The position numbers and the translations under genes are program-made. Below are positions 1 through 64,000 of a DNA stretch of 64,000 bases, piece by piece. The DNA is from Agarophyton chilense (taxonomy: Eukaryota > Rhodophyta > Florideophyceae > Gracilariales > Gracilariaceae): positions 248,001 through 312,000 of the forward strand of contig JARGXX010000103.1 of assembly GCA_030374765.1 (NCBI GenBank), in the 5' to 3' direction. Each line of letters begins with the position of its first letter. Within the stretch, counting starts at the first letter, position 1. The notes beneath the pieces were generated by a model. It searched no databases and was not told where the DNA came from. It was given only the letters and a program-made list of their open reading frames with translations.

Positions 1-1215
1 AGAATCCAAATCTTCTTGGAGAAGAATACCGGAAAGAGACATGCGGCCCCCTTCGGCTTGAATAACTACCGGTCCACTCTTGACTTCGTCCATTAACTTC
101 TGAAGATTGAATTTATCTTCTTTACGGCCTCGAGCCATCTCCGACCTTTTAGCGTTCTTCACAATATCTTCTAGCTTCCGTTGTTCCAATTGAAGCTTAC
201 TCAGCTGCTCCTTCTTGTTCGCAAGATGTTGTAGTTCAACTTGTACTTTGTTTTGTACTTCAGAGTATATGTCATTAAGCTCTTCTTCATTCATTTTTTT
301 TTCTTTCCATGAAGGATGTTCAATAAAGATTGCATGTGACGATGACACCACTTGCTTCTTTCCAGATTTGACTTGCTGGTTTTCTTCTTCTCTAGCAAAC
401 GCAGCTTTAGTGAGGTAGCCTTTGTAGTATTCTTCTTTCCACTCGTTTACTAGCCTTTGGATATCTTTAATGCTCCAGAGTCGCAGTCGATTTAGGTTGG
501 CCTTGGAGAACTTACCGATGCCCTCACCTTCCAGCAGGCAGAGAAAGTCCAGTTCTCCTGTTTCGATGAGTCGATCAGCTCCAGCCATGTAGTGAGAACA
601 TGTTCTGTCGGAGCCAGAAAGTTTTGCCATGAATGATATGCCTTCTACACCGAGTGTGACACCTTCGCTTCTGTACATATCCAATAACTTTTGGTGAGTC
701 ATTTTTTTCGGTCTCCTACCTCTAACTGTGTTTGCGGCTTCCTGCCTTCTCAATTCTCCTTCGGTCCAGATGGTTTTCAAGTCATCGTAAGTGCGAACTT
801 GTTCCATGATACCGAATGGCGTTGGTCGATTCTCTGTCAATTCTATTGCTAAAGTAATCAGTTTTCCATGTTTTTCAGGAGTGATACTTTCACCGTAGTC
901 TTCAATGCCCTGAAGATTAACCAGTTTTACGGGAAGAAGATCCAAACCAACAACCCGTTCAGACACTGCCAGACGATGATTTCCACCGAAAACCAGCACA
1001 AAATGACCATAATTAGGGAAACGGGCACCGAGCAAGGCGTCAGATTCCACATAATCTGAGGGCACCTCAAGCTTGTCTTCGAAACTCTGCTGAAGTTTAA
1101 ACTCCGTTACTTTTCTTCCTTTCACCGGCCCGACAAGGTGCTCTACTGAAACCAATTCGGACGGGCTGTTGCGAGCCATGATCACTCTATTCCGAATTTC
1201 ATTCAAAGAGGCCAT
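1..1215 (-). CDS. ParB-like, coiled-coil protein (5' part; runs off the window)
   Basis: The minus strand is open for 405 codons from an ATG at 1215 to the window edge, with no stop, so the 3' end is missing. Residues about 57-100 contain GGNHRLAVSERVVGLDLLPV. This resembles the G-x-H/R-R core of ParB/sulfiredoxin-fold domains, where the motif binds nucleotide (CTP in true ParB). Residues about 165-172 are basic (RGRRPKK). Residues about 308-375 are rich in Glu, Lys, Leu and Gln and probably form a coiled coil. There is no signal peptide or membrane segment. Function is unknown: it could be a domesticated or mobile-element DNA-binding protein, or a lineage-specific family. The reading frame is solid; the ParB link rests on one short motif and is tentative. 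Confidence 0.75.
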   Translation of the reverse strand, partial: MASLNEIRNRVIMARNSPSELVSVEHLVGPVKGRKVTEFKLQQSFEDKLEVPSDYVESDALLGARFPNYGHFVLVFGGNHRLAVSERVVGLDLLPVKLVNLQGIEDYGESITPEKHGKLITLAIELTENRPTPFGIMEQVRTYDDLKTIWTEGELRRQEAANTVRGRRPKKMTHQKLLDMYRSEGVTLGVEGISFMAKLSGSDRTCSHYMAGADRLIETGELDFLCLLEGEGIGKFSKANLNRLRLWSIKDIQRLVNEWKEEYYKGYLTKAAFAREEENQQVKSGKKQVVSSSHAIFIEHPSWKEKKMNEEELNDIYSEVQNKVQVELQHLANKKEQLSKLQLEQRKLEDIVKNAKRSEMARGRKEDKFNLQKLMDEVKSGPVVIQAEGGRMSLSGILLQEDLDS

Positions 1216-3759
1216 TTATTCTTACGCTTGAGTTAATAAGCCGGCGAAACTAGAACTCGTATACGCGAAAACGACAAGACGCACAAGCTTCGTGGTTCAG
1301 ATTAACAAATTTATTCCCGGCCTACAACGGAAGAAGGGTGTTGTTTGTGAAAGCAAAAGCCAACTGTACAATATATACCTGCGAACCAGCACAGCTTTCT
1401 AGAATCGAACTCGTGCGCCCTTGGAAATATGGCATGCTTTCTTGTACGTCTCACATAGCAGTGTCCAAGAGCGTGGTAAAAAACCTCGCTCTGGTACGCA
1501 TCCCAGAGAAGGGTAAACAACCCCGCTGCAGGACGCATCCTAGAGCAGGGTAGAAAACCCCGCTGCGGGACGCATCCTAGAGCAGGGTTTCTTACCCTCC
1601 TAAGGGACACTCGCAGAGTATTGTTTTTATGACGATATCAGGAGTGATTCTGAGAGCTTGGTTTTCTACCATGATTAGGATTGCCCGTTTTCTTCCGAAA
1701 ATGGTTTTCATCCATTCGAAAAACCTCCCAGAGAGGGCTTCTCCAACTTAATATTGGACGACGAAAACTGAAATCACTAAATATTGCAATGGTGAAATTA
1801 GAGAGTGGTTGATGCCATGAGATTTTCACGATGTGTTTGGAAATCTGTTTCAAACCACATTGTTTGGAAAAACATATTCACCGGTGTTTCGCCTTTCTGA
1901 ATAGTAACGAGTTTCATCGCGGGCGTTGTTGCTCTTCCGCCGTGACTCAGTTTACTGCAATATGCAATACATTGGCTACGGGTTAAGCGCGTCCGAGTTG
2001 GCTGAACAATGCCACTCTTTGTCAAAAATCGGTCTTTTTAAGACAAAGGACAATCATCAGCGATGTGACATATGCGTACGACGTCTGGGTAAGTGTCTGC
2101 ACAAGGGGGTGCAAAAGTTTCACTTCAAACCAATTCGAATCGCAGGGAGTCTTCACCTGTGCTCTTCAAAAACACTGCCAAATCCAAAGCTGACGGCATG
2201 GATTGGAACTCGGTTTGCTCAAATCCAAGTAAGCAAAACTGGATCTCCATATACCCTGCTCCCATCCAACACTCCCGTTTCCATAACTCTTTGCGGGAAC
2301 AGTTCCCGCCATCACCACGAAAGCAAACCTTAAACAGCCTCATTGTGCAATGTACACATATGTATCAGATGGGAAAATGCAGAAGGTGGAGAGTCCCTGG
2401 TTTTTCATAGATATCGCACTACACATCACCAATGGGCTCTGAAAAACGATTTGTCTGTCCTTTAAACAAAATGTGCCCGCCGTGCTTTCATAGCCGTTTC
2501 CGAGGATCCTCCCTCGGGTGTTGGCAAGAAACCCGAGTGGTTTCACTAGAAAATTAAAAGGGCGTATACGTTGCTAATTGAAGAAGAAAAGAAGGAAAAG
2601 AAAGATCTCGCAACATTCACCCGTACAGGTAGCGCTATTGCGCAAAGGTATAAGAAAGCCCGTTCCGAGGGCACCCAATCTGAAAGCATTGTGATGTCCT
2701 AACGTGCAAAGAACCCGACAGGATCTCCAATCGAAGACGATATTTTTCGAGTAGAAACAGCGATGTATAATGGTAAGAATAACATCAGTTATTTTTGCAG
2801 TTACTTTCAAGATTACCCGCTTGAGTATGGGGACCCGTTTGAGTTCCTGGATGCTTTCTCCTTCTTTCGTAGTACCCATTAACAAAAATATGCTTCCCTG
2901 TTCTAAAAGAGCAAGAAAAACAGACTTGTCAAATGATATAGAAGAGGAATGTGCCGGAGTCAAAGACGGCATCTCTAATATTCACAATATTGGATCGGCA
3001 CATGAGGATTAATATGGAATAGAAGCAGCTTCGTCCTCGGTATTCGGATTGAAGAACAACAGCATAATTGGAAGCAGGAGGGTATATTTTATGATAAACC
3101 AGGTGAAGGCGTTACAAAAAGGCGCTCAAGCAATTTTAGACCTAGCAAGCGCTGCGAAGAAGCGAAACGCAGTGGATGAGAAGTTTCTTGCGATTTAGAA
3201 ACATATATTGATGTCTACTTTGTTTTCACTGCCTGATAATGATGCACGTCTGCCTCAAAAGTGTTTCACCAATATAGCGCCAGATGCAGTAGCTGAAGTA
3301 AAAAAGAACTGTTGCTCTCCAGAGAAAAGCAAAAAATTATCCTTGTACAGTGCCCTTTCCTGTATCAAACTGTTCTTCTTTCATGCAAGCAGAAGATGTT
3401 TCACCAACAAACATGCAAACCTCTTCTATTTCTTTTTTGAAAAGATGTCTTCCTTCAGTATCTAGTGCAGGCGACCCTACTTCGACACTCCAACAGTCTG
3501 GGCTGCAAGGCGCTCGTCGTTCTACGAAATGAGTTCAATTCATAAGGTAACAACCATTTCCAAATCGACCTGGACATATAGTGGTTCTTGGTGTTCCGGT
3601 AGTCTGAGAGTGAACGAGAGTCCATTTTCGACAATCAAGAACGAAAAATTTCTTCCGCTTCCGGGAGGCGAGCCCGAAGAACAAGAGTTAAGCGAGACCT
3701 TCCGCCGAACAGAAAAATGACCCCTTACGGAGTTTCAATACCTCAAGAAGTAATCGACA
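1216..3759. other. gene-poor stretch
   Basis: Short open frames occur on both strands (for example 1926-2333 plus and 2574-2972 minus), but none shows a recognisable domain, sustained coding bias or homology to other parts of the window. The only clear structure is the 37-bp tandem repeat at 1469-1600, described separately. Confidence 0.5.
1469..1600. repeat. 37-bp tandem repeat, about 3.5 units, each able to fold
   Basis: Units begin at 1469, 1506, 1543 and 1580 (the last partial). They share the frame GAGCAGGGTAGAAAACCCC followed by GCTGCGGGACGCATCCTA. Within a unit, AGCAGGG can pair with the following CCCCGCT, so each unit can form a small hairpin. The second and third units are almost identical, while the first is more diverged. 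It lies about 250 bp upstream of the minus-strand gene starting at 1215, so it could sit in that gene's promoter region. Confidence 0.8.
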
Positions 3760-5030
3760 TTAGAATCCTTCTGCACCTTCTGGTTTCCATAAATGTTGAT
3801 GGAGAGCTTTGTGAAGACGATTCTGTAGAGCAGGTAGTTTGATGTCGTCATCTACGAGTCTCCTGTTAAACGCATCTCTTACGTCGTCCTCATTGAGTTG
3901 TTCAATAACGAAGTCGGTACAGTCGCGAGCCTCGACGTATAAACTCCACATACTATTTGCGTCATCAGCGCTGTAAGAGGGCCAGTGATCTTCTACAATC
4001 ATATTGTGAATAATAACTGCAGCCATGGCCATGCTTCGTATCTCTCCAAGCTTAAACTTCTGCGTTTGGACAAACCAGCTTACGAATCTCGGGATTAATA
4101 CCCCAAACTTTCTCTTTACTACTTTCCGAACGGACTCCTGCCTGGCGGAAATAAACTTTTCTCTTCTGGACAAAGGCTTACGTATAGTTTAAATAAAAGG
4201 TTTCGACTTTCGGTAAATCCCGTCCGTTGGATACTAATACCACTCTATTAAGACCACACTCATCATATATTACTGTTTCACAGTCGTAAACGAGCCACCT
4301 GACATCTTTCCAAAGTGGTAGTTGACCCCCAAAACATTCGGATCGTCCAAACCTCCTGGTCGACCAAACGGAAATGACCCAATCTACATATCCATATCCC
4401 AAATACCTTTCATTCTGGAAGCGTGTTTGTATTGCTTACAAACGATTACACCTCGAAGTGCTTTGGGACACGTGGGCCAATCCCACACCCAAAATCAAGA
4501 CATCCAATGCAACAAGAAAATCCTACATGAGCAAACTGTCTCACGATTTGTATGAGAACTTCAACGGTTCGGTCGACTAAATACGATAAACGAAATCGAG
4601 TTTCCATAACTCTTTAGAATTCATCCAGACACAATGACGCCGTACACTCAGAAACATCAAATATATCCTCGACCAAGAAGCTTGGGATGTCTTGGGATAG
4701 TTGATGTAGCGCGTATATTATCTTCCCCAATGGAGAGTCTCCTAGCTTTTCGACTGCATCCGGTTGCAAACATTTCCGAAAGTAACCTAATTCTGTCCAA
4801 CCCCCGTTTAACATTCTTTTGAAAACTGCTTTAGACATTTTGAATCGTCGTTGAAACACTTGTTCTGAGTATTGTGGCCCGTTTTGTTCCGAACTGGGTT
4901 TAAAAGATCAAATGGCCTGAAGTAATTCATTAAGTAAAAGTCATGAACTTGTTGAAAGTCTTTTTCAATGTCAGGTGCTTTTTCGCGCAAAGAACTATGT
5001 TCTTTTGGAAAGGACTGTTGTTAATGAAAC
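3760..5030 (-). pseudogene. PIF/Harbinger (DDE_4) transposase, broken
   Basis: The pieces lie in order on the minus strand but in different frames, separated by stops. Near 4850-4980 is the N-terminal part with FQRRFKMSKAVFKRM. It is followed by GKIIYALHQLSQDIPS and ECTASLCLDEF (about 4614-4800). Then comes a stretch containing GLDDPNVL and YPTDGIYRK (about 4210-4360). Last is an intact C-terminal part (3760-4173) with ARQESVRKVVKRKFGVL and AAVIIHNMIVEDHWPS. This order and these motifs match the ALP1-like/PIF-Harbinger transposases, including the HNMIVE block around the last catalytic Glu and the N-D-x-N-V-L block. Several stops and frameshifts make it inactive. The companion Myb/SANT-type protein and terminal inverted repeats were not found. 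Confidence 0.85.
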
Positions 5031-6065
5031 ACATTGCGATTCCATTGGGTTCCAGAAGGCAACTGGGAAAGCGGTTTCTTCGTCGTTGACATCGTTGTAA
5101 AGACAACGGAGTGTGTTCGTATCATTAATCGCAGTTGGATTCAGATTTCAAATTCAGAAGCAAGTGGTTCTAACCAAAATTAACAGACATAGGTTGGATT
5201 TCAGTTTTGGAGCGTATGTCCCGCTTTTGAAGACCTAATTCAAAAATTTACAAGTTGGTTCGTTTTGGATTGAGACACTTCACCGGTGTAGACAATCTAA
5301 TACTAAGTTCCTTCATCGTGCCACTTGCAACTAAAAAATAGTTGATGGCCTTCAAAATTTTTCTAAAAATGTTGCCCAATCATCTCAATACTAAAAGATC
5401 CACACTTGTCTTCAAAAATATAGGAACGATCTGAATGAACATCGAGAGAGTGGTGCTCAGGCCACAATATATGCTTTCTGAATTTGTTGAATTCCAGAGT
5501 CTTTATGGGAATTGTCATTTTTAGAGACTTGGCAAAAAATTGACGCAATTGCTTTTCGTCCACAAAGGCTTGGCCCCAATTCCACTGGGTATGGACAGGG
5601 TAGCGTAAACTTGATAACGAGGCAAGTCAATCTGGTATCTCTGCTAGAGGGGAAAGCGATCAGGATTTTGTAGACCATAGTTCTGCGATTCCTGGGTTTT
5701 CGTTCGTAGTTTTTGGGATTTGTTTCACTTTCTGAAAAAAAGGAAATAACGCGTTTTTTGGCCTGTTGATGTGGTGTGCTCTTCAATTTTTATTTTTACT
5801 GCAAGATTCAACAAAACACGAAAAGTAACTGAGTTTTTGTTTGAGTGATTGTTCATCGGGCTTGATTTTTGTGACATGTGAGCGAGTCAAGAAACGAAAT
5901 TCTGTAAGGTCATTCCTTAAGTGCGTGATCGCGAGATCATAAATTTATTCTACGGTGGAAAAGGTCTCCGTCAGTGGAATTCTTGAGCTCTAGAGAAGGT
6001 TACACATGGTCGGGAGATCGGCGCGTCTCTACGCAAAGTTTTTTCAAGTTTTTTTAATTTGTATG
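5031..6065. other. no gene recognised
   Basis: AT-leaning sequence between the Harbinger fossil and the outer LTR of element B. The longest open frame (5457-5786, minus) has no recognisable domain and no supporting context. Confidence 0.45.
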
Positions 6066-6782
6066 TGTAGTATCCGCTCTTTATGTAAGAGCAGGCACCT
6101 GCGACAGAGTTCGGACTGCCGATGTGGTGCTTGAGGCTAGCCGAAAAGGGGTGGTAAAGCTACGACACCAGCGAGCTGAAAGTGGGTTGCGAGGCCAATA
6201 TTCGCCAGCGAGGGTGTACAGTAAACAGAATAATGTGGAAAGGACTTGGTAAATGATCCGGCTCGAGAATTTGTTATAGGCTGACTCTCTATTATAGCCC
6301 CTCCATATCTCTGGTTAAGAAGTCCTTAGCGAGGAAGAGAAGATTCATTATAAATATGTAATCTCCCTTACTTGGAGTAGGGGCTCACCTCTTGTACCTT
6401 ATATACTTTGTACTCAAGGTGGGTGCAAAAATAATGTATAAATAAAACCCAGCCGTCAGCCAGTAAGCCAGAACATTGTGTACGTATGGTCCTTAATAGA
6501 CTTCTAATTATAAATCGTAATAAAACCCGACACATGGACCGCAACTACATGTGCCGTTTCCAATTTGGCATTGTCTTATGAAGGGTCGCAAATGCACGCG
6601 TGCCGTGGCCAGCCACTCGACTGATGCCATCACCGGTTCCATCAATATATCCTTCCTTTTGGAATCCTATGCGGAACGCCACTTCCTATGAAAATATAGA
6701 CTATAACTCTCGTTTATGAGCTCCAGTCACAACTTCGCTCTAAACCAACCCCTCCGTTCTTCCGAAGTAGCAGAATATTACA
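6066..6782 (-). repeat. 3' LTR of element B
   Basis: Starts TGTAGTATCC and ends GAATATTACA on the plus strand, and aligns along its length with the LTRs at 7961, 17947 and 25800. It carries about 50 bp (around 6570-6650) that element A's LTRs lack but the LTR at 25800 shares, so the two B LTRs form their own subfamily. Confidence 0.85.
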
Positions 6783-6953
6783 CAACCTCCTTGTTAAGCG
6801 CGAGTCACGGGGGACGAAATATGTACTTTTACGCGCTCGGACCGGTTCTCCGGAAACTCATCGTTGCCACAAGTCTCTCACCATACAACCCTCTCTTCTG
6901 GTTCTAGACAGCCTTCTGTTTCTTACCGTTCTTCTGCTTCTAGGTTGTTTGCG

Positions 6954-7960
6954 ATGAATCCGAACGACGGGCCGAACCCGTTCCAAGCCTTTTCTGAAGA
7001 TGTGCTTTCTTGGGTTCCGTCATATGCTGCTGGTTGTGCGACGCAGCTTGCTGCTCAACTCTGTCGATACCATTCGTTCCACACACCGTACACGGGATTC
7101 CGATGCGTGTCATCACCACAGCCAACCATGGCTCAGATGTCGAACGTAACCTATGTTTCCTCGGGTAGTGTGAGTCGAGCTGCGTCTGGTTATCCTAAAC
7201 AATGCTATTTTCATCCTGCAGGTTTATATGGACAAAAATCTTCTTGGTAATGTGTAACTGTTCGCAACAAAGGCTCTGGTCTGATTCATTTGCTGTGTTG
7301 TATGACGCGTTCATAAAAAAGTATGTAAATGGTGTGTATTTTTTGACGGCATTCTGGAACATGTGATATAGAGCGATGGTTTAGCGATCCATACTACTTT
7401 TCCAGACAATGTAATTGCGCGTTATTCAACAAAAACAAATTCCGAACCCCGTACACGCTTCATTAAGCAGATACATCACCGTATTCAACGATTCATTATT
7501 ACGGTCATCTTCGGCCAGGATTGAGAACTAGATATGAAGAAAGTCCGTACCAACGGTGAAGGTTACTCGTACATCTAGGTACTCGTCGAAGACGATGTCA
7601 GCGATTGGCGCGGTATAAGTGGCGTACGCAACGCAGCCTTTTGCTTCCGACAACCTCTTCTCCATACGAAGTTCTGCTTTTTAGGTAAGCTTGATATTCC
7701 GTGTTTGGACTATCCCGTTAGGAACGTCGTACCTGATCAAGATTCGTCTATTTCATCCCGTATCAAGTAATTTAAATCCACCGCATCCGGCAGAGCGCGC
7801 GCTGTGGATGCTACATCAGTAAAGAAGAACATTGGGTGGCGTTAGAGAGTCCTTGTAGCTGCCCTTCGGAACTCTCATCGGCGATTTTCAACATTGGATC
7901 CACTTTGGTGAAGGATCCGTTCTCGAGATATTAGACGATGGTTTACAATGAAGATATCTC
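6954..7960 (+). pseudogene. Antisense accessory gene of element B, broken (5' part)
   Basis: Starts at the ATG of MNPNDGPNPFQ, aligned with MDPNAESNPFQ of the element A copy. The shared blocks YHSF-TPYTGFR and PQPT-AQM follow closely. Frameshifts and stops begin after about 7250, but nucleotide similarity to A continues (for example GGTGAAGGTTACTCGTA near 7555) up to 7960, where element A is inserted. The gene lies opposite to B's gag-pol, just inside B's 3' LTR, as in elements A and C. It resumes at 18614. Function unknown. Confidence 0.75.
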
Positions 7961-8627
7961 TGTAGTATCCGCTCTAACGGAGAGAGCAGACACCTGCGAC
8001 AGCGTTCGGAATGCCGATGGGTCGCTTGCGGCGAAAGAAAAGGGGTGGTAGAGCTACAACACCAGCGAGTTGGAAATGGGGTGCAAGGCCACTACTCGGC
8101 AGCGAGGGTGAACAGTGCAACTGTAAAACGTTGATGGAACGTAGGTACGAGACGGCTCGTGAAGTGGTTGGGGGCTGACTATCTATTATAGCTCGTCCGG
8201 ATCTCCGGTTAAGGAATACTAAGCGAGGAACAGAATAGTCATGATGCCCATGTTGTCTCCTTTACTTGGAGTCGGCGCTCACCTCTGGTACACTATATAC
8301 TGTGTGCCAGGGTGAGTGCCCAAATAAATATATATATAATACCCAGTGGTCAGCCACTTAGCCAAACCACAGTATGGGTATGGTCCCTAATGGACGTCTA
8401 GCTACAAAGGGTAGTAAAACCAGACACGTGGATTGCCACTACCTGCACCGTTGCAAGCCACTCCACTCGTGGTACCACGTGTCCCACTAAGACATTCTGC
8501 CTCTAGGAATCCTACGCAGTGTGCCGTTTCATATCACAAGTTTGGTGACATCACTCACTTATGAGTTCAAACCGCGACTTCGCGAAAAACGAACATATCG
8601 GATTCCCCGACATAGTAGAATACTACA
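7961..8627 (-). repeat. 3' LTR of element A
   Basis: 667 bp, same length as the partner at 17947-18613. It has an AT-rich TATA-like run (AAATAAATATATATATAATA, about 8323-8342) that could serve transcription on either strand. On the plus strand it lies upstream of the accessory gene starting at 8795, so this LTR is the natural candidate promoter for that gene (inference). Confidence 0.93.
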
Positions 8628-8640
8628 TACCCCCCTCGTT
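8628..8640 (-). promoter_or_regulatory. Polypurine tract of element A
   Basis: On the minus strand AACGAGGGGGGTA directly abuts the TG of the 3' LTR, the expected place and composition of the plus-strand DNA primer of an LTR retrotransposon. Confidence 0.7.
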
Positions 8641-8794
8641 AAGCGCGAACCATGGGTGACGCAAGAAGTGTTTATACGCAGTCGGACCGGTGTTCCCGGT
8701 ACTCACGTCATCACGAATTTCTCGCCGCACGACCAACTCTTACTGTTCTCAACAGCATACTGTTCTTCACCGCTCTTCAGCTCGATCTCTCGCG

Positions 8795-10477
8795 ATGGAT
8801 CCGAATGCCGAGTCCAACCCTTTTCAGCACTCCTCTGAGGATGTGCCTTCTCGGGCTCCATCCAACACTGCTGGTGCTGCATCGCGGCCTACTGCTCAAC
8901 TCGGTCCATACCATTCGTTCCCCACACCGTACACCGGATTCCGGTCGGTACCGATACCTCAGCCAACCGTGGCTCCGATGCCGAACGCGGCTTACGTCGC
9001 ATCTGCGGGTGTGATTCGAGCTCCTTCTCGTCGTGCTCAGCGAAGCTACCCACACCCTGCGGATTTCTATGGACGAGATCCTCTCGACAACGTTGAACTT
9101 TTCGCGCAAGCGCCCTGGTTTGATCCAGTTGCTTTCTGCGATGACGCGTTGATACAACAGTATGTACACGGTGGGTACTTCCCCGACGGTATTCCGGAAC
9201 ACGCGATTTATAGCGACGACTGGGCGAGCCATATTGCTTTGCCAGACAACGCGATTGCGAGATATTCAACGGAATCCTTGTCCGAAGCCCGTACGCGGTT
9301 CACGAAGCTGATTTACCAGCGTCTTCACCGATTCACCAGTACGGTTCTCCTCCCGCAGGACTGGGAACTAGATACCTGAAAAGCCCGTATCGACGGTGAA
9401 GGTTACTCGTATATCGAGACACTCGTTGAAGTCGATGTTAGCGGTTGGCACGGTGTGCGCGGTGTGCGTGATGCAGCTCTCTGCTTTCAGCAACCTCTTC
9501 TCCGTACGGAGTTCCGCTTCCTTCGAAAGCGTGACATTCCCTATTGGGATTATCCCCGTTGGGAACGTCGTACTCGATCACTTTTGGGCTATTTGGTGCC
9601 GTATCAAATGATCAAGATCGACCGTATCCGGCGGAACGCGCGCTTCGGGCGCTACATCGGTATTCCGGAGCATTGGGCGGCGATCGAGAGTCCTCATGGT
9701 TGCCCTGTGGAGCTCCCACCGGCGATCTCTTACATCGGGTCCGCGTTGGTTAACGACCCGTTCTCGGGATATTGGACGGTGGTTTATACCGAGTTTATCG
9801 CCAAGATGGCCGTCTTCCTCCTGTGGGATGCTTATGATACCTTTAGAGTTTGGTACATGTCGCCCATAGCGCGACAGTATGCGAGAGAACTCGATCTTTC
9901 CCTTGTTCTGTGATCCCGTGCGAACCATGCCGACTTCTTCCATCTTGTGGATTTTATCGACAGTGTCGATTGGTCTGCAGTGCCAGCTGATCAATCCGCT
10001 TGCGGAACCCGTGCAAGACACTACGACCATTCTCCTGGACGAACATCAAATGCTAGAGATTTCGTTTGGTACGACCCCTGGACGCGCCAGTTGATCACCT
10101 CCGAGCAGGCTCGCTTTTTTCGGGAGAACCCGCGTGACATGCCACCGAACCAGCTTACCGGATACGTGTACTATGGTACTCCATCCGAGAACGGAGAGGA
10201 CCCGTATGAGGAAGCGCCGGGAGCTGAGGCTGAACTCGATTACGAGAACGAGCCAGAGCTGGCAGGCGTAGCGACTTCCGTCGATCAATCCGCAGCGGCG
10301 GGAGTTGCTCAAGAGTACTGTCATGGGTTTACCCAACAACCGAGTGCATTGACGGTCGAAGATCCAGGTTTGGATACGCTGAGGCAGTTCCTCTTAGACG
10401 CGGGCTTTCCTGTGGACCAAGTTGAGGGTGATCGCGCACAGCTTCTTGCGAACCTGCGTGCTCGCACACCTCTTTGA
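8795..10477 (+). pseudogene. Antisense accessory gene of element A (two in-frame stops)
   Basis: A single frame of 561 codons, opposite to gag-pol, from the ATG of MDPNAESNPFQ to a stop at 10475-10477. It is interrupted only by TGA at 9377-9379 and at 9911-9913. Blocks shared with element C are: RDP then AxAPWF (about 9079-9120); RFT-x2-I-x-YQR-x-HR (about 9298-9330); LRTEFRFLR, RRTRS, YLVPYQ, GRYIGIPEHW, GCPVELPP and AxFLLWDAY (9500-9840); and FVWYDPW (about 10063). The N-terminus is rich in Ser, Pro and Ala, and the region about 10185-10260 is acidic. There is no signal peptide, membrane segment or known domain. The start is supported by the aligned B copy. It converges with pol, leaving about 300 bp between stops. 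Conservation across two element families suggests a selected function, but none can be named. Confidence 0.85.
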
Positions 10478-10591
10478 TAATCCTAGAAAAGACTCCTAGT
10501 CAACACCCTTGCGGTGGTATCTTGATACCAATAAACTCCGGTGACTTCTTGTCTTCGCGTTCGCTTTCTTATCTTCTAGTCTTCATCTCTT

Positions 10592-10663
10592 CTCGCTTCC
10601 CGAGTTCTTCAATCCTTCTTCTCGCTTCTCGAGTTCTTCAATCCTTCCTCTCGCTTCTCGAGT
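10592..10663. repeat. 29-bp pyrimidine-rich tandem repeat
   Basis: About 2.5 units of TTCTTCAATCCTTCTTCTCG followed by CTTCTCGAG, between the convergent ends of the accessory gene and pol. A diverged version occurs in element B near 18715-18840. Element C has a different (36-bp purine-rich) tandem repeat at the equivalent place. Confidence 0.75.
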
Positions 10664-10778
10664 TTGTCCTGGGTGATAATCAGTAAATGTCCTTTGTTTG
10701 CGTGTCTTCACGTTTCCTGTTCATGATTTCTTGTTTTCTTCTCGCCTTTCGAGCTTTTACTACCTTTGTAGCCCATAC

Positions 10779-13700
10779 TTAGAAATGGGATGTGCCCATG
10801 AGCCCGACTATCGAGGATTCGATCTCCCTGGGGAGTGGTAATCGCATGCGTCGATGATATCGCACGAGTTGCGAACGGAAGATATGAGCTATAAGTTCCC
10901 ACTTATCCACTTCCGGAGGAAAACCGTACCAACGGACTCGATACAGCAATTCTCTGGTATCTTCATACTCGCCGTATTCACATATGCGATCCATAACATA
11001 TTCCTGGGCGTTTCCCAATGCTTTCGCTGTTGGCGCGAGACTCCTCTTAACAGGTTTGAAATGCCTTACGGCTGACCCAAGCGTCTCTGTGTTAGCAGTC
11101 TCAGCGTCATTCAGCGTTCGCTCGTCGACTAACTGTCGTTCTGCCCGCAGAGGCAGTGTACTCATTCCTTGAGAACCTTTTTTCAGATAAAGAGCCATCC
11201 TGTTCTCCAGGTTCCATAGAAGCGTACTTCTTGCTACTTCTCAATTCCATTCGTGGATGAACTTCCTTCGGTTTATCGGATTCTGACCGCTGTTGGGTGG
11301 ATGATGGTGCTTGCACCACGACAGGAGGCGATACCTCTTCTTCTTCCTGCCCACGAGGGATGGGAGCCGATATCGGCGGAACAGCGAGTGGCGCTTCACC
11401 TGACGGTTCAGCCTGAAGCCGCAACGGTGCGTGTTCGCGTGCACTCGTTTCCAAGTCCCTGGGGCCAAATTCCAAAACATCTTTCCTACTTTCAGGTTCC
11501 ATTTCTGTACTTACGGGTGTGCGCGTGCCACGGGACACATCCCGATGTTTTTGAAGCTGTCCGTGATTGGCGTACGCAACCGCCGGCGGTGGGAGATCAG
11601 GAGCTTTCTTCTCCGCTCGAGTCATTTGTGGCGGTTCACTCTCCCCAGAGTCACTTGGGCTTTTGCCTTGACGTTCCGTCGCACTTGCCTCCTTAGTTCT
11701 ACCAGATACCTGGACTTCCACTTGCGGGTCAGGCGCGACTTCAACGCGATCGCGCGATACACGTTCAATGTCCTCACCTGTCTTGATGACCACTGTGTCT
11801 TCATCAAGGTCCACCACTTTGAAGGGTCCAGCTGCTATCGGCAACATCATATGACGCGATTCTTCCTGTTTGTCAGTTCTTTCGACTCGCACGAAGACGT
11901 GAACTCCTACTCGGATTGCCGGATTTCCTCTTCGCCTTCTGGCGTCATAGTTTCGCGTATAGCGAGCTTGCGTCTTCGATAACTCCTTAGCGGCATCTTC
12001 CGCTCTGGCCTTCAGGTTATTCCTCCATTTCAGATGGTACTTAGCTGGGGTCGGCGCGTCCAATTCTGTCTCGTCGTCGAGCGAAACTGGTAAAGCCGGA
12101 GGGTTACGTGAGAGCACGAGGTCGAACGGTGTCGTCTTTGTAGAGGTATGCACTTGCGTATTGTGCGCGTAGCACAGAGTATCTGTAAACATGTCCCATT
12201 CTCTCGGGTGGTCCGCAATGTAGTGTCGTAGTGCTGATATCAGCGTGCGAGGGAACGCTCCCCCTGACCATCGAATTGCAGATGATAGGTCGTGGTAAAC
12301 ACGTTTGGAATGCCCATAATGCGGCAAACATTCTGAAAGAACTTCGCAACGAATTGCTTCCAATTATCTGATAACAAAACTTCTGGTGGTCCGTATATAA
12401 ATACCCAATGTTTGATAAATGCCTGTGCGATTACGGTTGCGGTTATCCGCTTCAGCAGCACAGTCCGCACTAGCTTCGAGAAGCGGTCGGTGATTCCCAA
12501 CAGGTAGCGATAACCTCGCCTTGAGCGAATCAACTACCCTAGGACGACGATACTGACGTATTGTAAAGGCGCTCTCGCCTGGAATAACGTCATCTGTTTC
12601 CGCTTCCTGTAAGGCTTCACGCGATTCTTTGCACATGTTGTACACAATCTCACTGTAGCATGGCAGTCCATTGCCAAAGTAGGCCAGTAAAAATCTCTTC
12701 TTAGAGTCATGAACAACTTCGTTCCTCCTGGATGACCAGGCAGCCTGCTGTAGTGTGCCAGATGGAGTACTCGACTCTTCAAGACTTGTGGAATCACGAT
12801 TTGATCATGCTTTTCGACATGTCTTAACAGTATTCCTCGTGAATCGAGTGAAAACGGGAGCTCCTCCCCCCCGTTAAGACGAAAGCCTATCGACGCACAA
12901 AACGTATCGGCGTGTTGCTCATTGAGGAGCCCAGTGCACGATATTCGCTCGAGTTGAACTGAAGGGTCAGTGTCTGCTAATGCAAGGAACGGGTCTGCAT
13001 CCAAATAATCATCAAGGGTCTCTTGTTCCCCTTCTTCAAAAGATGGTGAATGGGTCTCCATGTAGAAGCAAGGTATCTCTTCATCGATTTCGCCTTGGGT
13101 TTCGCCAAGTATTTTGAGTCACGATAGCGCGTCAGCTTGGACATTGGCCAATCCCTTCTTATACTTCAATTCGAAACCGAATTCAGAAAGGCGTAAGCGC
13201 CATCGTGTGAGACGACCAGACGGGTCTGTAATGGACAGTAACCATCGTAGAGACGAAGGATCCGTGTTGACGGTAAAACGTTCTCCTTGGAGATACAGTC
13301 GCAATATAGTTACAGCCCAAACGACTGCAAGGCATTCCTTTTCTGAAACTGAATACTTCTTCTGAGCTGCGTTCAGCGATCTTGACCAATAACCAATGGG
13401 TTTGCGTTCACCATCAGGGTGTGTTTGAAAAAGGGCACACCCTGTTTGGTACTCGCTAGAGTCGGTATCCACTGAGTATGGCAGGTTGGGGATGGGCAGC
13501 GCCAAGACTGGGGCTGTAATAATCTTTGTCTTCAGCGTGTCGAACGCTTCCGCTTCAGCTTGTCTGAATTGTTCCAGCTGTACTCGTTGTCCTTTACGCA
13601 GCTTTGCGTTGAGCGGTGCCGCTATATGCGAGTATCGCGGAACGAATCGTCGGTAGACGTTGCACAAGCCGAGGAAAGAACGCAATTGCTTCTGTGTCGA

Positions 13701-15581
13701 CGGAGGTTGTACTTCGCGGAGGGCCGCTGTTAGTGCCTCTTGAATGGCAAGCTGTCCCGGTTTGATCACATGTCCTTAGTACGGGACGGTGCCAGCGAAC
13801 CATTCGCCTTTCTTGAACTTCAACATGATACCTGCGCTCTGTAGTGCTTTGAGGATCTCCTCGACATGCCGTAAATGGCTTTACACATCCTGGGAAAATA
13901 TGATCACATCGTCCAAATAGACTAAACAAGTCTTCCACTTGTATCTTGAGAGAAAGATGTCCAGAGTACGCTGGAAAGTAGCCGGTGCATTCGTCAAGCC
14001 AAAGGCAATCCTTTTGAAACGTTAGAGACCGGCGTGACACGCAAATTCCTCTACAGGCACCTGCCAATAGCCAGAGTTGGCGTCCAACGTGGTGAACACG
14101 TTCGCTTCTCCTAAGCTTTCATTACATTCTTCCATTCGAGGCAACGGGTATGTATCTCGAACTGTAACTGCTTTCAGTTTTCGATAATCGATACAGAATA
14201 GTAAAGAACCATCAGGTTTTGGGACCAGCACCACTGGTTAGGCCCAAGCAGATTGAGCTGCTTCGATTACTCCTTCTTCCAGAATTTGGCTAACATTCTC
14301 CTCCTCGATTTGGCGAGTTCGCGGTCCCGCTCTGTAGGGTGGTTGGGAGATGGGTCGTGACCCTGGGACCAAATCAATGTGGTGTTCCAAAGCGGAGATC
14401 TCTCCTAGTTTTCCACTCCACATGGATTTATACTTCTTCAGCATAGACCTGATCTTCGTTCTGTAGTGTTCCGACACATGTGCTAAGTCTAGCTCATCGG
14501 CCAGGCTCTCTGAATCCTTTGCCGTTTGCAATTGATCTCCAGACGGAGTTTGCAGTTCTTCGTCTGTGTCACCGACATGGGTTAATCCCAATACTTTTGC
14601 AGTAGAAATATGAATACGGACCACCACTGTGGGATGAGACAAAGCTGTTCCAACAACCTGATTCTTCGGTATCTGATAATCGTTATCGGTGAAGTTACTC
14701 ACTAGTATCCAAAAGGGGCTACCAGGATCAACCTGAACAATGCCGTTAGCGACTAGCAATCCAAGGGATTCGTACATCCGAGTATTCGGTTGAACTACCA
14801 CGAGTCCGTGTCATTCTGTTCTTACTTGAACCCAAGTTTGGGTTTGCGCCTTCAGCATGGCACTCTTCGCTACTCGAATCCTCGGCGAGACACGTCCTCG
14901 GGATTTCCCGTATTCCATAGATGGTGGAAGTGGAGGTGCTTCGGGGCAACGACGCATTGGCTTGCGAACAATTCGTACCATTGATCCATCATCTAGTTCC
15001 ACTAGTTTTCTTCGCGGGCGAATGGCTTTGACAAACTTGTCGCAAGAATCACATCCCAGTACCACTGGTGCAGCTAACGTCTTACAGACGATGAAGTCGA
15101 CTAGGACTACAAAGCGTCCCAAACGCACCACGAGTCGAACTGTTCCCAATGTCTTCACAGCATTTTTGTTGGCATCCCGGATGTCCGGTAAAGGACCGTA
15201 TCGAATACGTTCTAAGTCAGCAGGAGCGAGCTCCGATTCCCGTATAAAGTTCGGACCAGCACCTGTGTCCAGGATAGTCAATCGACGAGATAACAGATTC
15301 CTTTCAGAGCCGATGTCGGCATAGACCTTATATTTTCTTTTAGACACTACCATGAGGTAACTTTCCCGTTTTGAGGGACAAGTATAACGTCTCCAAGGAC
15401 GATGTAACTCACAGTCAAACTGTACTCGCTGTCTGTCCGGCGGATTGATTCCGTACGGCGGAAATTTCTGAGGCCTCAAGAGAATCTTGGGCTTCCAAGC
15501 GCAGGAGCAGGGAGGCGAGCTCTCCCTGGTCAGCTCTACGGGATCGACTAGTGCCGAACCCCTAGGGGCTCCCTCACTTAG
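10779..15581 (-). pseudogene. pol: Pol of element A: PR-RT-RNaseH-IN-chromodomain, broken
   Basis: Domains run in order on the minus strand. Protease: LDTGAGPNFI (about 15260). Reverse transcriptase (about 14340-13780): PVVLVPKPDG, GLTNAPATFQR and intact YLDD (about 13907). RNase H and connection (13769-13119): SVDTDSSEYQTG and YSVSEKECLAVVWA. Integrase: zinc finger with H-x3-H-like start and CTTC (about 12700), then core with GPPEVLLSDN and GQGER (12240-12533). The core's first Asp is Val (VSIVVLG, 12546-12548). A Pro/Glu-rich linker follows, then a chromodomain (about 10845-11000) with EYVMDRI, LLYRVRWYGFPPEVDKWEL. Damage: stops at 14811, 14235 and 14022 and others; loss of about six codons in RT before FACHAGL; frame changes near 12245 and 11180. 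The frame is -1 relative to gag. Confidence 0.9.
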
Positions 15582-17731
15582 TTTTCCGGTTGCACCGGCT
15601 TATTCGCCTCAAAGGCGCCTCTTCCTACCGGGGTTCCGGGTTGTAACACTTCAGCATTCTGAGCAACCGGCTTGTCCGTCCGGCGCATTGGTGTCCGAGA
15701 AAACCAACTTTTGGCTTTCCAATACATGCCCGCCGGTACGCGGCTCCTTTCCTCTTCTGAGAGTGCTTCATAATTCGTCATGATACGACTCAGGTCCTTT
15801 GCAGGAAGCGTGCATTCTGCACTCAAATGGTGTTTTCCATAACACCAATAACAGATCAAACCGTCACGACGGTTGGTCAACATAGGTTGTGAACGGAATG
15901 CCGTGCGAGTATCCACTCATCCGAGTTTCCCGTTCTTAAAACCTCCTTGTGGTGGCACCGTGTAGGGACGGTACATAGGGCGACGGCCCTCCATAGCAAC
16001 TAGGGCTTCCTCTTCCTGAGACTCCGAGTGTGGGAGATCCCCTGTAGGTACAGAAGAGTCCGTATAATCCATTAAATGGACCGCCTCTTCATGCGAGTCA
16101 CTCCCTTTGGGTGCCAACGACGAATCTCGTGAGTGCACTGGAGATTCCAGGTGTAGGAGTTTGCTGCGCTGATTAACTCTGGCAAAGATCTTCTCCTTAC
16201 CCATTGAGGTTCCAAAAGTCACTGAACGACGGGGGCTACGACGCGGTCTGGCCGCGTCTCCTTCAGCTTTCGCAAACTGAACTAACTCCAAAAAGGAGAC
16301 TCTTCCATGCTTCTCTCGATATCGAGCTACCAACGACTTGATGCTCGGGTCCAGCCCGTCGATGTACAAGGTAATCTTTTCCTCCTTCGAGTGGAGGTTT
16401 CCACAGCGGACTGAAGCTTTGTTAACCCTTGAGCTGTACTCAGCTTCGCCGTCCTCAGGCTTTTGGGTCACATCTCTTCTGTCCAGGATCGCCTGACGTA
16501 TCGCGTTTGAAGTCGCGTAACTGCGCAGCAAATACTGCACCGCCTCTGGCCATGAGGTAACGCCGCCTTCATCGGCTGTCAATGATCTGCATACAGAACG
16601 ATATTGCTCTAAAGCAAAACCCTTCAGGAAGTGTGGTAAAGACACAAATGCCTGTGGTTCACTCATCTCTAGAGTGTCTGCTTCGGCAACGAATCGAGTG
16701 ACAAACTCGATAACGAGAATGGGTGTTTTCCCATCAAATGTTAAATCATTAAGGCCGATCTTCAATCGTTTGATGTGATCCTTCACCTTCGCGGTTTCGC
16801 GTCCTGAGCGCTTCTTGCCCTTCATCTTCAGACGGTAGTACCTGTAGTTCAGGACCTTCCGATAAAGCGGATTCGTGCACAGGAGCACCTTCAATCCTCT
16901 GTAAGGTGAGCCTTTTTTTCTCATTAACCACGAAGACGTGTTCTTCTTCCGAGATCGGGACCTTCGATGACCATCATCACTGTCGTCGTCATCTGACGTA
17001 TCTGAATCATCAGAATCATCAGTACTGGAACTAAAGCCCTCCGTACTTGACGATTCATCACACGAATCACGTGCGGACTTCGGCTTCTTACGTCGTGACT
17101 TCGACTTCTTCGAACGAGCTTCCTTCAAATGAGCTCCTTCCTCTTCCTGCACGATTGGTTTAGCAGCAGTCTGCGCATAAACTGCCGCCTCCAAGCGTTC
17201 TAAACGAGGGTTGACTCAAGTGAGGACTTCCTCTACAGCCACGGTTAAGCCGGGTAGCGCATCGGGCGTATTCCCGTACCTCTCCAGTAGATGGTTCAAA
17301 TCCTCACGTAGTGTTTCCACTGATGCAGAGACCTGCTTCCCATCGTCTTGACGAACGAGTGCTTGATGCGCACTGTGTAATTGTTCGACATCAGCGATAA
17401 GAGCAGCGATCTCCGATTCCAACGCGACCATGCGCACACGCGAAGCGCTTGACTCAGACTTGAGTCGACGCACTTCCCTGCGCAAATCATCCTCTTCTTG
17501 AGGTCCGACGACCTCAGCGTCAACTACGGCTTCTGTGGTGGGCGTGACTGCCGCTGCCACAGGAGCCGGTACATCCGAGAGATCTCGTTCATCATTCACC
17601 GAGCGTGAGCGCGACATCGCTTGACGATACAGCCGCTCTCTGGCTTCAACAGATGAGGCGAGCCTCGGTTTCGGGGGTGGTCCCGCAGGACCGGGGCGAC
17701 CAGTACTCGACTGGCTTCGGGTCTTCGGCAT
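15578..17731 (-). pseudogene. gag: Gag of element A (two in-frame stops)
   Basis: One frame from the ATG of MPKTRSQSS at 17731 to TAA at 15578, broken by TGA at 17216-17218 and at 15917-15919. The second stop reads TGG (Trp) in the element B copy, so it is a recent G-to-A change. Parts: N-terminal basic/Pro region; coiled coil with ESEIAALIADVEQLHSAHQA (about 17300-17400); basic then Ser/Asp-rich stretch (17150-16970); capsid-like region with NPLYRKVLNYRYYR and SWPEAVQYLLRSYA (16900-16300); and a CCHC zinc knuckle CYWCYGKHHLSAEC (about 15810-15850). The element C gag shares the NPLYRK, WPEAVQYLLRSYA and IDGLD blocks. Confidence 0.88.
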
Positions 17732-17926
17732 CCTATACCAAACCTGAGTCCAGGTGCGAACCAAATATTGTCTTCGACTTCTCGACCACGTGTTCAATCA
17801 CGATGAATTCCGCAATTGCCGGAGGTGGTTCGATAAACAATAACTGTAGTGATGCCACTTCTTCCAAGTATCGATATCGATTCCACGTTCCAGGAACGAG
17901 TTGTGCAGTGCAGCTGACCACAGTGG

Positions 17927-17944
17927 TTCTAAGTCGGGAGACCA
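17927..17944 (-). promoter_or_regulatory. Primer binding site of element A
   Basis: Two bases inside the 5' LTR the minus strand reads TGGTCTCCCGACTTAGAA. It begins TGG as expected for pairing to a tRNA 3' CCA end. Element C has TGGTCTCGCGACTTAGAAC at the same place, one base different, although its LTRs are unrelated in sequence. The priming tRNA would end in about TCGSGAGACCA; I could not assign it. Confidence 0.75.
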
Positions 17945-17946
17945 CT

Positions 17947-18613
17947 TGTAGTATCCGCTCTGACGAAGAGAGCAGACACCTGCGACAGCGTTCGGACTGC
18001 GGATGGGTCGCTTGCGGCGAAAGAAAAGGGTTGGCAGAGCTACAACACCAGCTAGCTGGAAGTGGGGTGTAAGGCCACTACTCGGCAGCGAGGGTGAACA
18101 GTGCAACTGTAAAACGTTGATGGAACGTAGGTACGAGACGGCTCGTGAAGTGGTTGGGGGCTGATTATCTATTATAGCTCGTCCGGATCTCCGGTTAAGG
18201 AATCTTAAGCGAGGAACAGAATAGTCATGATGCCCATGTTGTCTCCTTTACTTGGAGTCGGCGCTCACCTCTGGTGCACTATATACTGTGTGCCAGGGTG
18301 AGTGCCCAAATAAATATATAAATAATACCCAGTGGTGAGCCACTTAGCCAAACCACAGTATGGGTATGGTCCCTAATGGACGTCTAGCTACAAAGGGTAG
18401 TTAAACCAGCCACGTGGATTGCCACTACATGCGCCGTTGCAAGCCACTCCACTCGTGATACCACGTGTCCCACTAAGACATTCTGCCTCTAGGAATCCTA
18501 CGCGGTGTGCCGTTTCATATCACAAGTTTGATGAAATCACTCACTTATGAGTTCCAACCGTGACTTCGCGAAAAACCAACATATCGGATTCCCCGACATA
18601 TTAGAATACTACA
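17947..18613 (-). repeat. 5' LTR of element A
   Basis: 667 bp, TGTAGTATCC to GAATACTACA on the plus strand. It pairs with 7961-8627, differing by scattered substitutions and no net length change. Confidence 0.93.
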
Positions 18614-18700
18614 ATATCCACGACGACCATCTTTTGCTCCTGATTTTCTTATGGTACCTTTGAAATTTGGTAGAAGTCTTCCCAGCGCGACGGTGACTTG
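18614..18700 (+). pseudogene. Element B accessory gene, resumed and truncated
   Basis: Immediately after element A the sequence aligns with A positions about 9795-9885 (CTTATGGTACCTTTGAAATT against CTTATGATACCTTTAGAGTT). This continues the accessory gene cut at 7960. About 650 bp matching the C-terminal third of the A copy are then missing, and similarity resumes at the pyrimidine-rich region. Confidence 0.75.
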
Positions 18701-18949
18701 GTGTCGTCACGTTTCCTTTTTCTCTTCTAGACCCCATTTATTCTCGCTTCTGGAGTTCTTTGCTTTATCTACTCGCCTTTTCTCCTCGTTTTTAAAGTTC
18801 TTCGCTTCTTTTTCTCGCTTCGCGAACTTCTCACGGTATATTATAGGTCGTAGTCAATTGAATTACTTTGCTTGCGCGTCTGCTTCTTTTGATCTCCTTC
18901 ATATTTTTTTTCTGGGCTTCGTGTTTTCACTTCCTTTGAAGCCCATACT

Positions 18950-21900
18950 TAAAAATAATATGTGCTCATGAAACCGAATAAAGCTGAATGAATATGCCTG
19001 GGAAGTGGTGATCACACACAACGATAATATCGCTCGAGCTTCCAACAGGGATAGAACTTTTATGTTTCCATGTTTCTGCTTCTGGAGGAAACCCGTGGCA
19101 TCGGATTGGATACGGTAGTTCTCTGATGTCTTCATTCTAACAATTTTCACAAATGCGAGCCATACCATACTGCTCGGCATTTCCAAATTCTTTCGCTATT
19201 GGTGCGAGACATTTGTTCATAGGTTAAAAATCTATAGAGCTGACCAGACTGTCTCTATACTAAAACTCTCAGCCCCGCTTAGAATTCGTTCATTAACGAG
19301 CTGTTCATCGGCCCGCGTGAGACGTTTATTCACTCTTTGAGAACCCTTTTCAGCTACAGAGCTGCCCTGTTTCCCAGGTTTCATAGAGGTATACTACCTT
19401 CTACTCCTTAGTTCCGTTCCTGGATGCACTTCCGCTGGTCTATCTGAATATCATCACTGTTCGATGAAACCACTGTCTCTACGCAGTTATGATCGATCAC
19501 CCATAAGTCTTTTAGTACCATGCCGACAAGAACGAGGTTCTCCAGAGTATAACGGTTTATCACCGTGAACGGCTGTCTTCGAGGCGGTCTCGACTCCTAT
19601 TCCCTGCAGTTTTGGTTTTACAGTCTTCCAATTTTCCCCGATGCGGTCATAACGTCCTCACATAGGAGTCGTATCATAATTGGCTTTGACCGCAGGCGTT
19701 CTTTAAGAATGGGCTTCCACCACGACAGGAGGGGATATCTCTTTTTCTTCTTCCTACACGTGAGGGATGGGATCCAATATCGGCGGGAATGACAGCGATC
19801 GGCGTTTCCCCTAGCCTTTCAGTCTGAATCGGCAAAGACGAGTTTTTGCGTGCACTTGTATCTAACTCCTTGGAACCAAAGTCTAAAATATATTTCCCGC
19901 TTCCAGATATCATTTTATTTTTTATAGGTGTGCGCGTGAAACGGGGCTTCTTCTGATGCTCCGGGAACTGTCCTTGATTGGATTATACAACCGCACGCGG
20001 TGAGAGACCAGGAGCTTTCTCCTCCACCCGAGCTATCCGAGTCGGTTTGATATTCTGAGAGTCATTTTGCGCCGAATAAGCTTCATCAGTTCCACCAGAT
20101 ACCTGGACTGCCTTTTGCATGTCATGCGCCACTCTGCAGGGATTGCGCAATACACGTTCTATGTTCTCCTCTAATTCGGTGTATATCGTTTCACTTTTGA
20201 GGTCAAACATCTTAATTGGAGCAGCCGCTTTTGACTATAACTTATGACGAGATTATTATTGCTTATCAGGGTTTTCAATGCGCAAAACAATGTGACCTCC
20301 TACTCCGATTTTCGAATTCCGTCTTCTCAGTCTAGCGTCATAGTTTCGCTTTTGGGGAGCCGGCGTTTTAGACACCTTTTTAATGTCATTTTCTGCTCTG
20401 CATATCAAGTCATTATTCTGTTTCAGACATTACCTAGCCCTTGTCAGCATGTATGATCCTGTCTCGTATTCACGCACAACGGAGAAAGTGGGAGTGCCAC
20501 TCGAGAGCACGAGTTTGAACGGTGCCGTCTTTGTCGAGGTATGAACTTGTGAAAATATGTGTACCACAGAGTATCTGTAGACAACTCCCATTCTTCCGGG
20601 TGACGTGCAATGAAGTGTCGTCGTGATGCTTTCAGTATGCGGTTGAAACGCTACACCAGACGGTTTGAAAGCGGACGGTAGGTCGTTATAAACACGTTTC
20701 AAACGCCAAAAATGCGGCAAACATTCTGCAATAACTCCGCAACGAATTTATTCCCATTATCTGATATCAAACCTTCTGAAGGTCTAAAAACGAAAGCCCA
20801 GTGTTTGATAAAAGCCTACCCGATTACGGACGCTTCGATCCGCCTCAGCCGTGGCGTACGCACTAGGTTCAAAAAGCGGTCAGTGAATCAATACGCAGCG
20901 ATAGCCTGGCCTTGATCAAATTAATTCTCCTAGAATGTAAACACAGACGTTTTGTAAAGTATCTTTTCCCTGGGACCATGTCATCGATTTATGATTTCTG
21001 GTAAGATTCATACGATTCTTCGCGCGGGTTTTACACACCCCAACTTTGGTGAGGCAGTCTAATTCCAACTTCGGCCATTCAAAAAGTTTTCTAAGAGTCA
21101 TGAACAACCTCGTTCTTCATTAGTAGTGTGCCACATGTAGTACTTGGCTGTTCAAAAAAGTGCGTAATCACGATTTGATCATTCTTTTTGAAATGTCCTA
21201 ACATTATTCCCCTCGAATCAATATAAAAAGGGTGATCTCCCCCTGTGAAACTCGAAGATGTATCGGCGCATAAAAGTATCAGATTGTTGCTCTTTAAGGA
21301 TCTCTGTGCACGAGATTCGCTGGAGTTGATCTGAAGGTTCTGTATCTTTTATGGAAAGAAAAGTGCCTGCATTCAAAAAATCACGAAGTCTTTCTTCTTT
21401 CTCTTCTTCCAAATCTTTTGAATGGAGGTTTCCCCAATTGTTCTGACTCGCGATAGCGCGTCGGATTGAACATTGGTCAATACCTCTTTGAAATATACTT
21501 CAGTGCCATCGGGTAAGATGACCAGAGGGTTCTGTGATTGACAGTTACCATTTTTAAAACAAATGATCCTTGTTGACGGTAAAACGTCCTCCCACGAGAT
21601 ACGGTCTCAAATTAATACAGCTCAAAAGACTGCAATCCATTGCTCTCTCAAAACTGAATACTTCTTGTTAACTGTGATTTGTGATCTTGGCCAGTAACCA
21701 ATTGGTTTGCGTTCACCATGAACGTGAATTTCGAAAGGGAAAACCCCTACTCGGTATTGGTTACAGTCGTTATCCACTGAATATGGTTGTATAGATATGT
21801 GCAACGCTAAGACCGAGTTTAATGTCATTCTGGTCTTTAGTGTCTTGAACGCCTCTCATTCAACCAGTTTTAACTGTTCCCTACATACTGGCCGTTTTTT

Positions 21901-24900
21901 ACGCCACATTTTATGGAGCGGTGCTCTTATGTGCGGCTACTGCAGCACAAATAGTCGTTACACGTTTCATAAGCCGAGGAAAGAACGTAATTGTTTCTCT
22001 GTAGACCAAAGTTGAAACTCGCGGAGAGCCGCTGTTGGTGCTTCCTGACTGGGGAGTTTCCCAGGCTTCACAACGTGTCCCAAGTACTTAATGGTGCCAA
22101 CAAACCACTCCCATTTCTTTAATTTCAAGGTGATACATGCGGTTTGTAATTCTTGGAGGATTTCCTCAAGATGCCGTAAACTGCTTTACAGATCTCGGGA
22201 AAACATTGTCAAATCGTTCAAATATAATAAGAAACTCTTTCAATCATATCTTGGCAGCAAGATTCCCAGAGTACGTTGGAAAGTAGCTGGTGCATTTGTT
22301 AAGCAAAATATCATCCTTTTGAAACCGTAGGGATCCAAATGACATGCAACTGGGGTCTTTCTTCGGGTTTCTTTCCCTACAAGCAGCTGCAAATAGCCAA
22401 AGTCGGCTCTCAGCGTTTTGAACACGTTTGCTTCTTCAAATTTGTTAGAACGTTCATTTATTCGGGCCAACTATTGGGTATTTCGAACTGTAACTGCGTC
22501 CAGATTTCGATAACCGATACAGAATCTTTAAGAACCATCAGGTTTTGGAAGCAGAAATACTGTTGAGGCCTAAGCAGATTGAGCAGCTTTTATGACTCTC
22601 TCTCCCAGCATCTTTCTGACGTTTTACCGTTCGATCTGACTTGTACGAGGTTCCAATCTGTAAGATGGTCGGGAAATTGGTCCAGACCTGGGAACTAGGT
22701 AAATATGATGTTCCATAGGGGTGATCTCGTCTACCTTCCGAATTCACATGGATTCATAATTATTCATCATTGATCTGATCTTCGTTCTGTGGTATTCAGA
22801 CAAATCTGCTGATTCTAGATCATCGACCCGGCACTCTGGATCTTTTGAAGCTTTCCAGTAATCTCCAGGTGGATTTTTAAATTCTTTGTCTGTGTCACCG
22901 AAATGGGTTACTACGAATATCTCTGGGGTAAAAGTATGAGTAGGGGCCGACATCATGAAGTGAGGCAAGCATTTGCAACAGAGGGATAATTTGGTATCTG
23001 ATACATTTTATTTGTCTTCACATCAATTTTGTTCGCATTCCGGATGTCCGGTAGAGCAACATATCAAAAACGTTCCAAGTCATCAGAGGGCGAGCTCTGA
23101 ATCCCGTTTAAACTTCCGACCAGCACCTGTATCCAAATGAGTCAATTCACGTGCAAGCACATGTCTCTCGGAGACGATTTCTTTATAAACATTTTGATTT
23201 TTTGAAGATATTACTATGAGGTAACCTTGAAATTTTGACAGATAACTACAACCTCTCTAGTGACGTTTTGACTCAGGGTCAAACAGTACTCGCATCCCAG
23301 CAGGCAAGTTACTTCCGTACAGCAGAAACTTGGGAGGTCTCATGAGAATCTTGGGCTTCCAAGAGCGGGAGCAAGGGACCGAACTCTCCCCGATGCGAAC
23401 AAAGAAATTGATTGATGCTGACCCTCTAAAAAAATTCCCTTACTTTTTATTTTGCCGGTTGCCCTTGCTTATTTTCCTCAAAGCTTCTCTTCCTACTGGG
23501 GTTCTGGGTTGTAGCACTTCAGAATTCTGAATAACAGGCTGGTACAACAGGTGCATCTATGTCTGAGAAAACCAACTTCTGGCCTTCCAATACACGCCTG
23601 CCTGTATGCTGCATATTTTCTCTTCTGAAAGAGCTTTACATCCGCCACAATGCAACTCAGATACATAACAGGAAGCCTTCATTTCGTACTCCAATGATCA
23701 TGAATAGCATATCAAACTGCCATTAGGGGTGGTCAACATAAATTGTGAACGGTAGACCGTACGAGTGCCCACCCATCGGTATTTCTGGTAGCTAACCCCC
23801 CATTTGGGGGCACCGTAAACGGACGGTACGGAAGGTGACGGCCCTTCAACCCAATAGCACTTCTTCATCTTGAGACTCTGAGTGTTTAAGGTTCACTGTC
23901 AGTACAGATGAGTCCGTGCATTCCATTAGAAGGGCCGCTTTCTAACGTAAACTACTTCTTCTTGGTGCCAATGACGAATCTTGTGAGTCTACTAGAGACT
24001 GCAAATGTAGCTGTTTTCTGTGCGAATTCGCTCTGAAGGAGCTATTATCGCTATTCATAACTGTATCAAACGCCGTTAAGCAGCGAGACCTACCACCCGC
24101 TTTTTCCGTGTCTCCTTCAGCTTGAAAAATGTGTAATAACTCCAAAACAACACTCTTTCATGCTGCTCTCGATATCAAGCTACGTAAAACTTGATACTTA
24201 GGTCCAAGCCGTTGATGTACAAGTTATTCTCATCCTCATTCGAGTGGACATCTTCACAGCGTACTGAAGCTTTAACAAACCTTAAGCTGTACTCAGCTTC
24301 GCCTTCATCAGACTTTTGGGTTATGTCTCTTAGGTCCAGGATCGCCCGACCTACTGTGTTTGAAACCGCGTAACTGCGTTACAAGAACTGCACCTCCTAT
24401 GGACGGGAGGTAACGCTGTCTTCATAGGCAGTCCAAGATCGGCAAACGGAACGATATTGATCCTAAGAGAAGTCTCTCAGGAAGTGCGGTAAGACAAGAA
24501 TGTCTGCGGTACACTCATCTTCAGGGTGTTCTCTTCGGCAGCGAGCCCAGGGAAGAACTCGATAAAGAAAATGGGGGGTTTTCCATCATAGACCAAATCA
24601 ACAAGGCCGATCTACAATCGCTCATTGTTGTCCTTCACCTCCGCAGTTTCGAGGCCTGGGCGTTTTTTTCTATTTCTCTTCAGTTGTTAGTGCCTTAAAC
24701 ACAGGACCTTCCAATAAAGCAGATTTGGGCGAGGAAGCACCTTCACTACTCTGCAATGGAGCCTTTCTTTCTCATTGACCACGAAGACGTGTTCTTGTTC
24801 CGAGACCGCGAGCTTTGATAACCGCCATCAATATCGTCGTCATATATCGAAGCCGCGTCGTCAGAATCATCAGTACTGGAACTGTACTCTTCTCTAGTTA

Positions 24901-25583
24901 GCGATTCATAATTCGAATCACGTGCAGACTTCTACTTCTAACATCGTGGCTTCGACGTTTTCGAAAGAGTTTCTTTCCTAGAAGCTCCTTCATGTTTCAA
25001 AACGACTATTTTAGCAGTGATATTCGTTTGAACTACCCCTTTCAGTTGTTTTAAACGAGGGTTAACTATAGTGAGAACTTCCTCTACATCCACGAATAAG
25101 CGGGTACCGCCTCGGACGTATTCCTGTACCTTCCGATTAAATTGCTCAAATCATCACGTTTTGATTTCACTGATGCAAAGATCTGAATGCCGTCGTTTTG
25201 AAGTACAGGTGCTTGTTTGATTCTGCATAATTGTTGGACATCAGCGATCAGATCTACAATCTGCGATTCGAAAGCGCTCACGATTACACGCAAAGCGCCT
25301 GACTCTGACTTGAGAAGACCCACTTCTCTGCACAAATTATCCTCTTTTTGTGATTCGACGACCTCATGGTCTACTACGGCTTCCGTGGTGTGCGTGACTG
25401 CAGCTGCCACAGGGGCCGGTATACTCGAGAGTTCCCTTTCGTTGTTCACCGAGCGCGAGCGTGAAATCCATTGACCCTATAACCACTCACCGGCTTGAAC
25501 ATATGACGCCAGACTTTGTTTTGGGGGTGGTCCCACAGATCCTGATCGAACATTACCCGACTGTCTTCAAGTCAGCAGCATCC
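18950..25583 (-). pseudogene. Gag-pol of element B, heavily decayed
   Basis: Aligns piecewise with element A gag-pol on the same strand. The chromodomain relic is near 18960-19150 (FPPEAETWK) and integrase pieces lie at 20430-21110 (the site of the first catalytic Asp reads Tyr). RNase H pieces are at 21480-21830 (SVDNDCNQYRVG), reverse transcriptase at 22080-22600 (RMIFCLTNAPATFQR), protease near 23000-23250, and gag at 23700-25583 with its coiled-coil part at 25084-25449. Dozens of stops and frameshifts are present. It is useful as an outgroup: it shows which stops in element A are new. Confidence 0.85.
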
Positions 25584-25799
25584 TAGAAAAAACTTGGGTT
25601 CAGGTACGAACAAAATTGTGTCTTCGATTTCTCTACAACGTGTTCAACCACGATGAGTTCCACAATTGCTGGAGGGGGTTCGATAACAACTAGCAAAAGA
25701 TCGATTTTGTTTGATTTCAAATATCCATATCGATTTCACGTGCCAAGAACGAAAGATTCAGTTCACATGATCATAGTGGTCCTAAGTTGGGAGAAATTT

Positions 25800-26515
25800 T
25801 GTCATATTCGCTGTTATGGTATGAGCAGACACCTATGAAAGAGTTCGAACTACCAATGTGGTATTTGAAGCGAAAGGAAAAGGCGTGGTAGATCTACAAC
25901 ACCAGCGAGCGGGGAATACGTCGTAAGGCCAGTACTCGCTGGAGATGGTAAAAATCCGATTGTAGGACGTAGCTGGAACGTAAGACCCGAGACGGCGCGA
26001 GAAATAGTTGTCTGCTAAATCGCTCTTATAGCTCTTTCGTATCTCCGGCTAGGGAATCGTAAGCGAGGGACAGAAATTTGATGATGCCCATGTTGTCTCC
26101 TTTACTTGGAGTCGGCGCTCACCTTTGATACCTTATATCCTTTGTACAAGGGTAAGTACCCGAATAATACGTAACTAACACCCAAAGGTCTGTCAATTAG
26201 CCAGACCTCTGTATGCGTATGGTCCCTCATAGACCTTCAGCTATAAAGGGTAGCAAAACCCGACATAAGGACCGCCATTACATGTGCTTTTGCAAATATG
26301 ACATTCCATAAGAAGCGGTCGCAAATGCGCGCGCGCCGTGCCTAGCCACTGGACTCGCTCAAACACCTGTTCCACCACTATATCCTGCCTCTAGGCATCC
26401 TATGCGAGACACGACTTCATATCATAATATAGACTATACTACTCAATTATTAGCTCCAGCTACAACTTCGCGATACACAAACCCATCGGTTCTTCCAACA
26501 TAGTAGAATACGACA
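25800..26515 (-). repeat. 5' LTR of element B
   Basis: Starts TGTCATATTCGC and ends AGAATACGACA. It aligns with 6066-6782 including the extra segment missing from element A LTRs. Just upstream of its TG (plus strand) TAAGTTGGGAGAAATTT is a decayed form of the primer site. Confidence 0.82.
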
Positions 26516-29500
26516 ACTAGAACTTTTCATTTTTGTTGTTATAAATTGCCTGGCCGGACGAGTACGGTAACCATGCCATGTCCACGGATAGATTCCAGCG
26601 AGAGCCAAGGCCCTCCGTATGGAACGATCACACAGGAGATAACACCGAACACATTTGAAGGTGAGCTGGTGGTACTAATTAATTACACATTTCTTTTAAT
26701 GGTTCTAGAGTGCACTTCTTGGGTGACCGCAATCTCACCTTAGGCTTCAACAAGTATTCGAGAGCCCATATGTTTGGCTCTGAGTATAAATGTTTGAGCA
26801 GCAGCTAGAATTTTTATATTTGGTGCCTTCACAACCATAGTATAGTTATTCCACCAGAATCCCCCAAAAAGGACTGTTTCCACCTTTCTGGGTCATATTA
26901 TTTTACTTCTGTTTTTGTCAGTGTGCATAGGTTTCTTCTGGGTGCTTCGTCCTCCGTTGATTTCAATTTCTATTTTGTGTGGCTTTGGTCTTTTTTTGCT
27001 TATTGTTTTCCTACATTGGAATTGTGCAGTATACGTTTCCTCAATACGGACACGAGTGTAGCGTGTGCTGATCCGGTTCACATAAAACCCCGGTTTGCTC
27101 CGTTTTACCCTTGCTTTCGTAGGTTTGTCCAGAATCTCTGTAGTAGTCACGTCCGTGACATCCGAGACACGGAGGATAACTTTGATAAAATATAAAAGGC
27201 TTCAAACAACGTGAGATATTTACCTCTTTCAAATAAGTACACTTCAGGTATCGTTACGGTAGACGAACCTATTTCACTGGCAGCGAATAGAAGAGTACAG
27301 AACCTGTAGGTATGCAGTTCACTGTATGAATAGAATATATTCTCAGAGCCCCTGTTTGGGTGAAAAGTACACTGTGCATCAAATCATTTGTCACTGCCAT
27401 GTTCATTCAGATGCATGCAATCTATTCGTCGACACCCGAAAAATCTGCGGTCCAGAATCTTGTTTCCTGCTCGAATCCGGATGAATCCATTTGCTAGAGA
27501 GGTCGTAGAGTTGCCCAACTCTGATACTTTCCTATCAGCAATACCGGATGATTTCGATTGTGTAACCTACGTCCGGCTTGAAGATTCCAATTCCCGGCTC
27601 AAGCTGCACCTCACGAATTGATCGAAACTGAAAAAGCCAGTGGCTAAATGATGCTTCACCTGTACCACTGCACAGAATAATTACATACGGTCAAGCCAAA
27701 GTGATCAAGAGACCTTTTCAAACTTCCCAAACGGGGACGACCGAGTGTCATATTTGCAGTATGTCCTTAATAGGAATCCAGCTTTTGAAGGCGTTTTAGG
27801 AACCATCCACCGAACCACGTACCTGTGGAGAGGTCGTTCATCAAGCGAAGAGGAACCTTGTTATTTACAAAAGTAAACCAGGGCTTTGCGATTGAGAAAA
27901 AGACGTTGGTCACATATCTAACATCACTAACAATATCGCAAAAATGGAAACATCATCCAATGCATTCCAGTCGATCATCATAAATTGCAAGAATGAGTTA
28001 AGCAACATAAATAAGTTTATCTTGCTGATGCAGCAAAATGACAAGATCACGACGAGAGTTTCGTCGATACTAGTACACGAAAAAAATTCTCAATCAGTAA
28101 GATGACCTTGATCAATAGGAAGGGAGTGACGAGGTGCTATGTGAAAGTTGTTACACACACGTATCAGTATGGCGCAATTATTATCCTCCAAACATTGGCA
28201 GTAATGCTATCAAAGGATATAGATATAAACAATGGCACCGGTAGCTTTTTAAATCTCGTTGGTACGCTAGACTTATTTTAATATTAAATCTGAACTTTAG
28301 CAGATAAATATCAAGAACATGCCATCTACTGTGCAATGCATAGTCAAAACTGAATTGTAACTCTTATTTTGATAGTTTCTTAGGCACTAGGTATTATTTT
28401 TCTTTTGCTTTTGTTTGGAGTAGTACGACTTTTATCTGAGCGTCATTTTGAATGGGGTTTGCCCCACGCGCATTGTAGACATCCGTACACGCACCGTGGT
28501 CTCGATTTGGGTATGCCTAGGACATATTTGGCAAGGTTTTCGTGAGTTAGGTTGGCGCTGCCGAGCTTAGTTAATTACCTTGTCCAAAATGAGAGCTCCT
28601 GACAAGGTAGGGAGTTTACTACAGTAGAGTACACTGCAAAAATTTCACGGAGAACTCGCTTTTATCTTCGGCAAACCTCCAAAGCAGGGGGTTTTGAATC
28701 GAAATCATTTTTTATTTTCCATGCAACAACTCTCTCTGGAAGCTAGGGCGCTTCATCTACGGTACTCTACGACTCTATCGTGCGGACGGGAAGAGGCTCC
28801 GTTCTTTAAATACAGATTTGAGTGAAAGACATGAACTTCTCAGTGTCTCTTTGCCTTAGAACATTGCACCACAGGGTCGAAATTTGACTTAGGAGACGTT
28901 TGGAGGCACATGCACCACAGGAGAGATTTTTTTACCGCGTTCATATGTTCTTTCTTCTCGAAGAAACTTTTCTTAATCAGTAATTTTTGTTGCTTCCTCT
29001 TGGACGATTTTGATGAGTTCGGGCACACTGGAACTACTTCTTTATTTCTCAAAGACCATCGGATGTCACCTTGGCCAATACGAGAAGCTTTTCCGTCCCC
29101 GACTTGACCCCCGCCCGTCGTGTCAGTACTCCCGGAAGATCTTATGTTTCCCTCTACGTAGGTTAGCTCGAAATTCAAAGGGGAGGAGCCCGCCTCTTGG
29201 GGTAGATATAAACAACTGCCGAAGGCACCTAGAGGCGATCCCATCACTGATTCAGAAGGCGCCCCCGACATAGATTTTCCTGCTCGTGCCCATTAAAGGA
29301 CCTCTAGGTAGGGGTAATTGAGTATCAACAAGGTAGTGAAACTGCTTACGCAAGTAACAGTGATGTGGGATGCGCATATCTTCCTCTTGGAGCAGTTTGA
29401 AATCATACATGCCTGGTTTGGCACCTATTCTGCGACGGACTCGGTCGAAGACCCCTGCCACTTGCCAACGGATGTCAAACAATTGTAGGAATGTTTTGAT

Positions 29501-31990
29501 CGACATGCAACTTACGTAAAAAGCGTTAAACCCCGAATCAATACCAGTCATTTTGTGTTAACAGAAGAAAACGATGACAACCCTGAGGAATCATAACTTC
29601 CCGGAAGTAGCTGTTGCTATCGCGCTCCAAACAATGTACGAGAAGAAGGATACTGTCCGCCGAATTCTTAAGAAGCTTTGTTGTTGCGACTGCGATTCCT
29701 GGGATTCCTCATTTTCGTCAGGAACCGTTCACCGTGGAATTATGTCGAATTTCTTAGATTTTATATCTGAGCATTGTCGTCATACACGTTCCTGCGGTTT
29801 CACGTAATTTTTGGTCACGAAAGATATGATTGGTGTACGCACCAAGAGATGGAAACGCTTGTATGAAAAAACTGAATGGTAGGAACCTCTTATACGTGAA
29901 AATGGATATAAACCGGTATTTTCTGTTGGATGATTTGTGAACTTGTTGGCCATTATTTATTTCGTACTGGTTAACACTTGGATGGAAAGAATTTCCCAAA
30001 AATCTGTTCCAGGGGTGTAGGAATTTCAGGGGTTTTAGGGATTTTAGGGAATGTTACCCTAAACCCCTGACAGTGTAGAATTCTTCATAATATCTTTCAA
30101 GCCACACATGAAGTCGGCAGCACGTTCGCCCCCGAATTGAATGATAACCATGCATGAAGAGATCAGGTGAGTCAAGGATGCTCCATTTAATCTCGCTTGC
30201 CTCATCGTGCTCATTATTTTACAGCTAGTTCTTAGCTTCCACTCTTGTTTTCTATTAACCTGATGCCAAGCAGATGAATAATTTAACTGATGAAAGGGTA
30301 ATGGCCATAATCGCAGGATTTTTGCTGGCATAATAATTGCATGCTCTCTTTAAATTGCAACCAGAGCTAGATGCGTCGGTTTGTGGTCCGATATGGGAAC
30401 GCACTAAAAGCTTACAAGAAAGGGCTTTCATTGGCATTTAGATTCTTGATCCAAGCTAACTTTGCCCTTTTCGCAAGGAAAGCTGTGGTTTTTCCGGGTC
30501 CACGCAGGCACAAGCGAATATGACTACTGTGTTATCACTTCAACAAAACAAAGGGTAACGCGTTCGTTGACAGATCCCTGGTAAGATCTGTATTCATTCG
30601 TATGCAAATGGAATTGCCGTTGCAAAATTGAACCTGCTTCAGAGATTGTGAGGATTCGACGCAAAGTTCTGAAGTGCTGCGAACAAATAGGAATCGATTG
30701 TCTGTCCGGAATGGTCTAAGAATTGGATAGAACACTGGAACTTGCCACAAATTTCATATTATGCTTTGCTTTTGAGTCATTTGTTAAGTTACTTACTGCT
30801 GCGTAAATTGTAACATATCTTTCTCATGTGGCTTATACTCGTCTACATTGATTGTGAAAAGTTCTCGCACTCACCTACTGAATTTGAACAATAAAGAATT
30901 GACAGGTCCGCTCGCTGTATATAAAGAGGTTACTACCAGAGCAAGCACAGCTTGTTCATGTAATTTTGATTGTTTCAGACACTATCTGGGCAACCTCTGG
31001 GGGAAAGGTTTTCGTTCGAGTTCGACCTGTCCGTAAATACATATGTGAAATTGTTTTTTAGGGGCTCTACAAATAAAGTATTTTTGCATGAGGGATGATG
31101 ACCTATGTACATACCGTTCTTAAATTGTTCAGATTCTTTACATGGGAAATGGTCGTCGACATGGACCACAAGTGCTCTCTGCCGACTATCGCCTTGTGCC
31201 ATTTGCTAGGGCACTACTCTCACCAGCATAACCGATTTGTGTTATTTTCTACATGGCCGCGTTACTTTACGTTTGGTTCGAATATAATAAGCACTAAGGC
31301 CTACTTACTTCTAACAAAATATGCACCTACGAACACCGAATATGACCCAAATATGCCCGAAATGTGAACGACATGTGGGTGTTTAGGGCAATAATCAGCG
31401 AGAACATATAACTTGTGATGATGTACAAATCTTTTTTAGCTGAAAGGGCGTATTTCGGCCATGCTTTAGACTGATTCAAAAAAAATAAAGTTTCTTCAGT
31501 TTATTAGTCAATTCTCGAAGATTTCTCGACGAAATGAAACCGTTATAGGACTAGGAGCGAACGCGAAATTAGCGTCAATGTCAATTGACCGTTACGAAGG
31601 CTGACCACCGAACGGGTTGTCAAGGGCCTACTTAATTTTTGGGGCAGTGGTGTCCATCTCGGCTATAATTCCCCACCTTCGTAACATTGACATAAGGTTC
31701 CGAAATCGCGATAACCGCGGAGTGGGGGGCGATCTCCTGTCTTCAGCATTCTAATCATTCATTTCAATTTTTAAAGAACGGCTTACTTACGACAATCTCA
31801 GAATAGAATAAGTCGCAAAAATTAATGCATATCGCGACGGTTTGAAGCAGCTGTCACACGAAACAGTAGCTTATCCGGTGTGAAACCAGTAGCCATTATA
31901 GAGTTGAGTGTCTTGAAGCCATGCGGGTTGATCTTCCTTAAACCATTAGCGATATATGACGAGCCAGAAATCTATGAGAACGACTGCAAC
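26516..31990. other. unassigned intergenic or decayed sequence
   Basis: No gene can be supported in 5.5 kb. Two overlapping minus-strand open frames at 28840-29271 and 29252-29551 together cover about 700 bp, but they match nothing I know. A P-loop-like string (LRGPGKTTAF, minus strand near 30490) is followed by stops. A hairpin with telomere-like repeats lies at 30026-30070. The left end of the minus-strand copia element must fall here, but its LTR was not found. Confidence 0.45.
30026..30070. repeat. Hairpin with telomere-like TTTAGGG/CCCTAAA arms
   Basis: TCAGGGGTTTTAGGG (30026-30040) faces CCCTAAACCCCTGA (30057-30070). The arms are complementary apart from one extra T. The loop contains a further TTTTAGGG. 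Confidence 0.75.
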
Positions 31991-32019
31991 TCCTGGGTTT
32001 CATATGAGTCGCGTAGGCA

Positions 32020-35000
32020 CTAAGCAATCGACCTCAATCTGTTGTGTCTTTGCTTATGGAGTGTAGATATTGTAGAAAAGAGCCAGAAGAAATCCTCCAG
32101 TAAAGAAAGATGCGGTGGTTTTGCCGAGCCATATTGATGAAGAGAATATGAAACGGTCTGCAACAAATGTATTGCACGATCTACAGCAAGACCAGCTACT
32201 AGAATCTCGGCTCCAGTACAAAAGAACGACACAAGGGATTGTTTCGATGAGTTCCAGTCGAGGACATGGAATGTGGTTGTCTTCTGCTCACGTAGCAGTA
32301 GATCAGAAATTAGCCCAGACTGTCCAGAAGATGTGGTTCCGTTGGACGCGTGACTGAAACTTATCGTTTCGATAAGCGACCTATTCGAGATCTGCACCTG
32401 CGGAGCCTTGTAGAGAAGAGGGGGAGACAGAATCTTCAGGTGTCGCAAGGCCATGTTCAACAACCGAAGGCTGCTGACACTCAGTTGTAATTTACTCGAG
32501 ACGAGCAAGGCTTGGAGTAACACCCCCTGTCCAATAAAGTTGAGTTTCCCTCTGACACTCTGAAAACCGCAAAGCTCAGTTTCTGTGCATTTGGTATTGT
32601 CCTGCTTCTTGAAAGCCGGGAGCACATGCATTGGGTGGTCTTGGTCCACAACCTCGATCACGGACACCGTATTAAATTAATCCGGTCATTGAAAGATAAG
32701 CAGGTGGTTGTATACTATATCTCTCGCGCAAGAGAATCGTCCAACGTCAAACTCTGCAACTATAGAACTACAAAAGTGTTCATTTTTTTCTTGGATCCGG
32801 GAAATAGCATATCCTCTACAAGCTTTGCCAGTGAAAGGACAAGAATTTCGTTCCGCCTTACTACGAAGAGCAGAAAAAGGCCGGGGACGGTGAAGAGTCC
32901 GTGCTTGAGGAGCCAATGCTCTACACAGAGCTGCCACAATCTCCCAGAATCAACTTGACCGTATGCTGGAAGTATTGTCTTCCAGAGTTCGTCGAACGAC
33001 TCGGTCGAGCCGTGAGAGGGTCTCATGTATATTTCGCCATTGATAGAACCCGTTTAAAGGTATGCCGACTTCAAGTCGATGGCCGCAACGCAGAAGTGAA
33101 GCAACACGGACATTGAAAGCAGAAGCCGAATCGCCTGGATCTATGTCATGGCAGAGTCCGAGCGAAGAATGTTTTTGTCTCTATGCTTTATTCCATTAGG
33201 TACAAGGCGGCATTTCATCCTTATTGTGCTGCTTTCACGGTCATGTTTGATGATGAAGAAGGAATGATACGAGATTTGGTTACCATCTCGGCGTATAGAA
33301 CGAACTGAAACAGGCTTATACCCTTTTCTGTGTCCATAGGCCTTCTTTTCCTTCGCGATTGCGTCGTCCAGAAACCATTGAGGGACAGTCTGTAGTTTTG
33401 GTTCAGTCAACGGTCCGTTTCCAAGAGTTTCGCGGAGCTTTTAGAGTATGGACTGAGCGGCAGACTTGAGAGAGGATGTTTTCCCTTTCGATGTAAAACA
33501 TATGCCGATATACTTCGAGGGTGCATTGAGGCTTCTTGAAAATCCTGTATTCGACAGATAGGCGATTCTGAAGGGGTGATCATCCCATTCTGTGAAATCA
33601 GCGGAAGATTCCTATCAATATCATCGAAAAGCAACGGTTCTACATCGGTTGTAATCACTATTGGGTCTGGAATAGGTGGAAGGCTAGGTTTCTCGACGAC
33701 GAGAGCTTCTTCTTCCGCAATTACTTCAGGAAAGAGATTGAAGCCGAGCTCGAGAAGCTCAAGATCTTTCAAAAGCGGGTTACTGGGGCGATGACGAAGG
33801 TCTTCGTAGACGACTACGTACATGGTGCCTCCTAACGATTGCTCGGAGGAGACAGAGATTAAATGATCGTACGCAAATTTCACGATTACTTGCTGTCAAA
33901 AGCCTCGCTTTAGACCTTTCCGAAAAAAGAATACTGAGCTTTTGGAAGCTAGTAATGTTATCGACATAACATTAACACCCTTCGACCTGAAAAAACGGTG
34001 CAGAGCATTGCGCGTATTTCGCTTCGTCTGGGTAGCAATTATCTCCTTTTTGAGGGGACTTTTGGGTGGGCCTGAAATCGAAGGCGTGTGCCCACGAGCG
34101 AGTTCGAAACTAGATGATATGTTCGAGCCCGGTACAACTTTCCTGAGAAAGGCTGCCTTCGGAACAACCTGATTGTGAAAGAGCGCCGGTTTGCCAGGTA
34201 ACAAGGCGTATTGGAGATCCTATAACATTCGTTGAATGAGGGAGCGAAGTGTCTCACTGGAGGACTCGACGATAACAACTTTGTTGTACCTCCTTGCAGG
34301 CCGAGGAGAAAAATTGATGTTGTTCTCCGTGCAAAGGAGCATGATTTCTTCGTTGTAGAACTCTAGATCTCCGGACTGCTCCGTAGAAGGGCCGTGGCGA
34401 GAAATCCAGTTTATAAGTATCGACAGTTTTGCCTCTTTTATTGAGCGTGAGAATGACAGAACCGCTACTGCGAGTCCAATGGCGGCGTCTTTCATGTGTA
34501 ATATGAAAAGGTTTCTCATTTCTGCTACACATATGAATTCTATTTGATAATGGTCATTGAACTTCTCCAGAAGACAAAAAAATGATAACTTTCGAAACGC
34601 AAAGGGGGGACCAGTCCTTATGCAACTCGTACAGTTGTTATATACTTCGTCAAGTAGCGACGCCAGTGTGGACGATAGCACTTTCGCTCGGCGACAAAGC
34701 CGTTTCATCTCATTCGGATGCATATGAGTGTATAGGTGAAATCTCTTAGCAAAGAGTTCTTCGTCCTTTATGATGTCAGTTCGATTGACAATAGGTTGCT
34801 GAGCCCAAATGGGAAAAATTTCAATTGATAATGTTGAAGAAGGTACAAGGAGAAGACGCGTACATCTCGATAGCTCTTCTCCTGTACAAAATGTTCGCAG
34901 AAGAATCTCACCGTGGCCAGCCATACCAGATGGCACGCGTATTTGATTTGACTCCCCAAGAATGTCGGGTCTAGAAAATATGTCTTTCTCAAGAAGAATG

Positions 35001-35065
35001 GGACCGTCACCAAGGAAGACATAAAAATGGAATGGAAAAGGATTAACTATATGCATCCTGGCCAA
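32020..35065 (-). pseudogene. pol: Pol of minus-strand copia element (IN-RT-RNaseH), broken
   Basis: Integrase lies in 34220-35065: a zinc-binding region with HMHPNEMKRLC and NNCTSC, and a core with SGDLEFYNEE, PARRYNK and a Glu in the VESSSETLRSLI block. A linker with SFELARGHTPSISGPPKSPL (about 34060-34130) is typical of copia. Reverse transcriptase starts in 33141-33410 (MKCRLVPNG, RSDSAMT) and continues at 32760-33026 with YGQVDSGRLWQL and LVEDMLF where a YVDD-like motif is expected. RNase H (32020-32667) has CGFQSVRGKLNFIGQG, ASNGTTSSGQSG, LDWNSSKQSLVS and AEILVAGLAVDRA. The frame changes several times between these blocks, so no intact polyprotein is made. Confidence 0.82.
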
Positions 35066-35290
35066 GGGAGATCTACTTTGAGACTAGGGGTTTCACATCT
35101 GTTCAGCACTACCCAAAGCCGTGCAGAGATGGTTCACAATCAAGAGGTTAAAGTTTAAGATATACATGTAGGGTTGTACGAAGCTGCGAGATCGATTGCA
35201 ATCCTCCAACACTATTTGGACATCCTGGGTCAACAATGGGGTTTGGATCCTTAGCTGAGTGCAAGCCCGAGTAGGCCTCACTCCTAGCCG

Positions 35291-35984
35291 TTAGCGACGA
35301 GTGTTTTGTGAGGATGTTAAGCCCTTTCGGAAATACATTCCAGGATCTTTGTCCGGATCGTGTGATTTAGTGTTGTTGGTGCCTTCAGAGCGGAGACGTT
35401 TTGTGAAGAAATTTGGATTCACATAGTCTTCAGAACCGCGAAGATTGTTCTTCGAGCAACAATCATAACAGAAACCTGTGTTTTTTGTTCTTCTCATTTC
35501 CTGTTTGGGCTTCGCTTCGCTCGATCCACCTTTCATTTTCAGGCTGGACCGAGGTGTAGCAAATACAGAAGAAGATCGATCGTTTTCAGCGTCGGGGGCA
35601 AGACTCTTCTGGCAAGCCGCCAAGCATTGTTGAAATAGTGGTTCAACACGTTTCTCGACGCATTGAGAGACCATGCTCTTCATGTCTGACTTCGAATATG
35701 TCTTTCCAGTGGTCTTCGGCGAAGAGGTCATGTTCCGAACAACCGTTACAGCACCATCAAGATTGAGTTTACTCCAAATGATCGTCCAAAAAATGTCAGT
35801 GTCTGCATTGTTTGCGTCTGCCTTTTCCGAAAGATAGCGCTCGAGGTCTGTGCTCTCGTCCAACACCGAAGATAGTCGGTTTTTCACCGCAAACGCTTTG
35901 CTCCGAACGCTGTCTGCATTATCGGAAGGCGCAGGACGCGTTTCGTCCTGTAGAAGAAATACCTTCAGGTCAGCGATTACCTTT
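35291..35984 (-). pseudogene. gag: Gag-like ORF of minus-strand copia element
   Basis: A continuous frame of about 230 codons with Leu/Glu-rich helical N-terminal segments, then a basic segment and a degenerate zinc knuckle (CYDCCSKNN; the His and last Cys of the expected CCHC are lost). The frame has no ATG in its first half and is closed upstream by TAA, so the real start is probably lost. It lies directly upstream of the integrase-bearing pol on the same strand. Confidence 0.65.
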
Positions 35985-36831
35985 TAACTCTTGGATAGAG
36001 ATTCCTTCGGGATTGAAATTTCTTCATTAATATCTACCCTTTTCTTTGCTTCGGGAAGACGTATTATTTGCAACTTTGTGATAGTGAGGGTCTTTTGCAC
36101 TGAGAATTGCATTTTTTAGCAGGGTTGTGGCGAGAACTTCGCAAACTTGAGAGGAAGCCGAGACACCCACGTGCATCAAGTGGTCTCCAGCATGTCCTCG
36201 AAAACGGGATGCAAATGAGATTAGATTTTCGGTTGTATAGCAACAGCAAGATGTGACATCATTGAATCAAGATATCAACCTCGTTCCCAGAGGTATCGGT
36301 GAGGTAACGGCTATGAGCTTGACAATTTGCTTCACAGCCTCGATTTGATGGTTTTGCCTGCAGTTGATGGCGTTTTGCTTCTGAGATTCGTTGAAGATTG
36401 ACTTCTGCTCTCGAAGCAGACCACGGTCTTACCAATGTCGGAGAGGGTGGCATAACACTGTTTTGTACATCCTGTCCGATCCCTGTCGAGAGGTTGTTTG
36501 GATTTTGTCAATCTATCTGGAAACGTCGCGACGATACACCTGCGAATCGCCTGTTGGGTTGAAGAGCGGAGGCTCGGTGGGTGCAAAAGATTTAGAGTTG
36601 CCCTGGTCTGGGCCCATCATAATGGAAAAGTTGGAAATCGATGCAGTGCGCAGTGCAAATCGACAGGGAAGAAAAGTCAACAAGCGAATACTCGTTGTAC
36701 TCAATTGTCGCTGTCACACGCACTTCCTGCGAACCGGCGAGCGCGTTGTTGAGTTTTATTGTAGGTTGGTTCTAAGCTTTCTCTGCGATCTCCGGTAGTC
36801 AGGAATGTAAGTTTGAAGCTTACGTCAGTCT

Positions 36832-38440
36832 TTGAACATACATCTCGGTCCCACAGACTTTCTATCATTTGACCAGGGCATCAACTTTCTCTCAAAAGAG
36901 TTTCTCGCCTCAGCTGAGACTGATGGAATACCCTTTCTTCAAGCACCTGTGGAATCTCACTCGACAAGGACGCATGAGGAGCGAAATCACAGACCGTTGC
37001 GAAAGGCTCATCTTAAGATCAAAAAAATATGACATGGACAGAGAATGATGTAGACTCCCTACAAATGGCCATCCAGTCTGTCAATGACACAATACGACCA
37101 GAAGGCCTCCGTTCCACTTTGCTTGTCTTCGGCATTCTTTCCACGTCCAGCCCGAAGATCTCCAGCAGAAAATCAGCTACAGAAAGCACAAGCAATAGAA
37201 GCCGCAAGGAAAGAGGTCCAGAAGGAACAGGCAAAACGAAGAATCGCTTTTGGTTTGAAGATCAGCGGGGGCCCAAAAGAGAGAAAAGAGCGAGAGGCTC
37301 CTGAAACTTTCAACAGAATCCCCTGTGTACGTATTTCGAAACAATTCAGAGTGATGGGAAGGCATTTTTCCTTTCATGCATGTTGAAGGAGAAAACATTG
37401 TACTTCATTTACCCCATGGAAGGGAACTATTCACATATCACGTAGTGAAACCTGTCATAAATACTGATCTGAAACTAATTAACGCTGTCAATCTCAATCA
37501 GAAAAATTCTGGAGGGATGGGTGATGTCCTAAATTCGGATACAAAGAACAAAAAATCTGAAACCACCCTTTGAACACTCTTAGATGTTCTGCTGACGGCT
37601 ATGTTTGGTAGTTCTACTATGATAGAAGACATTGCCCTTGACACTGCTACTAAAACTTTCGTTGAGTCAAGGAAGAAAGGACTCGCCCAAATGAAGAAGC
37701 AGACGACATTTAAGATCGTGGATGTTAGCACAGTTCCTGAAGACGTAAGAATTTCTGGAAGCCGATGGGTTGACCTGGTGAAGACTGTAAATTGCCATAC
37801 TTTCGAGAGATAATGGATTTTGGCCCAAAACTTTCGTGACAAAGGGGCCTTACACATTACAACCAAATCTCCCACAGTCTAACGCCTCGGTCAGCGAGTG
37901 GCAATGTCGGTTGCGGCACTACTTACTTACTACAGCACACACGTGAGGGACATGCCCAAAGCATAAATTAAATTCCTCCTCCCCAATTGACAGAGAAATT
38001 TATCTAGGTCTTCCAAAGAAGATAGAATTAGAGAACAATAAGGAATCGCTGGTTCTCAGACATCTCTAATGCACACCAGAAAGCGAACTTTATTGGTTCA
38101 TTACATTCCATGGTCATCAAAAGGACAATATGGAGATGCTGCCTACAAGATCAGACGTATGCTTTCTTTATAGACGAAATCTAAATACACTGGATGGAGT
38201 TATAGCTCTGCAAGTAAATGGTTCATTAAAATTTGGAAACTGACAGTTTCGAGAAGATGGGGAACGTAAATGAGGGAGGTTTCAAACGCTGAAAAACAAG
38301 CCCAGAAAGGGTTTAGAAGTCAGAAATACGATATACTTCAATGAAACTGTCATTTACAAACTTTAGCGCAACTTCTTTGAAAAATCTCAGAACAAGAGGC
38401 TACAGTCAGTGATGAAGTCATCGGATGCAAAGGAATTTTG
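36832..38440 (+). pseudogene. pol: Second copia pol, 5' half (IN-RT), cut by element C
   Basis: Integrase core end: LSFDQGINFLSKEF, APVESH and EERNHRPLRKAH (36832-37032). It is followed by the copia linker with LQMAIQSVNDTIRPEGL and TLLVFG (37029-37140). Reverse transcriptase start: FVESRKKGLAQMKKQTTFKI, PEDVRISGSRWVDLVK, then NFRDKGAL-x4-KSPTV (37640-37885). Weaker blocks follow (RDMPKA, REIYLGLPKK) with many stops up to 38440. Element C is inserted here and the rest resumes at 50547. The start upstream of 36832 could not be resolved. Confidence 0.8.
38436..38440. repeat. Target site duplication TTTTG, left copy
   Basis: TTTTG directly precedes the TG of the left LTR of element C. The same five bases follow the right LTR (50542-50546). 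Removing the element and one copy rejoins the copia frame (KEF then CSTRAQIQYIE). Confidence 0.9.
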
Positions 38441-39221
38441 TGTAGTGCAACGCCCCCGGCGATATTCCGGTGTAGGATACTCATAAGTTAATATTGATAC
38501 TCCGGTGGAGGATGCTGTACTTATGAGAGGAAAGTTGTAGGATTTTGGTGCAATGGTAACGCGGTATATTTAGAAGGCATGGATCCCCGCTATAAGGGCT
38601 CCCCATATGAGAAGAACATTAATTAGAAATGTAGTAATAAAATAAGTGGCACAAGACTAGTCTAATTAATTTAATTAATTAGTCTAGTGGTCACAGTAGA
38701 ACAGTACTTGGGCTCCGGCGATCTCGCCTTCGCCATCACCAAGTAAATGGTTATCGTGTATTCGGCTCTAATTGTGACTGCCTTTGCAGGAATACTACTC
38801 CCTTCGGAGCGTATCCGCATTGCCATCGATTCAGTTATACCACCGACATCTCTTAAAGTGATTCTTACTACACCTTGCGCGTTTTCCTTGTTTCTTTTAT
38901 ACTTATGTTTTACTGTGTGTTACAGGTTTATTCTCCGCCCCAGTATTGGGTTGTTTCTTGGTTTCTTTTTATTTCTACTACTCCGTTGGAGTTTCCTTAT
39001 TTATTTATCCCTTTATTTCCCCTGTTCCAAAGGTTATCGGCATTACTATCGTACACTTCATACTCGTTTCTGTCCCCACTTCCGTGGTATATCTTGAAGT
39101 CTCTGTGAAGTTACGCCCACAGCTGGGAGATACGGAAGGCTCAACGCTGAGCTCCCCTAACAAGAAAGCAAGGCTTCGAACACCCTGAGTGTATTTGCCT
39201 CTCGCAGGGTATTGCACTACA
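38441..39221 (+). repeat. 5' LTR of element C
   Basis: 781 bp with perfect 10-bp terminal inverted repeats (TGTAGTGCAA / TTGCACTACA). It contains an AT-rich palindrome around 38655-38692 that is also present in the partner LTR. Confidence 0.95.
38655..38692. repeat. AT-rich palindrome in LTR of element C
   Basis: ACTAGTCTAATTAA and TTAATTAGTCTAGT are inverted around a short AT centre, with one mismatch. It is repeated in the right LTR at about 49973-50010 (ACTAGATTAGTTTAATTAAT there). It may act as a promoter element or cruciform. Confidence 0.75.
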
Positions 39222-39223
39222 AG

Positions 39224-39242
39224 TGGTCTCGCGACTTAGAAC
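39224..39242 (+). promoter_or_regulatory. Primer binding site of element C
   Basis: TGGTCTCGCGACTTAGAAC starts two bases after the LTR and matches the primer site of element A except for one base. Confidence 0.8.
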
Positions 39243-39411
39243 GGGTTAGCTCAGTTTGATATTTGGTTTTGTTTGTGTGGTCGTCTTTGTACGATTCCTC
39301 TTTGGAGTTTTTATTTTCGTTTCCCATCCTTTGGGTTGGATTAATTGGACTCTATTGCCTTTACAGAGACTCTATTGACCGAGTTGAAAAAGCCCCGTGC
39401 CGAGAACTCTA

Positions 39412-41424
39412 ATGGTTCTCTCACGTGGCTCCGCTCGCTCAGGAAACGATCTCGCAATGGCGGTACCTCCTGTGGATACGACTGTTGGACAAAGTGCCAA
39501 GGCTGTTGGACACCTGATCACTGCTCCGGTGGTAGAGACCACTTCTATTGTACAACCAGTCCAAGCGGGTACCCCCATTGGAAAGATCCAGATACTGGAA
39601 GCGCAAGTTCGCGTGATGCAAATCGCGCATAGCTCTACTCTAGAGTTAATAGAGGACCTCCAAAGGAAGTCCGAGGAGGTCCTTTTAAAAAGCGCATCGA
39701 GCGATACCCGCTTTTTGCGGAGGGATGTCAACTCTATTTTAGAGAGCCTCGGCAGACCGCACGAGTATGTACACAAAGTTCCTGAACGAATCCTCAAATT
39801 GAGTGGTCGATTAGAGACAGTTGAAGAAACCATACGAATGGATCAAAACAAGAAATCAGACAATACGGAAGTCGAAATTGTTTCGAATCATTCAGCTCGT
39901 GAGTCGAGGAATCGAGTATCTCGGAAATCTAAGAAAGTTGATATCCAATCATCGGATTCGTCTGGTTCAGACTCCAGTCACCGCCGAGCGGACAGTTCGT
40001 CTGACTCTTCGGACAACGACGACGGTCGTCATCGTTCCCGTGGGACACGGTCGAAATCTACTTATCACTCCAAAGAGACTATTCGCTCTCGCGAGAAAGG
40101 TAAGAAGCACCATGGACTGAAGGAATTGAAACCTATTAATCCTCTTTACAGGAAGCTTTTATCATATCTATACTATCGCATAGATGATTCTTCGCCATAT
40201 CGAACGCCCCGTGGCACGAGTAAGGTCAAGGATGCCATCAAACGGATGAATCTCACACTCAGAGCAAACTACGTTTCTGGAGAAGACCCAATTCTGGTGT
40301 TAGATTTTCTTGCCCGCTTCGTTGTGGAATCCGATATCTTGGATCTAAGTAAAGCGCAGGCATATATTGCGCTACCCTATTTTCTAAAGGGGATGGCTGA
40401 AAATCAGTTTAATTCTGTACGAGGTTCCTCTTTAGCTTCTAAAGGATGTGTGACTTGTTGGCCTGAAGCCGTACAATACTTATTGCGCTCCTATGCGAAA
40501 GGAAACGCAATTCATAATGCGATACTTTCCCTGCATGATTCTAAGCAGAAGCCCGATGAAACGGAGACCGTCTATTCGAAGAGGTTGAACAAAGCGTTCT
40601 ACCGCTGTGGTAATTTTTATCCCGCACAGGAGCGGTGTACCATGTTTATAGATGGTTTGGATTCTACTTTAAGAGCACTCGTTGCCCGTCGCCGGGAAGA
40701 ATAGTGCCAGATGAATTATCTTGAGTTAGTACAGTACGCTCAGGCAGAAGATGACGTACTGCGTGCGAGACAACGCCCGAAGGCGAAATCTCGAAACGCC
40801 CGAGCTCTCCATTCAGAAGCTGGATCACCTTCGCTCTCCATGGGAGAGCACCGTGTCGATACGCATTATGATAACGTGCACCTTGCTGGGAGCGATGTTG
40901 GATCCTCTCTTCTGACATCCAAGTAACCGACTACATTGATTGAGACTGAACGAGACCCTGCTCTCTATGCCGCGGCTATTCGCGTTTCCACACCGCGCGT
41001 TTCCCATGCCACTAGAATGGCCCACAATGATCGCCCTGGTTGGAAGGATCCGCTTCGACAACGTCGTTTTGAATACCGCCCGTCGCACAGCACGGGCAGA
41101 TTGCTGAACTGTCACCTGTGCTACAAACCGGGACACACTTCACCTGACTGTATGCTCACATTGAAGGAGTTTGCCAGAGTAATCGGTAATTACGAACTCT
41201 TATCTCCTGAGCAGAAATCCCGAGTGCCGGATGTTTCATATCTTCGAGCAAAGTCTGTATTTGCCCCAGAAACTGTGACAATCACACCATCTATGGTGGA
41301 AGAATCACGTGGGTTATCTGGCCCTGCCGTTAACGTTCACCCGAATTCGGGTGGTGTTGCTGCTAATTTAGCACCTCTTGGAGGGAGTAAGACCGCCACT
41401 GCGGAATCTGCTCCGAAAAACTAA
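39412..41424 (+). pseudogene. gag: Gag of element C (two in-frame stops)
   Basis: A single frame from the ATG of MVLSRGSARSG to TAA at 41422-41424, interrupted by TAG at 40702-40704 and TAA at 40924-40926. Parts: helical N-terminus; Ser/Asp/Arg-rich middle (39890-40090); capsid-like region with NPLYRKLLSYLYYR, WPEAVQYLLRSYA and IDGLDSTLRALVA; and a CCHC knuckle CHLCYKPGHTSPDC (about 41107-41150). The same frame is also open upstream from a GTG at 39397. The last codons before the stop are AAA AAC, as in element A (GAA AAC), a possible slip site into pol. Confidence 0.88.
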
Positions 41425-41619
41425 TCAAGGGAGTCTCCATTGCGAGAGGAATGCTCCCAGAGATGAGGTCTGGAACGCTCGAGGCGTCAAAGCCTCGCTC
41501 CCTAGTTGTTAGGATTATTTCAATATTCTCAATAACTACTGAAGTAGAGTCTGAATAACTCAATACTTTGCGTCACCCGTGGATATGGTCTCGTAATTTA
41601 CGTATCCGGATCGGGTATT

Positions 41620-44600
41620 GGCCATGGTTAAACGCAATTACAAGGTATATACAGACCTTGGCCTTTTTAGCCAATTTATGGTTCGACAACTTTCTGTCTT
41701 TGATACAGGAGCTGGCCCAAACTTTTTTGTTAAGTCACTTTGACCCGCGTCGATGCGGTCGTTAATATTTCACGGTCCAATTCTGGATATCGCCGACGCT
41801 AACAACAATCCGTTGAGTACAGAAGGAATCATTGACCTTCTCGTGACGTTGGGAAATTATATCGTCCCACTACAATTTGTCGTTTGCGAAACACTTGGTG
41901 CCCCAGTAATACTTGGGTGTGACTTCTGCGACCGTTTCGTAGAATCGATAAAACCTCGAACGAGGATTGTAGAGGTGGCGAATGGATGAACGATACCGAT
42001 CGTTCGAAAACCGCTGAGGTCTGCGTTTCAAAAGTAAGTGCCTTTACCTTCTGCGCAGTTGTCCCGAGAGCCGGGCCGATCATCAACTCATCTCCACCTG
42101 AATTCCAAGTCTGGGTTAGCGTGGTATCACCACAATATGGGTTACAGGTAGTTCAACCGTCAAACTCATTGTATGAGACACGCCAAGTAGCTCTGGCGAA
42201 CGGGATATTCGAGATTGATTCCCATCAACCATTCAAGGTGTTGGTCACCAATTTCAGGACGTCCACACAGTGGTTAGTGGAACAACACATCATTGGGACA
42301 GTTCCACCTCACCCCACAACAGTGGTACCGACGCCGATGAGCGCTTCCGATATTCTCGGTATCCCTCATCCTAAGGAGGGGGAGAAGAACGTCGTTGCAG
42401 CAATACCGGACGTCGAGTGTCCGAAAACCTCAGAAGTCAAAAAAGAAGTTAATGGTACAACACCGAGCGGTGAAACAAGGAATCCTCTTGAAGAGTTGAA
42501 GAATCTAGACCTATATCATGTTCTCGTTTCTCATTGTGAGAGTTTACGCAACATGCTGTGCGAATTTACACCCATGTGGGATGGCTCTCTTGGCGAGATT
42601 GCGATTACAGAACACAGAATTGATCTGATACCCGGTACACGGCCGATAGAACAGCATCCATACAGGGCTGGCCCTACTGCTCGGGAGGAAGAAAAAACTC
42701 AGATTGAGAAGATGCTAGATGGAGCAGTGATCGAAACTACCCAATCTACTTGGGCTTCACCAGTGGTGTTAGCTCCGAAATAAGATGGACCATGGAGACT
42801 TTGTGTGGACTACCATCGTTTAAATGCCGCTACCGTAAAGGACTTATACCCTATCCCAAGGATGGATGAATGCATAGCCTCCCTTGGAGGGGCAAACATA
42901 TTTACTACACTGGATGAGAATTGGGGATATTGGCAAGTTACTGTGAAAAAGTAAGACCGCGATAAGACCGCGTTTGTTTGTCATCAGGGACTCTACCGAT
43001 TCAGTCGGATGCCATTTGGCTTGACTAAAGCGCCAGCGAAATTCCAACGTGCCGTCGATTTTTTTACTTGCTCGCTTCAAATGGAGAACTTGTCTCGTTT
43101 ATCTCAATGATATAATCGTTTTCTCGAATAACCTCGACGACCATATGAGGCATGTGTCAGACGTATTGACAGTACTACGTAATGCAGGTATCACTTTGAA
43201 GCTTAAGAAGTGTAAGTTCTTCACTGATTCAGTGAAATACTTAGGACATATCATTCGCCTCGGAAGGTTATCGGTGGACACCGTTCGAGTCAGATCTCTC
43301 TAAGAGGCACTTCATCCGACGACACAGACAGAATTAAGATCCTTCTTAGAATTGTGTAATGTCTACCGCCGCTTTGTACCGAAGTATGCGGATATATCGG
43401 CTCCTCTTAACTAGTTACTGCGTAAAGGGCAGCCAGTGAAGATGGAACCTCTTGATGAGTCACAGGCTACAGCATTTCAATTGCTTGTAGACGCTGTAAC
43501 GTCTCCGCCAATACTGGCGTTACCCACTCTGGGACTTCCGTACTCTATCGATACAGATGCGAGTTCCCAGCAGATTAGGCGTGCGTTGTTCCAAACAACG
43601 CCGAGTGGAGACAGAAAGCCGATAAGCTACTCGTCGCGTACACTGAATGTGCATGAGCGCAATTACTCAGTATCTGAGAAGGAATGTCTCGCCGTGGTCT
43701 GGTCGTTAGCAACAATATGCCCCTATCTGATTGGTAATCGCTTTATAGTGCATAAGGACCATTTCGAGCTCCGATAGCTGATGGAGATTGCGGAGCCTTC
43801 AGGTCGCCTTATGGGTTGACGTCTCCGCCTCGTGGAATTCGACTTTGACGTCGAGTACAAAAAAGGCATCCTGAACTGCCAGGCCGATGCTCTCTCCCGG
43901 CTGAGAACCAACGCCGAAGCGGAACCAGTTGGTGATCTGGAGATACCACGCTTTATGGTGAACCCTACACAGAGGGAAGCCGCGCCAATTTCGGATAACG
44001 TTTGTGACAATCTACTGGCTACCGAACCGTCGGAGCCCCTTTAGGGTTCCTTTATCCCGATAACTCCTGAGGAGATGATAAGGGAACAGCAGATGGACCC
44101 GTTTTGTACCCGGATCCGATCCCAGTGAAACGGAGGACATCAATTACCCTTTCAGGTCAACGACCAGGGATACTTAATTAGGGTGGTGGAATCTAACCGA
44201 AAGGTTTTGGTGCCTCACTCCCTGCAACAAAGGGATTTACATATATCTCACTACATGAAAATAGGTGCCCGCCCAGGGGGAAGGAAGTTATATCCAACTC
44301 TTCGCAGAGATTTCTACTGTCCAGCAATGGAATTTGACTGCTATGCCGTTTCTCGAGGATGAATGGGTTGCGCTAAGAACAGCATGAAGTTACGAAAGTA
44401 TTCGAAGAAACTTAATCTGTTTCCGGCACGTGCCCCTTTAGAGTTAGTCGCCATGGACATATTGCGTCCTCTTTTACTTACCACCTGAGGTAATCGGTTT
44501 CTTCTGGTCATTACGGACCGCTTTTCGAAGATAGTTCGTACCAAACCTCTGAAGAGGATCACCGCCAGTGCGGTTGCGCAAGCTTTCGTAACACATTGGG

Positions 44601-46683
44601 TGTTCGTGTATGGCCCACCGATACAACTCCTCTCGGGGAACGGCTCAAGATTCGCTGCGAAGTTCTTTCAGAACATGTGCAGAATCCTGGACCAAAGGAA
44701 CTTGTTTGTTATAACAAATCACTCACAGTGTAATGGGCAAGTTGAACAATTTAATCGTACGCTACTCAATGCGCTGAGATCTTATGTCGCGGATAACCCA
44801 ATAAAATGGGATCTATTTACGGATGCTGTCACCTACGCGTAAAATACGCAGGTTCATCGCATAACGAATATCCCGCCGTTGGAGTTAGTACTTTCAATGC
44901 CTCCAGTGGCGTTGGACCGGCAACCCGTTGTGGGAACGTTTACTTTCCCGAAAAACTATCGGGATACCTGGCAAGAGGTTTTGAAACAGCTATTACCGAT
45001 GGCTCGGAAGTCAATGGAGAAAACACAGGCCGCTTATAAGCATAACTTCGATGCGGAGGTCAGAAAACCCTTGCCAAAGGTTAGCGCCGGTGACTACGTC
45101 TTCCTGAGAAAGGAATATTATAATTCTGAACAGGAGCGCCGGCACTAGCTATCGCCGATTGCAGAAGGTCTCTACCGCATTTTCTCCGCGTATAACACGA
45201 CTGTGGTGTTGGAAATAAGTGAACGTCATGAACGAGTATCGCGCTATCGCGTTGTATTAGCACCGAATTCGCATACGGAGCTAGCAGGGAAACCTTAATC
45301 GGAGGTGCAATCAATCCCGCCTGGCGGTCGTCCCACATATGAATCTTGTTCTATCGGATCTCCCATTGGAGTCAGACACGACACCTACTGTCCCTGTGAA
45401 ACCAGGTATTCGTACACGACTGGATTCTCTTTCTAGAGTTATCCCTGATCCTAGGGTATTGACTAACTCTAACCCCAAATCCTCACATAAGGAGGGGGAG
45501 GAGGATGGTCAAATGTCAAGTACCAGTTTCGCTCCGGCGATGACACCCATTGATGGTGATACGTTTCGTTCGATCGGCGACATTACGGACACTACAGTGG
45601 TAGTTTCTCCTGGAAAGGGTAGAGAGCGATGAGCTCACGACACACCGGCGAACCTGGAACGTCCAGTTACAGCTGACCCCACAACTGGGACAATCAGTGC
45701 ACTGGACAATGAAGACCCAGACGTAGATATATCTACTACTACGGACGCTGAAGACCCTGAAGAGTAGGGATAAACAGAAAGGAACTCTGACGAACAGAGG
45801 AACCCACAAAAGTGGAGAGAAGAACAGAATCTACTTCAGAAACACCTTGAAGGGTGACGAACACGGTGCAGTGAGAAGAAGCACAACCCGTATATGCCCG
45901 GACAAACGGTACAGCCTTTAAAACTCTCGACAAGTCGCACGGTACCGTACTGTACTGCACGCGCAGGAAAACATGACACTGTAGTGGACAACGAATCTCA
46001 GCCAGTCAAACGCCCGTGCAACGGCGCGTTTGAGGTTGACCCAATAAGATTCGTTTGCACACGTACACGTGTGAGAGTGACCCAATAAGATTCGTTTGCA
46101 CACGTACACATTTGAGGTTGACCCAATAGGATTGGTTTGCATATGTACAAGTGTGGGCGGAACCGTCGCCCTACCACGGCGCATGCCGTACATCGAGCTT
46201 CACCGTCGGAAAGGTTACCCTAAATGGGGGCCGAGTCAACCCCGCGTTCAACTCGTCGTCTCTCCAACGTTACCGAAAAAATCTTGGGGAACGTACTCTC
46301 AATCCGCGTGAATTTTGCAGACCTTTCAGAAGGTATCGGAAGTTCTTCGCGGACTACTCTAAATCCAAAGTTTGCCTCGCCTCTTCACGACGAGCTGTAG
46401 ACCTCACGATCCATAGAAACTTCCCTAGGAAGCTCGGTTTAACGTTTTAACGAAAAAGAGAACCCCAAGAACGGGACAGCTACAGACTAGAACGCCAAGA
46501 ATTGCGGGAAAAAGAGAAGTCTACCCACAAGAGTTCGTTGTTGATCGACTTATCGAATGCGGTTATGAATGCAATGGAGAGATTCTTTACCGCGTAAGCT
46601 GGTACGGTTAATCCGTCGAGGAAGACACTTGGGAACCCCTAAAACACTTACCCCGCTCGAAGGTAACTGCATATCACCGCAGG
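41620..46683 (+). pseudogene. pol: Pol of element C: PR-RT-RNaseH-IN-chromodomain, broken
   Basis: Protease begins with MVKRNYKVYTDLG and the active site FDTGAGPNFF (about 41699-41728). Reverse transcriptase: STWASPVVLAPK, FTTLDENWGYWQV, RMPFGLTKAPAKFQRA, and YLND (43100-43111) where YLDD is required, so a catalytic Asp is Asn. RNase H: PYSIDTDASSQQ and YSVSEKECLAVVWSLA (43540-43700). Integrase: MDILRP and ITDRFSKIVRT, then LLSGNG where the second Asp is Gly (44636-44638), and NGQVEQFNRTL. The chromodomain (46528-46683) has QEFVVDRLIE, EILYRVSWYG, a stop, then VEEDTWEPLKHL. Many further stops and frame changes occur. The variable linker between integrase and chromodomain includes the repeat at 46029-46155. 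Confidence 0.9.
46029..46155. repeat. Three tandem copies of a 41-43-bp unit
   Basis: Each unit contains GTTGACCCAATAAGATTCG or a close variant followed by TTTGCACACGTACAC. The units start near 46029, 46072 and 46112. They lie in the poorly conserved linker upstream of the chromodomain. Confidence 0.8.
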
Positions 46684-46793
46684 AAAAGAAGCGCACTACC
46701 TCCAGGTATGGAAGGCACAAAAGTGTGTTAACCGAAACCTCGAGAGAGGAGATCTCAAAGGAGAAGATAAAGTAAAAGAAAAAGAATCCTGGA

Positions 46794-46937
46794 AAGGAGA
46801 AGATGAAGTGGACGAAGAAGAATCCTCGAAAGGAGGAGATGAAGTGGACGAAGAAGAATCCTGGAAAGGAGAAGATGAAGTAGAAGAAGAAGAATCCTGA
46901 AAAGGAGAAGATGAAACCTCGAGAGAGGAAACCTCGA
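46794..46937. repeat. Four tandem copies of a 36-bp purine-rich unit
   Basis: Units GAATCCTGGAAAGGAGAAGA plus TGAAGTGGACGAAGAA start at 46794, 46830, 46866 and 46902. In one frame they would encode acidic repeats of the type ESWKGEDEVDEE. They follow the chromodomain, in the same position as the 29-bp repeat of element A. Confidence 0.85.
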
Positions 46938-47192
46938 AAGAAAAGGAGAAGATGATACTGTAGTTACAAAGATATCCGATCAACCAGTTTCAAAACGAAG
47001 GAGGCAACAGGAATCAAAAGGAAACTCAAGTGTTTATTTGTGGGCAAGTTAGTCTAAACCACTATCTATCATCAAAAGATGGTCATGAGTCATAAGGTGT
47101 CTTGTTATCCCGTGTCGTGTTACTCAAGCTCCTGCAGAAGGACCAGCTCCACTTGGAGTATTCTGAAAGCAACGAGCGGCAGCGCCGATCAA

Positions 47193-49677
47193 TTACCCGG
47201 CATCAGTCGTATCCGGAACCGGAACACCCATGGCCTGGAGTTGAGCGCGAAAAGATGCGACTTGGGGAGTAATCTCACCCATGTCAACGCTGACCTCCGC
47301 TGCAGCGGTATCCGCATTAGTCCCTGCGGTATCGGGCGCGTTACCATCAGCCATCAATGGGTCACCCGGTTCAACGGGAGCGATATACTCACCTTCATTA
47401 TCAACTATTGGATCACCCGCACTATACGGTTGGAAGAAGTGGTCGGAAAAGACAAACCCGACGGAATGCCCAGCTGGGACTTTGCGATACAACTCTGGAA
47501 GAGCTTCAGCGTGAGCTGCGCTTGTGAGCACACCCTCCCAGGGGTCAAAGAAGACGAAATATCCAGCTCGTGGGTGTCGACGGCCAGGAGACCTGTCGTA
47601 CGGGAAAGGTCGGCCACTATCTTGTTGATTCTGCCGAACCTCGTCCCAATTGACGTCATCGATGATGTAAAGGATGTTAGTAACCTCATCAACGTTAAGT
47701 TGGAATCCCAATGGGACGGACATAACAATCTATTTCATCCAGGATAGCAGTCACTGCGGGAGATACCATAACGAACATTTATTGTAAGCCTCCCAGAGGA
47801 GAAACGCGGCAACACGCACCGTCCATTCTGAGGCGAAGATAGACCAAATCTCTGTAATCGAGGAACTCGTCAGGAGCGAGAAAGAATATGTCGCCACAGG
47901 CGGAAGCTCCACAAAACACCCTCGAGGGACCTCAACTTGACCCCACCAAGCGGGGAGCGGGATGTAGCGTCCTGTAAGGAATCTCGGATGCATCCGTTCA
48001 ACTTCGACATTCTGATAAGGAATCAGGTACCAGAATCGGGAGCGTGTTCGCCGCTCGAAGCGGATCATGCGGTGGAAACCCTGTTGTGGAAACCGCCTCA
48101 AGTAGCGAAACTCCGCACGGAGGATTGGACGACCCCAACAGAGGTATCTTGTTGAAACGCCTGAAGTGGGACCCTGGGAGGGAGCACTTAATAACTCCAA
48201 CAAGTTCTCTCCATACAGAGCTTCGCCACGATTACGGAAAAAGGCCACGTCGAGAGTGCCCTCCGGTTCAACCGGTACCTCGTTGGGGGATCGGTGGTGA
48301 CGCTGATAAGCGATCCTTGTAGTGAAACGCCAAGGGCGGCGGAAACACACGAAGATGTCCGAGTCTTCCTCGAAGAAGGGTAGCACGGCGACGGAGCCTC
48401 TCCGGAGTGAACACGACTAAGTCGGGGTGTAAGGCCGAGGTTCACCGGCACGCCAAGCGAGGAGAGTGCGGGATGCTAGAAGGGAGCAGACCAGGTATGA
48501 GCTGTATTCCACGGGAGTGGGCAAGTAATAAAGGGGGGACCACCCAGTGGGGGCGATCGGGGGCATGGGCCACGAGAGCCAAAAGAAATATGTAGCAAAC
48601 CCAATACTGGGGCGAGAACACGGCAGTGGTATGAAAGATATACACGCTAACAGCGGTGAGTCTCCTGTTGACGCAGGGTGGATAAGTCTACCGTTAGTAA
48701 CGCGGCTTCACCTCCGTAGAGTGTGGAAGACTCGCGAAAGCGGAAAAAGACTTAGAGCCAAGAACCCTGGTTGGGGAGGTTTACTGAGTGTCAGAGCGAG
48801 ATCGCCCTGGCACTATGTAGTGTAGACTACTGTAGAGAGCTCCCTAACCTAGTGTAATAAAGCTAAATAAATAGAGAAATATCCAGCTATGCTGTGCCAA
48901 CCTGTCCTGGGCCACCCGTGCTACACGTGGGTAAGTCACACCCGAATCGGGGCCACGGCGCACGGCCGCCGGTGCACTTCGCGTACAACGCGTATACACC
49001 TGGCTACGCCAGCCCGCTAGTAGCAGTATTACTCATAGATCTCACAAGTATCGCCCGAGGCGGAAAAACAACCAAGTCCTGGAAAACGGCCCTCACGAGG
49101 GTTGCACTTCAATCCTCGCCAAGAAGGCGCCCGCATCGTCCATTGTTTCATTCCTCCTTCGGAATAGATAGTAAGGGTCCACCGCAATGTGCGCTCTTCA
49201 TTTGAAGGATAATACGACGGTAACGGGAAGGTCCCCGGGTAGCATACCATCATCCGAATATAAGTTGATCAACGTGGAGTTGTTAACCGCCTCAGGATGG
49301 AACCACGGAGCTTTGGCGTATATGTTCGCATCCTGAACAGGATCTCTCGCCATGAAGTGCTCGCGGGAAACCCAACCACTAGGACTGGTAGACCCCCAAT
49401 GGGAAGGACCGGAAGAGTTGCACGCAGAGATATTCGACCCAGACGGTTGGAGAAGCGGGGAAATATTGGAGCCAGTGAAAGCCCACGCTCCACTCGGGTT
49501 GTTACTTCCCGAGGAATGCGGTGCTCGCGGAATGCGGTTGTGATCGTCGAACGGCGGCATCGCTGGATGGTAGTTGGAAAGGACGGAGAAGTTCGAATCG
49601 CTTAAAGCGCTGTCGTCGGATTCAACTTGAAGGAACTCAAATTTGTGAGGACCCACTGTCATGGTTTGAGACGCCAT
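47193..49677 (-). pseudogene. Antisense accessory gene of element C (with probable intron; two stops)
   Basis: Opposite to gag-pol, starting 83 bp inside the right LTR. Exon 1 (49216-49677) begins MASQTMTVGPHKFEF, is Ser/Asn/Pro-rich, and contains ARDPVQDANIYAKAPWFHPE, matching element A. A 799-bp GT-AG segment (48417-49215) follows. Exon 2 (47193-48416) continues with RFTTRIAYQRHHR, LRAEFRYLRR, RFERRTRS, YLIPYQNV, GRYIPLPAWW, GCFVELPP, AAFLLWEAY and then YFVFFDPWEGVLT. Exon 2 is one frame interrupted by TGA and TAG between the LLWEAY and FFDPWE blocks (47724-47753). Overall length without the intron is close to the A copy. Function unknown. Confidence 0.83.
48417..49215 (-). other. Probable intron in the accessory gene of element C
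   Basis: The minus strand reads ACCGTC|GTATTATCC at one end and GACTTAG|TCGTGT at the other, phase 0. Joining the flanks puts the upstream and downstream accessory blocks into one frame. GSVAVLP then aligns with ASHIALP of element A at the same spacing. Element A has no insertion here. The alternative is an inserted element with the 5-bp repeat ACGAC (plus strand 48413-48417 and 49214-49218) as its target duplication, but removing it that way would not restore the frame. Confidence 0.6.
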
Positions 49678-49746
49678 CTTGGCGCGCGTATTTACGGTAA
49701 CCTGCGTAGGGATTTATTGGATGTGAACACGGCGTTCCCGAGCGTT

Positions 49747-49759
49747 AAGGAGGGGGAGA
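49747..49759 (+). promoter_or_regulatory. Polypurine tract of element C
   Basis: AAGGAGGGGGAGA directly precedes the TG of the right LTR. Confidence 0.85.
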
Positions 49760-50541
49760 TGTAGTGCAACGCCCTCGGCGATATTCCGGTGTCGGATACT
49801 CATAAGTTAATGTTGATACTTCCGTGAGGGATGCTCTTCTTATGAGAAAGAAGTTGTAGGATTTTGGCGCTATGGTAACGTGGTATATTTAGAAGGTAGA
49901 GATCCCCGCTATAATGGCTCCCCACGTGAGAAGAACGTTAATTAGAAATGTAGTAATATAATAAATGGCACTAGATTAGTTTAATTAATTTAATTAATTA
50001 GTCTAGTGGTCACAGTAGAACAGTACTTGGGCTCCGGCGATTTCGCCGTCGCCATCATTAAGTAAATGGGTATCGTTTGTTCGGCTCTAATTGTGACTGC
50101 CTTTACAGGAATATTACTCCCTTCGGAGCGTATCCGCATTTCCAGCGGTTCAGTTATCCCACCGACATTTCTTAAAGAGTGATTATTACTACACCTTGCG
50201 TGTTTTTCATGGTTCTTTTATACTTATATTTTACTGTGTGTTACAGGTTTGTTCTCCGCCCCATGATTGGGTTGTTTCTTGGTTTCTTTTTATTTCTACT
50301 ACTCCGTTGGAGTTTTTCCATTTATTTATCTCTTCACTTCCCCTGTTCCAAAGCGTATCGGCATAAGTATCGTACAATTCAAACTCATTTCTATCTACAC
50401 TACCGTGGTATGTCTTGAAGTGTCTGTGGAGTTACGTCCACGGCTGGGAGATACGGAAGGCTCTACGCTTAGTTTTCCTAAAAAGGAGCAAGGCTTCGAA
50501 CACCTTGAGTGTCTTTTCTCCTGGTGGGGTATTGCACTATA
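49760..50541 (+). repeat. 3' LTR of element C
   Basis: Begins TGTAGTGCAA and ends TTGCACTATA, the last C of the expected CTACA having become T. It is closely similar to 38441-39221 with scattered substitutions and small indels. It lies just upstream of the minus-strand accessory gene and could promote it. Confidence 0.93.
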
Positions 50542-50546
50542 TTTTG
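50542..50546. repeat. Target site duplication TTTTG, right copy
   Basis: Matches 38436-38440 exactly. Confidence 0.9.
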
Positions 50547-51252
50547 TAGTACTAGAGCTCAGATCCAATATATTGAATGCAGCAAAATACCCAATTTGTG
50601 TGCTCTGGTTCATTTTCCCGCCAGTGCTTGTCAGAACCCATGATAAAGGGACCTAAAAAACGTTTAAGAAAAGTCGTGGAACGTTGTGTCGCTACTTTCG
50701 ACCCAGGTTTGAAGTTTTTTTCCTCAAAAAATGGACTCGGTACGCATTTATTTGTTCACAAATGCCTCATTTGCTAATGCAGGTAGCATGGAGTCGTAAA
50801 TATGGTTTGTAGTAGTTCTGGTAGAAAGAAATAACATGACAAAAAAAGAATTTTACGGCAGCTCTTGGTGCAAGAGAGTGACAAATTTCGTAATGGAAGC
50901 AAAAGCTCACTGGGTTTTCTATGGATTCGACAACGCGTTCTTTGCGAGAAGCATTCTCAAAAAAACTTTGGGGCAATAAATTGCCATCGATGCATATGTT
51001 GACTCACGCACTGTGTTTAAGAGCATTGCTCAGAGCATTACTACACTGGAGAAACGTCTGCAGATCGACGTTTCGTCTATGAGAGAATATCATTCGAAAG
51101 GAGAACTCCGTTTTTTTGCTTGTATACCAGGATTCAAAAACATTTCAGATGGTTTGAAAATTGGAATGGTCATAAATACGCATCCACTCTGGAAATTGAT
51201 GATGACGAAGACACTTCATATTAACCCACAAATATGGAATGAAAGCCAGTAG
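50547..51252 (+). pseudogene. pol: Second copia pol, 3' half (RT end and RNase H)
   Basis: Continues the pol cut at 38440. STRAQIQYIECSKIPNLCA corresponds to the copia block that precedes the RNase H. Then come TNASFANAGS, EAKAHWVFYGFDNA, DAYVDSRTVFKS, and the C-terminal EKRLQIDVSSMREYHSKGEL with ISDGLK. These are the hallmarks of copia RNase H, including the closing Ile-Asp and Asp-x-Leu-Lys signatures. Several stops interrupt it; the last part (51013-51252) is open. Confidence 0.82.
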
Positions 51253-53020
51253 ATTAAACTTTTTTCAAAAGAAAAATGGTCGAGTGTAGCGATTAAATAC
51301 GTTTGTCTGGCTCAAGTAAGAGAAAGAGGGTCTCACAAGAAGAGTTGGTGAGTCTCCACGTTAAGTACATCCATATAAATTGTGTAATTAGGAGTTTTGG
51401 TGATAGATAATCTCACTTTGAGATGCATTCCTGCAGATTTACAGATTCTATAGGTACAAAATAACCTGCAAAAGACTGATGCTGATGAAAACAATCATCA
51501 TCATTCTCAACGGTAAACTACCATTGTTCTTGCCTTTATCTTTGTCAAGCAGCCTCATCAAAGGCCGTAATTAGACCTGCAAGCAACTCTTCATTGAGCC
51601 GCCACAGCAATTGGTTTGACCAGCTGTAGCACAGTTCTCTTAAAGACCGGTCACCGACTGTCGCTTCATTCCGTTGCCAATCGCTTGGACCACACCGTTC
51701 CGGACTGTAGTCGATTTCACAGCTTTATGAACAATAAATGGTGTATGGACTGCAGATATGGTAAGTTTGGAAGCATCGGCAAGAAGATGCCAATGCATAC
51801 GACTTCTTTTTTTCAATTCTATAGATGTTGTGAAACTTTGTTTAGACGTTTTGCATCACATGCGAAGGCAGTAACTTGGAACTAACAAATAATTTGCACT
51901 TCGTGGAAGCTCCGCGCAGAGGAAACGGAAAAAGTGTATGTGCACGACTTGAAATGTACGATTGTGCGTAAGAACACATGCCGGGCAACACAAAAGCTGT
52001 TGGTCAATTTTACACGAGTCCAAACGATTTGGAACCTTCAGAACGCTTGGTTTGACTAGTTCGAACAGACGAAGATCTCGGTCTACGAAGACTGAGGTGA
52101 ATAAACGTTTCAAGATGCGATACGTGAGATTCCTGATGCGCAGTTGACTGCGCATTTGAAATTTATGATACCTGAGATAGCCCGTTTAGAGTCCCGATGT
52201 TTTGTACGTCATGTCATGATTCCAGTTGAAATGGCATGTGTCTACACGAGAGCATTCAACATGCACAAGAGAATGCACGAGTAAATGCAAGTAGTGCACA
52301 TGTAAACACACGACCATTTAGCTCTACTATCGCTATACTTGACCTATACATAAAATCGGTGGTGTGCCGGATGTCGTAGTCATCCGATTACGACGCGGAG
52401 TCGGATTATGTCGACCAAGACACAACTGAGACACACCTAAGTAAGCGCCTACTGATGATACTCAGGTTTAATTCCCCTCCATAGCGTCAATATTTGGTGC
52501 TTTCAAATCCTGTCTACACAGGACTCTTGAAGTATGTTTCCTCTCTAAGCTCCCTGGAGCAGAGCGAGAAGGCATTTTGCGTGACAATGTTATGCCATTT
52601 GATAACTTTGCGCACATAATCGCGCATCAGGAATTATAGTAGGGATATCTTTGAAAATGTCCCTCAATTATCAACGGTACCTACCCGATACTTCATGCAT
52701 TTGCAAAAACGTTGGACTGCTGCGAGACACCCGTCGCGGGAACGGTCGTTCAGAAAGGGCTGTTCGCAGAAGGTTTGCTGCATGCAACCGTTTTCGAAAT
52801 AGAGTTTTGGGCTGTTTTGTTCAAAGTTCGCGATTTGCTTCCTCAGTGAAGGAGCTATGACAACCCTGGGGCAAACGGCTTCGCCAGTGCCTGAATGCTG
52901 TTGACACGACTAAGTGATCGTTCTCCAAAGTCAAGTGGGTTTTTTACGATTTGTGAGACAAAGACGGACATCTTCTGAGGCTGAAATAGCTACATACAGG
53001 GTAAAACGACCAAGAAATGT
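51253..53020. other. no gene recognised
   Basis: Should contain the 3' end of the second copia element, but no LTR repeat or primer tract could be picked out. The short open frames (for example 51616-51885, plus) have no recognisable content. Confidence 0.45.
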
Positions 53021-54235
53021 TTACAGGAACCTATGCACAATGGGGCAATTCACAATAAACCCGCTACTTCCGTACGGAGAACCTCCAGGGCCTGTCATAT
53101 ATCCGCGTTGCACGAAGCCAAGCACTTGGAACTCTTCAATTAGTCGATCCCGGATACCGTTTTCAACAGAGTATGGCGTCCATTCGCCGACATTAAGATC
53201 CCATGCGGGGGAGTAATCAGTGGCAACTGTTGGAATACCACCCAAAACATTCAATGGACTACCCTCTTCGAAAAGTGCCGAAAAGAAACCCTGACGGCTT
53301 GGATGGACTGTCTCGTTCTGAGGAGCACCTGGTGCCAAATCCCGGTTTGTGAAACCGTTAGTTACGGCAAATAATCTTTCAACAGGGGAGAAAGCAGAAT
53401 CGTCCGTCCCAACTAGCAGTGCCTCAAGACGAGGGGCGTGGGTAGTGTCTTCCATAGCGGCCGGGAGCTCACTCGAAGCATCCATGGAGAGGTAGAGAAC
53501 CGGCTTGGAAAAACTGAAACCGGGAGTCAACTTGACAGTGACGGTCGCCTCTCCGGGACAAATTGCCACCACTTTGCTGTGAATGTATTCATATGCTTCT
53601 GTGTTGTTCTCCGGGATACCCTCGCAGTACTCATCCAGTGCATCTGAGTTTATTCCTGAAGCAACTATTGGGGCATTGTAAAGACGGCTTCCGGCGTTCA
53701 AGATGCGTACGTATGGAGAGTATTGTTCGTCACCTACTTGCGGAGGGCCAAATTCCACTGGAGGGAATGGTGCTGAATCTGGTCCTGGCTCAAGGATTCG
53801 AACAGGAGAAAAGTCAACTTTTCCTGTGCGGTTCACCAGTATACCGGATGGTGAAAGATCGGCAGTTGCGCCAGACTCAGGAGTGACGTATTCGAGTTTG
53901 GATGCATGGTTAAGTCCGAGAGCAGCGGCGTTAGCCGGATCTGTGGTGTCGGTTAGAATGTAGTAGTGCGTGGTATTATCATAATATCTTCCTTTGTAAA
54001 GTGGAATCGTGATTGTACCCTCATCAAAATCAATGACACCAGACTTGAGAAGCTGAACCGGACCTATAAGTCGTGGATCGACTTGAGAAGGGGCAGGTCC
54101 GAAGTACGTCAAAGGAACATCGGATCCGATTGATGGTGGTGCCGGCTCGACATCATCGTCGGGGCGTTCTGTTTGGGCAAATGCCAATGAAGCACACACG
54201 ATAAGCACAAATAGGCGGATCGTAAGCGGAGTCAT
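53021..54235 (-). CDS. Secreted protein of unknown function (DUF7482-like)
   Basis: Complete, intronless, 404 residues from the ATG at 54235. This start is preferred over one 45 bp upstream because it gives a clean signal peptide (MTPLTIRLFVLIVCASLAFA, then QTERPDD). The mature part has GRYYDNTTHYYILTDTTDPA, ALGLNHASKLEY, KVDFSPVRIL, FPPVEFGPPQVGDEQYSP, the T-P-G-F-S-F-S-K-P block, YLSMDASSELPAAMEDTTHA, PSRQGFFSALFEEGSPLNVL and YSPAWDLNVGEWT. This block order recalls a family of secreted bacterial and fungal proteins that I remember as DUF7482; biochemical role unknown. At least four N-glycosylation sequons (DNTT, NRTG, NNTE, NETV) and two pairs of Cys agree with an extracellular or wall location. 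No membrane anchor is seen. Confidence 0.88.
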   Translation of the reverse strand: MTPLTIRLFVLIVCASLAFAQTERPDDDVEPAPPSIGSDVPLTYFGPAPSQVDPRLIGPVQLLKSGVIDFDEGTITIPLYKGRYYDNTTHYYILTDTTDPANAAALGLNHASKLEYVTPESGATADLSPSGILVNRTGKVDFSPVRILEPGPDSAPFPPVEFGPPQVGDEQYSPYVRILNAGSRLYNAPIVASGINSDALDEYCEGIPENNTEAYEYIHSKVVAICPGEATVTVKLTPGFSFSKPVLYLSMDASSELPAAMEDTTHAPRLEALLVGTDDSAFSPVERLFAVTNGFTNRDLAPGAPQNETVHPSRQGFFSALFEEGSPLNVLGGIPTVATDYSPAWDLNVGEWTPYSVENGIRDRLIEEFQVLGFVQRGYMTGPGGSPYGSSGFIVNCPIVHRFL

Positions 54236-56436
54236 TGTATAACGGAGTTGAAGAAACGATGCTCCTCCGACTGTACACACGTTGTCGAGTCACCTGGCAG
54301 AGGAGGAAACGACTTTTTATAGTGGCTACGCTCATGGTACAAGGCATACAGACAGAAGGGTAGAAACTCTTGGAACTCCAGCTCATCCGTAAAAGAAAAG
54401 AAGATGTTATAGTATGAAGTCCACAGAGAAGGCTGAGGACCAGCGATGAACGAGTACATGCTCAAGAGGTCATGTAGAACGGGACATTTTGGGAACAAGG
54501 TTTAATGAGATGGTTCGGTTTTGACTGTTGAAGAAAACATGTGCGATCAAGATCGTATATCAACAATTACACAGTCTCGAAAAATAATCGACGTATGTTC
54601 GAGCCATTAGTCAGTTATATTTAAGGCGTAGATAGTGGACTGGGCCAAAGATATCGAGAGAGCATTGGTGTTTCACACTACTCGTTTTGAGTTAAAATTT
54701 ATCTGTACGTTTGTGAAGGATGGGCGGGGATGTTTGCTAATGCTCAGCCCCCCCTCAGTACAAGATTCCGAAAACCTAGGTAGTTGTTCTATGATATCTT
54801 TCGATCTGCGAAACGATGATTGGTGGCATAGTTAACAACACAGGCGGCTCGTCAAAGATTCTTTTTTTCTCGATGTTGTGCTCTCGGAACTGGTCGAAAC
54901 TAAATGGTCCGTTCATTATCTTGGGAATGTATTTCGGCGAGAAATTGGTTTTCGCGATCAAGATTGTGGCTTGCTTACAGGTCTCGTCTCCTACAGTATT
55001 GGTTTAGTGGATACCATTATTACCCCCTACATGCCTAATAATACGTTTTACTCTTTTCACAGTATATTCTGTTCTGCTGATGCCATTGGGCGGGCTTTTC
55101 AAGTTCAGCCTTTTTGCGCCTTTACTACAAAATACAGACAAAAGGGTTCAGTCTACTTTGTTTTGAGCAGCTTGCTGGGCAATACAGGAAGCAGGAGTTA
55201 TCGTTTTACGTGAAGGAGAAAGATTACGATGGCAGTCCAAAGCACGATATCGGCACGATGCCCAGCAAAGGGGCGATACCTGATCTAGGGCTTAAATAGG
55301 CCCGAAACAGAGGTTTGTAAAAACCCCATTTCTTTAACCTTACGTTTAATAGTTTGCGCAAACGTTTTTCTTTTAGATAAATTCAGAACCGACACGATAC
55401 TTCCATAGAGACAACGTTTCTGGCATTTCCTTTCTTCCATAAAGTATTGAAATCAATTAAACGATGAAGGTTGTTGTACAAAGCTAAAATATTTCAGGAG
55501 ATCCAGTTGTCTCTATTGGCGTTATTAAGTCTATGAAAACAATTAAAATGCCTTCACATTTTCCTCTTCCTCGCAAGTCAGCGACCTCTGTCGCGAACCT
55601 GCACCGCGAACGGCGACGATGCGCCTGCGCTTCCGTACTCTTCTCCCTTGGATTGCGCTTTTGTGGTACTTTGCTTGAAGTGTTTGTGGCAAGCGCAGTG
55701 CGGCAACCTGCAAAGGTTGCTGAGAGGATCGCGTTGTGACTCAAGATTTAGATCATATTTTGATCTCAGCATGATTCTTCGACAGAACAACCCATACGTT
55801 TGATCTTCAGCCACTTCTCTGTTTTCTCTTTGTCTGGCGGTAGCTGCTGACTCAGCAGTGCTGACTGACAGTGGCTGCTGACTCAGCAAGGCTGGCTGGC
55901 AGTGGCTGCTGATTCAGCAGGGCAGACTCAGCAGCCACCGCCAGACAAAGAGAAAAAGAGAAGCGCCTGAAGGTCAAACGGATGGAACAGCAGTGCTGAG
56001 TATCTGCAGGCGAGTGGGTGGTCGACGTTTGACGAAATCCTAGCTTGATGTAAGCTACTGAGGATGGTACAATCTTGCAAAGCGGTTTGAGGCAAGGGTT
56101 CAGGGCTTCCTTGGTATCCGTTGCAGGACTTTCCTCTGCGGACCAGAAGAAACATGTTCGAAAAGATTTTTACTCGTGTCTGAAGATGTGAGTTCTCCTA
56201 GCTAGTTCAGCATTTTGGGTCCCATTGGGCTTCTCGCCCGAGACAACCCTCTCTCGATTCTGAAGCAGGGTTAGCAAAGATACATACACGTTTCTGGTAT
56301 TTCGCTGGATGAATCAAACAAACAATCTTCTAAACGACTCTTCGCGACGATATCGTATATGGGTCAAACAACATCCGACTCCGCAAAACTTTTATATATA
56401 ATTTTATGTAATCCTCACTTTTGCTAGCAAGAAGCA
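54236..56436. other. intergenic, with a 193-bp foldback
   Basis: No supported gene. Open frames such as 54878-55213 (plus) and 55578-55889 (minus) lack recognisable domains. The notable structure is the inverted repeat at 55792-55984, described separately. Confidence 0.5.
55792..55984. repeat. Inverted repeat (foldback) with about 65-bp arms
   Basis: The left arm (from CCATACGTTTGATCTTCAGC through TTTTCTCTTTGTCTGGCGGT to GCTGCTGACTC) is the reverse complement of the right arm (GACTCAGCAGCCACCGCCAG through AAAGAGAAAAAGAGAAG to CTGAAGGTCAAACGGATGG) with a few mismatches. The centre holds repeated CTGCTGACTCAGCAG-type palindromes. It could be a miniature foldback element or the source of a long hairpin RNA. 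Confidence 0.85.
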
Positions 56437-56518
56437 GATGATATGGCAGAGCGGTCTAATGCGTGTGACTAGAAATCACATCCTTTCGAGGGCCCAGGTT
56501 CGAATCCTGGTATCATCG
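56437..56518 (+). tRNA. trnS-AGA: tRNA-Ser (anticodon AGA)
   Basis: 82 nt. The acceptor stem GATGATA pairs perfectly with TATCATC, followed by discriminator G (Ser-type). The anticodon arm is TGTGA-CTAGAAA-TCACA with anticodon AGA. There is a long variable arm (CCTTTCGAGGG) and a T-arm CCAGG-TTCGAAT-CCTGG. The internal promoter boxes TGGCAGAGCGG and GGTTCGAATCC are good. No intron and no encoded CCA. It decodes UCU serine codons in cytosolic translation. Confidence 0.95.
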
Positions 56519-56535
56519 CGGACGCATTTACGTAC

Positions 56536-56540
56536 TTTTT
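56536..56540 (+). terminator. Pol III terminator of tRNA-Ser
   Basis: A run of five T, 17 bp past the tRNA end, the usual RNA polymerase III stop. Confidence 0.7.
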
Positions 56541-57219
56541 CTATTTGATTTTGTACACGTGGTACTCTCATGGCAATGACATCGATCTACGAAGGGTGAA
56601 GTTATCCTTTGACCCTGCGCAAGTGTTTGTTCATCTGTTTGCACCGCAATGTAAGACCTAATGCCCGTCGATGCTCATCGAACTTTTTTCCCGTACTGCT
56701 CACCACGCAACTAGCAAGAATGTGTGCGATCACTAAGGATACTCTTGCAGGTCGCGCATAATATGCCACGTCAGAACGCCTTGTCATAGAGTGGCCGTTC
56801 CAAGCCAGCAAAACGACAAAAAGCGTGCTACACTTATCCGAAGATGCGGGATATTTATGGTATGCTTGCTTCTCTGTTTGGATTGAGCCGAGCGCAGATC
56901 GTGAGCCCTGCGCGCGACGCAGCACTGAGCGTAGTGTAGTGGTACAATTCACGCCGCAGACTGTTTGTAGCTCAAAGCAGAAAACGCTAAACTTGCATGG
57001 GCGACCGCAATTGCCGCAAACTAGCTAGAGAGCGATTTACAGAATGAGCTAAAGTGTTGGCGCTTCGCAGAAAGATATAAGTTGCTCCAAAAAGATGCTG
57101 CAGTGAAAAGTGATGATGTCGATGAACTAAACGATTATGAAATCGAAACATGTTGAGGACCGATTACAAAGTGTTGATTTGATAGGCGAGATATTGAGAG
57201 TGTGAATCTATATGACAAG
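56541..57219. other. no gene recognised
   Basis: Spacer between the tRNA and the 3' end of the minus-strand Gln-rich gene. The open frame 56602-56952 (minus) has no recognisable content. Confidence 0.45.
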
Positions 57220-57747
57220 TCAGTTGGCGTTTTTCTTCTTCAAAGCTTGTTTCATTTCGTCAAGCAAGGGTCCAAAAGCTTTATCACTATCATTCACTCG
57301 AATATTTCCTTCTTTCCGTCTAACACGATACGCGGAATACGGCTGCACGGCACGCTCGGCTTCCATAGCAGGGACTGCGAAGGCGGCCGACTGATTGTAC
57401 GGCATAAGGGCCATTGAATTGGCATTCGGAACATAAGGATTTGGATAACCGTAGGGCTGTTGTTGTTGGGGGGCGTATGGCACCATTTGAAATGGATTGT
57501 GTTGCGGGGCGTAGGGAACGAGTTGGGATGATTGGGGTGGATAAACAGACTGTTGAGCCGGAGCGGTAGACTGGTACAAATATTGGGGGTTTGAAAGATG
57601 TTGTTGTTGCTGCTGCTGCTGCTGCTGTTGCGGGAACATGTGTTTTATGGATTCGATGCGTTGGTCGCGCGAGTTGCCGAAGGATGGTTGAAAGTTGGGC
57701 TGCATTTTGAACGAATGAGAGGCGCGTTTGGCTGGTGAAGACAACAC
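57220..57747 (-). CDS. Gln-rich low-complexity small protein
   Basis: 175 residues. The N-terminus MLSSPAKRASHSFKMQPNFQ offers a second possible start at residue 15. Residues about 40-49 are a run of ten Gln. A Pro/Gln/Tyr-rich middle follows with the near-repeat LVPYAPQHNPFQ / MVPYAPQQQQ and PYGYPNPYVPNANSMALMPY. The C-terminus (YRVRRKEGNIRVNDSDKAFG, LLDEMKQALKKKN) is charged and probably helical. The composition resembles intrinsically disordered RNA-binding or transcription-associated proteins, but no domain is recognisable. It is divergent from the ABC transporter gene, with about 950 bp between the starts. Confidence 0.65.
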   Translation of the reverse strand: MLSSPAKRASHSFKMQPNFQPSFGNSRDQRIESIKHMFPQQQQQQQQQQHLSNPQYLYQSTAPAQQSVYPPQSSQLVPYAPQHNPFQMVPYAPQQQQPYGYPNPYVPNANSMALMPYNQSAAFAVPAMEAERAVQPYSAYRVRRKEGNIRVNDSDKAFGPLLDEMKQALKKKNAN

Positions 57748-58696
57748 AAGCGCAGTTCACCACCGACGGAAGCGCTCTTCTAGCTAGAGTAGCACTGAGA
57801 GCAGTTGCAGGAGGTGTAGCACTCGTAGCACTCCGCGGGCTGAAGGGCGCTGCCGTCTAAGCGGCGTCAGCTGTCCTTGTTGGAACGAGGAATGAAGTTA
57901 CCCTTCGTAGGTTACAATTATAGCGCTGTGCACCCCAATAATGTGATGGGTGCAAATGGTAATGGTTACAAACGTGTCATAGCTGTAAAACGGTACAACG
58001 CCCACACAAATTCCACACGTGTACAGACGTGAGCGTCGACTAACTTCACTAGGCGGGTGTAAAGTACATGGCATCGCGATACATGCTGTTCAATAGTCAC
58101 CAAAAGCCTCGTGACGACGCTGTCACGATCATTCCAAACGCACGCACGCCATTGGCCACTCTGGCCAACAGAAACCGGCCGGACAGGCAGCCAATCAACG
58201 TGTGCCATTCTCACCAGCGTCACCATCCATTGCAGCCACTATGCACTCAAACGGTGTGGGCAACCGTCAGGAACATAGACGGTGCCAAACACAATCCCAC
58301 GTGGTACATTCGCACAGCTGTGCCAATCGAAACGCCGTCCAGAGCCGACATTCAGCACGGCGTGTACTCTACATGTCACGGGCAACGCTGGCTCGGGCCG
58401 CTCAGGGGGCGCTTTTCGCTCTCACCGTTACTAAGTAAGCAACGCCATAGTAGCATATATCCTAAGTACGTTGCGTTTTGCACAATCTCAATGATCTCTC
58501 CCGCTTCGTGCCCGGCCTCTGTAGCCTCACGTCTTTCTAACTGGTTAAAGCCGCGGTGCGCGTCGGCATTGCTCACGGCTGTCGTGGGTACTTCGTTCGT
58601 GCTCGCCCCATCTTCCTCTCTTTCGTTCATTGTCGCAGGTATCTCCTGGTCGATATCTGAGCTCAATTTACGCAACCTCTATTTCGTGGCTTCGAC
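57748..58696. other. Intergenic region between divergent genes
   Basis: Separates the starts of the Gln-rich gene (minus) and the ABC transporter (plus), so it should hold both promoters. It is rich in GTAGCACT-type repeats around 57790-57830. A long plus-strand frame (58068-58871) overlaps the transporter start in another frame and looks non-coding. Confidence 0.5.
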
Positions 58697-61600
58697 ATGC
58701 AAGTCGAGAATCAGTCTTCGGCCTCCCCTTCCACTGATGTCACATCCGAATCTCTTTCAATCAAACAACGCATCAAGGCCATGTTTGCCGGAAAGAAAAA
58801 TGAGGAGGAACAGACACAGAAAACCGTCCCATTTCGAGAGCTTTTCGCTTATGCTACTCGCGCAGAAATGAGATACATGTGGGTCTCCATCCCTTCCGCC
58901 GCGGTGCATGGTGCTATTCTGCCTTTGTTTACAATTGTTTTCGGAAGCGTCATTAACGTCTTTGGTGGCACAGATGATACGGGTGCCAACGCTGTTCCAC
59001 TGGATGAGATTACTTCCACGATCGGTGGCATTGCCAAGTGGTTTCTTGTTTTAGCCGCCGTTGCGTTTGTGACCAGTTTTCTGCAAGTCCGCTTTCAGCT
59101 CATATTTGCACATCGCGTCACGAATCGTTTGCGTCGCTTGTACTTCCAATCTCTTATGAGACAAGACTGTACTTGGTATGACTCCAATGATGGAGGTGAA
59201 CTCACCGCTCGCGTTGCCGGTGACGTTAATCTAGTACAGGCAGGTATCGGCGAGAAAGTTGCCACCGCTGTTCAGTTCATATTCACTTTCGTCGTCGGCT
59301 TTATTATTGCCTTAATCTACGGTTGGAAACTCACGCTCATTATTCTTTCCGTTGCACCCCTGCTTGCACTCGGTGGTGTTCTTTTCGGAAAGCTTGCAGC
59401 CGAAAGCACCAGTGACTCTCAGAAATCGTATGGTGCCGCTGGTGGCGTGGCATCAGAGGTACTTTCCTTGATTCGTACTGTCACTGCATACAATGGTCAG
59501 GAAAGCGAAGCTAAGAGGTACGACGAGAAGCTGCAGGAGGCGTATCGCTTTGGTATCAAACGTTCGGCGTACAGCGGTGGCGCTCTTGGCTTCACCTATG
59601 GAGTAATTTTCTGCACTTTTGCAGTTGCCTTTACATTTGGTGCTGGACAGGTGCGTTCGGGAGCGATGGAACCAGGAGATATCATTGTCACATTCTTTAG
59701 TGTTTTCATTGGTACCATTTCTATTGGGCAAGCATCGCCGGCGTTTAATGCGTTTAGTATTGCTCGAGGTGCTGCACCTCGTGTTTACGATGTGATTAGA
59801 CGAAAGAGTGCCATTGACCCGCTTGATGGTGAGGGCGAGATTCTTGACAACGTCACTGGTGAAATTGAGTTTCGTGATGTGCAGTTCAACTATCCTACTC
59901 GTACAGTTGACGACCAGGAGAGCGAAGCACGCCCACATGTGCTGGACAACTTCAACTTGAAGGTTTCTCCCGGTTCTAGCCACGCGCTTGTAGGATCGTC
60001 AGGGTGCGGCAAGAGCACCACAGTGCGTCTCATCGAACGCTTTTATGACGTACAAGAAGGTCAGGTACTGCTCGACGGCGGCAGCATTCGAAATTTAAAC
60101 GTTCGCTGGTTGCGTAGCCAGATTGGTTATGTGGGTCAGATGCCAACTCTGTTCATGCTAACGATCCGTGAGAACATCGCGCTGGGCGCTGCGATGGAGA
60201 AAGCTGTTGACCCGGAAACAGGAGAGGCTATTTTGCGTCGAAAGGAGGTTACCGATGAGGAAATCGTAGCGGCCGCAAAGAAAGCTAATGCCCATGACTT
60301 CATCATGAAGCTTCCGGAGAAGTATGATACCCTTTTGGGAGAACGCGGAGCTATGCTGTCCGGCGGACAAAAGCAACGCGTGTGCATTGCAAGAGCGCTT
60401 GTGCGAAACCCGAAGATTCTGCTCCTTGATGAGTCAACTAGTGCACTAGATGCTCAATCAGAAAGAATTGTCCAAGAGGCCTTGGAACAAGCTGCGGAAG
60501 GACGTACAACCATTACAATTGCTCACAGACTGAGCACGGTCAAAAATGCTGATGTGATATCTGTTATTGACGAGGGCAGGGTTGTGGAAGAAGGCGACCA
60601 TAACTCATTGCTGAACATTGAGGGAGGAGCTTATAGGACCTTGGTCGAATTCCAGAACGTAGAAGGAAAGAAGCAAAAGGAAGAGAAAGAGGAAGAAGAC
60701 TCGTCCGTCGTGTTGCAGCCTGGTGTGGATGATCCCACCAAGGCGACTTCTTTGTCTAAGACCCTTGTAGAACAGGAAGACAAAGGTGAACTCCCAGCGG
60801 TCGACAAAGGGGTGTTACGTCGAGCACTCAAAATGAGTCTTCCAGATCTTCCGTTTATTCTGATCGGTATGCTTGGAGCGGCAGTAGCTGGTGCCTCTTT
60901 TCCGGTCATGGCGATTACCTTTACAGAAGTACGTTCTCCATCTCATGTTATTATCAAGAGAACACAGCGCTTCAACTCGATTGACATTTGCTAACTGTAT
61001 TCATGTTTTTTGTTTACTTGGGTCAGGTTATTGAAGTAACTCTAAGAGAGAACAAAGCTGGAGATGTAACATTCTGGGCATGTATGTTTGTTCTCATTGG
61101 AGGTCTTTCTTTCGTCGGATATTTCGTTCAACATGCAATGTTGGGCATCAGTGGCGAAAGGCTGACCAGAAAGCTTCGTTCAAAAGCTTTCCGCTCTATT
61201 CTACGACAAGATATTGGTTTCTTCGATGCCAAGGAGAACTCTGTAGGGCAATTGACGACTCGTCTCGCAACCGAAGCAACGCTTGTCAAGGGATTGGCTG
61301 GAGATGCGCTTGGTGGCGTTGCTATGGTGTCGAGTACGTTGCTGACTGGGTTCCTTATTGCTTTCTTATCTTGTTGGCGGGTAGCCTTGGTGGTTACTGT
61401 AATCTTTCCAGCCATGGGGCTTTCCGAGGCGATGAATATTAAGATGATCTCCGGTTTCGACTCCGACTCTGGTAAGAAGTTTGCGAAGGCAGGTGCTGTT
61501 GCTTCTGAAGCTGTTGATAATTTTGATACCGTTAGTTCCATTGGTGTTCAAGATATATTCATCGAGAAGTACAATGAAGAGCTAGAACTCCCGCTAAGAA

Positions 61601-62667
61601 ATGGTCGCCGAGCTGCTTTAACTTCTGGTATAGCGTACGGCGTAGCAGAAGCATTGGCACAGATTCTGTGGGCTATTTCGTTCTGGGTAGGAGCAATTTT
61701 CGTGGAGCGTAAGCAGTGTACCTTCCCTGGCCTCATGAAAGCAGTGAGTGGTCTGTTGTTTGCCGGTTCATCGCTTGGACAAGCCTCCCTGTTTCTTCCG
61801 GATATTGGTAAGTCTCGCGTGGCGGCCACTAAGTTGTTCCGTCTGTTGGATCGCTCGTCTTCTATTGACCCAACTTCCGAAGAGGGCACTAGAACAGGTG
61901 GAAAGGCTATCGACGGTTCTGTTGCGATGCAGAAATTGAAGTTTGAGTACCCAACTCGTCCTGATGTGCCAGTGCTTCGTGGACTTACTGTGGACATTGA
62001 ACCTGGAAAGACCCTCGCTCTTGTCGGTGCATCGGGTAGTGGTAAGTCTACAGTCGTATCGTTGATTGAGCGATTCTATGATCCCCGCTCTGGAATGCTC
62101 ATGATCGACGACGTGGATGTGAAGGACTATCATTTGAGGGACATCCGTGGTCAAATTGGTTTGGTGTCACAAGAACCGGATCTGTTCCATCGATCCGTAC
62201 GCGACAACATAGCATACGGTTTAAGTCAAGAAGAAGGTACACCGGTTACGGAATCAATGATCGTGGAAGCAGCCAAGGCAGCCAATGCTCATGACTTTAT
62301 CTCGCAGCTCCCTGAGGGATATGAGACTGATGTGGGTACAAGAGGCAGCAAGTTGTCTGGTGGACAGCGCCAGCGCGTTGCTATTGCTCGCAGTCTGGTA
62401 CGTGCGCCTCGAGTGCTTCTATTGGATGAGGCGACGAGTGCTTTGGACGCAGTGTCCGAGCGTACTGTGCAGGATGCTTTGGATGCAGCTTCTCATGGAC
62501 GTACTACTATTGCTGTTGCGCACCGCTTGTCAACAATTAAGGATGCTGATATGATTGCGGTGGTGCAGAATGGAAAGATAGTAGAGAAGGGAACACATGA
62601 TGAGTTGCTGTCTTGGAATGGAGCTTATGCTAGGCTTGTGGAGAATCAGATGAGCGAAGCTTCGTAA
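58697..62667 (+). CDS. ABC transporter, ABCB/MDR (P-glycoprotein) type, one intron
   Basis: Coding exons are 58697-60928 and 61027-62667, giving about 1290 residues, usual for a full ABCB exporter. It has two halves, each with a six-helix membrane domain and a nucleotide-binding domain. NBD1: Walker A GSSGCGKST (433-441), Q-loop IGYVGQMP, signature LSGGQKQR (554), Walker B ILLLDES (Asp578/Glu579), H-loop IAHRLST. NBD2: Walker A GASGSGKST (1078-1086), Q-loop IGLVSQEP, signature LSGGQRQR (1187), Walker B VLLLDEA (Asp1211/Glu1212), H-loop VAHRLST. Both sites look catalytically complete. The N-terminal 40 residues are polar (MQVENQSSASPS) and the linker after NBD1 is Glu/Lys-rich. It should export lipophilic compounds or lipids across the plasma or an internal membrane; the substrate cannot be read from sequence. 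Confidence 0.96.
60929..61026 (+). other. Intron of the ABC transporter gene
   Basis: 98 bp, donor GAA|GTACGT, branch-like TGCTAAC about 35 nt before the acceptor GGTCAG|GTT, phase 0. Splicing joins FTE to VIEVTLREN inside the second membrane domain. Without it the frame ends in a stop at 60992. Confidence 0.9.
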
Positions 62668-63889
62668 GCATCAAAGCTTTGCCATTGCGGGTTTCTTTTT
62701 ACTGTGCCTGGTGCGAGGCAACTGGGTTATAGAACAAATTTACCAGAAATGACGCTTTCGACGTGAAAACGATGTAGTGCAAGCGCATTCATGTACATTT
62801 CTCCCATACTTGTCGGTTTTGAAAACTCATTCGAATAGTATAATTAACGAAGCCAACTTGAAGTTCGTACACCGTGCGGGGTACGATGATCTTTCCATAG
62901 GCTCTATTCATTGAATGATAAGCGGTCTAAGCAAAAGAACGACAGCATTTGCTTTCGAGAGTATGGGAACTAACTTTTCCACCGGGGTAATCATACGAGG
63001 CCTTGCGCTGATGAGCTACATTGCCAGCGTCGCGACGAGTGTGTGACTTAACCCAACTATGAAATGTAACTGGAACACTCGTGGGGAGTGAGCTGGGCAG
63101 CTGAGATGGCGGTTCCCGCCCTGGCGCCAAATCTGCAAGGGTTGATGTTGATCTCTATTGAGGAACTGAATCATTTAGTGATGACGGCCACCATATTGAT
63201 CTTACAAGCTGTGAGAGTGGTACAGTATCCACCCTTCGCAACTTGGTAGCACAGCGGAAAAGTAGTAAAGCTTGAGGGCTGTGGAATTGGGATTGGAACG
63301 ACAGCCACGTCCCTTCCCGCTGGAGCTGCAACGCGTTTTGGTGGCAACATACATACAACATGCGAATGAACAGATGATGCGCTGTTGTTCGCTGACATCA
63401 CACGTGCCACCGAGGCCCACTCCAAAGCCGAGAGAAGCAGGGCTCTGTGTACCGTCGGTAGCGCCAACCGCTTCAAAGCTGGCCTGAAAGCGCGCCCCCC
63501 CAATCGACAGGAGGCAGATGCACGCACATTTGCATGGTCGCAACGCGATTTGCACGTGTATATCCACTATTGGTCCGCATAGATTTGCGGAATCCCTCAG
63601 CATCCAATCAGTGGGTAGCCTGTTCTGACCGACAGTTGCGGTGGACTAATGCGCGAGAGCCAACGTGAAACAATTGAGCTCGACCTTGCCGACTTTTCAT
63701 TAGATAAGAGCGCTTCGTTTGCTGTTCCTTCGTGAGCGACGAGAGAAGCACCAAGTACTTGGGCCTGTGGAGGTGATTGTCATTGATTCGTAGTAGATCG
63801 CTGTGTTTGTTGCTTAGCGCTGTTGTTCACCGCGTCGATCTTTACCGCCTACTCCCACTTCCTCTGTTTCTTGTTTTCTTTTGTCAGCG
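62668..63889. other. Intergenic region
   Basis: 3' flank of the transporter and promoter side of the next plus-strand gene. Overlapping frames on both strands at 63155-63603 have no recognisable content. A pyrimidine-rich run ending TTTTGTCAG (63866-63887) just before the next ATG could be a 5' UTR or an intron acceptor. Confidence 0.5.
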
Positions 63890-64000
63890 ATGAAAGCCCG
63901 TACATCTTCGTTCCGTGATCTTGTCCACGGAACCATCTCCGCCCCCGAAAGTCGCTATTCTGTCACTGGGCACACCACTCCTCAGGATGGTGTTTCCGAA
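63890..64000 (+). CDS. Start of an unidentified gene (partial)
   Basis: ATG at 63890 opens a frame of 37 codons to the window end (MKARTSSFRDLVHGTISAPE and on), Ser/Thr-rich and without hydrophobic segments. There is too little for identification. The codon composition and the pyrimidine-rich leader are like those before other genes here, so a real start is likely. Confidence 0.5.
   Translation, partial: MKARTSSFRDLVHGTISAPESRYSVTGHTTPQDGVSE

Follow-up and report, generated by a model that had tools for sequence, protein, structure and literature searches.

The antisense gene of element A

The window analysed here, a stretch of 64,000 nucleotides from the red alga Agarophyton chilense, contains a damaged element of probable chromovirus type, element A, with a gene (aORF) on the strand opposite to gag-pol. 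The parts of the element, in window coordinates, are as follows.

7961..8627, minus strand: 3′ LTR, just upstream of the aORF; 29 of the 30 A-family loci, counting A, have an LTR match
8628..8638, minus strand: purine-rich tract seen in the sequence, adjoining the 3′ LTR, putatively PPT-like
8795..10477, plus strand: aORF, from the ATG at 8795 to the end of its terminal stop at 10477; 560 codons plus stop, two internal stops
10782..11240, minus strand: end of pol with the putative chromodomain, convergent with the aORF; 29 of the 30 A loci, counting A, have it in the same place
11110..17797, minus strand: gag-pol, broken, in several open segments
17947..18613, minus strand: 5′ LTR

The aORF starts about 170 bases from the inner edge of the 3′ LTR and converges with pol, about 300 bases separating the ends of the two frames. 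The pol of A matches RNase H and the integrase zinc-binding region, with RNase H preceding integrase as in chromoviruses; the Pfam Chromo match at its end (E 2.7e-4) scores 21.2 bits against a cut-off of 25.1. The two LTRs differ by 28 mismatches in 667 bases. TATA-like stretches occur on the antisense strand of the LTR. One of them, a TATATA near 8329, is shared by 21 of 30 copies; it can be read as TATA from either strand and is at most a hint of an antisense promoter.

The original prediction placed the gene between the chromodomain and the 3′ LTR and described its frame as largely open. The coordinates proved exact, and the frame has two internal stops where about 26 would be expected by chance (3/64 × 560). 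Of 30 copies, A alone carries either of these two stops; a different stop codon occurs at the first site in one further copy. The translated gene is 86% identical over 560 aa to P0001, an uninterrupted A relative. The further claim that the gene is less damaged than pol did not hold: the aORF has 2 breaks in 560 codons and pol 7 in about 2,340 (counted from open segments, so that some may be natural frame boundaries), which makes pol no worse.

Neighbouring elements in the window

Two other elements, B and C, carry a relative of the gene, as had been predicted; it lies on the plus strand in B and on the minus strand in C.

6066..6782, minus strand: 3′ LTR of element B
6954..7952 (approximate), plus strand: antisense gene of element B, which is frameshifted and truncated by A; 48-57% identical to P0001 in three pieces
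38441..39221, plus strand: 5′ LTR of element C, ends read by eye
46528..46725, plus strand: chromodomain region of element C
47193..49677, minus strand: antisense gene of element C, in three open pieces, opposite to the plus-strand pol
49760..50541, plus strand: 3′ LTR of element C, ends read by eye

A and B form a nested insertion (6066-26515) in which A sits within the antisense gene of the older element B. The target-site duplication at the A/B junction is imperfect, and about 660 bases of the B gene are apparently missing on the other side of A, judged by a weak 48-base match. The C gene is interrupted by about 780 extra bases (at about 48320-49102); the antisense protein of a further family, D (see below), aligns on either side of them with no residues missing.

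The LTRs of A and B are related (77% identity over 496 bases and 65% over 175), and those of A and C give no match at E ≤ 1e-3. The antisense proteins of A and C are nevertheless homologous: P0001 and the C protein are 34% identical over 293 aa (E 3e-43). This combination of related proteins and unrelated LTRs was part of the original prediction and is borne out.

Elsewhere in the window, two adjacent open frames on the plus strand (58697-62667; 765 and 559 aa) strongly match the membrane and ATPase parts of ABC transporters, and are probably, judging by these matches, host transporter genes beside the element-rich part. A frame of 419 aa on the minus strand (53021-54280) matches DUF7482 (E 4e-8). 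A tRNA gene on the plus strand (56437-56518) is the sole Rfam match above gathering score in the window.

Copies and families in the genome

The host genome searched comprises 79.8 Mb in 135 contigs. It has at least 150 A-type matches to the middle piece of the A gene (the best 150 of 1,428 candidates), all at least 86% identical to it. Frames of at least 600 codons without a stop are found in 17 of the 150 matches listed (L011 and L019 were checked). A search with a piece of C gave, among 150 matches listed, 9 of C type and 141 at about 47-52% identity. Forty-one of the latter were examined: 34 belong to family D, 96.6-97.7% identical to one of its loci, L044, and seven to a divergent family E. 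Frames of at least 600 codons without a stop are kept by 56 of the 150 matches listed in this search, 24 of the 56 having been checked. Family D is larger and younger than the A family. With A-type and D/E matches in such numbers, other copies in related elements are abundant.

The four closest database proteins are from Agarophyton chilense itself. Their identity (78-90%) is near the spread within the genome, where other copies are 86-94% identical to the A middle piece. An annotated relative of 290 residues is found in Gracilariopsis chorda. P0007, another relative, shares 51% identity with the protein of L011, and further relatives are 33-41% identical to P0007.

One E-family locus, L057, has an antisense gene open for 388 codons with its tail cut short, and a stretch nearby resembles, by eye, the A-family LTR. 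Compared with broken E copies it gave a dN/dS of 0.30-0.36 in five of eight comparisons and 0.83-1.06 in the other three.

Position and orientation

The placement of the gene is nearly invariant. The A set was chosen as the 30 loci, A among them, that best match the A middle piece, a choice that biases identity there upward. In this set, 29 loci have the LTR match upstream of the aORF, and 29 have the chromodomain piece downstream of it on the opposite strand. The chromodomain lies on the strand opposite to the aORF in 19 of the 21 D/E loci that are long enough to show it (L040-L060), and was seen in one more among the 20 shorter loci (L061-L080).

Reverse transcriptase (RT) matches, the best 150 of 3,134 candidates, were also paired with 141 of the 150 listed aORF matches (the nine C-type ones omitted). 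Sixty-eight of these RT matches have a listed aORF within 9 kb. The aORF is downstream and on the opposite strand in 66 of the 68 and on the same strand in two, and the distance from RT to aORF is 4.9-5.4 kb in 59. The remaining 82 have no aORF within 9 kb among the matches listed, which is explicable since both lists hold the best 150 only.

Selection on the antisense frame

In 30 A copies, the ratio of nonsynonymous to synonymous changes (N/S), relative to neutral, is 1.03 for singletons (406N:152S), 0.69 for variants found in two copies and 0.50 for those in three or more (47N:36S); singletons and shared variants differ at p 0.0018. Two shifted frames of the same copies served as controls, as did the LTR treated as if it were coding: singletons stand at 0.95-1.05 in the shifted frames and at 0.94 in the LTR, and variants in three or more copies at 0.97-1.44 and 1.50, respectively.

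Family D was tested with 34 of the 41 D/E loci, the seven divergent ones being left out. Twenty of the 34 (L061-L080) were picked for open frames, and this choice lowers the number of stops in the set. The N/S values are 0.82 for singletons, 0.93 for two-copy variants and 0.38 for variants in three or more copies (25N:27S), the last falling to 0.23 in the core of the protein. Singletons compared with all shared variants (two or more copies) do not differ significantly over the whole gene (p 0.19) and do so in the core (p 0.03). The shifted frames gave 1.53 and 1.85 for variants in three or more copies.

Private variants thus look like decay after insertion and transmitted variants look filtered, which argues that the protein mattered to the copies that left descendants. 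That selection persists from copy to copy suggests a product that favours the copy making it, or its lineage. The stretch from the first ATG to the main ATG shows no constraint (few sites), and translation therefore probably starts at the main ATG. In the A copies, the end of pol with the chromodomain gives 0.77 (16N:8S; p 0.08) where the aORF gives 0.50; on these small numbers, the aORF is constrained no less than that part of pol.

In comparisons between families, pS is 0.65-0.90, so that synonymous sites approach saturation, and pN is 0.29-0.50. Where it could be computed, dN/dS is 0.16-0.52, well below the value near 1 that had been named as evidence against a conserved function.

Descent with pol

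The pol region from RT to integrase is 65% identical between D and C (782 aa) and 58% between D and A (668 aa); between A and C, RT-RNase H is 55% and gag 49% identical. The antisense proteins are 51% identical between C and D (middle piece), 34% between A and D and 34-38% between A and C. The order of divergence among A, C and D is the same for pol as for the antisense gene, which has changed faster. The shared order at a faster rate favours a long association of the two over recent recombination in these three.

B fits less well. Much of its gag is 55-60% identical to that of A, the C-terminal part of its integrase 44% and its antisense gene 48-57%, all at or above the values for A and C. 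In RT-RNase H, however, B and A are 47% identical, below the 55% of A and C, whereas the antisense gene places A nearer to B than to C. Identities with B are lowered by its bad decay, and recombination may have occurred in its history. Of the two readings weighed in the original prediction, long conservation or recent recombination, the first is therefore favoured for A, C and D, with B a misfit in RT-RNase H.

The protein

The original prediction recognised no known domain in the protein. Searches of Pfam, NCBIfam, PHROGs, PDB sequences and Foldseek gave no convincing match either, and no DNA-binding domain reached a cut-off. An AlphaFold model of P0007, made with 18 sequences, has a core (residues 68-435), tails of low confidence and a C-terminal helical piece. 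Modelled alone, the core is mostly helical with a few short strands (pLDDT 82, pTM 0.82). Taken as a whole, the protein has a core of some 370 aa, modelled with confidence and mostly helical; in most members an acidic linker and then the C-terminal helical piece come after it.

Ish1 is related to SAP-like DNA-binding motifs. The C-terminal piece of one member, among seven such pieces searched alone, resembles Ish1 at E 0.0036, below the cut-off; in whole proteins the match appears in one of 18 members, at E 0.092. Net charge is close to zero in the core (−6 to +10). Sixteen members have a linker, and in 12 of them it is acidic (net −9 to −16), the exceptions being P0015 (−4), P0008 (+1), P0009 (−1) and P0010 (0). 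Basic clusters are few (one in four of seven members).

An extra reading frame of Env type was considered and ruled out by the antisense orientation and by the lack of transmembrane-like hydropathy: none of seven members has a long hydrophobic helix, the highest 19-residue hydropathy being 1.01-1.45.

What the gene may do

The open copies, the fixed antisense position and the purifying selection, found in several chromovirus families, support the aORF as a real, old and selectively maintained protein gene common to these families, in keeping with the conservation first proposed for it. It has probably been kept since before families A, B, C, D and E split.

Our preferred reading, to which we give a probability of roughly 0.45, is that a lineage of red algal chromoviruses has here an accessory protein gene, placed antisense and kept by selection, whose antisense promoter lies in the 3′ LTR or close to it and whose soluble product aids its own element, most likely in the nucleus. 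A promoter so placed would drive an antisense message, and the message would yield a soluble protein acting for the element from which it came. By analogy with what has been proposed for the antisense ORFs of the plant elements Grande and Retand, the protein might bind DNA or chromatin and regulate transcription or integration. As it matches nothing known, these elements would seem to depend on a helper protein not described before. We give less credit to a bolder form of this reading: that the proteins are a new family, possibly with a new, mostly helical fold, and that in their gene red algal chromoviruses have an essential third gene that defines the lineage. The product, a dedicated nuclear factor encoded on the antisense strand, would act on chromatin so that its own element escapes silencing or selects insertion sites, and would have evolved independently of plant TRP28 and PMD and of fungal brtn.

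Antisense ORFs are commonly open opposite conserved coding sequence, and the gene could in principle mirror coding on the sense strand, be a passenger captured by the element or be open by chance. In six intact copies, however, each frame of the strand opposite to it contains 9-28 stops (in one intact A-family copy, L011, each of the other five frames has 9-28); shared variants track the aORF frame, interfamily dN/dS is low and the gene diverges alongside pol among A, C and D. As far as present data go these observations refute an artefact, which we consider exceedingly improbable. The convergent layout at the 3′ end invites another thought, also proposed for plant elements in the available text of PMC7264820, that antisense RNA is the main agent, forming dsRNA with the genomic RNA at its 3′ end and so tuning copy number, with the protein secondary. 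Yet it is in the aORF frame, and in neither of the two shifted ones, that shared variants show an excess of synonymous changes, and dN/dS between families is low. Such constraint follows the meaning of codons, a pattern that a role of the RNA alone would not produce, and we find this explanation improbable.

A protein role of another kind deserves somewhat more credit, even if we think it unlikely: the product could be a component of the particle or life cycle (a Gag partner, an RNA chaperone or an integration co-factor), made from the antisense message with no regulatory role. A constraint not weaker than that at the chromodomain end of pol and a mostly helical protein with disordered tails would suit such a component, but an antisense message is an odd route to a stoichiometric part of the particle, and no capsid or Gag fold was matched, which is weak evidence. 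Finally, the protein could shield its element from host silencing or exclude a competitor element. Conservation in several families with many open copies agrees with this and it fits a lineage carrying chromodomains, but nothing in the sequence or the fold points to it, and we would not rate it above antisense RNA as the main agent. The accessory gene with a most likely nuclear product remains the reading that we prefer.

Comparison with known systems

The present carriers are chromodomain elements of a red alga, whereas Grande and RIRE2 are not known to be chromoviruses. Extra antisense ORFs between pol and the 3′ LTR (aORF-3R) have been described in Grande (gene23), RIRE2, Retand, PvRetro13 and Boty (PMC7264820; PMC11963269, as far as their available text goes). 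Their function is unknown; the Grande protein is nuclear and its gene has its own promoter, according to the part of PMC7264820 available. The red algal gene has the same position and orientation as the aORF-3R of plant Ty3/gypsy elements such as Grande gene23 and RIRE2, and is likewise conserved like other proteins of its element; the comparison with gene23 is by its published description.

The antisense ORFs of Retand encode Transposase_28 (TRP28; PF04195), extend from pol to the 3′ LTR, are lineage-wide (97% of clusters) and have been proposed to bind DNA (PMC11963269, available part). They share with the red algal aORF the antisense strand and the placement between pol and the 3′ LTR; PF04195 itself gave no match in 18 members at E ≤ 10, and the lone weak match in the genome (E 0.05) lies at a site that is not among the listed aORF loci. 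ORFs with a plant mobile domain (PMD; PF10536) are carried by Ogre, and the MAIN/MAIL1 host proteins act in silencing, as given in the accessible portions of PMC6317226 and PMC5418596. The likeness here is that of an extra domain of unknown role borne by an element. PF10536 had no match in the 18 members at E ≤ 10 and none in the genome, though the same search of the genome gave no signal in the control either.

HBZ and the red algal aORF are both antisense; HBZ carries a bZIP, for which the present proteins have no match in Pfam, and the LTR promoter is putative here. HBZ and other retroviral antisense genes are under 3′ LTR promoters (PMC10186651, in the text available). The brtn gene, an additional antisense gene of Boty-like gypsy elements of the fungus Botrytis (PMC8365987 and PMC7264820, each seen in part), is again an antisense addition to gypsy elements, set apart from the aORF as fungal. 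Algal DNA transposons, those of red algae included, have an accessory gene opposite the transposase (PMC12477816, in its available part); these are DNA transposons with recognisable domains, and the present proteins match neither domain in Pfam.

No earlier report of this gene was found in the literature searched, most subscription journals lying outside its scope. The kind of gene is known in plants and fungi; its novelty seems to lie in the lineage that carries it, in the protein family and in the evidence of selection. The selection is measurable in several families, one of them young (34 copies about 97% identical to one of them), and there are dozens of open frames in a genome of 80 Mb, small enough for the transcription, location and partners of such a protein to be tested directly. 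Antisense retrotransposon genes with no known function have long been described in plants and fungi. The red algal gene appears unrelated to them, which suggests more than one gain of an antisense gene at the 3′ end of such elements.
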